Source: an uncultured Bacilli bacterium (lineage in GTDB: Bacteria; Bacillota_I; Bacilli_A; RF39; UBA660). From it: 54,153 nt of DNA. The notes beneath the pieces are model-generated. The model saw only the letters and a list, made by a program, of their open reading frames with translations, did no database searches and was not told where the DNA came from. Made by a program: the position numbers and the translations under genes. The first letter of the stretch is position 1. Each line of letters opens with the position of its first letter. Of this stretch, positions 1 to 54,153 are shown piece after piece. The stretch is from the NCBI GenBank assembly GCA_947626055.1, contig CANQQP010000003.1:1-54153 (forward strand), given 5' to 3'.

Positions 1-25
1 AAAAAACTAGAACGTACTTCTAGTT
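1..25 (-). terminator. Intrinsic terminator downstream of tRNA-Gly
   Basis: A perfect 8-bp stem (positions 5-12 with 18-25, 5-nt loop) is followed on the minus strand by a U-run (A1-A4 and possibly beyond the window). It lies 3' of the tRNA-Gly gene and would end that transcript. Confidence 0.75.
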
Positions 26-70
26 AATGTATATTACTACTCGAAGAATTTTCCGAGTTTCCTATCAATC

Positions 71-144
71 TGGAGCGGGTGATGGGAATCGAACCCACGT
101 TATCAGCTTGGAAGGCTGAAGCTCTACCATTAAACTACACCCGC
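71..144 (-). tRNA. tRNA-Gly (anticodon TCC)
   Basis: Read on the minus strand this 74-nt segment folds as a complete cloverleaf. It has a 7-bp acceptor stem starting GCGGGTG, a short D arm with TGGTAGAGC, an anticodon stem TCAGC/GCTGA around CTTCCAA (anticodon TCC), a T arm with GGTTCGATTCC and an encoded CCA end. The TCC anticodon reads GGN glycine codons. It is a single tRNA with its own terminator and no neighbouring tRNA cluster in the window. Confidence 0.97.
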
Positions 145-220
145 ATTTGTAATTACTTATATATTATAACATAAAAAGTTATAAATTCAACAAAAACTTC
201 GCTTCAGCCATCAATAAATG

Positions 221-256
221 AAAAAAGTCTTATTAAAATTAGGCTTTTTATTTTTT
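221..256. terminator. Second hairpin terminator after gap
   Basis: A 9-bp stem (222-230 with 241-249, one G-U pair, 10-nt loop) is flanked by A-runs and T-runs, so it can terminate in either direction. It lies behind the stop-codon hairpin of the GAPDH gene and forms a tandem terminator with it. Confidence 0.6.
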
Positions 257-271
257 CTTAATCCCATTATG

Positions 272-301
272 AAAAAAGACTATTAAAATTTTTTAACAGT
301 C
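272..301 (-). terminator. Terminator overlapping the gap stop codon
   Basis: A long AT-rich stem (about 278-288 with 291-301, one wobble) is followed on the minus strand by six U. The GAPDH stop codon at 283-285 lies inside the stem, so coding end and terminator are merged. Confidence 0.7.
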
Positions 302-1275
302 CTTATCATTTGGGCAGTATAACCCATTTCATTATCATACCAAGCAACGATTTTAACTAGTTGTTTACCATCTACTTCAACTACGTTGGTCATTAATCCA
401 TCTACTAAAGCTCCACATTTCATACCAATTATATCACTCGATACAATTGGATCTTCTGTATACTTTAAAGTTTCATTTTGATTTTTCTTAAATAAATTAT
501 TAATTTCTTCTTTTGTAACATTTCTCTTAAGTTCTAAAGTAACATCAATAACAGATCCATCACTTACAGGAACTCTATATGCATTTCCATCAAGTTTGCC
601 CAATAAGCTTGGAATAACTAAGCCAATAGCACTAGCAGCTCCAGTGGTAGCCGGAACTATATTCATAGCTGCTGCTCTTCCGCGCCTTGCATATATACCT
701 TTTTTATGAGCAACATCTAAAGTTGCCTGATCGTTAGTATAAGCATGAATAGTGCTCATAAAACCTTTTTCAATTCCTATATTATCTTCTATAATTTTTA
801 AGACTGGTGCCAGACAATTAGTAGTACATGAAGCAGCGGAAATTACTTGTTCTTTACCAGTTAAAATGTCATCATTAACATTATAAACAACTGTTTTCAA
901 ATCCCCTTTGGCTGGAGCCGAAATCACTACTTTTTTAGCCCCTGCTTCAATATGTTTTAGCGCCTTTTCTAAACTCGTAAATAGACCAGTACATTCTAAA
1001 ACTGTTTCAACTCCTAATGTATCCCAAGGAATGCAAGCGGGATCCTTTTCGGAAAAAACTCTAATTTTTTTACCTTTATAAATAATATTTTTCTCATCAA
1101 ATTTGATTTCCTCGTCTAAATAACGACGATGATTAGTATCATATTTTAATAAATAAGCAAGATCTTCGGCGCTAGTCAAATCATTAATTGCTACTACCTC
1201 TAACTTATCATCTTCTAACATTTCTCGAAATGCTAGTCGGCCAATTCTCCCAAAACCATTAATTCCTACTTTCAT
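283..1275 (-). CDS. gap: Glyceraldehyde-3-phosphate dehydrogenase, type I
   Basis: Cytosolic glycolytic enzyme that oxidises and phosphorylates glyceraldehyde 3-phosphate to 1,3-bisphosphoglycerate with NAD. The 330 residues are normal for the family. The N-terminal Rossmann motif GINGFGRIGR (4-13) is followed by ND at 31-32, which fits NAD use. The catalytic motif SAASCTTNC places the nucleophile at Cys150 and its histidine partner at His177 (STIHAYT). The C-terminal WYDNEMGY motif is also present. It is followed by tandem terminators. The nucleoside kinase gene ends 18 nt upstream of its start on the same strand, so the two are probably co-transcribed. Enolase, another glycolytic gene, is separate at 15.9 kb. 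Confidence 0.97.
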   Translation of the reverse strand: MKVGINGFGRIGRLAFREMLEDDKLEVVAINDLTSAEDLAYLLKYDTNHRRYLDEEIKFDEKNIIYKGKKIRVFSEKDPACIPWDTLGVETVLECTGLFTSLEKALKHIEAGAKKVVISAPAKGDLKTVVYNVNDDILTGKEQVISAASCTTNCLAPVLKIIEDNIGIEKGFMSTIHAYTNDQATLDVAHKKGIYARRGRAAAMNIVPATTGAASAIGLVIPSLLGKLDGNAYRVPVSDGSVIDVTLELKRNVTKEEINNLFKKNQNETLKYTEDPIVSSDIIGMKCGALVDGLMTNVVEVDGKQLVKIVAWYDNEMGYTAQMIRTVKKF

Positions 1276-1293
1276 AAATATACCTTCTTTCTT

Positions 1294-2949
1294 TTATTTA
1301 AATATACTTCCACCAATAAATTCTCTTAATAACGAACTTTTCTCAACATACTCGGAAGGAATAGGATAAAAGATTTTTAAAAATTCAATTAATCTTTTAG
1401 CTTCTTCATACATATCCGATGATACAGGAACCGAATAAAGTAATGGTTCTACATATACTTTTAATACTCCTATTTCATATATTAAACTTGTATTTAGGAC
1501 ACTATCAACATCTTTCATAAAAGGAAATATAAATTCCTCTTCGCCTTTACGTACTAATTGCCAACTTTTTAAGGTTTCCTCAACATTTACAGAACGAAAC
1601 TGATTATCTCTAACTATTCGGCGAATCAAACGCAAATCTATAGTAGAAAGATGATTATGTCTATCAATAGCTAGTGGTGAAAAAGGCGAAACATATATTT
1701 TATAAATATTATTACTCGCTAAATTTTCTAATAAAGTGGGATTTAGAGCGTGATTTCCTTCCAAAATAATAATTGTTTTATCATCAATGGAGACCGCAGG
1801 AGAATTATATTCCTTTACTCCAAGACTAAAATTATATTTTGGTAAAATGACTTTTTCATGATTTACTAATTTTGTTAAATGTTTATTTAATAATTTAGTA
1901 TCTAAAAGTTTAATAGATTCAAAATCATGGTTTTTGACAACATCACGAGGCATCTGTGATTGATTTAAATAATAATCATCTAAAGAAATAGTAAATATCT
2001 TTAATCCATAGGCTTTTAAAGCTAAAGCTAGTTTCCTACTAGTCGTAGTTTTACCGGAAGAAGAAGGCCCGGCCATTAATACTAACTTAACATTTTCTCT
2101 AGTATAAATTTTTTCTGCTTCTTTCAAAATATTCTTTTGTAAATATAACTCATTAGTTCTAATAAAATCAGCAATCGTATTATGCGAAACCATCTTATTA
2201 ACATCAGCTACATAGGAAATATTTAAAGATGATATCCATTTTTTATATTCCGAAAAAGCACGCATATTTAAAGGATAATGATTGTATTTAGGTATTTCAT
2301 AATCGGCAGATATTACCGGAAATAGTAAAACAAATTTATTAGTACCTAGATAAACAATATCAAATTTATTTATACATTTAGTAGAATAAGGCATTTCGGT
2401 ATAAAAATAATTGTAATTATCTTTCAACTTATACATTACAACAAATTTATCTAAGACACCCTGAATAATTCGCGCTTTTTCTAATTCGTTAACATTTTGA
2501 TAATAATTTATAGCATCCTTTTTAGTAACGTTTATTTTTTTAAAAGGCAAATCAGCATTAATTATTTGCTTCATTTTTCTTTTTATTTTCTTTAAATCCT
2601 CATCATCTAAAATACAGTCATGTCTTATTGTAAAACAGATACCTTTATCAATTGAATGTTCAAAAAAAACTTGGGTACTTTTACCATATAATTCATTAAT
2701 AGCGACGATTAAAATATGTTTTAATCCACTTTTATAAATTTTATTACCATCTAAATCATTAGCATATAAAAATTCAATTTTTGAATTATCTTTAAGCTTT
2801 TCGTCATAACTAACGATTTCATTATTTATTTTTACTCCAATCACTGGATATTCACGTGAATTATTTTCCGCAATAAATTCTGTTAAATCAAGATTGGGAT
2901 TTATATATAATTTTTGATTTTCAAAATAGACTTTGATTTTATCCTTCAT
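1294..2949 (-). CDS. Uridine kinase-like nucleoside kinase with TGS/ThrRS-like N-terminus
   Basis: The 551-aa protein has a TGS-like ubiquitin fold at the N-terminus (about 1-65). A segment resembling the second additional domain of ThrRS/AlaRS follows (FTIRHDC near 106-112). The C-terminal P-loop kinase domain starts with the Walker A motif GPSSSGKTT at 294-302 and continues with SLDDYYLNQ, which binds nucleoside in the uridine kinase/phosphoribulokinase family. Known relatives in Firmicutes and Thermotoga are annotated only as nucleoside kinases. Phosphorylation of a nucleoside, probably uridine or cytidine, is inference from family. A GAGG-type RBS precedes the ATG. Confidence 0.85.
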   Translation of the reverse strand: MKDKIKVYFENQKLYINPNLDLTEFIAENNSREYPVIGVKINNEIVSYDEKLKDNSKIEFLYANDLDGNKIYKSGLKHILIVAINELYGKSTQVFFEHSIDKGICFTIRHDCILDDEDLKKIKRKMKQIINADLPFKKINVTKKDAINYYQNVNELEKARIIQGVLDKFVVMYKLKDNYNYFYTEMPYSTKCINKFDIVYLGTNKFVLLFPVISADYEIPKYNHYPLNMRAFSEYKKWISSLNISYVADVNKMVSHNTIADFIRTNELYLQKNILKEAEKIYTRENVKLVLMAGPSSSGKTTTSRKLALALKAYGLKIFTISLDDYYLNQSQMPRDVVKNHDFESIKLLDTKLLNKHLTKLVNHEKVILPKYNFSLGVKEYNSPAVSIDDKTIIILEGNHALNPTLLENLASNNIYKIYVSPFSPLAIDRHNHLSTIDLRLIRRIVRDNQFRSVNVEETLKSWQLVRKGEEEFIFPFMKDVDSVLNTSLIYEIGVLKVYVEPLLYSVPVSSDMYEEAKRLIEFLKIFYPIPSEYVEKSSLLREFIGGSIFK

Positions 2950-3083
2950 ATAACGCCTCTTTATTCTCTTATAATTTTATCAAATATATCTTTTTTTGAC
3001 AATTCATTTTTTTGTAATATTTTGTTGGTTTCTTTTAGTTATAAATCCGAGAAATATTACTAAATTAATATTAGGTGATTATT

Positions 3084-3653
3084 TTGAATTTAATTCCATA
3101 TGTCGTTGAACGTAATTTTAATAGTGAACGCAGTTATGATTTATATTCGCGCATGCTAAAAGATCGAATCGTTTTCTTAACGGGTGAAATTACTGATGAA
3201 AGTGCCAGTATTATTGTTTCTGAACTTTTATATTTAGATTCTTTAAATAATGAAGAAATTTGTTTATATATAAATAGTCCGGGTGGTAGTGTAACCGCCG
3301 GTTTTAGTATTTATGATACAATTAATTTTATTAAGAGTGATGTTAAAACAATTGTGATTGGCATGGCCGCATCGATGGCAGCTTTCTTATGTGCTAGTGG
3401 AACTAAAGGTAAACGCTGTGCTTTAAAAAATTCAGAAATCATGATTCATCAACCTTTAGGAGGAGCCCAAGGGCAAGCAACCGAAATCCAGATAGCAGCC
3501 GAAAGAATCATTAAATTAAAAGATAAGTTAAATCATATGCTCGCTACTTTAACTGGCCAAGATTTAAAAACAATTAAAAATGATACCGAAAGAGATAATT
3601 ATATGGATGCCCAAAGTGCTTTAGACTACGGCTTAATTGATGTCATTTTGTGA
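3084..3653 (+). CDS. clpP: ATP-dependent Clp protease proteolytic subunit
   Basis: Serine peptidase subunit that forms the tetradecameric ClpP barrel and works with Clp ATPases in cytosolic protein turnover. I chose the TTG at 3084 because AGGTGA (3073-3078) sits at RBS distance and the protein then begins MNLIPYVVE like other ClpP. The GTG at 3075 lies inside that RBS. With this start the triad falls at Ser97 (GMAASMAAF), His122 (MIHQPLGG) and Asp171, as in Bacillus. The protein is 189 aa and ends directly after LIDVIL, a short C-terminus. Its last 21 bp overlap the convergent whiA gene, with no terminator between them. Confidence 0.95.
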
Positions 3654-4577
3654 GGCTTTGGCTTGATGTCTTTTTACTAAATCACGCATTTTAATAAAAC
3701 AATGATTAACCCCTGATTTACCAATAGGTTTACCAGTTTCACTACTAATTATTTCCGCAAGTTCTAAAAAAGAGACATCGGGATATTTTTCGCGATATTT
3801 TATAACATCTTTAGTTCGTTCATCTAGAAGATCTATTAAATTATGTTCTTTTAAATAATTAATATTTTCTATCTGAACCATTCCGGTTTTAATAGTCTTT
3901 TCTTGATTGGCTAACTCACAATTATTTAAACGATTAACCATATTTTTATGATCGCGATATATTCTAATATCTTCAAAATAAAATAAAGAATTAATAGCAT
4001 TAAACATTTTAATAATATCACTTATATTCTCTGCACTTTTAAGATAAATCATATACCGATTATTTCTTTTTAATATTTTCGTTGGAATATCTAATTCTTT
4101 TAAAATCTTACTAAAATATATGGCATCTTTTTTTGCATGCACAACAAATTCCATATGATAGCCACTTACTTTAGGATCGTTGACGCTACCACATGCTAAA
4201 AATAACCCTTGAATAAAAGCAATTTTATCTTCTTTGTTTTCTAATAAATACTCCTCAGGAGCTATTTTTTTATTATTCTTAAATATACAAAGATCTTCTA
4301 AAATAAAGGGTACTTGATCTTTTATTTCTAATATATATATTTGCTTTGTCCTAAATCTTTTTTGAATACGCACGGTAACATATATATTGACATGATAGAG
4401 ATTTTTGATTATTTTGTACATTCTTCGCGCCACGGAAGCATTTTCCATAACCAATTCGATTTTTTCTTTATCATATTTACCATCATATCTAATAAAAGCC
4501 GATAATTCACTTCTAACAGTTACATAGTCAAATGGAAGTTTCGAAATTTCTTCTTTAATTCGAGTCGTAAAAGTCAT
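3633..4577 (-). CDS. whiA: WhiA-family DNA-binding regulator
   Basis: The 314-aa protein matches the WhiA family: a degenerate LAGLIDADG homing-endonuclease-like N-terminal domain (about residues 10-210) and a C-terminal helix-turn-helix domain (about 225-305, with [20 protein letters not shown]). In actinobacteria WhiA controls sporulation genes; in Bacillus it affects division and chromosome segregation. Its ATG overlaps the yvcK stop as ATGA, so the genes are translationally coupled, the usual yvcK-whiA arrangement. The 3' end overlaps convergent clpP, a neighbour also found in Bacillus. Confidence 0.92.
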
Positions 4578-5527
4578 ACTAATTCATCCATTAAATAAGA
4601 AAATATTAGATAAGCCGTTTTTAAACTATCATGTCTTAAAACATTATCTTCTATTTTATATATTTTATCTTCAATTAATTTTACTCCCATTTTTTCGACT
4701 GTCTTTTTATCTAAGATTACAGGATCTTTTTGCTCTTCCGTAGCATATTTTTTGACTAAATAAGCGGACATTTTACTATTATTAGCAATAATTGCATCTA
4801 GTCCACCCTCTCCTAAATATTTTTGAAAAACCTTAATATGATCACTGACTTTAAAATTATCGGTTTCACCTGGTTGAGTAACCAGATTACAGACGTATAA
4901 AGTTTTAGCATGGGAAGCATTTATCGCCTTTTGGATTTCTTCTAAAACAATATGGGGCATAACACTTGTATATAAACTTCCACAAGAAAAAATAATTAAA
5001 TCGGCTTTATTTAAAGCTTTAAAGATTTCGGGATTAATTTTAAATTTTTTATCATAAAATATCTCATCAATTTTCGTTTTAGCTTCCGTAATTTGGCTTT
5101 CACCAATGATATATTCACCATATTCAGTTTTGCCGATTAAATCCACTGCTTCTTCAGTTAAAGGTAATACTGTACCCTGAATATTAAACAATTTACACAA
5201 AATAGGAATGGAATGGGCAAAATCACCCTTAATATCTAGTAAAGCTGTTAATAATAAATTTTTAATCGAATGGTTCGCTAATTTAGAATTTTTAGCAAAA
5301 CGATAATTTAATAGTTCCGTATTATCAGCATCAGTATTAGCCATGGATAAAAGCACTTTCGAAATGTCACCGACCGCTGGAATATCAAACTCTTTCCGTA
5401 GGTCGCCTGTACTACGACCATTATCAGCAACACTTACAACTGCTGTTACATTTACAGGAAACAACTTTAAGCCTTTTAGTAGTTGAGAAAGTCCACTTCC
5501 CCCGCCGAAGATAACAATGTTCTTCAT
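4574..5527 (-). CDS. yvcK: YvcK/CofD-like UDP-sugar-binding protein
   Basis: Gluconeogenesis-factor family protein. In Bacillus YvcK binds UDP-GlcNAc and is needed for growth and morphology on gluconeogenic carbon. The N-terminal motif GGGSGLSQLLKGL and the segment SVADNGRSTGDLR are diagnostic of the CofD-like Rossmann fold. I chose the ATG at 5527 (317 aa, MKNIVIFGGG) because an upstream in-frame GTG lies inside the RBS AGGTGAT. It is coupled to whiA by a 4-bp overlap. Confidence 0.92.
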   Translation of the reverse strand: MKNIVIFGGGSGLSQLLKGLKLFPVNVTAVVSVADNGRSTGDLRKEFDIPAVGDISKVLLSMANTDADNTELLNYRFAKNSKLANHSIKNLLLTALLDIKGDFAHSIPILCKLFNIQGTVLPLTEEAVDLIGKTEYGEYIIGESQITEAKTKIDEIFYDKKFKINPEIFKALNKADLIIFSCGSLYTSVMPHIVLEEIQKAINASHAKTLYVCNLVTQPGETDNFKVSDHIKVFQKYLGEGGLDAIIANNSKMSAYLVKKYATEEQKDPVILDKKTVEKMGVKLIEDKIYKIEDNVLRHDSLKTAYLIFSYLMDELV

Positions 5528-5589
5528 CTTTATCACCTACTTAAATATATGATAACATACTTCCTATTTTGTTGCTAGAATTAAAGAAC

Positions 5590-6618
5590 TTAATTTATTT
5601 TATACGGATTATTAAGAGTCCCATCCCCCGCAATTAAAGGAGTATCCTTTTTTAAATTAATTACAGGATAAACATCTAAGTTAGAACCAATTTTATAATC
5701 AGCTCCATTATTGATATAAACAGAATTTTCGGACTTAGAAGACATGGTCCACCAAGTTTTAGTCATATCTAGATAAGTTTCTTGATTATTTATTTTACTT
5801 AATTCTACTTCATCTTTAGTCAGTAAGCCAATTTTTAAATTAACATTAGTTGAGGAACAATTTAAACTATCAGTGCCATTTTCATTCGAATTATTACAGA
5901 ACAATCCTGCCTCGAGATATTTTTCGTAATCTTTTAAATTTTTAGTATAAAAATCATTTAGATAATTTTGAATACTATCGGCACTATTGGAATCAGTTAT
6001 ACTATAAATAGATTGCCCAATTGTTTCATTAGTAATTAATCTGATAGTTTGATCCCCATTAATACGCACAACACGCCATAAAATATTAGCAAAAGAAACA
6101 TAGTTATTATCCACATTGCCTTTATAGTATAAAGACTCTCCTAAATCATCAGTAGTAACATATAGCCCTTTATTTTTCGTCGCTATTTGTTCATTACTTA
6201 TCTTAGTGGCTAAGCCTAATTCATTTAATTTAAAATTAATTGTACACTCCGTATTTTTAGTAGCTCTTATAGTTAAATGATTTTGGCCACTTTCAAAAGA
6301 AGCTTTTTGATTATTCGTACAACTTAAATTGTCATAAACATAGCCATTATTAGGCTCTATCGTAATACTAGTTAAGGCATTATAACTCGCTTGAACCTCA
6401 GCTTTAGCTGTATATCCGTTATTAACAACTAAACTAATTTTAATTTTTTGCTCTTCCGGAGAGTTTTTACTGGCAAGTTTAACTACAGAGTAGGTAAGAA
6501 TTATGCCAATAGTTAGGATACATATTCCAATAATTATCGATATTCCTACTTTTAAACTTCCTAAATACTTTTGCAATTTTTGTAATTCTTTTTCCGCATC
6601 AAAACTTCTTTTTGCCAT
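5590..6618 (-). CDS. Membrane-anchored DUF6273-like surface protein (paralog 1)
   Basis: Not characterised. The 342-aa protein starts at the ATG preceded by GAGGGCG. It has a cytosolic charged N-terminus and one TM helix (about 26-48). An extracellular module with the GYxYxxxxC motif (PNNGYVYDNLSC) resembles bacterial surface repeat domains. The C-terminal domain runs WRVVRINGDQTIRLI ... GLLTKDEVELS ... WWTMSS ... YPVINL ... GDGTLNNPYKI. The same order recurs in the genes at 20438 and 32551, so this is a three-member family. The C-terminal domain resembles DUF6273/formylglycine-enzyme-like folds from memory. The membrane topology is clear; the function is unknown. Confidence 0.75.
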   Translation of the reverse strand: MAKRSFDAEKELQKLQKYLGSLKVGISIIIGICILTIGIILTYSVVKLASKNSPEEQKIKISLVVNNGYTAKAEVQASYNALTSITIEPNNGYVYDNLSCTNNQKASFESGQNHLTIRATKNTECTINFKLNELGLATKISNEQIATKNKGLYVTTDDLGESLYYKGNVDNNYVSFANILWRVVRINGDQTIRLITNETIGQSIYSITDSNSADSIQNYLNDFYTKNLKDYEKYLEAGLFCNNSNENGTDSLNCSSTNVNLKIGLLTKDEVELSKINNQETYLDMTKTWWTMSSKSENSVYINNGADYKIGSNLDVYPVINLKKDTPLIAGDGTLNNPYKIN

Positions 6619-6671
6619 AACTCGCCCTCTCATTCTATTATTATTTTACAATATAAAAAGAGGATTGTAAA

Positions 6672-6707
6672 ATAAAAAGAAATGCTACTTTTCTAAAGCA
6701 ACATTTC
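6672..6707 (-). terminator. Terminator of the LolA-like lipoprotein gene
   Basis: A 12-bp stem with two G-U pairs spans the lipoprotein stop codon and is followed on the minus strand by UUUUUAUUUU. It separates the gene from the downstream surface paralog. A second, 10-bp AT-rich hairpin lies just beyond at 6643-6673. Confidence 0.7.
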
Positions 6708-7683
6708 CTAATGATTGCGCGATGGTCATAAGTTCATCACTAGCCAAATTACTACTTGTTAAATAATATTCTACATTATCAGATGTCCAAGTTAAGGAAT
6801 TATTTGATAAGGCCGCAACAGAATCGGTAAGTAATAAAGGATCTCCAGCTACAGGAATTATTTCAAATTCTTTAGAGGCTGTCGCTGCTTCTTCGACTAA
6901 AATAAATGATTTGTCGCCTTTAAAGGTTAAGATGGTTCTATCAGTTTGTTCATCTGTTATTTTATCTTCACTTTTTAAATAGGTATTGGCAGGAACATAT
7001 AAAGGATAGATAGCTTCTTCTAAAGCGGTAGTTTCTTTTTCAACTTCTTGTTTTTCTTCTGTTTCATCAATTAAAGTATTTAATTTAAAATAATCATCTT
7101 TATATTTTGCTTTATAATCAATATTTTTAATAGTTACTTTTATTTTGACATTTTTATTTGTATCATACACCATAACTTTTTCTAAATTCATATCTTTATC
7201 GAAAGTTAATTCTTGATTAACTAACGCTTTATTATGAGGATAGTTGACTAAACAAGATATGATATATTTGCCTTTTTCTTCTTTTAATGTGGCTTTATCA
7301 TCATTTACGACATCATTAACTAAGGATTCTAAAATATAGGATTGAGAACTATTGGCAGGCCATTGACTTTCAAATTTAAAACTTTTATTTAAACTTGGCG
7401 TAACGACATAAACATTACCTTCATCTTTTAAAATAATTTGCTCGTGGTCATTATTTTGATTGATCATACTAACTTTATAGTTATCATCTTTTTGATAATT
7501 AACCGTTATATCATACTTAAAAGTATCTTCGTTATTATAAATTTCCATAGTACCCTTAAGTTCGTAACCTTTAGATGAGTTTACTTTGTCTTTAAATTCC
7601 TCTTTCGCTTTTGAAATATCGAATTTTCCACAACCACTAACTAAAAGAAGAACAAACATACTTAAGAATATTATTTTTTTCAT
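6685..7683 (-). CDS. LolA-like lipoprotein (YdcC/GerS-like)
   Basis: Secreted lipoprotein of 332 aa. The signal peptide MKKIIFLSMFVLLLVSGC ends in a lipobox with Cys18. The following beta-rich region, with repeated YK..M / F.YDITV strands, resembles the LolA/RseB-like fold of Firmicute lipoproteins such as YdcC and GerS. About 110 C-terminal residues (from the TEEKQEVEKETTALEE linker) form a second domain of unknown role. It is anchored on the outside of the membrane. Possible ties to germination or envelope sensing rest only on family resemblance. It has its own terminator. Confidence 0.65.
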   Translation of the reverse strand: MKKIIFLSMFVLLLVSGCGKFDISKAKEEFKDKVNSSKGYELKGTMEIYNNEDTFKYDITVNYQKDDNYKVSMINQNNDHEQIILKDEGNVYVVTPSLNKSFKFESQWPANSSQSYILESLVNDVVNDDKATLKEEKGKYIISCLVNYPHNKALVNQELTFDKDMNLEKVMVYDTNKNVKIKVTIKNIDYKAKYKDDYFKLNTLIDETEEKQEVEKETTALEEAIYPLYVPANTYLKSEDKITDEQTDRTILTFKGDKSFILVEEAATASKEFEIIPVAGDPLLLTDSVAALSNNSLTWTSDNVEYYLTSSNLASDELMTIAQSLGNVALEK

Positions 7684-7787
7684 TACATCACTTTCCTTTT
7701 CTAGTTAAGTATATTTTTAATAAATTTAATTATTCATGTATATTAACTAAAAAGAGGAACATAATAAAAATAGAAATGAGGATGATT

Positions 7788-7988
7788 ATGGAAACAATAC
7801 AAAAAATTGCCTTAGCATTAAATATTGTTGGGGGCTTAAACTGGGCCTTAGTTGGTTTATTTGATTTTAATCTTGTCTCAGCTGTATTTGGTGCCGATTC
7901 GGTATTAGCAAATGTCATATATGTACTTATTGGTATTTGTGCCGCAATTAATATAGGTATTTTATTTATGCATCTAGAAAGCGAATAG
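7788..7988 (+). CDS. DUF378 small membrane protein
   Basis: A 66-aa integral membrane protein with two TM helices and the DUF378 (YuzA-like) pattern: KIALALNIVGGLNWALVGLFDFNLV in the first half and YVLIGICAAINI in the second. I chose the ATG at 7788, 6 nt after GAGG; the upstream in-frame ATG at 7776 overlaps that RBS. The family has no established function. The gene is isolated between two minus-strand units and ends in a strong terminator shared with cdaR. Confidence 0.85.
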   Translation: METIQKIALALNIVGGLNWALVGLFDFNLVSAVFGADSVLANVIYVLIGICAAINIGILFMHLESE

Positions 7989-8016
7989 ACAACTAGAAAC
8001 CTAGTTGTCTATTTTT
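7985..8016. terminator. Strong terminator after the DUF378 gene
   Basis: A perfect 10-bp stem (7987-7996 with 8001-8010, loop AAAC) is followed by AUUUUUAUUU on the plus strand. It lies between the convergent DUF378 and cdaR stop codons. Confidence 0.85.
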
Positions 8017-9370
8017 ATTTGGCAGATACAATAATAGTAATCTGTTTATTGGAAATATATTGAACTTTTGGATCTGTTCCTTCGACAGTAACTGTTACTT
8101 GATGTTCGCCTTCACCATAGCCACTTAAGTCAACATAGGCTGTAATAGAGGCTGGATCTAATGCTTCCAGATTTTCACTTGTACCTTTGGCAATAACAGA
8201 TATCTGCGCGTCATCACGCGATTTAGCATTAACATTGTAGTTAGATGACAGATTGCGCCATTGAACATTGATACCATCAATAGTTTTTTGCGTCTCTTCA
8301 CCAAACTTAACAGTTATCGTTGCTGTTGAAGCACTCATTGATCGAACTCCGTTTGGTTTATTAATTGTTACATTGTAAGTTTTTTCATCACTTAAACTAT
8401 TTACATCAATTGTAACAGGTACATAAGTAATATTTTCTAAAGCACTTTGCTCACCATAGATTGTTACTTTCGAAACACTACTATTAATTTCGGAAATAGC
8501 CCGACCAGTTTTTGGAGTACCAGTAGTTAAAACTCGTAATGGTACTTCTGTTGAATAAGATTCTAACTTAACAACAGCCGTAACTTTTTCGGGAACGATT
8601 TCTACGTTTTTAACAATTTTTCCTTCAGCATCGTAAGCTACTAAAGGCACATTATCAATGGTGTAGTCACCTTTTTCTTTAAATTCATCTTTACTTAAAT
8701 CAATTAAAGCCCGAACTGTGGCTACTTTAGAAAGAGTATCTTCAGCGCCTTTTATAACGACTTCGGTACGATCTAAAGTGACACTTGCCACACTTAATTT
8801 TTGATCAAGCTTATCTTCATTTAGTAAATCGTAAGAAACAGTTTTTAAAGTACTTATCTTTTCTTTTATTACGACTAAAACGGTCGATGGATCTAATTTA
8901 TAATTTAAAGAGTCAATGGATTGATTATAAGTTAAACGGACACGATGTTCTCCAACTCCATATTTAGTTAAATCCAATTTTACTTCATGTTCTCCTAATT
9001 GTTTTGCTAAATATAAATCGCTTTTTCGACCGATTAAGGTAACATCGACAGTTTCGGGAATACCTTCAACAACATAGGCTTCTTTATTATATTCGGCAAC
9101 AACCGGTTGATCGGCTAAAACTTCTGCTTCAGTTTGCACCAAAGTAATAACCCGCGAGTCAACTAAGAAGAAAATAGCCACCGCAAAGATTAGAGATAAA
9201 TAAATTAAAGTAAATGGTTTATTAAGAATTTTATCTAATTTATTATTACTACTTTTTAATCTTTTATTTAAACGATAAACTACTCTACTTATCGGAGTTA
9301 TGAGTACTTTATCTAATCCCGCATAGATTAAATGGAAGAAAGCTTTGATTACTTCAATTACTTTATGCAT
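8015..9370 (-). CDS. cdaR: CdaR, YbbR-repeat regulator of diadenylate cyclase
   Basis: Extracellular partner of CdaA that modulates c-di-AMP synthesis. I chose the ATG at 9370 (451 aa, MHKVIEVIKAFF), preceded by AGGTGAGG inside the end of cdaA; the two genes overlap by 8 nt. A membrane segment (SLIFAVAIFFLVDS, about 58-71) anchors a long beta-rich ectodomain. The ectodomain carries YbbR-type repeats ending in patterns such as DLTKYGVGEHRVRL and DLSGYGEGEHQVTV. No glmM gene follows, unlike the Bacillus cdaA-cdaR-glmM order. Confidence 0.9.
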   Translation of the reverse strand: MHKVIEVIKAFFHLIYAGLDKVLITPISRVVYRLNKRLKSSNNKLDKILNKPFTLIYLSLIFAVAIFFLVDSRVITLVQTEAEVLADQPVVAEYNKEAYVVEGIPETVDVTLIGRKSDLYLAKQLGEHEVKLDLTKYGVGEHRVRLTYNQSIDSLNYKLDPSTVLVVIKEKISTLKTVSYDLLNEDKLDQKLSVASVTLDRTEVVIKGAEDTLSKVATVRALIDLSKDEFKEKGDYTIDNVPLVAYDAEGKIVKNVEIVPEKVTAVVKLESYSTEVPLRVLTTGTPKTGRAISEINSSVSKVTIYGEQSALENITYVPVTIDVNSLSDEKTYNVTINKPNGVRSMSASTATITVKFGEETQKTIDGINVQWRNLSSNYNVNAKSRDDAQISVIAKGTSENLEALDPASITAYVDLSGYGEGEHQVTVTVEGTDPKVQYISNKQITIIVSAK

Positions 9371-10193
9371 TTTCCTCACCTGCACTTTCTTCATCATCAT
9401 CTTCATCAGCATCATAGAACATTTCGGTTTTTGGTTTTAATTCATCAATTAAAGTCATTTTGAAATCATCTAAAGTTAAATTATATTTCATATTACCATC
9501 AACAGCAATACTGATGCGACCAGTTTCTTCAGAAACAATTAAAGCAATGGCATCAGTTTCTTCGGCCACTCCTAACGCCGCTCTATGACGCGTACCTAGA
9601 CGTTTACTTAAAGTAGGATCCATACTCGTTTTAAATACTGATCCTGCACAAGTTATTCTATCCCCTTGAATAATGACACCACCATCATGTAACGGATTAT
9701 TAGGGAAGAATATTGTTCCTAGTAAAGCACTAGAAACATCAGCATAAATCTTTGTAGCTGGATCAATATATTCTTGTAAAGAAATATCTCTTTCAATAAC
9801 AATTAAAGCGCCAATACGATTTTTCTTTAAATATTCAATAGCGTCCATGATTTCATAAACAACGCGTTCTCTTTCATCAACAGTTAAAATTTTATGACGT
9901 CCTAATAAATTAGTACGACCAATCGATTCTAAGACATTACGAATTTCGGGTTGAAAAATAATAATTAAAGCTAACGGTCCCCAAGATAGAACATATTCTA
10001 GTAATAAACCAACAGTATATAAATCTAAAAGGGAACTAATTAGTTTAATAACTAATATTAAAATTACACCCTTAACAATTAAAACCATTTTTATATTATT
10101 TTTTACATTTTTTAAAATAAAATAAAACATTAACCAGACAATAGAAATATCAAGTATTTTTGTAATAATCGACCATAAAGTTGTTAATGTCAT
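9363..10193 (-). CDS. cdaA: Diadenylate cyclase CdaA
   Basis: Makes c-di-AMP from two ATP at the membrane. The 276-aa protein has three N-terminal TM segments (about 15-95) and a DAC domain. The RHR motif is at 202-204 (GTRHRAALG). The catalytic DGA motif reads DGG here (PLHDGGVII, Asp170), a conservative substitution at the third position. The C-terminus is an acidic tail. It is translationally coupled to cdaR. c-di-AMP controls potassium and osmolyte balance and wall homeostasis in Bacilli. Confidence 0.93.
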   Translation of the reverse strand: MTLTTLWSIITKILDISIVWLMFYFILKNVKNNIKMVLIVKGVILILVIKLISSLLDLYTVGLLLEYVLSWGPLALIIIFQPEIRNVLESIGRTNLLGRHKILTVDERERVVYEIMDAIEYLKKNRIGALIVIERDISLQEYIDPATKIYADVSSALLGTIFFPNNPLHDGGVIIQGDRITCAGSVFKTSMDPTLSKRLGTRHRAALGVAEETDAIALIVSEETGRISIAVDGNMKYNLTLDDFKMTLIDELKPKTEMFYDADEDDDEESAGEENA

Positions 10194-10297
10194 AAATTCA
10201 CTCCCTTTTATCTACTATTTAAAGTATACCAAATTATATTACTTTTTGCTACCGCTAAATTGTTTTTTTACGGCATTTTAAAAGCTAGTTACCTAGC

Positions 10298-10684
10298 TTA
10301 CTTATTTTCATTATTCTCATCTTTCATTAAAGGCATATCATATCCATCATTATTAGGAGTTATTTCAATAGGTGCACTCACAACTTCCTTGTTATTAACT
10401 TCTAATTTTTCGGTTTGTTGTTCTTGCTCTTGTCTCATCGCCTCTTCGACAGTTGGCGTATTATCTTCTATTATATCTTCTTTTTTACCTTTTTTATCTT
10501 TCTTCTCTTTTTTCTTTTTTTCTTTTTTAGGTTTAGGCTCTTTAGGTACTACCTCTTTATCCTTAGGTTCTTTTGGTAATTTACTAGTATCGACAAGATA
10601 ACCTATTAAAGCAAATAATAGAACCCCTGATATAACTAAGAACCAAATGTAATTATCAATAAGAAAATTTATAAATACTTCCAT
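10298..10684 (-). CDS. Small membrane protein with charged Lys/Glu tail
   Basis: Not recognised. The 128-aa protein has one N-terminal TM helix (about 10-32, WFLVISGVLLFALIGYLV). A long cytosolic tail follows, first very lysine-rich with KEPK repeats (about 38-70), then acidic and Gln/Glu-rich, likely disordered. A canonical AGGAGG RBS supports translation. It lies between the cdaAR pair and the YerB-like gene, on the same strand as both. A weak stem (10282-10299) follows the stop. Confidence 0.6.
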   Translation of the reverse strand: MEVFINFLIDNYIWFLVISGVLLFALIGYLVDTSKLPKEPKDKEVVPKEPKPKKEKKKKEKKDKKGKKEDIIEDNTPTVEEAMRQEQEQQTEKLEVNNKEVVSAPIEITPNNDGYDMPLMKDENNENK

Positions 10685-10718
10685 ACATACCTCCTAGTTA
10701 ATTTTATTCTTTTTTATT

Positions 10719-11759
10719 TTAAGAAATACTTAACTCTTGATTTTCCGGTTGAATTTGAATATAGGTATTACCATCATTAACTTTGATTTCTTGCCCATTT
10801 TCATCTTTATAAATAGTTTTACTACTACGAGATGATTTTTCCCAAGTAATAGGGATGGCATAACCATTAGTAATGTAGTAACCACTACCACTACCTACAG
10901 TATCTATATCTTGTCTACCTTTATCATCAATAGTTTGATTAGCTAATTTATAAGTAATTATATTTTTAGCTGTGTATTGTTTTTTCGTCACATAATCGAC
11001 ATGTTCTTCCCCATTGACATATCTTTTATAAACTTTATTTTCTGCATCATAAACATAACTAGTCTTGGCATAGTTAGAATAAGGAATTTCAATGTTATTA
11101 GCAACTTGGGCCGTTTCTTTAGAACTTAAGTCAATGTTATCAACATTGTAATTTAATAAGGTAGACTGCTTGGAAGTACTGCGATATTCTAAATGGGAAA
11201 TGGCTTTTTTAATAAGTTCCATAGATGTATAACCAGTATGTTCACTAGATACTCTTAAACTTTTATCACGAAAGAAATACGTACCTTCGTAAGTTAATCC
11301 ATTTAGGTTATTAACCCCTAAAGTTTTGATATCACTTTGCGCTTGAGGAGACCAACCCCAATGGACATAGACCGCATCATTTTCTAAAGCATAATCTAAA
11401 AAATAATGACGTGCACTACGAACAGAACCAATTTTTTCGGTATTTTGATCTTTGAACACCGCCATCATGCGGGTTATACCACCTTCAACTACGATTTCGT
11501 AAACTAAGTATGCATCATCTAAGCCACTATGGTATGGACGCGCTTGATTATGATTATTAATCATAACGGCAATTGGTCTTTCATTAGAATCTTCATTGAT
11601 AATATTTAATTTCTTCACAGGTTCTTTTACTTTTTTAACTTTATTAATGATTTCATCATTTTTAAAAAGATAGAAATACGCAAAAAAACCAACTAAGCAT
11701 AACAATAAAATAGCAATTATGGTAATAAATATCTTTTTCTTCTTTTTTCTTTTCTTCAT
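10719..11759 (-). CDS. DUF3048 (YerB-like) membrane-anchored protein
   Basis: Matches the YerB/DUF3048 family by the motif RPIAVMINNHNQARPYHSGLDDA and the region RMMAVF...IGSVRSARHYFLDYA. The 346-aa form starts at the ATG at 11759; earlier in-frame starts would add sequence overlapping the smpB terminator. The N-terminus is a poly-Lys stretch plus one TM helix (about 11-32), so this copy is TM-anchored with no lipobox. The family is extracytoplasmic and of unclear function. Confidence 0.8.
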   Translation of the reverse strand: MKKRKKKKKIFITIIAILLLCLVGFFAYFYLFKNDEIINKVKKVKEPVKKLNIINEDSNERPIAVMINNHNQARPYHSGLDDAYLVYEIVVEGGITRMMAVFKDQNTEKIGSVRSARHYFLDYALENDAVYVHWGWSPQAQSDIKTLGVNNLNGLTYEGTYFFRDKSLRVSSEHTGYTSMELIKKAISHLEYRSTSKQSTLLNYNVDNIDLSSKETAQVANNIEIPYSNYAKTSYVYDAENKVYKRYVNGEEHVDYVTKKQYTAKNIITYKLANQTIDDKGRQDIDTVGSGSGYYITNGYAIPITWEKSSRSSKTIYKDENGQEIKVNDGNTYIQIQPENQELSIS

Positions 11760-11814
11760 GAGTAACACACTTTCTACTATAACAAGTTTATCAAATTGGT
11801 CTCTTAAAGTCCAT

Positions 11815-11848
11815 AAAAAAAATATTAAAAGCAATTTAATATTTTTTA
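11815..11848 (-). terminator. Terminator of the secG-rnr-smpB unit
   Basis: A 9-bp AT-rich stem (821-829 with 835-843 in the 11.8-kb block, loop around GCAA) is followed on the minus strand by a run of U. It overlaps the smpB stop codon. Confidence 0.75.
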
Positions 11849-12283
11849 ATAATTCTCAAGATTTCGTCTTTGTTCTCTTTCTAGATCTTTTTTCTTTAAA
11901 CTTTCTCTTTTATCGTAAAGCTTTTTTCCTTTAGCTACGCCAATTAATAATTTCGCATAATTTTTTTTGAAATAAAGTTTTAAAGGAATTAAACTATATC
12001 CATCTTGCGTAATAGCTTCCTTGATTTTTTTAATTTCTTTTTTATGCAAAAGCAGTTTTCTTTCTCTTCTTTCTTCATGATTAAAGATATTACCTTGTTC
12101 ATATTTAGCAATGTACATGTTAATAACATATACTTCTTCGTTTTTAAGGCGAGCAAAACTATCTTTAAGATTTACAGAGCCATTACGAATCGCTTTGATT
12201 TCCGTACCTTTAAGTTCAATCCCGGCTTCGTACTCTTTAATGATTTCATAGTCAAAATAAGCTTTTTTATTTTTTATTTCCAT
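11846..12283 (-). CDS. smpB: SsrA-binding protein SmpB
   Basis: Binds tmRNA and delivers it to stalled ribosomes in trans-translation. The 145-aa protein has the OB-fold pattern KAYFDYEIIKEYEAGIELKGTEIKAIR, then YI..Y..GN.FNHEE.R.RKLLLHK, and the basic C-terminal tail (KGKKLYDKRESLKKKD) that inserts in the decoding centre. Its start lies inside the last codons of rnr (17-bp overlap), the usual rnr-smpB coupling. No tmRNA gene was seen in this window. Confidence 0.96.
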   Translation of the reverse strand: MEIKNKKAYFDYEIIKEYEAGIELKGTEIKAIRNGSVNLKDSFARLKNEEVYVINMYIAKYEQGNIFNHEERRERKLLLHKKEIKKIKEAITQDGYSLIPLKLYFKKNYAKLLIGVAKGKKLYDKRESLKKKDLEREQRRNLENY

Positions 12284-14381
12284 CTTGTTTGTCCTCTACT
12301 ATTTCAAAATCAACTTGGGAAGCTTCTTTACTAGCTCCGATACATTTTACTCTAATTGTATCTCCTAAACGATAAGTTTTTTTGGTAGACTTTCCGACCA
12401 TCGCTAAAAGTTCCGGAACATAATTGAAGTAGTCGCCTTTTAAAGATTTAACGTGAACTAAGCCTTCGACTAAATTAGGTAACTCGACAAACATGCCAAA
12501 ATTAGTAATCGTATTGATAAAGCCCTCATATTCCTGTCCAATATGATCTTCCATATATTCGGCCATTTTCATATCGTTTACTTCTCTTTCGGCATCCACC
12601 GCTGCTCGTTCTCTTTCCGAAGAATGCTCGGCAATTTCGACTAAGGATGATTCTAAGTTGGCAATGGTCGTCATACTCATATCTTTTTCAATTAAATATT
12701 TTTTTAATAAGCGATGAACCGTTAAGTCCGGAAAACGCCTAATAGGAGAAGTAAAATGGGTATAAGTAGGACTAGCTAGACCAAAATGGCCAATATTATC
12801 TTTACTATAAATTGCTTTTTTCATACTTCTTAAAAGAATAGATGATAAGATAGGAAATTCTTTTTTATCTTTAAGTTGGTTTAAAATTAGTTGCATACCT
12901 TTGGGGGTTAGGTCATTTATTTTGCCTCCAATTTTATATCCTAATAAATGAACTAAAGTTAAAAATTCATCAATTTTATCACTATTAGGTTTATCATGAA
13001 CACGATAGATAAATGGTAAATTCATATTATAAATATGGGTAGCCACACATTCATTGGCAGCAATCATAAAGTCTTCAATTAAGTTTTCCCCTTCTTTTTG
13101 CTCCCTTTTTTTAATATCGATAGCTTTCCCAGTTTCATCTTGAATAATTTTCGCTTCCTCAGCTTCAAAATTGATGTAACCACGCTCATTTTTCTTTTTT
13201 CTTAAAATATGAGCAAATTCGTTCATTGCTAGTAAAGTATCTTTAAATTCTTCATAACCAGCAGGGGTTACATGATCAATTAAAATGGAATTAACATCAT
13301 CGTAATTCATCTTTTTGGCGGATTTAATATAACTTTCAAAAATATCATAATTTAAAAGTTTTCCTTGATTATCATATTCCATAACACAAGACATAGCTAA
13401 TCTAATAACCCCTTCATTTAAGGAGCAAATACCATTAGAAAGTTTATGAGGCAACATGGGAATTACGGTGTCAGCTAAATAAGAAGATGTCCCTCTATTA
13501 TAAGCATCATCTCCTAAAGCTGTATTTTCTTTAACATAATGCGAAACATCAGCAATGTGAACACCTAAAACATATAAATCGCCTTTTTTCTTTAAGGAAA
13601 TAGCATCATCAATATCTTTAGTGTCTTTGCCATCAATCGTAAATATAACTTCGCCAGTTAAATCGCGACGCCCCACAAGATCTTTGGGATCGACTTCATC
13701 GGGTAACTTTTCGACCTCGGCTAAGACTTCAGGCGTATACTTATCATAGATTTCATGTTTATAAGCAATGCTTAAAATATCGATACCTGGATCATCTTTA
13801 TGACCAAGGATACTTAAGACTTTACCGGCATATTTATTATGACCTAAATCTTTGGTAATTTCGACTAAGACTTTGTGTCCTTCTACACAATTATGAAGGG
13901 AATCTGGATCTAAAATAACGGTTATTTCCTTTTTAGTTTCATCTAACTTAAAACCTAAGCCCTCTTCAGTTTTAATTATTTCTCCCACTAAATTTTTTAA
14001 TTCTCTTTTAATTATTCTTAAGACTCTACCTTCTTTTTTCAAAGCCTTGTTAATAACTTCAATTAAAACAATATCTCCATCAATGGCTCCGTTTAAATTC
14101 TTCGCATCAATATAAATATCATCTTCTTTATCTAATATTAAAAAACCAAAACCTTTTTTATTAATAGCGACTTTCCCTACTTTAATACCTGGACAATTTT
14201 CTAAAAGAATATATTTATCTTTCTTAGTTTTATAAAGAAGACATTCTTGCACAAGATTTTCTAATTCTTCAGTTAATTCTTGATACTCTACGGTCGTTTT
14301 AAATCCCAACATATCATTGATTTCGATTGGGTCTAAAGCTTTGTGAATGTCTTTTAATGCTTCTATTATTTCCTCTTTCAT
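12267..14381 (-). CDS. rnr: Ribonuclease R
   Basis: Processive 3'-5' exoribonuclease of 704 aa that degrades structured RNA and participates in tmRNA-linked quality control. Domains in order: N-terminal helix-turn-helix, two cold-shock domains (about 60-225), the RNB catalytic domain with the metal-binding motif DGKDTKDIDDAISL, and a C-terminal S1 domain (about 615-695, EYEGFINTITNFGMFVEL). All four catalytic aspartates of the motif are present. It overlaps smpB and lies downstream of secG, whose terminator may allow partial readthrough. Confidence 0.96.
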   Translation of the reverse strand: MKEEIIEALKDIHKALDPIEINDMLGFKTTVEYQELTEELENLVQECLLYKTKKDKYILLENCPGIKVGKVAINKKGFGFLILDKEDDIYIDAKNLNGAIDGDIVLIEVINKALKKEGRVLRIIKRELKNLVGEIIKTEEGLGFKLDETKKEITVILDPDSLHNCVEGHKVLVEITKDLGHNKYAGKVLSILGHKDDPGIDILSIAYKHEIYDKYTPEVLAEVEKLPDEVDPKDLVGRRDLTGEVIFTIDGKDTKDIDDAISLKKKGDLYVLGVHIADVSHYVKENTALGDDAYNRGTSSYLADTVIPMLPHKLSNGICSLNEGVIRLAMSCVMEYDNQGKLLNYDIFESYIKSAKKMNYDDVNSILIDHVTPAGYEEFKDTLLAMNEFAHILRKKKNERGYINFEAEEAKIIQDETGKAIDIKKREQKEGENLIEDFMIAANECVATHIYNMNLPFIYRVHDKPNSDKIDEFLTLVHLLGYKIGGKINDLTPKGMQLILNQLKDKKEFPILSSILLRSMKKAIYSKDNIGHFGLASPTYTHFTSPIRRFPDLTVHRLLKKYLIEKDMSMTTIANLESSLVEIAEHSSERERAAVDAEREVNDMKMAEYMEDHIGQEYEGFINTITNFGMFVELPNLVEGLVHVKSLKGDYFNYVPELLAMVGKSTKKTYRLGDTIRVKCIGASKEASQVDFEIVEDKQDGNKK

Positions 14382-14429
14382 ATAAGATCCCTCATTATTA
14401 TTTTAGCACTATAATTTTTTTCATGCATT

Positions 14430-14458
14430 AAAAAAGGAAGTTGGTTAACACTTCCTTT
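14430..14458 (-). terminator. Terminator between secG and rnr
   Basis: A 9-bp stem (14433-14441 with 14450-14458) is followed by a U-run on the minus strand. It lies directly after the secG stop and so may partly uncouple rnr-smpB expression from secG. Confidence 0.75.
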
Positions 14459-14459
14459 A

Positions 14460-14678
14460 TTATTTTAAAAATAAGATAAACGCTATAACAAAAAAGGCAA
14501 GACCTAGAGCCATAGTTAATCTAGTAATTAAAAGTTCTACACCACGTTCTTTTTGTTTTTGAAATAAGGTCGCATTACCTCCTGAGATAATTTGGCCCGC
14601 ATCACTAGCTTTATTACTTTGTAATAAGACAATCGCAATTAATATTACTGATATTATTAATAATATTGTTTCTAACAT
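14460..14678 (-). CDS. secG: Preprotein translocase subunit SecG
   Basis: Small accessory subunit of the SecYEG channel. The 72-aa form begins MLETILLIISVILIAIVLLQ; GGATGTGA lies at RBS distance upstream of that ATG, whereas the in-frame ATG at 14693 overlaps this RBS. Two TM helices flank a cytosolic loop with the family pattern SNKASDAGQIISGGNATLF. Order secG-rnr-smpB matches other Firmicutes. Confidence 0.92.
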   Translation of the reverse strand: MLETILLIISVILIAIVLLQSNKASDAGQIISGGNATLFQKQKERGVELLITRLTMALGLAFFVIAFILFLK

Positions 14679-14731
14679 GTTATTCACATCCATTTCTCGT
14701 ATTTATAATTTATCATACGTCTTCAAAATTA

Positions 14732-15880
14732 TCAAGCTTTGTTTAAAACTAATGTTAAATTTTTATTTTTTAAAGGTAAAATAGGAATGCCTCTAACATA
14801 ACGTGTTAAAGCAGCATCTAAAGATTTAAATGTCACTGGTATTTCATTTTGGACAAGAAATTCATAAACATCATCAATCATATCTTGATTAATGACAATG
14901 CCATCAACTGTTCTTTTATAACTTTTAAAAACATCTAAAGCAACTGTAGGACTTTCATAATTTTCAGTTAAAGATGAATAATTCCAATTATTTTTTCTAT
15001 ATTTCAAAGATGCTTTATACCAAATCATATTAGGGCTTTCTAAAGTTATACAATAATAATCTAAAATTGTAAAATTAATATTTTGATTATCATAGTTAAT
15101 ACCATTCTGACAATAAGTAAGGATCTTTTCGGCAACAGCACTATATGCTTGGACACTTTCGTTTCTTTTTTCTTCTAACTTACATTTAGCTTGCTCAAAT
15201 AAAGGATAATCTAGAGCTTTTCCCCTTTTAATCATACTTTTTAAAGTATTTATGTTGACTTGATATAGTTCACAAATTTCTTCAAAAGAAAGATTACTAT
15301 TAATAATTAAATGCAGGATGCTACGTAACCCTTGTTCTTTAAAATTTTTTTCTTCCGGTTTAAGACTTACAACCTTTTCTTTAATTTTTACATATTGATT
15401 TAATATTCTTACGATATTTTGGTGATTAATCTCATATTTTAAGCAAGCTTTTAGAGCATTGTCACAATACTCAGCCAATATCTCATCACCACAAAGCATA
15501 ATTAACTGGCTTTTTTCTTTATCAATTTTTTTATTAATCTGCTCCAAATAAGTTTTTTGGCTATAGGAATTAAGAGCTAAAAAATTTATTTTTTTATCTT
15601 GTTTTAATATTTTAAATTGAATACTACTATATAATTGAATGTATTTTGCTAAACCATAAGCTATATTATCACATAATATTTCCGGTTTAACATTAAATAA
15701 AAGCTCTTTAAATTGTTTATGACATCTATCAATATGTTCTTTATCAATAATTTGCTCACTAGCTAATATCTTTTCATAAAACGTAAATATTTTTATGGCT
15801 ATTGGCCATGTTGCTTTTTTAACTTCCAAACTTACTTTTGGTCTTTGTAAATTTTTTACAATTAAATTTTTTTCATTCAT
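14732..15880 (-). CDS. Hypothetical 382-aa protein with possible helix-turn-helix
   Basis: Not recognised. A soluble, mainly helical protein with no signal peptide or TM segment. Residues around 195-220 (LSFEEICELYQVNINTLKSM) look like a helix-turn-helix, which suggests a DNA-binding or sigma-like role but does not prove it. Six cysteines are scattered without a metal motif. AGGGGG lies 8 nt before the ATG and immediately after the enolase terminator U-run, so expression could be readthrough from eno. Confidence 0.55.
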   Translation of the reverse strand: MNEKNLIVKNLQRPKVSLEVKKATWPIAIKIFTFYEKILASEQIIDKEHIDRCHKQFKELLFNVKPEILCDNIAYGLAKYIQLYSSIQFKILKQDKKINFLALNSYSQKTYLEQINKKIDKEKSQLIMLCGDEILAEYCDNALKACLKYEINHQNIVRILNQYVKIKEKVVSLKPEEKNFKEQGLRSILHLIINSNLSFEEICELYQVNINTLKSMIKRGKALDYPLFEQAKCKLEEKRNESVQAYSAVAEKILTYCQNGINYDNQNINFTILDYYCITLESPNMIWYKASLKYRKNNWNYSSLTENYESPTVALDVFKSYKRTVDGIVINQDMIDDVYEFLVQNEIPVTFKSLDAALTRYVRGIPILPLKNKNLTLVLNKA

Positions 15881-15894
15881 AAATTTTGCCCCCT

Positions 15895-15927
15895 AAAAAA
15901 ATCCTATATTAGGAATTTAATATAGGA
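15895..15927 (-). terminator. Terminator of eno
   Basis: A perfect 10-bp stem (15902-15911 with 15918-15927, 6-nt loop) is followed by seven U on the minus strand. The RBS of the next gene begins just after the U-run. Confidence 0.85.
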
Positions 15928-15938
15928 CGTATTATAAG

Positions 15939-17180
15939 TTATTTATTTTCGGATGTCAAATTTTCTTCGATACGTAATAAACGATTATATTTAGCAATGC
16001 GTTCACCGCGACATAAAGAACCGGTTTTAATGTAAGGAATACTTAATCCCACTGCTAAATCAGCAATAAAGGTATCTTCTGTTTCGCCACTACGATGGGA
16101 AATAATCATTTGATAATTATTTTTCTTCGCCAGCATTATAGTCTCAATCATTTCGGTAATAGTTCCAACTTGATTAGCTTTTAATAAAATCGCATTCCCC
16201 GCTTTTTCATTTATCGCTTTTTGTAAATATTCTTTATTCGTAACAAAATAATCATCCCCTACAAGTAAAATCTTATTTTGCATTAATCTCGTAAGTTCAC
16301 TTAAGTGAGCAAAGTCATCTTCATTAAAAGCATCTTCAATCGAAATAATAGGATACTCACTAACTAGTTTTTGATAGTATATCATTAATTCTTCCGGTGT
16401 TAATTCTCTTTTATCAATATGATATTTATTCGTCGTTTTATCATAGATTTCACTCGCAGCAACATCTAGAGCAATAAAAACATCTCTTTTAGGAGCATAG
16501 CCACTTTCAATAATCGCTTTAGTTATTAAGTCTAGGGCTTCTAAGTTAGTATTTAACTGAGGTGCAAAGCCACCTTCATCACCAACAGAAGTAATTTGTC
16601 CTTTTTCTTTTAGCAGTTTTTTTAATGTTGCAAATATCTCCGCCCCCGCACGCAAACGTTCTTTAAAACTTTTAACAACGGGCACAATCATAAATTCTTG
16701 AATTTCTAAACCGGAATCGGCGTGTTTACCACCATTAATGACATTCATCATCGGAATTGGTAAAGTTACTTGACCCGTTGAAACATATTCATATAATTCT
16801 TTATTTTCATTTAAAGCTCCCGCTTTTAAACAAGCTAAAGAAACAGCTAAGATTGCATTAGCACCTAAATTACTTTTATATTTAGTTCCATCTAAATTAA
16901 TTAGAGTCTGATCAATCTTCGCTTGATATAATTCTTGCCCTACTAAAGCCGGTTTTATTATGGTGTTAATATTATTAACAGCTTTTAAAACTCCTTTACC
17001 TTGATATCTATTTTTATCTAAATCTCTTAATTCTAAAGCTTCTTTAGATCCCGTAGAAGCACCCGAAGGAACTGAAGCTGTCGCTTTTAATCCATTATCT
17101 AAAATAACATCGGCTTCCACAGTGGGATTGCCGCGAGAATCTAATATTTCTCTTGCTCTAATATCTTTAATTACTGCCAT
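15939..17180 (-). CDS. eno: Enolase
   Basis: Glycolytic enzyme converting 2-phosphoglycerate to phosphoenolpyruvate. The 413 residues include the N-terminal motif AREILDSRGNPTVE, GASTGSKEA, the catalytic-Glu loop SVGDEGGFAPQL, metal-ligand regions and the C-terminal signature ISHRSGETEDTFIADLAVG. It is complete, slightly shorter than the usual ~430 aa. It is apparently monocistronic apart from readthrough into the 382-aa gene. Confidence 0.97.
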   Translation of the reverse strand: MAVIKDIRAREILDSRGNPTVEADVILDNGLKATASVPSGASTGSKEALELRDLDKNRYQGKGVLKAVNNINTIIKPALVGQELYQAKIDQTLINLDGTKYKSNLGANAILAVSLACLKAGALNENKELYEYVSTGQVTLPIPMMNVINGGKHADSGLEIQEFMIVPVVKSFKERLRAGAEIFATLKKLLKEKGQITSVGDEGGFAPQLNTNLEALDLITKAIIESGYAPKRDVFIALDVAASEIYDKTTNKYHIDKRELTPEELMIYYQKLVSEYPIISIEDAFNEDDFAHLSELTRLMQNKILLVGDDYFVTNKEYLQKAINEKAGNAILLKANQVGTITEMIETIMLAKKNNYQMIISHRSGETEDTFIADLAVGLSIPYIKTGSLCRGERIAKYNRLLRIEENLTSENK

Positions 17181-17245
17181 TTAATCACCCTTTTATCTAT
17201 ATTCTTAGTATACTCTAATTTAAATCTTTATTCAATAATTAGCAC

Positions 17246-17271
17246 AAAAAAAGAGTTTATTTAATAAACTC
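17246..17271 (-). terminator. Terminator of the DUF308 gene
   Basis: A stem of about 8 bp between 17253 and 17271 overlaps the DUF308 stop codon and is followed by a seven-U run on the minus strand. Confidence 0.75.
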
Positions 17272-17817
17272 AATTATTTCTTTAGAACGTTTTTTTACAA
17301 GTAACCAATGCATGATATCTAATATCGCATAAACTATGACAAAGATACCAACTACTTGGGTCATAACCATGGTACTTTTAAAAGGATTAAATATTAATAA
17401 AGCTCCCGATAATAAAGTTAAAATCCCAATAAATAAAAGCAATGTCCAAGTTTCCTCTTTATATTTTTTTAAAAATATTCCCGAATTAATTTTCATGATA
17501 CCATTAATAATCATCCAAATTCCTAAACCGATTGTCACAATTGAACTAATTGATAAAGGATTAAATATAATAGCAATCCCCGCAATAAGAGTAATAATTC
17601 CATATATTAATTCAAAACTAATGTATTTTACTTCTTTTTTAACTGTAAAATAATTGATAAGAGAAACTACTCCGGATACAAGGATTAATCCTCCGACAAA
17701 ATATCCAATTAAGGAATTGGCCATTTTCGGTTTAATAAATAAAAATATTCCAAAAGCTAAAAATAATAAAGCCGAAAACCATGAGCCATATATTAATTTA
17801 TTAATTTTTGATTTCAT
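17257..17817 (-). CDS. DUF308/HdeD-family membrane protein
   Basis: The 186-aa integral membrane protein has about six TM helices in three repeated hairpins. Each repeat contains the pattern G.l.l..G...i.nP (IFLFIKPKMANSLI, IAIIFNPLSISSIV, LLIFNPFKSTMVM), typical of the DUF308/HdeD family. HdeD has been linked to acid stress in enterobacteria, but the role in Firmicutes is unknown. It has its own terminator and is divergent from the Fem-family gene. Confidence 0.85.
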   Translation of the reverse strand: MKSKINKLIYGSWFSALLFLAFGIFLFIKPKMANSLIGYFVGGLILVSGVVSLINYFTVKKEVKYISFELIYGIITLIAGIAIIFNPLSISSIVTIGLGIWMIINGIMKINSGIFLKKYKEETWTLLLFIGILTLLSGALLIFNPFKSTMVMTQVVGIFVIVYAILDIMHWLLVKKRSKEIIEFIK

Positions 17818-17920
17818 CTTTCCATCTCCTGGTTTTATTATAAATAATTTTCGTTAGTTTGACAATTGATTTTTACTATTACTTATGTTATTATACTCTA
17901 ATTTATGAAGGAGGATTCGT

Positions 17921-19153
17921 ATGTTAAAAGAGATAACAATGTTTGAATTTCAAGATTTTGCTCAAGATCATCCCTTAGCTAGTTTTTATCAAACTCCCAA
18001 TTATGCAATTTTTAAAAGTGAAGATGACTTTGATTATGATTATCTTGGTTATTATGAAAATAATCAATTAGTAGCAGCCACTTTAATGATTTATAAAAAT
18101 ATTACATTTACAAGTAAATATGCTTATGCTCCCCGCGGCTTTTTAATGGACTACCAAAATTTAAATCTATTACAAAATTTTACGAAGGAATTAAAAAAAT
18201 ATTTAAAAAAGAAAAAAATAGTTTTCTTAAAAATTGATCCTTTATTAATAATGCGAAAATACGATCCTACTACCAAAGCTCTAACTTATCAAGAAGCTAC
18301 TAATTATAAAAATATTTTTGAAGAGTTAGGCTATAAAAAACTAAAAGATAACTTATATTTTGAATCTTCCTTACCCCGTTTTGATGGCTATATTGATTTA
18401 AAAAAATATGAATTTTCTAACTTAAATAAAAACACCCGTAATAAAATTAACAATTCAATAAAAAAAGGTCTGGAATTAATACAAGGAACTCGAGAAGATT
18501 TAGAGATTATTTATAAATTTTTAGAAAAACAAAATAACTTTAATTTTAAACATTATAATGATTTATATAAAGCTTTTGCTAGTGATAATCTAATGGACTT
18601 ATTTTTAGTCAAAGTTGATTATGAACAATTTATGGCTAATGCCAAAAATGCTTATGAAAAAGAACTTGAAAAAAATAATATTTATAATGAAAAATTAAAA
18701 CAAAATCCTACCGAAAAAAATCTGCGTCAGAAAATGCTTTCGGATAAATTACTCGTTACTTATAAAAATGAAATCATGGCCGCCTCATCCAAGTATACTG
18801 ATAACGAATTACAAGAATATATCGCCGGCGCTTTAGTTATTAAAACAAAAGACACCGCCACGATAGTTTATAGCGGCTACGAAAAGAGATATCGTCATCT
18901 AAATGCTAATTATTTTTTACATAATGCTTTAATCAATTATTATAAAGATAATTACGATTATTTAGATTTAAATGGTCTTGCCGGGGACTTTACTCCTAAT
19001 AATCCTTATCATGGTTTAAATGAATTTAAATTAGGTTTTAAACCACTATTTTATGAATATATTGGTGAATTAGATTTAATTATTAATGATAAAGCTTATA
19101 ATAATTTATTACTTACCGGTAAATTACATCAAATATTTGACAAAAAAGCCTAA
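17921..19153 (+). CDS. FemABX-family peptidoglycan bridge aminoacyltransferase
   Basis: Adds an amino acid from aminoacyl-tRNA to the stem peptide of lipid II or peptidoglycan. The 410-aa protein shows two GNAT-like halves (YAPRGFLMDY...; the second half with AGALVIKTKDTATIVYSG and YLDLNGLAGDF). A coiled-coil insertion (about 240-275, KNAYEKELEKNN) is typical of Fem ligases acting on tRNA. A strong GGAGG RBS precedes the ATG. Which residue it adds cannot be told from sequence. It converges on a beta-lactamase-like gene with a shared terminator. Confidence 0.88.
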   Translation: MLKEITMFEFQDFAQDHPLASFYQTPNYAIFKSEDDFDYDYLGYYENNQLVAATLMIYKNITFTSKYAYAPRGFLMDYQNLNLLQNFTKELKKYLKKKKIVFLKIDPLLIMRKYDPTTKALTYQEATNYKNIFEELGYKKLKDNLYFESSLPRFDGYIDLKKYEFSNLNKNTRNKINNSIKKGLELIQGTREDLEIIYKFLEKQNNFNFKHYNDLYKAFASDNLMDLFLVKVDYEQFMANAKNAYEKELEKNNIYNEKLKQNPTEKNLRQKMLSDKLLVTYKNEIMAASSKYTDNELQEYIAGALVIKTKDTATIVYSGYEKRYRHLNANYFLHNALINYYKDNYDYLDLNGLAGDFTPNNPYHGLNEFKLGFKPLFYEYIGELDLIINDKAYNNLLLTGKLHQIFDKKA

Positions 19154-19173
19154 AGTTAATTCTTTAGGTTTTT
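19142..19173. terminator. Shared bidirectional terminator of the Fem and beta-lactamase-like genes
   Basis: An A-rich/T-rich stem with core CCTAAAG/CTTTAGG is flanked by A6 and T5. Both convergent stop codons (19151-19153 and 19156-19158) lie inside the hairpin, so one element serves both genes. Confidence 0.8.
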
Positions 19174-20136
19174 ACATGTCTCCAAACGATAATTTTTAAA
19201 TTCTTGATGTAAATCATTAATTCTTTTCGAAATATCATTAACAATCTTTATATAATCATTATGACCATGCGTAGTTAAAATAGCTACTAAGTAAGGATTT
19301 TCATCATAAACAATCCCAATATCATGAAAATATTCGTTATACTCCCCATATTTATGACCAACATCAACATCTAAGCCCGGATATTTTAAGGCATTTTCCT
19401 CGGCTTCTAACATAAAGCTTTTTAACTCACTACCTAACTCTTGATTATTTTCCATAAAATCATAAATATTTTGTAAATAAATAATGGCATCATCGGCGCT
19501 TATTTCTCCAAAATTATCCCCACCAACTAAAGTATGGGTAGCACCTAAAGAATTACCATAGCTTTTAAGAGTATTAAAGCCAATATAATTTAAAAGCATC
19601 CTATGCGCCGTATTATCGCTATAAATAATAGCATATTTAACTAAAGTTCTTAAACTTATCTCTTCCCCATAATTATGTTGACTCATTCCTTTACTAGCCC
19701 CTTCACGCAAGTTTGCACTATAAGTCATTGTTTCATCTAAACTTAACTCATTATTAGCAGCTTTGGTATAAATATACAAAGCGTCTAATAACTTAATGGT
19801 ACTAGCAGCATATAAAGCATTATCTGCTTTATATGCATAAGTAAATCCGGTTTTAAGATCTACATATTTAACACTCATTCGATAATTATTGTTTATATAT
19901 GTATCTAATTCACTTACATCAATTTCATTATTATAAGGAGCATTTAAACAAGCTTGATATTTCTTTTCTTTTTCTTCTTTCCCTTTATTTAATATATCAA
20001 TAGATTCAATCTTTTCTTTAACATCTTTAACAATTTTAAAATCTTTAAAATAATTATAAATTCCAGGAACAAAGTAAAAAAAAGTCCCAATAATTAAGAA
20101 AAAGAATAATATTTTAACCCAAGGCTTTAATCTCAT
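19156..20136 (-). CDS. Class A beta-lactamase-like serine hydrolase, membrane-anchored
   Basis: The 326-aa protein (ATG at 20136, purine-rich RBS) has an N-terminal TM anchor (about 8-25) and an extracellular transpeptidase-fold domain of the Beta-lactamase2 type. The active-site SxxK is STIK (Ser112, Lys115) and the SDN motif is at 173-175. The third box, normally KTG, reads HKYGE (Lys262-Tyr263-Gly264), and no ExxLN omega-loop motif is evident. Without that loop a true beta-lactamase is doubtful; a wall-related peptidase is equally possible. Its facing neighbour is a peptidoglycan ligase. Confidence 0.75.
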   Translation of the reverse strand: MRLKPWVKILFFFLIIGTFFYFVPGIYNYFKDFKIVKDVKEKIESIDILNKGKEEKEKKYQACLNAPYNNEIDVSELDTYINNNYRMSVKYVDLKTGFTYAYKADNALYAASTIKLLDALYIYTKAANNELSLDETMTYSANLREGASKGMSQHNYGEEISLRTLVKYAIIYSDNTAHRMLLNYIGFNTLKSYGNSLGATHTLVGGDNFGEISADDAIIYLQNIYDFMENNQELGSELKSFMLEAEENALKYPGLDVDVGHKYGEYNEYFHDIGIVYDENPYLVAILTTHGHNDYIKIVNDISKRINDLHQEFKNYRLETCKNLKN

Positions 20137-20220
20137 ATAAATGCTTCTTTCTTTTGAATAAATATAGAATATCATATATTTATATTTCTTACAACTTGGT
20201 AATATGTTGTTTTACATTGT

Positions 20221-20244
20221 AAAAACAATGGTTTTCACCATTGT
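20221..20244 (-). terminator. Terminator after the template-repeat-like copy
   Basis: A perfect 8-bp stem (20225-20232 with 20237-20244) carries a GAAA tetraloop on the minus strand and is followed by five U. It would give a defined 3' end to RNA carrying the repeat at 20252-20295. Confidence 0.75.
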
Positions 20245-20251
20245 TAGAGTA

Positions 20252-20295
20252 CCGTTAAAGCCGTTAGCATTATTAGTATTTGAATTGTTAGGCGA
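20252..20295 (-). repeat. Template-repeat-like copy of the paralog 2 tip (candidate DGR TR)
   Basis: These 44 nt align without gaps to 20577-20620 inside the upstream surface gene, with 33 identities. Of the 11 differences, 9 are adenines on the coding strand here, and only 2 of 28 non-adenine positions differ. Read in the frame of the gene it encodes SPNNSNTNNANGFNG-like sequence, full of AAY codons, where the gene has SPYYSYLTYARGFYG. Weaker similarity with a 1-nt gap extends towards 20228. It has no open frame of its own. It is either the template of a diversity-generating retroelement or a decayed partial duplicate; no reverse transcriptase is visible here. Confidence 0.5.
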
Positions 20296-20427
20296 CGAGA
20301 AAAAGCACGCACTGTTTTATATTTATCCCTATATAAACTTCTGTTTATACCTTTTTTATTTTGTTTATTCGGACCAAACTTTGACTAAAGCATTGTTTGG
20401 ACATCTCTTCGTTTTTGTTTACACTCT

Positions 20428-20453
20428 TGTAATAAGCCTATTGGCTTATTACA
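20428..20453 (-). other. Long hairpin over the stop codon of paralog 2
   Basis: A perfect 11-bp inverted repeat with a 4-nt loop (20428-20438 with 20443-20453) contains the TAG stop of the upstream gene. No strong U-run follows, so it is a poor terminator. Hairpins just 3' of variable repeats are known in diversity-generating retroelements. It could also be a leaky terminator or a 3' stabiliser. Confidence 0.55.
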
Positions 20454-21916
20454 AATGGCTTATCTTTTGTCCCTTCTCCGGTGGCTTTTAGTCCACTAGT
20501 GCTTAGATTGATAACTGGACGCACACCGTTTGCAGTATTGACATCGTCGACGTTCAAGTCACGATAACTCAGGTAGCCGTAAAAGCCGCGAGCATAAGTC
20601 AAATATGAATAGTAAGGCGACAAGCTCCAGAACCACCTATAAGAAGAACCTGTATATAGATAATTGGAGGTTGTTGGATATGGACTATTAGTAGTTGGCT
20701 TAAATCCCGCTAGCACTATTTCATCGGCACTTAGTAATCCTATCTTTAATTTATATACTCCTCCATATGTATGATTTCCATTAGATGTATCCGATAACGG
20801 ATTGTTACCTGCTGTTGGATCTGGGCACGTTAGTATAGGGGTAACTGGTTTACTACTGTTATACATTCCTCTTTCGTATGCTCCGTAATATATATCGGTT
20901 CCTTCACTTCCACTTCCAAAAGACGTATCATTACAATATATTCCATATGTTATATATCTATCATAATTTCTTAAATTATCATAATACCATGCTTCTAATT
21001 TTTTCTTTATGGTACTATTTGTTCCCCCATGATTTGTTGTTTCTATACTTTCTTCGACATTTGTTGCTATTTCTATACTTCGGCACGGATTGCTGTTTGT
21101 ACAGGGTGGGTTATTATAGTATGTGTAACCTGCATATATTCTTGAATTACCTGTACTGTTAAATGCACTTGTCCCTATATCCCCATTTAATACTAATCTT
21201 ATCGTCCCATCTCCATTGACTCTCACTATTCGCCAATTATTATTAGCAAATTTAACATAGTTATCTTTTGCTTCTCCTCGGAAGTAATAACTTGTTCCTC
21301 CTGGAGTAGTATAATTTAAAGATCCACTAGTATTTTGATAGTCACTCATTTTGTATACTCCACTACATGCATCACCATCATTTAATGGGCAGCCAGTTTT
21401 AAAATTATCAGAAGTTGGTGATGTGGATTTTGCTGTTCGTATTATATCAGCTTTTATCTCTTCTAATGTCCTTACTCGTTCATATTCTACAGTACATGTT
21501 ACATCATTTATTGTTCTTGGTGTTATTCTCAAAGTGTTGTTTGAAAATGATACACTAACCTTGCTTGTTACATTTTGATTAGAAGTATCTTTGCAACTTA
21601 TACTTTTATATTGGTATCCTGTATCTGGTGTTAGTTTAAATGTTGAAGCACTATTATAATCAGTTTGAGCTGTGGCGTACTCCATGGAATCTACTTTCCC
21701 ATTTCCATTACTATATACTTCTATTGTTATCTTCTTACTTACTGTTGCATTTATGTTTAATACTGTACTAGGATTGGATGTATAATACGCATACGATACT
21801 CCTATTACTGTTCCTATTACTAATATTAGTGCTACTATTCCTAATTTTAGTTTTGGATTATATATTCCTTTTTTCTGCGCTTTCTTTATTTCTTTTTCTA
21901 TTCTCTTTTCTTTCAT
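20438..21916 (-). CDS. DUF6273-like surface protein with variable Tyr-rich tip (paralog 2)
   Basis: Not characterised. The 492-aa protein has a charged N-terminus (MKEKRIEKEIKKAQKKG) and one hydrophobic segment (about 25-46) ending in SYAYYT, like SipW-type secretion signals. A GYQYKSISC-type surface module follows (about 60-150). The C-terminal domain runs YYFRGEAKDNYVKFANNNWRIVRVNGDG, then GLLSADEIVLAG, WFWSLSPYYSY, GVRPVINLST and GEGTKDKPFVIS. The segment around residues 430-450 is rich in Tyr and is the part copied downstream at 20252-20295. GGAGG lies 6 nt before the ATG. Its first 136 nt are nearly identical to paralog 3. Confidence 0.75.
   Translation of the reverse strand: MKEKRIEKEIKKAQKKGIYNPKLKLGIVALILVIGTVIGVSYAYYTSNPSTVLNINATVSKKITIEVYSNGNGKVDSMEYATAQTDYNSASTFKLTPDTGYQYKSISCKDTSNQNVTSKVSVSFSNNTLRITPRTINDVTCTVEYERVRTLEEIKADIIRTAKSTSPTSDNFKTGCPLNDGDACSGVYKMSDYQNTSGSLNYTTPGGTSYYFRGEAKDNYVKFANNNWRIVRVNGDGTIRLVLNGDIGTSAFNSTGNSRIYAGYTYYNNPPCTNSNPCRSIEIATNVEESIETTNHGGTNSTIKKKLEAWYYDNLRNYDRYITYGIYCNDTSFGSGSEGTDIYYGAYERGMYNSSKPVTPILTCPDPTAGNNPLSDTSNGNHTYGGVYKLKIGLLSADEIVLAGFKPTTNSPYPTTSNYLYTGSSYRWFWSLSPYYSYLTYARGFYGYLSYRDLNVDDVNTANGVRPVINLSTSGLKATGEGTKDKPFVISQ
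20577..20620 (-). repeat. Variable-repeat-like segment in paralog 2 (candidate DGR VR)
   Basis: Partner of the copy at 20252-20295. It encodes the WSLSPYYSYLTYARGFYG tip just ahead of the GVRPVINL core. Asn codons of the copy become Tyr, Thr and Arg codons here mostly by changes at A. Placement near the C-terminus in a probable lectin/formylglycine-enzyme-like domain fits known DGR targets. Confidence 0.5.
21781..21916 (-). repeat. 136-nt near-identical 5' repeat (copy in paralog 2)
   Basis: The first 136 coding nt match 33594-33729 in paralog 3 with only five differences by my count, while the rest of the genes is far more diverged. This suggests recent duplication or gene conversion of the secretion/anchor segment. 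Confidence 0.85.
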
Positions 21917-22024
21917 GGATGGCCTCCATTATTATTATGATAATTTTATTTTATCATATTCGTAAGGCTATGTGCAATACGCAATAATGGCAAAAAGTAA
22001 TAGAAAATAAACTATTTAGAATAT

Positions 22025-22052
22025 AAAAAAAGAGTTCAATTTTGAACTCTTT
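22025..22052 (-). terminator. Terminator of the str operon
   Basis: A perfect 11-bp stem (22029-22039 with 22042-22052) with a U-run on the minus strand lies just after the tuf stop codon. Confidence 0.85.
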
Positions 22053-22060
22053 AATAATTA

Positions 22061-23230
22061 TTATTCAATAATTTCTGATACTACACCAGCACCAACAGTA
22101 CGTCCACCTTCACGGATAGAGAATTTAGTACCATTTTCAAGAGCTACTGGAGCAATTAATTCAACAGTCATATCTACGTTATCACCTGGCATAACCATTT
22201 CAACACCAGCTGGAAGTTCGATAACTCCTGTTACGTCTGTAGTACGGAAATAGAATTGTGGTCTGTAATTTGAGAAGAATGGAGTATGACGTCCGCCTTC
22301 TTCTTTAGATAATACATAAACACTTGCTTTGAATTTATGATGAGGTGTAACACTTCCTGGTTTAGCAAGAACTTGTCCACGTTCAACATCTTCACGAGCA
22401 ATACCACGAAGTAATGCACCAGCATTATCTCCTGCTTCAGCATAATCTAATGATTTTCTAAACATTTCAATTCCTGTAACAACAGTTTTTTGAGTGTCTT
22501 TTAGACCAACGATTTCTACTTCGTCATTAAGATTTAATCTACCACGTTCAACACGTCCTGTAACAACAGTACCACGTCCTGAGATTGTAAATACATCTTC
22601 GATACTCATTAAGAATGGTTTATCAGTATCTCTTTGTGGAGTATCAATATAATCATCAACTGCAGCAATTAAATCACGAATAGATTGTTCAGCTTCAGGA
22701 TCTCCTTCAAGAGCTTTTAAAGCAGAGCCTCTAATAATAGGGCAATTTGCATCAAAGTCATATTCACCTAATAATTCACGAATTTCCATTTCTACTAAAT
22801 CAAGTAATTCTGGATCATCAACTTGATCACATTTGTTCATATAAACAACAATTTTAGGAACACCAACTTGACGAGAAAGTAAAATATGTTCTCTTGTTTG
22901 AGGCATAGGTCCATCTGCTGCTGATACAACAAGGATTGCTCCATCCATTTGCGCAGCACCTGTAATCATGTTTTTAACATAGTCAGCATGGCCTGGGCAG
23001 TCTACGTGAGCATAATGACGTTTTTCAGTTTCATACTCAACGTGAGCAGTATTAATTGTAATACCTCTTTCTCTTTCTTCTGGTGCTTTGTCGATATTTT
23101 CATATGCAACATATTCTTTACTAAATAATTTAGTAATAGCTGCTGTTAAAGTTGTTTTACCATGGTCTACGTGACCAATAGTACCAATATTAACGTGTTC
23201 TTTTGAACGATCGAATTTTTCTTTTGCCAT
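22061..23230 (-). CDS. tuf: Elongation factor Tu
   Basis: GTPase that brings aminoacyl-tRNA to the ribosomal A site. The 389-aa protein has G1 GHVDHGKTT, switch [15 protein letters not shown]3 [10 protein letters not shown]4 NKCD and the usual domains II and III ([26 protein letters not shown]). Last gene of the str operon after fusA with a 67-bp gap and its own good RBS; the operon terminator follows directly. Slightly shorter than the usual ~394 aa. Confidence 0.98.
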
Positions 23231-23297
23231 TTTTTTTCCTCCTTTTAAATGTCTATTAATATTTTATCTAATACTTGAATAAAATTCAAGGATTATT

Positions 23298-25370
23298 TTA
23301 GTTTACACTGTTTTTCTTGATGATTTCTTCAGCAATGGATTTTGGTACTTCTTCATAATGATCATTAGTCATTGTGAAGTTACCTCTACCTTGGGTATTA
23401 GAACGTAAGCTCGTCGCATAGCCAAACATTTCAGATAGCGGAACCATTGCCGATATTTGTAGGGCATTACCACGAGATTCTTGACCAAGTGGACGACCAC
23501 GACGACTTGTTAAATCACCCATAACGTTACCCATATATTCTTCGGGAACAACTACATCAACTTTCATAATTGGTTCTAGAAGAACTGGTTTACATTTATT
23601 TTTAGCTTCTTTTAAAGCCATACTGGCGGCGATTTTGAAAGCCATTTCTGATGAATCGACATCATGGTATGAACCATCATATAAAGTCGCTTTAATATCA
23701 ACCATTGGATAGCCTGCTAATATACCACCAGCCATCGCTTCTTGTAAGCCTTTATCAGTTACCGGAATATATTCACGAGGAACTACACCACCAACGATTT
23801 CATCAACAAATTCATAACCTTTATCTTTATTTGGTTCAAATTTAATCCATACATGTCCATATTGTCCACGTCCACCAGATTGTTTAATATATTTACCTTC
23901 ACATTCAGCTGTTTGGGTAATTGTTTCACGGTAAGCAACTTGGGGTTTACCAATATTAGCTTCAACTTTGAATTCATCTTTCATACGTCTTACTAATACC
24001 TCTAAGTGTAACTCACCCATACCAGATATAACAGTTTGACCAGTTTCATGATCAGTTTTATATCTAAATGTTGGATCTTCTTCCGCTAATTTTTGTAAAG
24101 CTAAAGCCATTTTATCTTGGTCATTTTTACTCTTTGGTTCTATAGCTAAATCAATAACTGGATCTGGGAATTCCATACCTTTCATGATTGCAAAATGTTT
24201 TTCATCACAAAGAGTATCAGCTGTTGTAGTATTTTTTAAACCAACAGCAGCAGCGATTTCCCCACAATATACTTCACTAATCTCTTTTCTTTGATTAGCA
24301 TGCATTTGTAGAATACGACCAATTCTTTCTTTTTCATTCTTAGTAGAATTTAAAACATAAGAACCACTTGTAAGTTTACCAGAATAAACTCTAAAGAATG
24401 AAAGTCTTCCAACAAATGGATCAGTCATGATTTTGAAAGCCATAGCCATAAATGGTTCATCATCAGATGGATGACGTAATATATCTTTACCATCTTTATC
24501 AATACATTCAATAGCTTCTACATCAGTAGGGCTTGGTAAGTAATCAATAACAGCATCTAAAGCTAATTTTACACCCATGTTAGATAGGGCACTACCACAC
24601 ATAACTGGGAAGAACTTAGCTGCTAAAGTACCGTTACGAATCGCTCTTTTAATTAGATCAATACTTACTTCTTCACCTTCTAAGTATTTTTCCATTAATT
24701 CATCGTCATATTCAGCGACAGTTTCAATTAAGTCAACTCTTTTTTCCTCAATTAAATCTTTTAAATCTTCCGGAATTTCGATTTCGACATAATCTTCAGC
24801 TTCCCCACCATCAAAATGATAAGCTTTACGGGTAATGATATCTACTACCCCATTAAATTCGCTTTCAGCTCCAATTGGCCATTCAATTGGTTTAGCTACG
24901 ACATTTAATCTTTTATCAATTGAATCTAAACATAACTCAAAGTCAGCTCCTAATTTATCCATTTTATTACAGAAAATCATACGCGGAACTTTAAAGTCAT
25001 CAGCCTGACGCCATACAGTTTCACTTTGCGGTTCAACTCCGGCATTAGCATCAAGTAAACAAATAGATCCGTCTAATACTCTTAGGGAACGTTGAACTTC
25101 AATTGTAAAGTCAACATGGCCTGGGGTATCAATAATATTAAAACGATATCCTTTCCAATGGGCTGTGGTCGCAGCTGAAGTGATTGTAATACCACGTTCT
25201 TTTTCTTGCTCCATCCAGTCCATTTGGGACTCACCATCGTGAGTTTCACCAATTTTATGAGTTATACCTGTATGGTATAAAACTCTTTCGGTAAATGTTG
25301 TTTTTCCGGCATCAATGTGAGCCATAATACCGATATTTCTTAATTTATCTAAACTAACGTCTCTTGCCAT
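23298..25370 (-). CDS. fusA: Elongation factor G
   Basis: Translocase GTPase of 690 aa. Domain I carries [28 protein letters not shown] and NKMD. Domains II-V follow with the domain IV motif [16 protein letters not shown] and the C-terminal region [16 protein letters not shown]. The gene lies 9 nt after rpsG in the canonical order rpsL-rpsG-fusA-tuf, so stoichiometry is set by operon translation. Confidence 0.98.
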
Positions 25371-25379
25371 ATATTTCTC

Positions 25380-25847
25380 CTACCATCTATAATGAGCAAA
25401 TGCTTTATTGGCTTCAGCCATTTTGTGAGTATCTTCACGTTTTTTAACAGCTCCACCTGTTCCATTTGCTGCATCAATAATCTCGTTTGCTAATTTCTCA
25501 GCCATTCCTTTACCATTTCTTAACTTAGCATAATTAACAAGCCAACGTAAGGCTAAAGTTTGAGCACGTTCATCATTAACTTCGATTGGTACTTGATAGT
25601 TGGATCCGCCCACACGGCGAGACTTAACTTCTAAAGCTGGTTTAATATTTTCCAGTGCTTCATTGTATACTTCCATTGGATCTTTACCAGTTTTTTCTTT
25701 AACCATATCAAAAGCTCCATATAATATATTTTGAGCAGTTCCTTTTTTACCTTTTTGCATAATTTGATTAACAAGTTTAGTAACTACTTTAGAATTATAT
25801 ATAGGATCTGGTAAAACATCTCTTTTTATTGCACGTCTTTTACGCAT
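25380..25847 (-). CDS. rpsG: 30S ribosomal protein S7
   Basis: Primary 16S rRNA-binding protein of the 30S head. The 155-aa protein matches S7 throughout: [29 protein letters not shown] near the start, [11 protein letters not shown] and R..LA..WL in the middle, and the C-terminus [20 protein letters not shown]. It is the second gene of the str operon, 26 nt after rpsL. S7 can autoregulate this operon in other bacteria. Confidence 0.98.
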
Positions 25848-25873
25848 ATTTTAATCCTCCTTAACTATTTTTT

Positions 25874-26284
25874 CTATTTAGGTCTTTTTGTACCATATTT
25901 ACTACGACCTTGTTTTCTATTTTGAACACCTTGAGTATCAAGAGTTCCACGAACAATGTGATAACGAACACCGATTAAATCCTTAACACGGCCTCCACGT
26001 ACTAATACAACACTATGTTCTTGTAAGTTGTGTCCTTCACCTGGAATATAAGTATCTACTTCACGTCCATTAGAAAGTCTAACACGCGCAAATTTACGAA
26101 GTGCTGAGTTAGGTTTCTTTGGTGTTCTAGTTCCAACACGTGTACATACTCCTCTTTTTTGGGGACTTTTGGTCTCCGTTTCACGACGAGTCATACTATT
26201 GAATCCTTTATTTAAAGCGGGACTTTTACTCTTTGATGTTTTGTCTTTTCTTCCTTTTTTAACAAGTTGATTAATAGTTGGCAT
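25874..26284 (-). CDS. rpsL: 30S ribosomal protein S12
   Basis: Decoding-centre protein, first gene of the str operon. I chose the ATG at 26284 (136 aa, [13 protein letters not shown]) with AAGGAGG at 7-nt spacing; the upstream in-frame ATG would add eight residues not found in S12. The streptomycin-determining loop [20 protein letters not shown] carries the usual Lys, and the second loop reads [21 protein letters not shown]. Expression is from the promoter at 26379-26408 through a structured leader. Confidence 0.98.
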
Positions 26285-26331
26285 AATATCCTCCTTCCAT
26301 ATACACACATCCTGGTGTATCCTAAATTCCC

Positions 26332-26366
26332 TTAAACGAGGTTCTACCTAAGTAGAACCTGTTTAA
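26332..26366 (-). promoter_or_regulatory. 5' leader hairpin of the str operon mRNA
   Basis: A 15-bp stem with one bulged base (TTAAAC and a 9-bp arm with a 4-nt loop) lies a few nt after the predicted transcription start, ahead of rpsL. A second small stem (about 26301-26320) lies nearer the RBS. It could stabilise the mRNA 5' end or bind a regulatory ribosomal protein; neither is shown. Confidence 0.6.
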
Positions 26367-26378
26367 AAAATCATTAAT

Positions 26379-26408
26379 AATATACCATTTTTATTATTTT
26401 GTTGTCAA
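26379..26408 (-). promoter_or_regulatory. Promoter of the str operon
   Basis: Minus-strand TTGACA (26403-26408) and TATATT (26379-26384) are separated by 18 bp, a near-consensus housekeeping sigma promoter placed about 95 nt before rpsL. Confidence 0.8.
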
Positions 26409-26411
26409 CAG

Positions 26412-26783
26412 TTATTTTGCATAATTTTTGGTTTGATATTCCGGACATTTAACATAGCCTTTATAGTTATAAGCTCCGGATTTTTTCTTCACTATAACAT
26501 AACCGTCACATTCTTTTTTATTAACAGCTATTTTTTTAATAAAACCACTATCTTTTAAAGTCGCATAAGTAATTTGTAATTCTTTGCCCTCTTCAGGATA
26601 AGAAAAACTTTGATCGACATATTTTTTGGAAGCCGCAACTAAAGATTTTTCCATATCCGTATAAAGTTTATTCTTATTATTATAAATTATACCAAAAGTC
26701 GTTAAAAGCCCAACGATTAAAAAAAGCATAAGACCCCAAACAATACTTAAACGACGCATCTGGCGCATGGAACTATTTGTCAT
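26412..26783 (-). CDS. Small membrane-anchored protein with pilin-like tail domain
   Basis: Not characterised. The 123-aa protein has an N-terminal TM helix (about 13-34) and an extracellular domain ending in KKECDGYVIVKKKS...YKGYVKCPEY. The same CxGYxxV...Y.KCxxY pattern with two Cys occurs in the preceding gene, so the two are paralogs. This tail resembles prepilin-like proteins of uncultured Bacilli from memory. A GAGGG RBS overlaps the preceding stop. Confidence 0.6.
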   Translation of the reverse strand: MTNSSMRQMRRLSIVWGLMLFLIVGLLTTFGIIYNNKNKLYTDMEKSLVAASKKYVDQSFSYPEEGKELQITYATLKDSGFIKKIAVNKKECDGYVIVKKKSGAYNYKGYVKCPEYQTKNYAK

Positions 26784-26785
26784 AA

Positions 26786-27238
26786 TTAACCCTCATACCC
26801 GGCACTGATATAATTATCACACTTTAAATAAGGCGTGCTAATAATTTTACCATCTTCGACTTTGACTAGAGCATAACCAGTACAAACACTATCATCTTCC
26901 GGATCAATTAAATTATCCATGATCTTTTCCTTAACCATATCTTCAACAGTTATTTTCGCTTCTCCACTATTTAAATCAATATAATAAGTATAAACGTAGG
27001 TAATAGCATCTTGTTTAATGCGACTTTCATAGGAACGATATTTACGAAGATTTTTTTGAATAGTCGTATTATTAATATTTGGTTCTTGCTGTTCTTTATT
27101 ATTTTGGGAATCTATTACCGTATCTTTATAACGGTTAAAATTATACACCATTATTACTGTTAAAAGTAAAAACGCTAACAAAATAGACATAAATACTATC
27201 ATCGTAGCAAGACCCCAACCTTTTTGTTTTTGTTTCAT
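26786..27238 (-). CDS. Membrane-anchored paralog with pilin-like tail domain
   Basis: Not characterised. I chose the ATG at 27238 (150 aa, MKQKQKGWGL) because AGGAG lies upstream at proper spacing. One TM helix (about 9-32, ATMIVFMSILLAFLLLTVIMV) is followed by a Gln/Asn-rich linker and a domain ending in VCTGYALVKVEDG...YLKCDNYISAGY, the pattern shared with the next gene. Two conserved Cys could form an extracellular disulfide. It is part of a three-gene unit of small exported proteins directly upstream of the str promoter. Confidence 0.6.
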   Translation of the reverse strand: MKQKQKGWGLATMIVFMSILLAFLLLTVIMVYNFNRYKDTVIDSQNNKEQQEPNINNTTIQKNLRKYRSYESRIKQDAITYVYTYYIDLNSGEAKITVEDMVKEKIMDNLIDPEDDSVCTGYALVKVEDGKIISTPYLKCDNYISAGYEG

Positions 27239-27248
27239 GTTATCACTC

Positions 27249-27509
27249 CTATTCGGCATATCGATCAGCGATAAAAAATGGGCCAATCTCCGCAGCCGTT
27301 AATTGTTCATCATTATAATAATGTTGGACTTTATAACCGATTCCTATGCATATTTTTGTTTTTCTATGTTCTGAATGTTCTATCGTTTCTGTTTTAAGGC
27401 AAAATTTCGGATCTTTATTCTGTTTGACATTTAGATAATCTACTACTAATAAGCTGAGCCACCCAACAAGCACGACAATAAATAATGTTAACAATATTTT
27501 TTTCACCAT
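27249..27509 (-). CDS. Small single-pass membrane protein
   Basis: Not recognised. The 86-aa protein has an N-terminal TM helix (about 4-25) and a short extracellular part with two Cys and several His (IEHSEHRKTKICIGIGYKVQHYY). It starts the small operon followed by the two pilin-like paralogs; the next start is 10 nt after its stop. Confidence 0.55.
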   Translation of the reverse strand: MVKKILLTLFIVVLVGWLSLLVVDYLNVKQNKDPKFCLKTETIEHSEHRKTKICIGIGYKVQHYYNDEQLTAAEIGPFFIADRYAE

Positions 27510-27567
27510 TTATCTTCACTTTACTTTCAATAATATTATTATATATTATATTAACTATTTCTTACAA

Positions 27568-27594
27568 GAAAAAAACGCAAATTAAATTGCGTTT
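27568..27594 (-). terminator. Terminator after rplL
   Basis: A perfect 8-bp stem (27573-27580 with 27587-27594) is followed on the minus strand by a U-run, directly after the rplL stop. Confidence 0.85.
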
Positions 27595-27600
27595 GAATAA

Positions 27601-27969
27601 TTAAGCTAATTCTACAGTAGCTCCGGCTTCTTCTAATTTAGCTTTAATTTCATTAGCTTCATCAGCGCTAACGTTTTCTTTAATGTTTCCACCATTATCT
27701 GCTAAACCTTTAGCTTCAACTAATCCTAAACCAGTAATTTCACGGATAACTTTGATAACAGCAATCTTAGCAGCACCAGCATCTTTTAAAACTACAGTTT
27801 TAGTAGAGCTTCCCGCATCTTCAGTAGCTCCAGCTGGAGCAGCAGCTACAGCAACAGCAGATGGATCAACTCCAAATTCTTCTTTCATCATATCAACTAA
27901 TTCTTTTACTTCAAGAATAGTCTTTTCTTTTAAAGCTTCAATTATATCTTTGTTTTCAATTTTTGCCAT
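27601..27969 (-). CDS. rplL: 50S ribosomal protein L7/L12
   Basis: Stalk protein that recruits translational GTPases. The 122-aa protein has the N-terminal dimerisation region ([26 protein letters not shown]), an Ala-rich hinge and the conserved C-terminal domain ([24 protein letters not shown]). It lies 18 nt after rplJ in one transcript controlled by the L10 leader. Confidence 0.98.
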
Positions 27970-27987
27970 ATTATTTCTCTTCCTTTC

Positions 27988-28482
27988 TTATTTTTCTTCT
28001 AATTTCTCGGCATATAAATTAAGTCCGATTGCTAAATTGCTAACATGTTCCATCATACCTCTTGCTAGCATAGTAAGCAAGCCTTCCATAGATGGAATAG
28101 ATGCATATTCATTGATTATATCTAAATCAGCAACTTTACCACTTATGATACCAACACGAATTTCTAGTTTGTCATGTTCTTTAGCAAACTTCGAAATTTC
28201 TTTAATTGGTTCAAGTAATTCTTTACCAAATACAATTGCATTTGGTCCTTCTAAGAATTCATCAAGATCAATCTTCAAATCATCTAAAGCACGTTTAACA
28301 AGAGTGTTTTTATAGATACGAAGTTCACTATTAGAATTTCTTAGATTTGTTCTTAGTTCACTTAAATCAGCAACAGTTAAACCTTGATAGCTAACTAAAA
28401 TAACAGCTTCGCTATCTTTTATACTATCAGTTATCTTTTTAACTATTTCATTTTTGACTTTAAGTTTTTCTGTGCTTGCCAT
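27988..28482 (-). CDS. rplJ: 50S ribosomal protein L10
   Basis: Base of the L7/L12 stalk. The 164 aa include the N-terminal rRNA-binding domain (VSYQGLTVADLSELRTNLRN, YKNTLVKRAL) and the C-terminal helix that binds L12 dimers. L10-L12 feeds back on its own leader RNA (28504-28625). Confidence 0.97.
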   Translation of the reverse strand: MASTEKLKVKNEIVKKITDSIKDSEAVILVSYQGLTVADLSELRTNLRNSNSELRIYKNTLVKRALDDLKIDLDEFLEGPNAIVFGKELLEPIKEISKFAKEHDKLEIRVGIISGKVADLDIINEYASIPSMEGLLTMLARGMMEHVSNLAIGLNLYAEKLEEK

Positions 28483-28503
28483 TGTTTCCTCCTTTATATA
28501 TTT

Positions 28504-28625
28504 AAAAACTTTCCCATTACAAGGAAAGCTTAAAATTTAAACATTTAAGTCTAAAGTAAGTTTTCCTCGGTAGGATTATTAAGCTTGCGCCCCTACTGTC
28601 AATGGTAACTTCGTTTTTACAAAAT
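28504..28625 (-). promoter_or_regulatory. Ribosomal protein L10 leader with attenuator
   Basis: Upstream of rplJ on the minus strand. The motif pair around CAGTAGG and CCTACCGAGG is the signature of the Firmicute L10 leader RNA that binds the L10-L12 complex. It ends in a 6-bp GC-containing hairpin (28509-28528) with UUUUU, which fits a terminator formed when L10 is in excess. Confidence 0.8.
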
Positions 28626-28644
28626 TATTATAGGTTATAAATTG

Positions 28645-29343
28645 TTAATTGTCAAAAGAATTTTTATCAATTTTAATACCAGGACCCATTGTACTAGAAA
28701 TACTAATATTTTCAATAAAAGTTCCTTTGATAGTTTGTGGTTTTGCTTTAACGATAGTATTATAAATATATACTAAATTTTCTTCTAAAGCTTTTTCCGT
28801 AAATGATGATTTACCTAAAATGCTATGGATATTACCAAAAGTATCAGTTTTATATTCAATCATACCTTTTTTAATATCTTCAACAGCTTTAGCAGTATTC
28901 ATGGTAACTGTTCCGGTTTTAGGATTTGGCATTAAGCCTTTAGGTCCTAAAATACGTCCCAATTTTCCTAATGTTGGCATCATTTCCGGAGTAGCTACGA
29001 TTACATCAAAGTCAAACCAGTTTTCTTTTTCGATTTTTTCAATCATATCTGTATCCCCAACATAATCAGCTCCAGCTTCTTTGGCAGCACTAGCGGCATC
29101 GCCTTTGGCAATTACTAATACTTTTTGAGTTTTACCAGTTCCTTGTGGTAAAACTAAAGAGCCTCTTAATTGTTGATCAGCTTTTTTAGTATCAACATTT
29201 AATTTGAAAGCTACTTCAATAGTGCTATCAAATTTAGTTGTACTCGTACTTTTAACTAGTTTAATCGCTTCTTTAAAATCATATAATTTATTTCTATCTA
29301 CATTTTTAGAAGCTTCCACATACTTTTTGCCATGTTTTTTCAT
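28645..29343 (-). CDS. rplA: 50S ribosomal protein L1
   Basis: L1-stalk protein of 232 aa that binds 23S rRNA near the E site. It shows [26 protein letters not shown] at the start, the central [21 protein letters not shown] signature and a normal C-terminus. It lies 45 nt after rplK in the rplK-rplA unit, upstream of the attenuated rplJL unit. Confidence 0.98.
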
Positions 29344-29388
29344 TATTTCCCTCCTAACTGTGGTTTATTAGCGGATTTGTTATTTATA

Positions 29389-29976
29389 TTATTCTTCTTC
29401 AGTTTGTTCTTCTTTTTCAGTAATTACTTCAACTTCACCTAATTCACTAGTTGCATCTTGTTCCATCTTTTCAAGTTCAGCATCACGTTTAGCCATTTCT
29501 GCTTCATGAGCTTCCGCTTCTTTTTCTTGAGCTTTCAATTCAGTATCATTTAAGCCCTCAACAGCAACACCCATATTACGAGCAGTTCCTTCAATAATCT
29601 TCATTGCTGCTTCAACATCGTAAGCATTTAAATCTGGTAACTTAGTTTCGGCAATGGCTTTAAGATCAGCTTGAGAAATAGTAGCCACAACGTGGTTTGC
29701 TCCTTTTTGGGAACCTTTTTGAATTTTAGCAGCTTTCTTAATTAAGAATCCAGCTGGTGGAGTTTTTAAAACAAAATCAAATGTTCTATCTTCATAAACA
29801 GAGATTTCGACAGGAACGATATCGCCCATTTTATCTTTAGTTGCATCATTAAATCTTGTACAAAATTCTCCTAAATTAATTCCAGCAGGTCCTAACACTG
29901 TACCAACAGGTGGCGCAGGGGTTGCTTTACCGGCAGGAATTTGTAGTTTAATTTTCTTTACGGCTTCTTTTGCCAC
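29389..29976 (-). CDS. rplK: 50S ribosomal protein L11 with acidic C-terminal extension
   Basis: GTPase-centre protein. The start is GTG at 29976 with AAGGAGGTG upstream (195 aa, beginning [17 protein letters not shown]). The N-terminal domain with its proline-rich loop [15 protein letters not shown] and the C-terminal rRNA-binding domain ([15 protein letters not shown]) are normal up to about residue 142. A further ~50 residues are almost all Glu, Ala and Lys, coiled-coil-like, ending EEQTEEE. The usual L11 is about 141 aa, so this tail is an addition. Confidence 0.95.
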
Positions 29977-30006
29977 GAAAAACACCTCCTTGTATTTATT
30001 TCGCGA

Positions 30007-30042
30007 AAGTGGTATAGGGCAAATCCGCATTCCCTCCCACTT
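30007..30042 (-). promoter_or_regulatory. Leader hairpin upstream of rplK
   Basis: A two-part stem (AAGTGG/CCACTT with inner AGGG/CCCT) lies about 30 nt ahead of the rplK RBS. A similar GTGG-AGG...CCAC element in this position is familiar from rplK-rplA mRNAs, where L1 represses its own operon. L1 binding here is inference. Confidence 0.5.
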
Positions 30043-30059
30043 GGCACTTATATAAAAAT

Positions 30060-30088
30060 ATATAACTGCAACTAAGATATTAGCACAA
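30060..30088 (-). promoter_or_regulatory. Candidate promoter of rplK-rplA
   Basis: Minus-strand TTGTGC (30083-30088) and TTATAT (30060-30065) are spaced by 17 bp, with the start expected just before the leader hairpin. Confidence 0.45.
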
Positions 30089-30114
30089 GTTAAACCGTTT
30101 AGCAAGCAAATTAT

Positions 30115-30627
30115 TTAAGAATTTAAATAATTTAAGTAATCTTTAAAATGACGTTTTTCTCTTCCTAAATTAGTGACTTCGCCATGGCCTGGATATAAAG
30201 AAATATCATTGGGATACTCTAAAATATTTTCAAGGCTTTTAATCATATCTTGATTACTACCGGTTTCTAAATCAGTTCGGCCAAAAGTATCTTTAAAAAG
30301 AAAGTCTCCACAAAACATCACTTTATCTTGCGCAAAATAAAAAGTTTTAGAATCACTAGTATGACCTGGCGTATTAATAATTTGTAAGTTAGGAATCATA
30401 TCATAAGCATTTAAGTGGACATTATAATAATTTAAAAGTTCCTTTAAAGCCCCAATATGATCAAAATGGCTATGAGTCACTAAAATAGTGCGTACTTTTT
30501 CTTTACCAACTTCCCTTATAATTTTGGCTGCTTCATCCCCAGGATCAATTATAACTAAGCCTTGATCTATCTTAACTAAATAACAATTTGTGGCTAAATC
30601 GCCTACTTCAATTTTTTTAATTTGCAT
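30115..30627 (-). CDS. Metallo-beta-lactamase-fold hydrolase (glyoxalase II-like)
   Basis: A compact 170-aa MBL-fold protein with the metal motif THSHFDH, the later ligands in NTPGHTSDS and FCGDFLFKDTFGR, and LYPGHGEVTNLGREK at the end. This pattern fits the short YcbL/glyoxalase II-like hydrolases that open thioesters such as S-lactoylglutathione analogues. The true substrate is unknown in bacteria of this type. It ends near rplK but has its own start and is probably monocistronic. Confidence 0.85.
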   Translation of the reverse strand: MQIKKIEVGDLATNCYLVKIDQGLVIIDPGDEAAKIIREVGKEKVRTILVTHSHFDHIGALKELLNYYNVHLNAYDMIPNLQIINTPGHTSDSKTFYFAQDKVMFCGDFLFKDTFGRTDLETGSNQDMIKSLENILEYPNDISLYPGHGEVTNLGREKRHFKDYLNYLNS

Positions 30628-30712
30628 ATATTCACCACTTTCATTATATTATAAATTCCTTTTTAATTAAATATTTGTTATAATTAAATTAGAAGAATTG
30701 GATGTGATTTTA

Positions 30713-31264
30713 ATGGTAAAATTTCTTGTTATATTATTAATTATTGTGGTCATCTTAGGAATTTTAGGAATTTTATATAAACTAATATATAATCGTCTGC
30801 AACATTTAAATATTAAAATAAATGAAGCAGATAAAATAATTAATGATCATTTAAAAAAACGTTATGATTATGTTGTAAGAACTTCCCATTTAATAAAAAA
30901 GAATATCGACATCGATATTGAACTATTTAAAGAAATCGAATCATTAAAAGTAAAAAAAGCTTCTAATGTGGAATTAGATGATAAAATTACCGAAGCCTAC
31001 AATACCATTTTAAAATTACATGAAGATTATCCTGAATTGGATGAAAATCGCGGTTTCCAAGATATTTTAAATGATTTTGAAGAAAGCAACGAGATTATTG
31101 AAGCATCCAAAAGTTATTATGATAAATACGCCACTGATTTAAATGGTTTACTTAATAAATTCCCTATTAATATAATCGGTAAAATTCATCATATTGCAAA
31201 AAAAGAGTATTATAATACTCTAGAAATAAATGATAACTTACTTAAAAATGGGGAGAATTTTTAA
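30713..31264 (+). CDS. LemA-family membrane protein
   Basis: The 183-aa protein (ATG at 30713, RBS GGATGTGA; an in-frame TTG at 30698 is unlikely) has an N-terminal TM helix (about 3-22). A helical bundle follows with the LemA pattern YNRLQHLNIKINEAD, LKKRYDYV and a final FPINIIG segment. LemA proteins are membrane-anchored helical proteins of unclear role. The last 4 bp overlap the convergent ung gene. Confidence 0.75.
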   Translation: MVKFLVILLIIVVILGILGILYKLIYNRLQHLNIKINEADKIINDHLKKRYDYVVRTSHLIKKNIDIDIELFKEIESLKVKKASNVELDDKITEAYNTILKLHEDYPELDENRGFQDILNDFEESNEIIEASKSYYDKYATDLNGLLNKFPINIIGKIHHIAKKEYYNTLEINDNLLKNGENF

Positions 31265-31923
31265 TTTAAGTCCCAATCAATTGGTTTTAAACCTTGGCTT
31301 TTTAAAAAGTCATTAGTCTTAGAAAATGGACGACTACCAAAAAAACCGTAACTTGCCGAAAAGGGAGAAGGATGAGCTGATTCTAAAATCAAGTGTTTAG
31401 GATTAGTAATATACTTCTTTTTTTCTTTGGCAAAATTTCCCCATAAAATAAAAACAATAGGTTCCTCTTTGGCATTTAATACTTTAATAATATAGTCTGT
31501 TAATCTTTCCCAACCTAATCCTCTGTGGGAGGCTGCTTTATCTTTTTCCACTGTCAAAACGGCATTCAAAAGTAAAACTCCTTCATCTGCCCATTTAGTC
31601 AAATCCCCATCAGGACAAGGTTTACAACCCAAATCATCTTCTAGCTCTTTATAAATATTTCGCAAAGAGGGAGGAAGCTTAATGCCTTTTTGTACTGAAA
31701 AAGAAAGACCGTGTGCCTCATGCTCGCCATGATAAGGATCTTGACCCATAATAACGACTTTAACATTTTCATATGGTGTTCTTTTTAAAGCTTCAAAAAC
31801 ATAATTTTTAGGAGGAAAAATAGTTTTTGTATCATATTCTTTTTTTATTATATTTAAAAATCTTTTAAAGCCTTCACTTTCCCAAACTATTTTTAATTTA
31901 TCATCCCAACTATTACCAATCAT
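31261..31923 (-). CDS. ung: Uracil-DNA glycosylase
   Basis: Removes uracil from DNA to start base-excision repair. The 220-aa form starts at ATG 31923 after AGGAG. Family 1 motifs are intact: water-activating GQDPYHG, uracil-binding GVLLLNAVLTV, FILWGNFAK and the DNA-intercalating HPSPFSAS. It converges on the LemA gene with a 4-bp overlap. Confidence 0.97.
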   Translation of the reverse strand: MIGNSWDDKLKIVWESEGFKRFLNIIKKEYDTKTIFPPKNYVFEALKRTPYENVKVVIMGQDPYHGEHEAHGLSFSVQKGIKLPPSLRNIYKELEDDLGCKPCPDGDLTKWADEGVLLLNAVLTVEKDKAASHRGLGWERLTDYIIKVLNAKEEPIVFILWGNFAKEKKKYITNPKHLILESAHPSPFSASYGFFGSRPFSKTNDFLKSQGLKPIDWDLN

Positions 31924-31983
31924 AAAAATACTCCTAACCTTTAATATAAGTTTAGCGAGATTGATTAATGTTGTCAAATTTTC

Positions 31984-32013
31984 TTGACTTTAAATAAAAG
32001 ATTATATTACAAT
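31984..32013 (+). promoter_or_regulatory. Promoter of the candidate antitoxin RNA
   Basis: Plus-strand TTGACT (31984-31989) and TACAAT (32008-32013) are separated by 18 bp. Transcription would start near 32020, exactly at the structured RNA that ends in a terminator at about 32103. Confidence 0.6.
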
Positions 32014-32019
32014 TTAGAT

Positions 32020-32103
32020 GGATACACCAAGCCTTTTTAGGCCTAGTGCTTTCCTGTTGTGGAAAGCACCGTTTGACCCCCTGTGGCATTCGGTGCTCTT
32101 TTT
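32020..32103 (+). ncRNA. Candidate antitoxin sRNA (about 85 nt)
   Basis: No open frame of note. The segment has a good upstream promoter, a closing stem just beyond its ends (GATACAC 32021-32027 with GTGTATC 32104-32110), a GCCT/AGGC hairpin and a perfect 9-bp hairpin GTGCTTTCC/GGAAAGCAC. The final stem AGCACCG/CGGTGCT (32065-32071 with 32091-32097) is followed by CUUUUU, a proper terminator. The last two stems share bases and are mutually exclusive. It is antisense to the predicted 3' UTR of the small ORF at 32153-32227. Confidence 0.5.
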
Positions 32104-32152
32104 GTGTATCAACCATTACCTTTTATGTTTTATCTTAGTTGTTATTTTGCTT

Positions 32153-32227
32153 CTAATACATTATTAGTAGCAGTGTTGCTATTAAAAGAGTCACTATAAT
32201 TATTTGATAGAAATTTTTCTCTCTCAT
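32153..32227 (-). CDS. 24-aa hydrophobic peptide, candidate type I toxin
   Basis: A short ORF encodes MREKNFYQIIIVTLLIATLL plus LIMY: four charged or polar residues, then a single TM-length hydrophobic stretch. The start is supported by an excellent RBS, AGGAAGGTGAT, 4 nt before ATG. An 8-bp hairpin (32236-32255) can hide the whole RBS. Size and topology resemble small membrane toxins of type I systems, but no homolog is recognised. Other possibilities are a leader peptide or a small regulatory membrane protein. Confidence 0.45.
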   Translation of the reverse strand: MREKNFYQIIIVTLLIATLLLIMY

Positions 32228-32235
32228 AATTATCA

Positions 32236-32255
32236 CCTTCCTATTTTTAGGAAAG
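32236..32255 (-). promoter_or_regulatory. Shine-Dalgarno-sequestering hairpin with long-range partner
   Basis: On the minus strand CTTTCCTA pairs with TAGGAAGG (one wobble, 4-nt loop), covering the RBS of the small ORF. The same CTAGTGCTTTCCT leader segment (32249-32261) is complementary over 13 nt to 32043-32055 in the downstream 3' UTR. The two pairings exclude each other. Confidence 0.55.
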
Positions 32256-32321
32256 CACTAGCCAAGAGTAACCTGATATATCCAATTAAAAATTAACATA
32301 TATAAATTTTAATAGCAAAAG

Positions 32322-32371
32322 ACAAAAAAGGAATTTTTGCAATTATATTTCTGCAATAATTCCTTTTTTGT
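32322..32371. terminator. Bidirectional terminator downstream of paralog 3
   Basis: A perfect 14-bp outer stem (32322-32335 with 32358-32371) with A6/T6 flanks and an inner TTGCA/TGCAA stem. On the minus strand it ends the surface gene transcript about 180 nt after its stop. Confidence 0.8.
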
Positions 32372-32450
32372 TTAAGCAAATTTTTAATTTTTGAATTAAA
32401 TATTCTGCAAATTTTTAAATTTTGCCAAATATTTAAAAATTACTTGACAC

Positions 32451-32506
32451 GATTTAATTTTCAATATGAATTTTGTGAAACATTATGAAATTTTGAAAAT
32501 TAAATC
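32451..32506. repeat. 14-bp inverted repeat and GC hairpin in the paralog 3 3' region
   Basis: GATTTAATTTTCAA (32451-32464) is perfectly repeated in inverse at 32493-32506 with a 28-nt loop. A second hairpin, CCCCG/CGGGG with a 12-nt loop, lies at about 32517-32538 and is the only GC-rich stem nearby. They occupy the stretch between the surface gene stop and its terminator. No coding frame is seen; the role is unknown. Confidence 0.5.
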
Positions 32507-32550
32507 AAGGGTACAAGCCCCGATAATCTTGTTACGGGGTACTTGACATT

Positions 32551-33729
32551 TTAAAATATTACATATGGATTATCCTTTATTCCACTTCCATAAGCATATA
32601 CATTTGAATTTAAGACAATTACTGGTCGTAAATACGCAAACGCACTATTCCAGTCATACATTGCGTAGTCATTTTTAGAAATATAATATTTATAATAAGT
32701 GTCTATCACACCAATATCTGGATCAACGTAAGTTCCTCTATAACAGGACATTGTCCACCAAGGGTTACTATTTTTAAGTTGTAAATAACTTTGCATATTT
32801 TTTTCTAATAATCCAGCATCCATTACTTCATTTATGGTTAATAGGCCTATATATGAATTAATGGTATTAATAGTATAAAAATCCTCTAAATCAGTTTTGG
32901 AGGAAGAAGAATTATAGATGTAATTTTTTTTAATAATGTTTTTACTATCATAAAGATATTTATTATACCAGTCATTTAATGCATTATGTTCAATTGAATC
33001 AATAAAGTCTCCATTTTCATAATATATTTTATCATTTAATAAAGTATTTAAAACAAGCAATATATTCTCATCTTCATTTATTTCTACTATTCGCCAGATT
33101 AAATCTGTTGGATGATTAGGTGAATCAATTGTAGTACCTAGTCCAAATTTAACATAATTATTTTCTGCTGCTCCACGAAAATAATAACTATTTTTATTGT
33201 TAGTTGTTCTTTTATATAATCCATTCCACACTAAATTTTCACCTGGAGTTGCTATTCTTATCGTATTGGCTTTCTTAATTTCATCTACTAATTTTACTAC
33301 CTTGGTAAATATTACTGTACAACTTACATTATTTATTGTTTTTGGTGTTATTGTTAAGGTATTATTACTTCTATCGTAAATTGGTGTGACTTTATTACTG
33401 TCTGTACATGTTACTTCTTTATATTGGTATCCTTCGGCTGGTGTTAGTTTAAATTTTGCTGATGTTCCATAATCTGTTTGCTTGGTCGCAATATCCATAG
33501 ATTCTACTGCTCCATGCTCGCCTGCTTCTACTCTAATATTTATTCTTTTACTTACTGTTCCGGATATTGTTAATGTATTATTTGCTGTTCCTGTATAATA
33601 TGCATACGATACTCCTATTACTGTTCCTATTACTAATATTAGTGCTACTATTCCTAATTTTAATTTGGGATTATATATTCCTTTTTTTTGGGCTTTCTTT
33701 ATTTCTTTTTCTATTCTCTTTTCTTTCAT
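32551..33729 (-). CDS. DUF6273-like surface protein under phase-variable promoter (paralog 3)
   Basis: Not characterised. The 392-aa protein shares its first ~45 residues with paralog 2 almost exactly, including the SYAYYT end of the hydrophobic segment. A surface module with GYQYKEVTC follows (about 60-145), then a C-terminal domain YYFRGAAENNYVKFG ... LIWRIVEINEDENILLVLN ... IGLLTINEVMDAGL ... WWTMS ... LRPVIVLNS ... GSGIKDNPYVIF. The tip between WWTMS and LRPV is Tyr/Asp-rich and unlike those of the other paralogs. The promoter contains a G9 tract, so expression probably switches. Confidence 0.75.
   Translation of the reverse strand: MKEKRIEKEIKKAQKKGIYNPKLKLGIVALILVIGTVIGVSYAYYTGTANNTLTISGTVSKRINIRVEAGEHGAVESMDIATKQTDYGTSAKFKLTPAEGYQYKEVTCTDSNKVTPIYDRSNNTLTITPKTINNVSCTVIFTKVVKLVDEIKKANTIRIATPGENLVWNGLYKRTTNNKNSYYFRGAAENNYVKFGLGTTIDSPNHPTDLIWRIVEINEDENILLVLNTLLNDKIYYENGDFIDSIEHNALNDWYNKYLYDSKNIIKKNYIYNSSSSKTDLEDFYTINTINSYIGLLTINEVMDAGLLEKNMQSYLQLKNSNPWWTMSCYRGTYVDPDIGVIDTYYKYYISKNDYAMYDWNSAFAYLRPVIVLNSNVYAYGSGIKDNPYVIF
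33594..33729 (-). repeat. 136-nt near-identical 5' repeat (copy in paralog 3)
   Basis: Partner of 21781-21916, with five differences over 136 nt by my count. It covers the start codon, charged N-terminus and signal/anchor helix. Confidence 0.85.
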
Positions 33730-33765
33730 GGGGGTATCTCTCCTATTTTTATCTTATCTGTTTCA

Positions 33766-33795
33766 ATTATACCCCCCCCCATGTCTTATTGTCAA
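33766..33795 (-). promoter_or_regulatory. Phase-variable promoter with poly-G spacer
   Basis: Minus-strand consensus TTGACA (33790-33795) and TATAAT (33766-33771) flank an 18-bp spacer, half of which is a run of nine G (33772-33780). Slippage of this tract changes the spacer length in 1-bp steps; losing one G would give the optimal 17 bp. Confidence 0.85.
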
Positions 33796-33798
33796 AAG

Positions 33799-33822
33799 AA
33801 AAAAGAGCTCAATCTGAACTCT
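33799..33822 (-). terminator. Terminator of the SipW-type protein gene
   Basis: An 8-bp stem with one wobble (33804-33811 with 33815-33822) is followed by about six U on the minus strand. It ends right at the -35 element of the paralog 3 promoter, insulating it. Confidence 0.75.
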
Positions 33823-33857
33823 AAATTTTAAAAATTTTTAAATTATCTTAATATTCA

Positions 33858-34457
33858 TTAAGAAATACTACTCAATTGAGAAGAAACAGCTGATGCTTTA
33901 GATACAACTTGTACTTGTAAATTAACTTTTTTACTACCACTCAAAGCGCTTTCTTGATTAGATACTGTCATCAAAGATGATACCCAAACTTTTAAACTAT
34001 AAGTATCTGTACTACTTGGTGAGATTGAAGTAACATGTTTTATATGGCTACTACTGGTTAATGTACCTGATGTACTACTTGACGAACCATTTGTTTTAGT
34101 TAATTGATATTTTATATCTGACGCATTAACACCGTTAGTATCGGTTGTGCTAACTACAATATCATATGCAGCTGCTACTGTGCCTGCATTTTTGACTGTA
34201 AGTGTATAATAATTATTATTTTTTTGACCATCAGAATCCGCCTGAATATATATTTTATTACTAGTATTACTAGATGATGATTCAAAAGTAATATTAAGAT
34301 TACCGCTTGTTGCTTTGACTGAAGTGGGGGTTCCTTTTACAGAAGCAGTAAAATAGGCATGAGAAACTGAACCAGTTATAAGAATAACTAATATTAAACT
34401 AATAACAATTGTTATAGTTTGATGTTTTAAAAAGCTAGATAAATATTTTTTATTCAT
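33858..34457 (-). CDS. Secreted protein with SipW-type signal (TasA/camelysin-like)
   Basis: The 199-aa protein has a signal peptide with hydrophobic core (about 14-30) followed by SHAYFTASV, the AYFT-type motif of proteins processed by the SipW signal peptidase, such as TasA and camelysin. The mature part is very rich in Ser and Thr (about a third of the residues), beta-strand prone, with no Cys. A matrix or fibre-forming surface protein is plausible by analogy. It has a strong promoter and its own terminator. No sipW gene is in the window. Confidence 0.65.
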   Translation of the reverse strand: MNKKYLSSFLKHQTITIVISLILVILITGSVSHAYFTASVKGTPTSVKATSGNLNITFESSSSNTSNKIYIQADSDGQKNNNYYTLTVKNAGTVAAAYDIVVSTTDTNGVNASDIKYQLTKTNGSSSSTSGTLTSSSHIKHVTSISPSSTDTYSLKVWVSSLMTVSNQESALSGSKKVNLQVQVVSKASAVSSQLSSIS

Positions 34458-34496
34458 TTTAATACACCCTATTTTTCCTCACTATGCTCTATTATC

Positions 34497-34525
34497 ATTT
34501 TATAACGTAAATAAAAAAGCGTCAA
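34497..34525 (-). promoter_or_regulatory. Promoter of the SipW-type protein gene
   Basis: Minus-strand TTGACG (34520-34525) and TAAAAT (34497-34502) with 17-bp spacing lie 40 nt upstream of the start codon. The rest of the 34458-34852 gap holds only AT-rich sequence and the terminator of nrnA. Confidence 0.65.
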
Positions 34526-34773
34526 GTTTTTATTAAACTGAATTTAATTTATGTAAATAAAATATAAACTTTTTAGAAAACAATATAACATTTATTATTA
34601 TCTGTATTTTTTTTTATTTTAGTACTAATTTTGTAAAAAAAAAAATAATAATTATTACTAAAAATCTTTTATTTGTAAGTGTATATTTGAAAGATAAGAA
34701 TTATTAATATATAGGCCTAGATTCTAAAAATATCACCGAAATCAAAAAATTATATTCATTATGACTTACCCTA

Positions 34774-34820
34774 AAAATAAAAATGTCGTATACACCTATA
34801 AATAACGGTAATAACGACAT
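34774..34820 (-). terminator. Terminator of the NrnA-like gene
   Basis: A 7-bp stem ATGTCGT/ACGACAT (34783-34789 with 34814-34820, long loop) is followed on the minus strand by UUUUUAUUUUU. Confidence 0.6.
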
Positions 34821-34852
34821 ATAATAATTTATAAAAATATAATTAAAATTTA

Positions 34853-35812
34853 CTATTTTTTATATTCTTTACAAGCAGTATCTAAATCTGTAATTAATTT
34901 ATCAATATCTTCTTTAGATTCAGTGCGGACGCCACTAGCAAACTTATGCCCCCCGCCGCCATATTTGGAAGCAATTTCATTAATTACAGGCCCACGGCTA
35001 CGAATATTTACTTTATAAATTCCTGTTCTTTCATCAAACGTAATAAATGACCAAACTAACACTTCTTTAATAAAGTTAAAATCATTAATCATATTAGAAG
35101 CTGTAGCATTATCAACATTATATTCTTTAATTATTTCATTATCTAACTGTAAATAGCCAAATCCGTTTTTAGTAACCTTTAAATTTTGCGATAAATAACC
35201 ATGAAAACGAATTTCATCTAATGGTCTTTCGTATAATAAAGGGTATAATTTAGTAAAATCTAAGTTTACTTTATCAATTAGTTTTTTAATTAAAGCAAAT
35301 GTTTTAGTTGATGTATACGATAAAAGGAAACGATCACTATCGGAAACAACACCTAAAAACAAATTTTTAGCTACTGTTTCGGTTAATCTAAATTTTGCTT
35401 CAAAAATAAGTTCAATTATCATTTGGCAAGTAGAACTAGAGGTTTCATCTACCCACTCTACTTCGCCCATTTTATCTTCATAGGGATGATGATCTATTTT
35501 TAATACTTCAGCAAAATTTTGAAAATTAGGAACATCTACTCGAGCAATATTAGGAACATCTAAAACTATCAACAAAGCTTTAGATAAATCTTTATCTTCC
35601 AATTTTTCTTTATCCAAATCACCAAAATAACGGAATTTAGAGACACTTAGTCCCACAGCATAAACTTTCTTACTAGGATAAGTTTTTCTTAAAGAATCTC
35701 TTAAAGCAATTTGGCTTGCTATAGCATCAGGATCAGGACCAATATGTCGAGCAATATAAATTTCCTGATATTCCTTTATTTTTTTTCGAATTTTTTTGAT
35801 TATTGGTTTGAT
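34853..35812 (-). CDS. nrnA: DHH/DHHA1 oligoribonuclease/pAp phosphatase (NrnA-like), apparent ATC start
   Basis: Degrades short RNA oligonucleotides and pAp, and in some bacteria pApA from c-di-AMP. DHH motifs: HIGPDPDAIAS, IDHHPYED, VSDSDR; the C-terminal DHHA1 motif is GGGGHKFASG. The first motif, essential for metal binding, lies upstream of the first in-frame ATG/GTG/TTG (GTG at 35656). The only RBS-like sequence, AAGGAAGTGG, lies 4 nt before an ATC codon at 35812; from there the protein is 319 aa, beginning KPIIKKIRKK, and matches the usual length. A stop lies just upstream. A rare AUC start is the simplest reading; a sequence error of ATG is the alternative. Confidence 0.8.
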   Translation of the reverse strand: MKPIIKKIRKKIKEYQEIYIARHIGPDPDAIASQIALRDSLRKTYPSKKVYAVGLSVSKFRYFGDLDKEKLEDKDLSKALLIVLDVPNIARVDVPNFQNFAEVLKIDHHPYEDKMGEVEWVDETSSSTCQMIIELIFEAKFRLTETVAKNLFLGVVSDSDRFLLSYTSTKTFALIKKLIDKVNLDFTKLYPLLYERPLDEIRFHGYLSQNLKVTKNGFGYLQLDNEIIKEYNVDNATASNMINDFNFIKEVLVWSFITFDERTGIYKVNIRSRGPVINEIASKYGGGGHKFASGVRTESKEDIDKLITDLDTACKEYKK

Positions 35813-35826
35813 AAAACCACTTCCTT

Positions 35827-37008
35827 TTAATTTATTAAATCATAAGTATCTTGAGCAATCATTAATTCTTCATTAGTTGGTACCACATAAACGGGAATAC
35901 GAGAGTCATTCGTACTGATTAAACCAAATTTACCAAATGTATCTTTATTTATTTGTTCATCAACTTTTATTCCTAAACTAGCTACTCTTTTTAAAATTTC
36001 GGCTCTAAAATCTGGACCTTTTTCGCCAATACCCGCAGTAAAGCAGATAACGTCTGCCCCACCTAAAATATTATTATACATAGCAATATAATTAGCCACT
36101 TTTTGACTAAACATATTAAAGGCTAATTTCGCATTTTCATTACCTTCAGAAATAGCTAATTCAATATCACGCGCGTCACTACTTACGCCACTTATTCCCA
36201 GTAATCCGGATTTTTTATTAATATCATTCATGACTTCATCAATAGTTTTATTTTCTTTATTCATAATATAAGGGATGATACTGACATCGATATCACCAGA
36301 ACGAGTTCCCATCATAACTCCTGGTGTTGGGGTAAATCCCATAGAAGTATCTACTACTTTACCACCATCTATCGCTGCTAAAGAGGCACCATTACCAATA
36401 TGACAAGAAATAACTTTTAAATTATCCTTTTTTAAATATTCACTAATTGTTTTATTAATAAAACGATGTGATGTTCCATGAAAGCCATATTTTCTTACGC
36501 CATATTTTGCATACCATTCATATGGTAACGGATAAATAAATTCTTCTTCTTTCATAGTTTGATGAAAAGCCGTATCAAATACACCAACCATTGGTGTATT
36601 AGGCATATTTTCCATAAAGGCCCTTACACCTACTAAATTAGCAGGATTATGTAATGGTGCTAGTTCATTAAATGATTCAATATCTTTGATAATCTCTTCA
36701 TTTAATAAAACACTTTGACTATATTTATCAGCACCGTGAACAATACGATGACCAACTCCATCAATATCTTCTAAAGAATCGACTACTTTATTATTAATTA
36801 ATTCTTCAATTAAATATTTAACAGCTACAGAGTGATCTTTTAAATCAACTTCTCTTTTTAATTTTTCGCCATTTACTTTAATAGTATAAAAACTATTTCC
36901 TATTCCAATTTTTTCAAATAATCCACTTATTAATTCTTCTTGACTAGGAAGTTCAATCAAAGTAAATTTTAATGATGAGCTCCCCGCATTAACAGATAAT
37001 ATTTTCAT
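35827..37008 (-). CDS. ackA: Acetate kinase
   Basis: Interconverts acetyl-phosphate + ADP and acetate + ATP, giving fermentative ATP. The 393-aa form starts at the ATG at 37008 (an upstream GTG is inside the RBS GAGGTGG). ASKHA motifs: ILSVNAGSSSLKF at the start, VGVFDTAFHQTM, YGFHGTSHRF, ISCHIGNGASLAAI and FTAGIGEKGP. No pta lies nearby; nrnA follows after 14 nt. Confidence 0.97.
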   Translation of the reverse strand: MKILSVNAGSSSLKFTLIELPSQEELISGLFEKIGIGNSFYTIKVNGEKLKREVDLKDHSVAVKYLIEELINNKVVDSLEDIDGVGHRIVHGADKYSQSVLLNEEIIKDIESFNELAPLHNPANLVGVRAFMENMPNTPMVGVFDTAFHQTMKEEEFIYPLPYEWYAKYGVRKYGFHGTSHRFINKTISEYLKKDNLKVISCHIGNGASLAAIDGGKVVDTSMGFTPTPGVMMGTRSGDIDVSIIPYIMNKENKTIDEVMNDINKKSGLLGISGVSSDARDIELAISEGNENAKLAFNMFSQKVANYIAMYNNILGGADVICFTAGIGEKGPDFRAEILKRVASLGIKVDEQINKDTFGKFGLISTNDSRIPVYVVPTNEELMIAQDTYDLIN

Positions 37009-37035
37009 TTTTTCCACCTCGCTTTTTATTATACA

Positions 37036-37063
37036 AAAAAAAAGATAATTTCGCTATCTTTTT
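37036..37063 (-). terminator. Terminator after the 64-aa gene
   Basis: A 9-bp stem (37039-37047 with 37055-37063) is followed by a U-run on the minus strand. It overlaps the stop of the small gene and precedes ackA. Confidence 0.75.
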
Positions 37064-37248
37064 AAGTTAATAAAATCTTTATTGACAAGATTTTTAGGAT
37101 GCATAAATAAACTTTCATCATTTATATATCTTTTAGTCTCACAATCAAAGTTATATCCGTATTCATTTGTTAATTCAAATCTTTGACGTTCTAATTCATC
37201 CTTATATTCTAAAGCTGACTGTTTATAATGATAATCAATATATTTCAT
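37054..37248 (-). CDS. Small hypothetical protein (64 aa)
   Basis: Not recognised. A soluble protein rich in Tyr, Lys and Glu (MKYIDYHYKQSALEYKDELE), without TM segment. I chose the ATG at 37248, preceded by AGGTGAAG; an in-frame GTG lies inside that RBS. It is divergent from the DUF1540 gene and has its own terminator, which supports a real gene. Confidence 0.5.
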   Translation of the reverse strand: MKYIDYHYKQSALEYKDELERQRFELTNEYGYNFDCETKRYINDESLFMHPKNLVNKDFINLKR

Positions 37249-37313
37249 ATTCTTCACCTATTATTATGATGCATAAATTTCCTATTATTATACATACTAA
37301 TAATGGTGATAAC

Positions 37314-37490
37314 ATGGAAGGCAAAGATCCTTATTTTAATCAATGTATCGATTGTAATGTGGCAGATTGCACTTACCATAATGCGAGTGATAATCGTTGT
37401 ACTTTAGCCAAAATTTTAGTAGGAACTAAAAACAATAACAAAGATAAAAGTGCGACTATATGCGAAAGTTATGAAAAAAGATGCAATTAG
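37314..37490 (+). CDS. DUF1540 Cys-rich small protein
   Basis: The 58-aa protein has the DUF1540 cysteine pattern: CIDCNVADCTYHNASDNRC, then AKILVGT, and ATICESYEKRC. The six Cys may bind a metal. The family is common in spore-forming Firmicutes; the function is unknown. Start at ATG 37314 after GGTGAT; the longer upstream frame overlaps the divergent gene. Confidence 0.8.
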   Translation: MEGKDPYFNQCIDCNVADCTYHNASDNRCTLAKILVGTKNNNKDKSATICESYEKRCN

Positions 37491-37500
37491 GCATCTTTTT
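37475..37500. terminator. Bidirectional terminator between DUF1540 gene and thiI
   Basis: A perfect 10-bp stem (37475-37484 with 37491-37500) with A/T flanks lies between two convergent genes and overlaps the DUF1540 stop. Confidence 0.8.
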
Positions 37501-37503
37501 ATT

Positions 37504-38694
37504 TTATAAAATATCCTCAAAATCATTGGCTTTTTCAGGACCAATTTTTATGATTTCTTGTTCTTTTAGAGCTTTATTTATTAAATCTTCATAAGGTATT
37601 AGCTTTTCATATTCATAACAAAGTTTTAAATCTGGATTAATAACAGGATGTTCCGGTACAAATATTGTACAACAATCTTCATAAGGTAAGATACTAGTTT
37701 CATATGTTTCAATTTTTTTAGCAATTTCAATAATTTCTAATTTATCAAAACAAGCAAGTGGTCTTATGACTGGTATTTTGACTACTTCATTGATAACTCG
37801 CATAGAAGTTAAAGTTTGCGAAGCTACTTGGCCAATACTTTCTCCATTAACTAAAATTTTGCCATTAATATTGGCTGCTATCTTAGCACTAATTCGATAC
37901 ATCATCCTGCGCATTATCGTAATCAAATATTCATGCGGAATGTTTTTATATATCGCTTCTTGAATTTCGGTAAAATTAATAACATGTAATTTTATGTTAT
38001 TATTATAAACAGCTAATTTTTGAGCTAAAGCTATTACTTTATTTTTAGCCTCAACACTCGTGTGAGGTGGACTTTCAAAATAAACGGCCTCTAATTTGAC
38101 TCCTCTTTTAATGGCCATATAACCGGCCACAGGTGAATCAATTCCCCCACTTAACATAAGCAGACCTTTACCTAATACTCCAACGGGATAGCCCCCTATT
38201 CCTTTGATTGTTTCAAAATATAGATACGTGGCATTATTTCTTATTTCGACATTTACATATATATCAGGATTATGAATATCTACTTTAATATCTTTAATAT
38301 TTTTTAGTAAAATTCCCCCTATTTTGGCACTTATTTCCATACTTGTTAAAGGATATTTTTTATCACTTCTTTTAGTTACTACTTTAAAAGTCTTAAATTC
38401 ATAATTTTCTAGAAGTTTTAATAAAGAATCACCTATTTTTTCAATCTCATTAGCTTTTAATTCATACACAATCGCAATTTCATGAATACCAAAAACATTT
38501 TGAAGACTCTTAATAATTTTTTCATAATCATTAGAAGGAGAAACAATAAACATTCGTCCTTTATCAAAATGAATATCACATTCTATGTCTTTTAAAGAAA
38601 TTTTAATATTTTCTTTTAAAGTATTTAAAAATAACCCAATGTTACCTTTTTTAGTTGTTAATTCTCCGTATTTAAGCATAATTAATTTTTGCAT
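37504..38694 (-). CDS. thiI: tRNA 4-thiouridine synthase ThiI
   Basis: Adenylates and thiolates U8 of tRNA, and in some bacteria supplies sulfur for thiamine. The 396-aa protein (ATG 38694, RBS GGAGG) has an N-terminal ferredoxin-like/THUMP region (about 1-165) and a PP-loop domain with LLMLSGGIDSPVAGYMA. No C-terminal rhodanese domain is present, as usual in Firmicutes. The sulfur-donating IscS partner often adjoins thiI, but is not here. Confidence 0.95.
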   Translation of the reverse strand: MQKLIMLKYGELTTKKGNIGLFLNTLKENIKISLKDIECDIHFDKGRMFIVSPSNDYEKIIKSLQNVFGIHEIAIVYELKANEIEKIGDSLLKLLENYEFKTFKVVTKRSDKKYPLTSMEISAKIGGILLKNIKDIKVDIHNPDIYVNVEIRNNATYLYFETIKGIGGYPVGVLGKGLLMLSGGIDSPVAGYMAIKRGVKLEAVYFESPPHTSVEAKNKVIALAQKLAVYNNNIKLHVINFTEIQEAIYKNIPHEYLITIMRRMMYRISAKIAANINGKILVNGESIGQVASQTLTSMRVINEVVKIPVIRPLACFDKLEIIEIAKKIETYETSILPYEDCCTIFVPEHPVINPDLKLCYEYEKLIPYEDLINKALKEQEIIKIGPEKANDFEDIL

Positions 38695-38848
38695 ATTTTC
38701 TTCCTCCAAATTGCAATATAATTTTATAATAAATCTTTTTTAACGTCAAACTATTGATTTTTAAGACATTAATATATGTTATTGCTGCAATAAATTGGTA
38801 TAAAAATTTATTTGACTAAAACATCTATTTTAAATTTTAATCATTTTC

Positions 38849-38877
38849 TTGTCTAAAATTAAAATATATGGTATAGT
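38849..38877 (+). promoter_or_regulatory. Promoter of a candidate sRNA
   Basis: Plus-strand TTGTCT (38849-38854) and TATAGT (38872-38877) at 17-bp spacing, with no protein gene for 240 nt downstream. Confidence 0.55.
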
Positions 38878-38883
38878 GTTTAT

Positions 38884-39000
38884 GCAAAGAAAATTTGCAT
38901 AAAATAAAAAAGGAACAAATTAACAAGCACATGTTAGTTGTTGCCGTAGGTTTTTGTAAAATCATCTAAATCATTGCTGAGTTAGATGATTTCTTATTTT
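38884..39000 (+). ncRNA. Candidate small RNA (about 115 nt)
   Basis: The unit has a promoter, an 8-bp 5' hairpin (38881-38888 with 38894-38901) and a 3' hairpin with an 11-bp perfect stem (38959-38969 with 38982-38992) followed by CUUAUUUUAU. The only reading frame inside is 12 codons without a well-placed RBS. It lies in a ~430-nt gap between thiI and the EIIB-like gene that otherwise shows only AT-rich sequence. The function is unknown. Confidence 0.5.
38959..39000 (+). terminator. Terminator of the candidate sRNA
   Basis: An 11-bp stem with a 12-nt loop is followed by a broken U-run; it is oriented to end transcription from the promoter at 38849-38877. Confidence 0.7.
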
Positions 39001-39122
39001 ATATTAAATTTTTAATAATATTAATAAGATAATTAGAAAAAAATAGTTATTCTTTTTAGAAGACACTGAATAATATTGCATTAATAATATTCTTTATTGT
39101 ATAATTAAAGTGGTGATAAGAT

Positions 39123-39440
39123 ATGGGTTCTATATGGCAATATTTAATAATAATTGCAGTTTTAATTATAATATCTTTAATTATAATTAAAATTAATAAA
39201 AAAGATTTTGGAATTGAAATTAATAAATTAATTCAATATCTTGGTGGTAAAGATAATATAATAAATTGCGAATGTAATATGTCCCGCTTTAAAGTTATTT
39301 TGAAAGATGTTAGTAAAGCTGATAAAGATGGTATTCAAAAATTGGGAGCTAAAGGCATTGTGGAAGTCGATAATCAACTTAAAATAATTTTTGGTAAAAA
39401 TGCTAAAGCTTTAAAAAGATATATTGAGGATTTATTATAA
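39123..39440 (+). CDS. Membrane-anchored PTS EIIB-like domain protein
   Basis: The 105-aa protein has one N-terminal TM helix (about 5-23). The domain that follows resembles the glucose-family EIIB fold: IQYLGGKDNI, then NCECNMSRFKVILKD, LGAKGIVEVDNQLKIIFGKNA. In EIIB the phosphorylated Cys is in C-x-T/S-R. Here the Cys (in CNMSR) is one residue further from Ser-Arg, so phosphotransfer is doubtful. No EIIC or EIIA genes are adjacent. It is followed 28 nt later by the VanZ-RDD gene. Confidence 0.65.
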   Translation: MGSIWQYLIIIAVLIIISLIIIKINKKDFGIEINKLIQYLGGKDNIINCECNMSRFKVILKDVSKADKDGIQKLGAKGIVEVDNQLKIIFGKNAKALKRYIEDLL

Positions 39441-39467
39441 AATAAATCTTTTTTTATAGGTGGTATT

Positions 39468-40547
39468 ATGCATATTTATTTTCACTCCTTAATTAGTGCT
39501 TTTATTATTTTTCCTTTACTAGTCTTAATTGTAACAATTCCCTATATGATTTATGAATATCATAAATATGGAGCTATTACCAAAAAGCGCGTTTTAATTA
39601 TATTTTCTTTTATTTTTTATTTACTGTGTATTTATTTTTTAGTTATTCTGCCTTTACCAAAGATTAAAGATGTAGCTGCCTATCAAGGACGATGGTATAA
39701 CTTAAAATTGTTTGAATTTATAAGTGATTTAAGAAATGCTAAACAATTTATTTTAACTGACCCATCTACTTATATTTCTTTATTTACCTCCCATCGCATT
39801 TTTGAACCATTATTTAATGTATTACTAACTATCCCTTTTGGAATTTACTTAAGATATTATTTTAATAAAGGATGGTTTACTACTATTTTTTATACATTTT
39901 TATTATCGTTATTTTTAGAAATTACCCAACTTACTGGGCTTTATTATTTGTATCCTCGCCCCTATCGTATGTTTGACGTTAATGATTTAATAGCCAATAC
40001 ATTAGGAGGATTTTTAGGATTTGGTATTGCGCCCATCTTTGCCCATTTTCTACCAAGTACTTTAGAGTTAGAAGAAGAAGTTTTAAGACAAAGCAAAGAT
40101 GTTACTTTTTCTCGTCGTTTTATCGGTTACCTATTAGATTTAATTATTATTGCTCTTCCAGTGTTGCTTTTTAAAAAGTATTTAAACTATTTAATAATAT
40201 TTATAATAATCATTTGTTATTTTGCTTTATCTTTAATTTTATTTAAAGGTCAAACTATCGGTAAGAAAATTGTTCATATCAGATTAGAAAATACTAGTAT
40301 TTTTAAAAATATAGCTAGAAGTTTATGTCTAGAAGGCATACTTCTCCATATTTATTTACCTCTTATCTACTTTGGTCTTAATCCTCTTTATGCAATTTTA
40401 ATTGAAATTTGTTGTTATTTCTTTATATTATTTAATATAATCGGCGAAAAATGGACAAATCAAAATACACTTTTAATTGATAAAATCTTAAAAATTAAAG
40501 TATGTGACACAATAAAACACGAAGAAACTTATATTATAAAATTATAA
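39468..40547 (+). CDS. VanZ-RDD fusion membrane protein
   Basis: The 359-aa polytopic protein has an N-terminal VanZ-like domain (about 1-195, with LEITQLTGLYYLYPRPYRMFDVNDLIANTLGG, the Asp-rich motif of VanZ). A C-terminal RDD domain follows (about 210-340, SRRFIGYLLDLIIIALP). VanZ confers low-level teicoplanin resistance in enterococci, but most homologs are unlinked to resistance and no vanHAX genes are here. RBS AGGTGG. Forms a likely operon with the EIIB-like gene. Confidence 0.85.
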   Translation: MHIYFHSLISAFIIFPLLVLIVTIPYMIYEYHKYGAITKKRVLIIFSFIFYLLCIYFLVILPLPKIKDVAAYQGRWYNLKLFEFISDLRNAKQFILTDPSTYISLFTSHRIFEPLFNVLLTIPFGIYLRYYFNKGWFTTIFYTFLLSLFLEITQLTGLYYLYPRPYRMFDVNDLIANTLGGFLGFGIAPIFAHFLPSTLELEEEVLRQSKDVTFSRRFIGYLLDLIIIALPVLLFKKYLNYLIIFIIIICYFALSLILFKGQTIGKKIVHIRLENTSIFKNIARSLCLEGILLHIYLPLIYFGLNPLYAILIEICCYFFILFNIIGEKWTNQNTLLIDKILKIKVCDTIKHEETYIIKL

Positions 40548-40611
40548 TACTGGCACTCTTTTATTCTTTTCACATAAATTATTAGTGAGAATACATGAAA
40601 GGGTGAATAAT

Positions 40612-41079
40612 ATGTGTAATAATAATTCGACATCTAATAATCAAGGAAACTGCATAGCTGATATATTAAATGTCATTTTAATTCTTCAACAAAATGCAAG
40701 TCCCGAAAATTGTTTAGATTCTTGTGATCGTCCTATGCTAGGTGGTGGCCCAAATTGTTTAATCTGCAATACAAGACCAGTTATGTTATATACTTGCTGC
40801 GGAAATGGAACACCATGGACAATGCCTGTTTGTAAAGATAGCTCAATAACATGTTCTAATCCTCAAGCTAGTGATAATGGTAATAATTGCTGCTCATGTG
40901 TATTTAGAGTTGAAAAAATCGATGGTAATTGTGCAACATTCAGAGTTTTAGCTGACAATCCAGAACCAAGCTGCTGCAATTCTATGCCATATGTAGCAAC
41001 AAATTCTTTCTTTACAATGAACTTAAGTTGCGTTTGCTGCATTAAATGCTTAAGTGATACTACAGTTGATTGCGTTTAA
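40612..41079 (+). CDS. CotY/CotZ-like spore coat protein
   Basis: The 155-aa protein is cysteine-rich (more than 20 Cys). It matches the CotY/CotZ family: NCIADILNVILILQQNA...CLDSC near the start, FRVEKIDGNCATFRVL in the middle, and TMNLSCVCCIKCL at the end. CotY and CotZ form disulfide-linked crystalline layers in the outer spore crust of Bacillus. Start at ATG 40612 after AAGGGTG. It has its own terminator. The match is by motif recall, so moderate certainty. Confidence 0.75.
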   Translation: MCNNNSTSNNQGNCIADILNVILILQQNASPENCLDSCDRPMLGGGPNCLICNTRPVMLYTCCGNGTPWTMPVCKDSSITCSNPQASDNGNNCCSCVFRVEKIDGNCATFRVLADNPEPSCCNSMPYVATNSFFTMNLSCVCCIKCLSDTTVDCV

Positions 41080-41093
41080 AAATAACCAAAATC

Positions 41094-41118
41094 AAGAGAG
41101 GCTTACTCTCTTTTTTAT
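41094..41118 (+). terminator. Terminator of the CotY/Z-like gene
   Basis: A perfect 7-bp stem (41094-41100 with 41106-41112) is followed by UUUUAUUU on the plus strand. Confidence 0.8.
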
Positions 41119-41124
41119 TTACAT

Positions 41125-41152
41125 GAAAAAACGTCCAAATTGGCGAACGTTT
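41125..41152 (-). terminator. Terminator of the aminoacylation operon
   Basis: AAACGT (41129-41134) pairs with ACGTTT (41147-41152), with a CCAA/TTGG inner stem, followed by six U on the minus strand; it lies beyond the gatB stop. Confidence 0.7.
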
Positions 41153-41179
41153 CATTTCTATTTTAAATATAACTACAAG

Positions 41180-42607
41180 TTATTTATCTAAATATTCTTT
41201 TAATATTTGATTTGTTAATACAGGATTTGCCTTACCTTTAGTTTCTTTCATTACTTGACCAACAAAATACTTAAATAAATTATCATGACCGTTGCGATAA
41301 TCTTGCACTTGTTCTTGATTATTATCAACAATAGTTTCAATAATATTTTTAAGTTCTTCTTCATTAGATAATTGCGTATTTTCGTTAGTCATAAATTCTC
41401 GAGGCTCTTTATGATTCTCAATAGATTTTTTAAAAATTTCTTTAGCTTGTTTAGAAGATATAGTATTATCATCAATCTTCGAAATTATTTGTTTTAAAAA
41501 CTCAGGTGTTAAATAAAATTCACTTATTTTAATATCTTCTTTATTTAATTCTGTAATAATATTAACTATTATCCAATTGGCAGCTGATTTAGGATTAATA
41601 CCAATGGCAATACATTTATCAAAATAATCTGCTAATTCTTTTTCTTTAATCAGTAAATTAGCTTCTTTAGTAGTTAACTGATATTCTTGAGTATACTTTT
41701 TAAAACGATAGTAAGGTAATACCGGGATTTCTTTTTTTATTTCTTCTATATAAGCAGTAGAAATAGTCATTTTAGGAATATTGGCTTCGGCAAAATATTT
41801 ATAATCAATAGCGTCTACTTTACTACGCATACTTATCGTCTGATTTGTCTCTTCATCATAACGTCTAGTTTCTTGAACAATTTCGGCTTGTTTATTTTGC
41901 TTTATTAAATCCATTTGTCTTTTAATTTCACTATCAATAGCTTTGGCAACATTAGCAAATGAATTAATATTTTTCATTTCTACTTTAGTTCCCAATTTAT
42001 TAGTTTTCTCAGGAGCCAAAGAAACATTAACGTCACATCTAATTTGGCCTAATTTAGTATCAGCTAAGGAAATATCACAATATTTAAAAGTATTGCGTAA
42101 AGTTTCTAAATAACTTACAGCAGCCTCAGCCGAATGAATACATGGCTCTGTAACAATTTCGACTAAAGGAACACCAGAACGATTATAGTCTAATAAGGAA
42201 TAATCATCATAGTGATCTTGAGAGGCTGTATCTTCTTCTAAATGAATATCGTGAATAAATATTCTTTCTTCACAACCATTAACATCAATATCTAAATAAC
42301 CATTAATTCCCACCGGATTTTTCATTTGCGTTATTTGATAGCCTTTAGGTAAATCGGGATAGTAATAGTTTTTTCGATCAAATAGTAAAATATCGGGCGT
42401 TTGGCAATTTAAGGCTAGAGCCATTCTAAACGCTTTTCTTAAGGCTTCTTTATTTAAAACAGGCAAAGTTCCCGGAAAAGCCATATCCAAAGGTTTAACA
42501 TTAAGATTGGGAATTTCATTATATTCATTTCTAGCCGGCGAAAAAACTTTTGATTTAGTATTCATTTCACAATGTAACTCTAAACCAATGGTCGGAATAT
42601 ATTTCAT
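41180..42607 (-). CDS. gatB: Asp-tRNA(Asn)/Glu-tRNA(Gln) amidotransferase subunit B
   Basis: Subunit of GatCAB, which amidates misacylated Glu-tRNA(Gln) or Asp-tRNA(Asn). The 475-aa protein has the signatures GLELHCEMNTKSKVFSPA, FDRKNYYYPDLPKGYQITQ and LLDYNRSGVPLVEIVTEP, then a C-terminal YqeY-like tail domain (GKANPVLTNQILKEYL). GatA and GatC are not in the window. Last gene of the long minus-strand operon, 14 nt after a small unknown gene. Confidence 0.97.
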   Translation of the reverse strand: MKYIPTIGLELHCEMNTKSKVFSPARNEYNEIPNLNVKPLDMAFPGTLPVLNKEALRKAFRMALALNCQTPDILLFDRKNYYYPDLPKGYQITQMKNPVGINGYLDIDVNGCEERIFIHDIHLEEDTASQDHYDDYSLLDYNRSGVPLVEIVTEPCIHSAEAAVSYLETLRNTFKYCDISLADTKLGQIRCDVNVSLAPEKTNKLGTKVEMKNINSFANVAKAIDSEIKRQMDLIKQNKQAEIVQETRRYDEETNQTISMRSKVDAIDYKYFAEANIPKMTISTAYIEEIKKEIPVLPYYRFKKYTQEYQLTTKEANLLIKEKELADYFDKCIAIGINPKSAANWIIVNIITELNKEDIKISEFYLTPEFLKQIISKIDDNTISSKQAKEIFKKSIENHKEPREFMTNENTQLSNEEELKNIIETIVDNNQEQVQDYRNGHDNLFKYFVGQVMKETKGKANPVLTNQILKEYLDK

Positions 42608-42621
42608 AATGATTATCCTTT

Positions 42622-42846
42622 CTATTTTAATTTGCGTTCCACATGAGAATTTAGTAACTCTAAAAACTTCTTTTGCGCTTGCAAGTATTTTTTAAGCCAC
42701 AAGGCATATTTTTCTTCTTCTTGCGGTTTAAAAATGTAAGTAAGAGAAACCCCTTGCTCTTGCCAAGTCTTGATAGTCATAAAACGACCGTTAGACTCAT
42801 AATTCATAATTTCATCAATTTGGGCTTGCAATTTATCTAAAACCAT
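42622..42846 (-). CDS. Small hypothetical protein (74 aa)
   Basis: Not recognised. Soluble, Gln/Glu/Lys-rich and helical (KYALWLKKYLQAQKKFLELLNSH), no TM segment. Its ATG overlaps the preceding stop as TAATG, with AAGGAG upstream, so it is translationally coupled. It sits between asnS and gatB in the operon, but it is too short and too unlike GatC to call it that. Confidence 0.55.
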   Translation of the reverse strand: MVLDKLQAQIDEIMNYESNGRFMTIKTWQEQGVSLTYIFKPQEEEKYALWLKKYLQAQKKFLELLNSHVERKLK

Positions 42847-43145
42847 TAAAAACTCCTTGACTGATAACTAATTTTAAGTTCAATATTTAAACTTTCTTCT
42901 TTGGGTTTATTTTGAATTTCGTTTAAGTAATATTGTTGATTAATTAAAGATTTTGCTGTAGCCAGTTCTCTTAAATAATCTTGTTTAAATTTTAAATAAC
43001 GTAAAGTATATTCAGGATTATATTTAATTAAACTTGGTGTTGTACCAGTGGCTAATTCTTCATAAAAAGCTTCTAAAAACAATTTGTTTTTTTCATAATG
43101 TTTTAAATATAATATACACTCTATTAAATTATTATAATAATTCAT
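42846..43145 (-). CDS. Small hypothetical protein (99 aa)
   Basis: Not recognised. Soluble, Tyr/Leu/Lys-rich helical protein (LIECILYLKHYEKNKLFLEAFYEEL). ATG at 43145 chosen because an in-frame GTG lies in its RBS AGGGTGAAG. It follows the 86-aa gene by 10 nt and overlaps the next by one base, part of the asnS-gatB operon. Confidence 0.55.
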   Translation of the reverse strand: MNYYNNLIECILYLKHYEKNKLFLEAFYEELATGTTPSLIKYNPEYTLRYLKFKQDYLRELATAKSLINQQYYLNEIQNKPKEESLNIELKISYQSRSF

Positions 43146-43155
43146 AAACTTCACC

Positions 43156-43416
43156 CTACTTTGTTTTAGAATATATTAAAGCATTTATTTCATTTTCTAA
43201 AGAAGTTATATCAGATTTTGTTTTATAATATACTGGCTCAATTAAATGAATTTTGAGATGATATAGCTTATAAGCTATGAAAGAATCAAATTGATATCTT
43301 CTTTTTTTCTGATTTTGCAAATACCATAAATATAAATTAGATTTTTCTAGTTTAGCCAGTTTTATTTCTAATTTTCGTTGTTTTTGTTTTAGTTTTTCTA
43401 AATTTTGCTTATCCAT
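43156..43416 (-). CDS. Small coiled-coil hypothetical protein (86 aa)
   Basis: Not recognised. Strongly basic, with a predicted coiled coil over residues 1-27 (heptad-like Leu/Lys) and another near the C-terminus (KSDITSLENEINALIY). Good AGGAGG RBS. It starts 18 nt after the asnS stop. With the next two small genes it forms a cassette of three unknowns inside a translation operon. Confidence 0.55.
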   Translation of the reverse strand: MDKQNLEKLKQKQRKLEIKLAKLEKSNLYLWYLQNQKKRRYQFDSFIAYKLYHLKIHLIEPVYYKTKSDITSLENEINALIYSKTK

Positions 43417-43434
43417 AAAATCCTCCTGAATATA

Positions 43435-44808
43435 TTAAAAATCACAACTATTTGGGGTTCTTGGGAATGGAATAACATCACGAATATTATCTACACCGGT
43501 AAGATAAATAATTAATCTTTCAAAGCCCATTCCAAAACCGCTCGAAAGTCCCCCACCAAAACGTCTTAAATTCAAGTACCATTCTAAGCCTTTTTCCGGA
43601 ACACCTAATTCTTGCATTTTCTTTTGTAAAACATCTAGTCTTTCTTCTCTTTGCGAACCACCCATTAATTCTCCACTACCAGGAACTAATAAATCAACAG
43701 CAGCAACAGTTTTTTGATCATCATTAAGACGCATGTAAAAGGCTTTTATTTCTTTAGGCCAATCTTTAACAAAAACTGGGGCTTTAAAATATTCTTCGGT
43801 TAAATATTTTTCGTGTTCGGTAGCAATATCTTCCCCATCTTTAGGTTCAAATTCAAATTTTTGACCACTTTCTTTTAATATTTTAATAGCTTCGGCATGA
43901 GTAATGCGTACAGCTTTGGTATCTAAGACTTTTTTTAATCTTTCAATAATACCTGGCTCGACAAACTTATTAAATAATTCCATTTCTTCTGGACAATTTT
44001 GTAAAGTATATTTGATTAAATATTTTAATAAATCTTCTTCTATATCCATTAAACCCTCTAAATCACAAAAAGCAATTTCTGGTTCAATCATCCAAAATTC
44101 GGAAGCATGATTTTTCGTATGCGAAACCTCAGCTCGAAAAGTAGGACCAAAAGTATATACTTTTTTATAAGCTAAGGCATAAGCTTCCGCTTGTAACTGA
44201 CCCGTAACTGTAAGGCCAACTTTTTGCCCAAAGAAATCTTGTTTATAATCAATATTACCTTCTTCAGTTTTCGGAACGTTAGCTAAATCAAAAGTGGTAA
44301 CCTTAAACATTTCCCCGGCGCCTTCCCCATCATTAGCTGTTAAAATTGGCGAATGAACATAAACATAGCCTTTCTCTTGAAAATATTTATGGATTGCTCC
44401 GGCAACGGTACTACGTACTCTAAAGACCGCATTAAATAAATTAGTACGCGGGCGAAGATAAGATACTTCTCTTAAAAATTCCCGAGTATGTCTTTTCGGT
44501 TGAATTGGATTGTCTTCAGAAGATTTTACTAAAACTTCTAAAGAAGTGATTTTAATTTCAATATCTTGATTACCTTGGCTTTCGATAACGGTTCCCTGTA
44601 TTTTTATAGCACTTCCTACTAATAAATGGGAAATTTCTTCAAAGTTAGGTAAAGAATTATCATAAACTAATTGAATACTTTTAAAACAAGTACCATCACT
44701 AAAATCAATAAAGCCAAACTCTTTTTGACGACGATGATTTTTAATCCAGCCTTTTAAAGTAACTTCTTTATTTAAATAATTATCTTGAAATATATCTTTT
44801 AAGTCCAT
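43435..44808 (-). CDS. asnS: Asparaginyl-tRNA synthetase
   Basis: Charges tRNA-Asn. The 457-aa class II enzyme has an N-terminal OB-fold (EVTLKGWIKNHRRQKEFGFIDFSDGT), motif 2 around FGPTFRAEVSHTKNHASEFWMIEPEIAF and motif 3 GGLSSGFGMGFERLIIYLTG, ending RDVIPFPRTPNSCDF as in AsnRS. It follows aspS by 29 nt. Confidence 0.97.
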   Translation of the reverse strand: MDLKDIFQDNYLNKEVTLKGWIKNHRRQKEFGFIDFSDGTCFKSIQLVYDNSLPNFEEISHLLVGSAIKIQGTVIESQGNQDIEIKITSLEVLVKSSEDNPIQPKRHTREFLREVSYLRPRTNLFNAVFRVRSTVAGAIHKYFQEKGYVYVHSPILTANDGEGAGEMFKVTTFDLANVPKTEEGNIDYKQDFFGQKVGLTVTGQLQAEAYALAYKKVYTFGPTFRAEVSHTKNHASEFWMIEPEIAFCDLEGLMDIEEDLLKYLIKYTLQNCPEEMELFNKFVEPGIIERLKKVLDTKAVRITHAEAIKILKESGQKFEFEPKDGEDIATEHEKYLTEEYFKAPVFVKDWPKEIKAFYMRLNDDQKTVAAVDLLVPGSGELMGGSQREERLDVLQKKMQELGVPEKGLEWYLNLRRFGGGLSSGFGMGFERLIIYLTGVDNIRDVIPFPRTPNSCDF

Positions 44809-44837
44809 AGTATTTTCTCCTTTATTTTAATTTGTTA

Positions 44838-46148
44838 TTATGGTTTTAATCTTGTTGGACCTCTATATATAAATGTAGCTTCTCTAATATTATCAATATT
44901 TAACATTTGCATTAAAACACGGGCAATTCCAATTGCAAAGCCGCCATGAGGTGGACAACCATATTTGAAAAATTCAATATAAAACTCTAAAGATTCAGGA
45001 TCAATGCCTTTCTCTTTTATTTGGTTAACTAAGATATCTACGCGATGTTCTCTTTGGGCACCGGTAGTTATTTCAACCCCACGATATAATAAATCATAAC
45101 TATTAGTTAAACCTTCTTCATCTAAATTGTGATAAAAAGGACGCGCAGCAAATGGATACTTAGTTACGAAAATAAAATCACTATTGTATTTTTTTTTGGC
45201 ATATTTACATAAAAGCATTTCTTCTTTACGTTCAAAGTCATCTGTTCTTTCCCCTTCAAAATGATATTCTTCTTTTAAGATCTTTTTAGCTTCCTTAAAA
45301 GTTATCCGTGGAAAAGCAACATCTAAATTAGAAAGTTCCGTTTTAAATTCTTTTTGAATTTGGTCACCATATTTTTCATAAACTTTCGAAAAAGCATATT
45401 TTAACCAGGCCTCTTCCATATCCATGACATCTGCAAAACTATCAATAAAAGAAATTTCAATATCAGCCATGTTTATTTCGGTCGCATGATAAGAAGTATG
45501 AGAATTTTCCGCTCTAAAAGCCGGACCAATTTCAAAAACTTTACCAAAGCCAGAAGCCATGGCCATTTGCTTATAAAATTGAGGAGATTGCGAAAGACAT
45601 GCTTGCTCGCCAAAATAATCTAATTTAAAAGTCTCGGCTCCACTTTCCGCAGCAGAAGCAGATATTTTTGGAGAATGAATTTCCATAAAACCGTTATTAA
45701 TACAGTATTCTCTTAAAGCATGTTCAAATGTTGTTTCGATTTTAAAAAGTAAATTATTATCTTCTCTTCTTAAATCTAAAAAACGATAATCTAATCTAGT
45801 TTCTCGCAAAGTTTTATCTTTATCTTTAATATTAATTGGCAATTCTTCTAAAGATTTACTAGTAACTTCAATTTCTTTGGGAATAATTTCTTTTCCCCCT
45901 AACTTAACAGAAGGACTATTTAAACATTTTCCGATGACTTTAATAGTACTTTCTAAAGTTAAGTCTTCTACTATTTTAACTAACTCATCATTATTTTCTT
46001 TTTCAATTGTTACTTGCACTTTGCCCGTTTCATCTTTAACAATCATAAAAATAACATATTGTAAATTGCGAATGTTTTCAACAAACCCTTGAATTAAAAC
46101 TTCTTGATCATAAAATTGCTCTAAATCTTTTATTTTAATAGTTTGCAT
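44838..46148 (-). CDS. aspS: Aspartyl-tRNA synthetase, archaeal-type
   Basis: Charges tRNA-Asp. At 436 aa it lacks the large GAD insertion of the bacterial enzyme (~590 aa) and matches the compact archaeal/eukaryotic type: SAAESGAETFKLDYFGEQACLSQSPQ, motif 2 FEIGPAFRAENSHTSYHATEI, and GCPPHGGFAIGIARVLMQML as motif 3. Such AspRSs are often non-discriminating and work with GatCAB, yet AsnRS is encoded next to it. Confidence 0.93.
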   Translation of the reverse strand: MQTIKIKDLEQFYDQEVLIQGFVENIRNLQYVIFMIVKDETGKVQVTIEKENNDELVKIVEDLTLESTIKVIGKCLNSPSVKLGGKEIIPKEIEVTSKSLEELPINIKDKDKTLRETRLDYRFLDLRREDNNLLFKIETTFEHALREYCINNGFMEIHSPKISASAAESGAETFKLDYFGEQACLSQSPQFYKQMAMASGFGKVFEIGPAFRAENSHTSYHATEINMADIEISFIDSFADVMDMEEAWLKYAFSKVYEKYGDQIQKEFKTELSNLDVAFPRITFKEAKKILKEEYHFEGERTDDFERKEEMLLCKYAKKKYNSDFIFVTKYPFAARPFYHNLDEEGLTNSYDLLYRGVEITTGAQREHRVDILVNQIKEKGIDPESLEFYIEFFKYGCPPHGGFAIGIARVLMQMLNIDNIREATFIYRGPTRLKP

Positions 46149-46167
46149 AAATATACCTCTTTTTCTA

Positions 46168-46953
46168 TTACATATTCATATCTAAATAATCAACTAAATC
46201 ATTTATTGGGATTTTTTGTTCTTCATTAGTCTTATTATCTTTGATATTAACAACAAAATTATTTATATCTTGATCATCTAAAATTATAACATATTTACTA
46301 TTAAATTCTAAAGACTTTTTCAGTTGCTTTTCAAAATCACTATCTAAATAATCGGTATCACAACTAAAGCTATTAATTCTTAAATCTTGGCTTAAATATA
46401 AAGCTGTCTCCTTCTCTTCCTCATTATGATAGCAAATAAATACATCTATAGAGTTGTCTAAAGGTAGTTTAATTTCTTCTTTGGTTAATATATCTAATAC
46501 CTGGTTTAAATCTAGTTCTCCCGAAATTTTATTATCTGTATATTTACCTATACTTAGTTTATTTTTATAGTTAGATATTTGGATATCCCAAAGTATTTCT
46601 TGATCACTCTCTTTAGAATCTAAGTTATAAGTTATATCAAGTAATTCTAAATATTCCGATAATTTTTCTAAGGAATATTGTCCCATTAAACTCTTATTGA
46701 TATTTAATTTTGTTTTTTTAAAACCTAATAATTGGAGGGTATTATAAACTAAGCTAATAACTTCGGCGATGATAAAAGCATTGTTACAATTCAAAACTGC
46801 AATATTAAAATTTTGAAAATCTGTATAATACACTTTTCTTGACTCTTTTATTTTGCCTAATTGCGCGGAATCTATTAAAAATTCATAATTATATTTTTCA
46901 CAAAGAGCCATTAAAATATTATTGATATATAATAATTTTCTATTTTCTAACAT
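46168..46953 (-). CDS. Degenerate HisRS-like protein
   Basis: The last ~95 residues fit the HisRS anticodon-binding domain: DVFICYHNEEEKETALYLSQDLR, CDTDYLDSDFEKQLKKSLEFNSKYVIIL, then NIKDNKTNEEQKIPINDLVDYL. The first ~165 residues align only loosely with a class II synthetase core, and motifs 1-3 and the histidine-binding loops are not visible. At 261 aa it is much shorter than HisRS (~420). It may be a HisZ-like or tRNA-binding regulator rather than a synthetase. It lies 19 nt ahead of aspS. Confidence 0.6.
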   Translation of the reverse strand: MLENRKLLYINNILMALCEKYNYEFLIDSAQLGKIKESRKVYYTDFQNFNIAVLNCNNAFIIAEVISLVYNTLQLLGFKKTKLNINKSLMGQYSLEKLSEYLELLDITYNLDSKESDQEILWDIQISNYKNKLSIGKYTDNKISGELDLNQVLDILTKEEIKLPLDNSIDVFICYHNEEEKETALYLSQDLRINSFSCDTDYLDSDFEKQLKKSLEFNSKYVIILDDQDINNFVVNIKDNKTNEEQKIPINDLVDYLDMNM

Positions 46954-46958
46954 TCAAA

Positions 46959-47432
46959 TCATCTCATTTCTTTATGGTAATATTCATTTATTTTAGCTTT
47001 TTTTAAGGATAAAGCTAACTTGCAACTGGTCATATTAGCGTGTAAAGCCCAATTTTTATACTTGCCTGTATCCGCAATATATTGACGGGCTTTTAATAAA
47101 TCGTCTATCTGATATTGCAAAGCAATAATTTCCGTTGTTAGTCTTTCTTTTTTTATTAAAAGGCTTATATATATTTGTAATTCTGAATCTACACACAGCA
47201 TTCTAAATAATTTGCTTATAACAGTTAGTGACAAAACGTAATCTTTTTTTTCTAATTGCTGGATCTTTACATAATCATAGCTATCAACAATTAAAGATTT
47301 TATCATTTGTAAAAAATCTTTATATTCCAACTTATGAGAAATTATTTGATATATATCTTGAGCCTTAAAACAGGTATAGCCTTTTTCATCTTTAAATTTC
47401 TTACTTTCTAAATAAAAAATTGTTTTTTCCAT
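46959..47432 (-). CDS. Hypothetical protein (157 aa), first gene of the aminoacylation operon
   Basis: Not recognised. A soluble helical protein without TM segment; residues about 105-140 form a possible helical hairpin. It starts 40 nt after a strong promoter (47473-47501) and is followed by the HisRS-like gene after 5 nt. Confidence 0.6.
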   Translation of the reverse strand: MEKTIFYLESKKFKDEKGYTCFKAQDIYQIISHKLEYKDFLQMIKSLIVDSYDYVKIQQLEKKDYVLSLTVISKLFRMLCVDSELQIYISLLIKKERLTTEIIALQYQIDDLLKARQYIADTGKYKNWALHANMTSCKLALSLKKAKINEYYHKEMR

Positions 47433-47472
47433 ATTTGCTCCTATAACCAGCTTATTTACATTTTATTGCCTT

Positions 47473-47501
47473 ATAATATATTTAATTTATTATTTTGTCA
47501 A
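47473..47501 (-). promoter_or_regulatory. Promoter of the aminoacylation operon
   Basis: Minus-strand TTGACA (47496-47501) and TATTAT (47473-47478) with 17-bp spacing. All genes from 47432 down to gatB run the same way with short gaps and no internal terminator. Confidence 0.8.
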
Positions 47502-47562
47502 TTAAAATATTGGCAACTTATTCAATTATTTAAGTTGACTGTTCAACTAAGTTTAATATTTG

Positions 47563-47588
47563 TAAAAAAATTAAAGATTGCTCTTTAA
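47563..47588 (-). terminator. Terminator of the rsh-dtd unit
   Basis: A perfect 7-bp stem TTAAAGA/TCTTTAA (47571-47577 with 47582-47588) is followed by about eight U on the minus strand, just after the dtd stop. Confidence 0.8.
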
Positions 47589-47591
47589 CTT

Positions 47592-48026
47592 TTAGTTGTC
47601 TAATATTATCGTAACTGGTCCATCATTTAAAAGTTCCACCTGCATATCGGCACCAAATACTCCGCTATATGTAGGAACATATTCATTTAATTTAGCATTA
47701 AATTGTTCATATAAATGCTTAGCATCTTGAGGATTTAGCGCGTCGATAAAAGAGGGTCGATTACCCTTTTTAGTATTGGCATATAATGTAAACTGAGATA
47801 TCGATAAAATACTTCCTTTTATATCTAAAATACTTTTATTCATTAAATTATTCTCATCCGCAAACACTCGGAGATTAATAATCTTTTTAACATATGTCTC
47901 CACTTGATCTATAGTATCATTATGGGTAAAACCGACCAGTAATAAATAACCTTGTTCAATTTGATTGATTAATTTATTATCAACTTTTACCGTGGCTTTT
48001 TTTACTCTTTGAATAACGACTTTCAT
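47592..48026 (-). CDS. dtd: D-aminoacyl-tRNA deacylase
   Basis: Hydrolyses D-aminoacyl and glycyl mischarged tRNA. The 144-aa protein starts MKVVIQRVKKATVKV and carries the SQFTLYA motif and the Gly-cisPro motif in NDGPVTIILDN. ATGA overlap with the rsh stop gives coupling; the rsh-dtd pair is the conserved Firmicute order. Confidence 0.97.
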   Translation of the reverse strand: MKVVIQRVKKATVKVDNKLINQIEQGYLLLVGFTHNDTIDQVETYVKKIINLRVFADENNLMNKSILDIKGSILSISQFTLYANTKKGNRPSFIDALNPQDAKHLYEQFNAKLNEYVPTYSGVFGADMQVELLNDGPVTIILDN

Positions 48027-50179
48027 CGGCTAATCCTTGTCACTTCTTTAATATAAGGCAATATTTCTAAATCCGTAATAAACTTATCCAAATCTTCCTT
48101 TTGTTTTATTTTTAAAGTTAGTTCAAAAAGCGAATGCGTGTCATAATCATTATTTTTAATTGTTTCAACATAAACATTTCGTAAAGAAGCTTTAGTAATA
48201 ATTTCTAATAAAGCATTTTTATTTGGTAAACTTTCAATTTTTAAATCCGTTAAATAGGTTTTATCGGTTACTTCATTCCAAGAAACGGCAATTAAACGTT
48301 TATTATCTTTAACATTTTTACAATTTTTACGATGAACAGATACTCCTTCTCCCCTTGTTACATAACCAACTATCTCATCCCCAAAAACCGGTTTACAACA
48401 TTTCGCGATTGTTACTTTTATATCGTTAGTACCAGAAACAATTATATCACCTTTATAATCATTTTTAGTGTTATAAGTCTTTGGTAAAACTTTATCTAAT
48501 AAAGCATCTGAAACACTTTTTCGATCTTGATTAATTAAATTAATAATATACGTTGGTGTAAAGCGCAGTGAACCAATAGCTAGATATAAATCTTCTAAAT
48601 CTTTTAATTTTAATTCAGTTAAGATTTTAGTAATGTTTTCATCACTTAAAATCTCACTAATAGCTAACTTTTTCTTTCTTATTTCTTTTTCTAATAAATT
48701 TTTTCCTTTAGTTATATAATTTAAACGATCTTGTTTAGAAAAAAATGATTTAATTTTATTTTTGGCTTGTGTTGTTTTGACAAAATTTAACCATTCTAAA
48801 GAAGGCGTTGAGGCATTATTGGTATTAATTTTAACAATATCCCCATCTTGTAAAGCGTAATTTAAAGGCACTATTTTTTCATTCACTAAGGCTCCAACCA
48901 TTTTATCTCCGACCTCAGAGTGAATTCGATAAGCAAAATCTACGGGCGTAGCATCAATTGGTAATTCTACCACATCCCCTTTTGGTGTAAAGACATATAT
49001 CATTGGTGATAAAAATTCGGTATTAACTTTAGCTTCAAATTCCGTATCACTAGAAGCATTAGTTGATTCAATCAGGTTACGGAACATCTCCAATTTTTGT
49101 TCCATAATTTTTTGAATTTTAACTGTTCCTTTTTCTTTATAAGTCCAATGAGCAGCCATACCTTTTTCGGCTATTTCATCCATTTCATATGTTCTTATTT
49201 GAACTTCAAAGTGATAGCCATTACGACCAAAAACCGTCGTATGTAAGCTTTGGTACATATTCTCTTTTGGCATGGCGATATAATCTTTAAAGCGTCCCGG
49301 AACCGGACGATATTTAGCGTGAATTAAACCTACTACTAAATAACAGTCACTTTCTTTTTCCACAAACACTCTTAAAGCTAAAATATCATGGATATCACTA
49401 AACTTTTTACCTTTTGCTAATTTTTTATATATACTATGGACGCTTTTAACCCGTCCTTTAATTTCAAACTTAATTCCGTGTTCAGTTAATATGTCCGAAA
49501 TACTTTCTTTCATTTCTAATAGATAAGAATTTAAGTCTTCAATAGAGTCATTTAATTTATCCAAAACATCTTGATATATATCAGGACGCGAATATTTCAA
49601 ACATAAATTTTCGAGCTCACTTTTTAAAGAGTTAATTCCTAAACGATGAGCAATAGGAATTAAAACAGTTTCTGTTTCTCTAATTTTTAATTTTTGATCT
49701 TCTGGTGATAAAGCCCATATCGTGCGCATGTTATGAAGACGATCAGCTAATTTAATAAACAACACACGAACATCTTCGGCAAGACCTACTAATACTTTTC
49801 TTAAATAAATCGCTGATGACTCACTATCATCATTTAAAGTTAATTTATTAATTTTACTAATGGTATTGACGATATTAGCTACTTCGGTGCCAAATTCTTC
49901 TTCAATTTCTTCTTTTGTGGTATTACCATGATTGATTACTTCATGTAATAGAGACGAAATAATGGTCACACTATCAACATTTAAAGAAACTAAAATATCG
50001 GTTACACATAAAGGGTGATTAATAAAATCTTCTCCCGAAATTCTTTTTTTGCCTTTATGTTTTTCTAAAGCAAATTGATAAGCCTTTTCAATATTTTTAA
50101 GTTCTTCTTCATCTTTTATATATTTTTTAATCTTTTTAATTAAGTCTTCGTATTTTATCAAAGTGTTTTCTTCTGGCAT
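48023..50179 (-). CDS. RelA/SpoT homolog (p)ppGpp synthetase with degenerate hydrolase site
   Basis: Stringent-response enzyme of 718 aa. The HD domain (about 35-190) keeps HP at 55-56 and KLADRLHNMRT, but the core HDxxED reads HEVINH (His79-Glu80 to His84), so hydrolase activity is likely lost. The synthetase domain (about 235-350) has RFKDYIAMPKENMYQSLHTTV and VQIRTYEMDEIAEKGMAAHW, with NGY changed to NMY. TGS (YVFTPKGDVVELP), zinc-finger-like CCKP and ACT domains follow. It is the long Rel type by length and order. rsh-dtd is co-transcribed; a ComN-like gene lies 13 nt upstream. Confidence 0.92.
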   Translation of the reverse strand: MPEENTLIKYEDLIKKIKKYIKDEEELKNIEKAYQFALEKHKGKKRISGEDFINHPLCVTDILVSLNVDSVTIISSLLHEVINHGNTTKEEIEEEFGTEVANIVNTISKINKLTLNDDSESSAIYLRKVLVGLAEDVRVLFIKLADRLHNMRTIWALSPEDQKLKIRETETVLIPIAHRLGINSLKSELENLCLKYSRPDIYQDVLDKLNDSIEDLNSYLLEMKESISDILTEHGIKFEIKGRVKSVHSIYKKLAKGKKFSDIHDILALRVFVEKESDCYLVVGLIHAKYRPVPGRFKDYIAMPKENMYQSLHTTVFGRNGYHFEVQIRTYEMDEIAEKGMAAHWTYKEKGTVKIQKIMEQKLEMFRNLIESTNASSDTEFEAKVNTEFLSPMIYVFTPKGDVVELPIDATPVDFAYRIHSEVGDKMVGALVNEKIVPLNYALQDGDIVKINTNNASTPSLEWLNFVKTTQAKNKIKSFFSKQDRLNYITKGKNLLEKEIRKKKLAISEILSDENITKILTELKLKDLEDLYLAIGSLRFTPTYIINLINQDRKSVSDALLDKVLPKTYNTKNDYKGDIIVSGTNDIKVTIAKCCKPVFGDEIVGYVTRGEGVSVHRKNCKNVKDNKRLIAVSWNEVTDKTYLTDLKIESLPNKNALLEIITKASLRNVYVETIKNNDYDTHSLFELTLKIKQKEDLDKFITDLEILPYIKEVTRISR

Positions 50180-50192
50180 TGTTCCTCACCTT

Positions 50193-50558
50193 CTAAAGTA
50201 TATTCTCTTCTAAATTTATATCTCTTTTTAAATTTTTAAAAACAGTTTGAAAGTAATTAGTAAAAAATTCATCGGGAGTATTTAAAATATCATCAACTAT
50301 ATCATGTAACGATAAATTTTGAGCGGAATTCCATTTATTATTTTTTAAAGCATTCCATACATCCTCTTTTTTGATAAATTTATATCCTTTTCTTTTCAGT
50401 TCATCAGTTTTACATAAAAGAGCTGGTTCTACTCGTTGATAAAGCTCTTTAATACTTGAAAATTTAATAGTATCTATAACAAACACCTTCTTTTTACTTC
50501 CCTTATTTATTATATAATATCTCGGCGGATTTTTAAATAAAATCAAGCTTTTTCTCAT
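50193..50558 (-). CDS. ComN-like post-transcriptional regulator
   Basis: The 121-aa protein resembles ComN/YrzD from about residue 38: RVEPALLCKTDELKRKGYKFIKKEDVWNALKNNKW, then LSLHDIVDDILNTPDEFFTNYF. In Bacillus ComN controls comE mRNA at the pole and DivIVA interaction is known. The ~37 N-terminal residues are an extension. Context supports the call: in Bacillus comN adjoins spoVB, as here, in the rel-dtd neighbourhood. Remote similarity, so moderate certainty. Confidence 0.6.
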   Translation of the reverse strand: MRKSLILFKNPPRYYIINKGSKKKVFVIDTIKFSSIKELYQRVEPALLCKTDELKRKGYKFIKKEDVWNALKNNKWNSAQNLSLHDIVDDILNTPDEFFTNYFQTVFKNLKRDINLEENIL

Positions 50559-50588
50559 ATATTTTATTATACAAATAAAGGGGAATAT

Positions 50589-51875
50589 ATGAAAAATAAA
50601 TTTATTAAATCAACATTAATTTTAATTTTAGGGGGTCTTGTTACTAAGCTTTTAGGTTTTATAATTAAAATTGTTTACACGCGCATTATTGGGCAAGAAG
50701 GCATTAGTTTATTTATGCTTGTTATGCCCACTTACTCACTATTTATTACTATTGCGCAGTTAGGTCTTCCTATAGCAATCTCTAAATTAGTTGCGGAAAA
50801 TAAAAGTAGTAAAAAAATCATTTTTTCCATTATTCCCTTAATGCTCATTTTAAATTTATTATTAATTATTTTTATCTTTTTTGCCTCTCCTTTTATTGCT
50901 AATGTTTTATTAAAAGAAAGTAATACACATTTATTACTTTTATCTATGGCTTTAGTTTTACCATTTATTAGTTTATCAAGTATTTTAAGAGGCTATTTTT
51001 TTGGCAAACAAAAAATGTTTCCCCACACTTTATCTAATGTCATAGAACAAGTAGTAAAACTTGGTTTAATTTTCTTAATTATTCCTTGGCTTATGCAATA
51101 TGGTATTGTTATTGCAGTTAGTGGTTTAATTTTATTAAACATTGTTTCCGAAATTGTTTCCATTATTGTCTTTTTATTTTTCTTACCTAAAAACTTTTGT
51201 ATTAAAAAACAAGATATCAAACCGGATATGGGCAGTGTCAAAGAGGTCTTAAAAATAAGTATTCCTTCGGTTTCCTCACGTTTTATAGGTAACATCGGTT
51301 TTTTCTTTGAACCCATTATATTAACAAATATTTTACTTTTAATGGGTTATTCTAACGAATTTATTGTAAGAGAATATGGTATTTATAATGCTTATAGTAT
51401 TCCTCTTTTAATGTTACCTTCTTTTTTCATCGCCGCTTTATCCTCTGCCTTAGTTCCGGAAATAAGCAAATATTATGAAAAAAGAAATATGAAGATGGTT
51501 AAAAGACGTTATAAACAAGCGTTACTTATTTCTTTTATTTTAGGTTTATCTTTTAATATTATTTTATTTTTCTATGCCAAAGATTTATTGCAACTTATTT
51601 ATAATACAACAGCTGGGGTAGAATATATAAAATTTTTATGTCCTTTCTTTTTATTATTTTATTTAGAAGGGCCTTTAATAAGTATGTTGCAAGCCTTAAA
51701 TAAAGCCGGCAAATCAATGAAAATAACCCTTTACGGGGTTATAATCAAACTTTTAGTTATTGCCATATTTTCTTTGTTTAAAATAGGTATTTATGGTTTA
51801 GTTATTTCGGAAATAGTCAATATCATTTTTGTGGTAATCTTGAATTTTAAAGAAATCAAAAAGATAATATATTAA
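50589..51875 (+). CDS. SpoVB-family polysaccharide/lipid flippase
   Basis: Polytopic MOP-superfamily exporter of 428 aa with about 12-14 TM helices. The N-terminus STLILILGGLVTKLLGFIIKIVYTRIIGQEG and the following LFMLVMPTYSLFITIAQLGLPIAISKLVAE match SpoVB/YtgP-type flippases, which move peptidoglycan precursors across the membrane, SpoVB during cortex synthesis. It is divergent from the ComN-like gene with only 30 bp between them. A vegetative flippase of the same family cannot be excluded. Confidence 0.85.
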   Translation: MKNKFIKSTLILILGGLVTKLLGFIIKIVYTRIIGQEGISLFMLVMPTYSLFITIAQLGLPIAISKLVAENKSSKKIIFSIIPLMLILNLLLIIFIFFASPFIANVLLKESNTHLLLLSMALVLPFISLSSILRGYFFGKQKMFPHTLSNVIEQVVKLGLIFLIIPWLMQYGIVIAVSGLILLNIVSEIVSIIVFLFFLPKNFCIKKQDIKPDMGSVKEVLKISIPSVSSRFIGNIGFFFEPIILTNILLLMGYSNEFIVREYGIYNAYSIPLLMLPSFFIAALSSALVPEISKYYEKRNMKMVKRRYKQALLISFILGLSFNIILFFYAKDLLQLIYNTTAGVEYIKFLCPFFLLFYLEGPLISMLQALNKAGKSMKITLYGVIIKLLVIAIFSLFKIGIYGLVISEIVNIIFVVILNFKEIKKIIY

Positions 51876-51899
51876 TAATTTTTCTTTTTTTAAAATATT

Positions 51900-53534
51900 T
51901 TACACTTCTTGAACAACAGCAATTATCATTGGTTTACATTCAGTTTCTTGATATAAATATTTGCTTAACTCTTCTCTGATTTCAGTCTTAATTTTATTAT
52001 AATCAACATAACTAGGGCTAATATTTCTTTCAATGATTGTTTGAGAAATTCTCTTAATTTCATTAATCATTTCTTTAGAATCTTTGACATAGATAAATCC
52101 TCTGGTTGTTACTTCTGGTCCTACTATTAAATCTTTACTTTTTTTGGATATCGTCGCACTAATTAAAACAATTCCACTTTCCCCTAACATTTCGCGATCT
52201 TTAATAACTAAATCACCAACATCATCAGAAGATTTACCATCTATTAAAATATCATCGATTTTAACCTTTTCATTTTTATCTACTAACTCTTTATTTTCAA
52301 TAGTTATTACTTCCCCATTTAATTTTAATAAAATATTTTCTTCCGGAATATTTAAAGACGCTGCTATATTAGCATTACCAACCATATAACGATATTCACC
52401 TTTAACAGGAATATAATATTTCGGTTTTAATAAATCAATCATTAATCTTAAATCTTCAGAAGAAGCATGATGTAAAATATTATAGTTTTTTGGAATAGAG
52501 ACAATTTGCACTCCTAACATAGCTAATTCATTTTCTAATTTAACTAATGTTTTCTCACTACTATCATATCTAGGCTCCGCAAATACTACTGTATCTGTAT
52601 TTTTTATTTTAATAAATTTATCGTAATTATTTATGACTCTACTTATCGAGGCATATTGATTTTCTTTATCATCAGATATCAATAAAATTGGGTCTTTATC
52701 ATCTAGATTAGATAAATCACCTAGTATATTATTATCAAATGTTAAATATCCCTCTTTTTTAGCGGTATTAATTATAGTCTGTAATTTTTTACCCATAATA
52801 ATTATTTTGCGATGGGTTCCTTGGGCTCCATTAAAAATATCTTGAATTGTATATAAATGCGTAGGTAAAACTAAAAATAACATTCTGTGTTCATGTTTAT
52901 ATATAACATCCTTGAAAAAATCGGTTAAACGATGAGTTGGTGCAGTAAAGCCATTTTTCTCAGAAAAAACACTCTCGCTCATTAAAGCTAATACACCTTG
53001 TTTACCAATATAAGCAATTTTTCCTAAATCAGTCGCATAATTTCCTGTCATAGAAGGATCAATGATGAAATCTCCCGTATAAACAATAGCTCCATCTTGA
53101 GTATTTATTACATACATAACACTATCAGGAATAGAATGGGAAACACTAATCGGGAAAATACTTACCGAACCAAAATTGATTTTTTTATGCGGTTTTATTT
53201 CAATAATATTTTTTTCATTTATGCCATCATTTAATAAAATAAATTTCGTAAATTTAGTAGCAAATACTTTTAAATAAGGGATTTCTTTTAATAAATCACC
53301 AACAGCTCCCATATTTTCATAATGACCGTGAGTTAGAAATACGCCTTTAATTCTTTTTTTATTTTTAACTAAAAAAGAAAAATCGGGAATGATATAATCA
53401 ATACCATATAAATTCTCATTCGCATATTTTAGACCACAATCAAAAATAAATAAATCATTATCTACATCAATACAATAAATATTTTTTCCTACCTCATTTA
53501 ATCCACCCAGACTAAAAATTTTAATTTTACTCAT
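51900..53534 (-). CDS. RNase J-family protein lacking key metal ligands (RNase J2-like)
   Basis: The 544-aa protein matches RNase J: MBL fold, beta-CASP domain and C-terminal domain. The metal motif HxHxDH reads HGHYEN (His69, His71, Glu73, Asn74), and the late PVHGEYR motif reads PVKGEYR. VSHSIPD and TGDF are kept. Loss of Asp, His and the late His suggests no catalysis, as described for RNase J2 partners of RNase J1. A second, active RNase J elsewhere is expected. Promoter at 53582-53610. Confidence 0.9.
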   Translation of the reverse strand: MSKIKIFSLGGLNEVGKNIYCIDVDNDLFIFDCGLKYANENLYGIDYIIPDFSFLVKNKKRIKGVFLTHGHYENMGAVGDLLKEIPYLKVFATKFTKFILLNDGINEKNIIEIKPHKKINFGSVSIFPISVSHSIPDSVMYVINTQDGAIVYTGDFIIDPSMTGNYATDLGKIAYIGKQGVLALMSESVFSEKNGFTAPTHRLTDFFKDVIYKHEHRMLFLVLPTHLYTIQDIFNGAQGTHRKIIIMGKKLQTIINTAKKEGYLTFDNNILGDLSNLDDKDPILLISDDKENQYASISRVINNYDKFIKIKNTDTVVFAEPRYDSSEKTLVKLENELAMLGVQIVSIPKNYNILHHASSEDLRLMIDLLKPKYYIPVKGEYRYMVGNANIAASLNIPEENILLKLNGEVITIENKELVDKNEKVKIDDILIDGKSSDDVGDLVIKDREMLGESGIVLISATISKKSKDLIVGPEVTTRGFIYVKDSKEMINEIKRISQTIIERNISPSYVDYNKIKTEIREELSKYLYQETECKPMIIAVVQEV

Positions 53535-53581
53535 GTAAACATCTCTTTTCTATTAAATTAAAAAGTTAAATCAGTGATTTA

Positions 53582-53610
53582 ATTATATCAAATAACTTAA
53601 GGTTTGTCTA
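53582..53610 (-). promoter_or_regulatory. Promoter of the RNase J-like gene
   Basis: Minus-strand TAGACA (53605-53610) and TATAAT (53582-53587) with 17-bp spacing, about 45 nt ahead of the start codon. Confidence 0.7.
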
Positions 53611-53616
53611 ATCAAA

Positions 53617-53648
53617 TAAAAAAGCTTAATTATTTTTAAGCCTTTTTA
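53617..53648 (-). terminator. Terminator of the frameshifted membrane gene
   Basis: A-rich stem AAAAAAGCTT with AAGC-C-TTTTT (one bulge) lies after the frameshifted gene and just upstream of the RNase J promoter. Confidence 0.6.
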
Positions 53649-53675
53649 ATTTCCATATTACTTTTTACCTATTAA

Positions 53676-54010
53676 TTATTTGATAGGACCATTTTCAATT
53701 TCTTTTAGATATGTTAGTGTTTTACCACATTCATTTAAACAGTGAATATCATAACCTAACATAGATAATAAAGCTAAATCACCCATACCCCCATTAAAGC
53801 CGAAAATAGATATTGTTTATCACATAATCCATATACACCTACTATGCCTAAAAATGCTGCTAGTACTGAATTTACTAAAACTTCATGGAATAAGTTTTCA
53901 TTCATTGCTTGGATATTGTCATATTCTTCAATTATTTTACTTAGATTATTATTTTCTAAATATGTAGCTAAACGTTTTTTTGTTTCTAATAATTCTCTTT
54001 TTTTACTCAT
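53676..54010 (-). pseudogene. Small membrane protein gene with 1-nt frameshift in a G5 tract
   Basis: From the ATG at 54010 (RBS GGAG) the frame encodes a basic helical N-terminus, a TM-like segment (EVLVNSVLAAFLGIVGVYGL) and ends early at a TAG near 53774. One extra G in the GGGGG run at 53788-53792 would continue the protein as LMGGMGDLALLSMLGYDIHC and on to GPIK and the TAA at 53676, about 110 aa in all. The downstream frame is open and protein-like. It may be a true pseudogene, a phase-variable gene or an assembly error. The family is not recognised. Confidence 0.6.
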
Positions 54011-54079
54011 ATTAATCTCCATCCCCCTAAGTGCCTTTGATTATATAATATTTATTGTTACTTGTCAAATTTGCAAATT

Positions 54080-54109
54080 AAAAATCCACCCCTAAAAGAG
54101 GTGGATTTT
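54080..54109. terminator. Strong terminator at the window edge
   Basis: A perfect 10-bp stem AAAATCCACC/GGTGGATTTT (54081-54090 with 54100-54109). On the minus strand it would end a gene whose last codons lie at the window edge. One frame ends KWWQPVTGLIGH with TGA at 54111-54113, another ends PNGGSQ with TAA at 54131-54133; too little is visible to choose or name it. Confidence 0.75.
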
Positions 54110-54153
54110 CTCAATGGCCTATAAGGCCTGTTACTGGCTGCCACCATTTGGTG

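Follow-up and report, generated by a model that had tools for sequence, protein, structure and literature searches.

Among described diversity-generating retroelements (DGRs), the cis-type element of the Bordetella phage BPP-1 offers the closest comparison for the locus reported here. The BPP-1 spacer brings in bRT-Avd and provides the primer at IMH* (PMC12875486), and a hairpin/cruciform over the mtd stop codon is needed for target recognition (PMC3240598). Degenerate loci and trans diversification have been described in Thiohalocapsa PB-PSB1 which, like the group studied here, has several DGR loci in one genome, some of them having lost RT or TR (template repeat), with some targets apparently served in trans (PMC10907252). 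The losses in Thiohalocapsa are tied to transposons and MITE-like arrays, whereas those in our Bacilli look like plain deletions starting in the 5' half of the TR, and unlike in Thiohalocapsa the targets here belong to a single large paralogous family of surface-type proteins (PMC10907252). Leftover or remote targets are also described in the part of the Treponema denticola account considered here, which shares with our genomes dispersed targets, strains that have lost RT and TR yet keep target genes, and targets that remain from an earlier template type; that part of the account describes no truncated TR remnants, whereas at our locus a part of the template itself remains, and an ortholog reveals what has gone (PMC4891356). 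The locus adds a further degenerate DGR to those known and does not represent a new kind of system.

The window, a stretch of 54,153 nucleotides from the genome of an uncultured Bacilli bacterium, contains a target gene at 20438..21916 on the minus strand, as are all features of this locus given below. It encodes a 492-aa protein in which an N-terminal hydrophobic (membrane-anchor-like) segment is followed by an Ig/prealbumin-like region and a C-terminal variable domain. Sequence searches of the protein against PDB and NCBIfam gave no useful match, and Ig-like domains dominate the results of a fold search with the whole protein. For the variable domain, which yielded a confident model (pLDDT 89.8), the sole significant PDB match is the IgA peptidase 9qa6, with C-type lectin matches found only at E above 2. 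Paralogues of the target are numerous, with 22 matches in the window's genome and 10 to 41 in each genus relative. Two further, shorter paralogues lie in the window at 32551-33729 and 5590-6633, with no adjoining TR noticed, and the former is 65% identical to the target gene over the first 162 residues. A scan tolerating changes only at template adenines found no local TR within about 1.5 kb of other paralogues in the same genome.

The first-pass annotation had aligned a non-coding copy at 20252-20295 to the gene tip at 20577-20620 (33/44 identical, ungapped), had counted changes at 9 of 16 adenines and 2 of 28 other bases, and had read the copy as a possible DGR template. Both the match and the adenine bias, with minus as the coding strand, were exactly reproduced (Fisher one-sided p = 6e-4 within the 44 nt), and the repeat proved one base longer, running for 45 nt (20252-20296 versus 20577-20621) from a GTCGCC start at 20296. 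This pair of near-repeats with adenine-specific differences is the top pair of its locus in the adenine-tolerant scan, and the ungapped score of the copy against the gene tip is 24, whereas 300 dinucleotide-shuffled versions of the non-coding stretch reached 18 at most. Other matches of the copy in the same genome (contigs C2, C29, C4, C25 and C57) are located inside or next to unrelated genes and appear to be chance matches. In comparison with full cassettes, the gene tip has the form of a 108-nt variable region (VR, 20513..20620) that ends in the IMH-like GGTGTGCGTCCAGTT and is followed by a hairpin across the stop codon, which by inspection has a 12-bp stem and a 4-nt loop (20427..20454), one pair longer than the 11 bp first described. 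Its position is similar to that of the BPP-1 mtd hairpin/cruciform (PMC3240598). The TR copy covers only 45 of the 108 nt of the VR, since all that is left of a TR of ~105 nt is positions 1-45; IMH* and spacer RNA are absent. The template reading of the first-pass annotation was right in identifying a DGR template repeat and its VR, but a usable template is not supported: the 3' half, IMH*, spacer, avd and RT have been deleted and are kept in an ortholog, and where a decay of similarity beyond the 44 nt had been described there is instead a sharp deletion junction.

The ortholog lies on contig C13 of the sister genome G004, where a leader, full TR, spacer RNA, avd and RT are followed in this order by the window's beta-lactamase-like gene and the next gene. 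The downstream flank of the window locus (16001..20197; its first gene, beta-lactamase-like, at 19156-20175) begins in G004 directly after the RT gene, and 20197..16001 of the window aligns to 2007..6198 of the G004 contig at 95.1% identity over 4198 nt. On the other side, 20538..20252 aligns through the leader at 82% identity. Between these flanks, a first junction at 20247..20251 stands where G004 has 302 nt comprising the TR 3' half with IMH* and the spacer RNA. There follows a hairpin, AACAATGGTGAAAACCATTG (20220..20246), orthologous to the one directly upstream of avd in G004 (616-642, 96% over 27 nt), and then a second gap, where G004 holds 1364 nt with avd and RT (both lengths being taken from alignment coordinates) and the window has nothing or crumbs, namely 15 + 7 nt of possible RT gene sequence at 20198..20219 that rest on a weak, gapped alignment. 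About 1.67 kb is missing from the window in all. Comparison of the orthologous loci shows the deletion, and its direction, loss in the window and not gain in G004, rests on the leftover hairpin and TR fragment. Since it is orthologous to the pre-avd hairpin, the GAAA-loop hairpin is part of the old element; it had been taken for a terminator, and while the hairpin is real, a consensus terminator scan found no site there.

The full G004 TR matches the window VR over its whole length, differing from it at 20/42 adenines and 6/66 other positions (p=7.5e-6), and so accounts for the entire 108 nt. The VR of the G004 element itself falls off its contig, and the G004 RT reading frame is split in two, so the G004 element too may be inactive, or its assembly faulty. 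In genus members G001, G002 and G006, the orthologous sites carry no target or DGR beside the beta-lactamase-like gene; for G005, the sequence compared ends at that gene. G004 has the tuf-side flank of the window gene on contig C9 (L118, 7062-10025) and the beta-lactamase-side flank on C13 (L102); the two flanks apparently belong to two different target genes, a split that suggests recombination between paralogous targets.

Based on these comparisons, we put the probability that a DGR collapsed at the window locus at roughly 90%. A complete element with target gene, leader, TR, spacer RNA, avd and RT would formerly have occupied the site and rewritten the target tip through reverse transcription with errors at template adenines, a past activity to which the adenine-biased TR/VR difference and the membership in the DGR family both point. 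About 1.67 kb would then have been lost in at least two pieces, one from TR position 46 to the pre-avd hairpin and the other from avd to the end of RT, leaving behind the gene, its leader, 45 nt of the TR and one hairpin. Unlike BPP-1, the window locus has no RT, Avd, IMH* or spacer. Because it lacks the IMH* and spacer that in BPP-1 recruit Avd-RT and prime cDNA synthesis, we expect the remnant to be inert and the VR to be frozen, which makes a recent fossil the most likely reading of the locus.

Could the leftover transcript have been kept for another job? Retention of the TR leader (20297..20437) bears on this. It contains two hairpins, one at about 20372-20402 with 8 pairs supported by compensatory changes over 16 cassettes and a second conserved one, GTATAAAC..GTTTATATAGGGATAAATCT, at about 20330-20352; an Rfam search of the region returned no known RNA family. 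Across the genus, fragments of the window's leader and TR start turn up again, forming clear cassettes in 7/9 genomes, and eight cassettes are collapsed: that of the window, G003:C6, C14 and C47, G004:C4 and C26, G002:C23 and G006:C17. The left breakpoint falls in the 5' half of the TR in all eight, at positions about 20 to 59 of about 105, and none of them has one in the 3' half of the TR or in the proximal spacer. G003:C47 and G004:C26 probably record one deletion event, as they have a common downstream flank, which leaves about seven events. The non-coding leader is present in every one of the eight and is partly decayed only in G004:C26, the collapsed G006:C17 and G002:C23 also retain distal spacer sequence, and the window's TR remnant is 43/44 identical to the full G004 TR, compared with 82-87% for the leader, which could hint at retained function. 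Leader, TR 5' end and hairpin might on this basis serve to end or stabilise the target mRNA, or act as a decoy RNA for an Avd-RT encoded elsewhere in the genome (below). We consider this unlikely, given that retention may merely reflect a recent deletion and that the consensus terminator scan yielded no site.

The sole RVT_1 match in a profile search of the genome lies on contig C19, and the earlier observation that the window holds no RT or Avd is correct. On C19 the proposed genome-wide search for both was answered by a DGR (locus L002, minus strand) with a target gene at 10730-12304, a TR at 10473-10578, avd at 9814-10167 and RT at 8730-9833. The C19 RT has as its best PDB match 8ub7, 'Reverse transcriptase' (1.2e-27), which we take to belong to the BPP-1 DGR structure series, and matches the PHROG phage RT family at 4e-79. 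The neighboring small ORF is recognized as Avd by both PHROG (2.4e-7) and NCBIfam (1.7e-6) models, and TR and VR differ by 14 adenine changes and 1 other change in 106 nt. With an RT, an Avd, a full TR with spacer and a target VR in which almost only adenines have changed, C19 carries a DGR that, with its own template, is apparently intact; a counterpart of the window's stop-codon hairpin spans the stop of its target. The RT related in sequence to 8ub7, the Avd and the adenine-specific TR/VR change are likenesses to BPP-1, as are the IMH-like end, the structured spacer after the TR and the hairpin after the VR that spans the stop codon (PMC3240598, PMC12875486). Gene order in the fuller relatives is target, TR, spacer, avd and RT, whereas in BPP-1 avd precedes the TR (PMC12875486). 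An RT of the C19 type also occurs in 'Lapin' MAGs of uncultured Bacilli and in Candidatus Caccenecus avistercoris. As a donor for the window VR, the C19 template was rejected, its sequence being different and without a match above threshold, and it matched no other VR in the genome above threshold either. A working template for the window VR was not found in the genome, which is 86% complete, so that a matching full template could be missing. The gene tip in the window is probably frozen, though the genome retains a complete DGR at another site. The C19 locus has its ortholog at G004:C4, where deletion has left only the last codons of the RT, and G004:C13 carries the fuller form of the window element; the window's genome and G004 have therefore lost opposite elements.

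An apparently intact RT and Avd in the genome would allow the window copy to serve as a live satellite template, with the C19 proteins acting on it in trans to diversify the tip of the adjacent gene. Such action is plausible in this genus. In G001, three intact target-TR-spacer cassettes without a local RT (C8, C11 and C17; L111, L112 and L113) accompany an RT-Avd on C16 that stands alone without TR, spacer or target (L114, 5773-7210) and is the only one found in that genome; the C11 TR/VR pair differs by 15 adenine and 0 other changes. This layout is best explained by trans action of RT-Avd, with assembly gaps a possibility that remains. All nine full TRs of the genus are followed by an invariant CCAGATTCCTACT and then by a structured spacer, whose RNA is strongly conserved and covarying; in the window's genome, a search for it matched only C19. 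The window copy, unlike the G001 satellites, has lost the IMH* and spacer that all nine keep. Together with its span of only 45 of 108 VR nt and the two non-adenine changes inside 44 nt, this makes a live satellite template very improbable.

Paralogue-rich regions break MAG assemblies, and several target genes lie at contig ends, so one might suppose that the deletion is an assembly artefact and that the real genome has a full DGR at the locus. The contig, however, is continuous and keeps short orthologous segments in their order (the 27-nt hairpin separates the two losses), and other genomes show comparable collapses whose breakpoints differ; we regard an artefact as most improbable. That the copy arose as an ordinary duplicate of the gene tip and has since decayed, with no relation to a DGR, as might be expected with so many paralogues, is next to impossible and already refuted by the orthologous locus, given that the copy does not code for protein, follows a leader common to RT-linked TRs, is orthologous to a full TR ahead of avd and RT, and differs from the tip in an adenine-specific way.

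With the collapsed-DGR reading in place, the window locus and its G004 ortholog provide a before-and-after pair of DGR death, one species having the locus with its element and its sister a 1.67-kb loss. This pair makes it testable how bacteria switch off targeted hypermutation yet keep the selected receptor. It also follows that scans demanding a nearby RT miss loci of this kind. More tentatively, and at somewhat less than even odds, the window may be a retired cassette of a Bacilli lineage with split DGRs, in which a lone RT-Avd beside housekeeping genes would serve dispersed target-plus-template cassettes in trans. Retirement would proceed by deletions that start in the TR 5' half and leave a frozen surface gene with its leader, giving cycles of diversifying, freezing and discarding over a large paralogous surface family.

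Lone RT-Avd pairs are also seen in more distant Bacilli (L162-L164, L168, L170, L171, L173 and L180), unlike most RT relatives from other phyla. An ungapped scan, which missed one known gapped case (L160), found no TR/VR near these pairs in flanks of up to about 6 kb, and a spacer model found no match among the 150 candidates scored per genome in six of these genomes. The loci described here point to a little-studied group of gut Bacilli with numerous surface genes of DGR type, template cassettes that lack an RT and an array of seven templates. The last of these, in a more distant relative at L161 (JAQXHT010000051.1), has seven TR-plus-spacer units in tandem, flanked by one target gene on one side and avd-RT on the other, with motif positions 597, 1002, 1409, 1805, 2262, 2674 and 3690. 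Its templates differ among themselves with only a weak bias to adenine positions, and its VR corresponds to the fifth TR with 15 adenine and 0 other changes.
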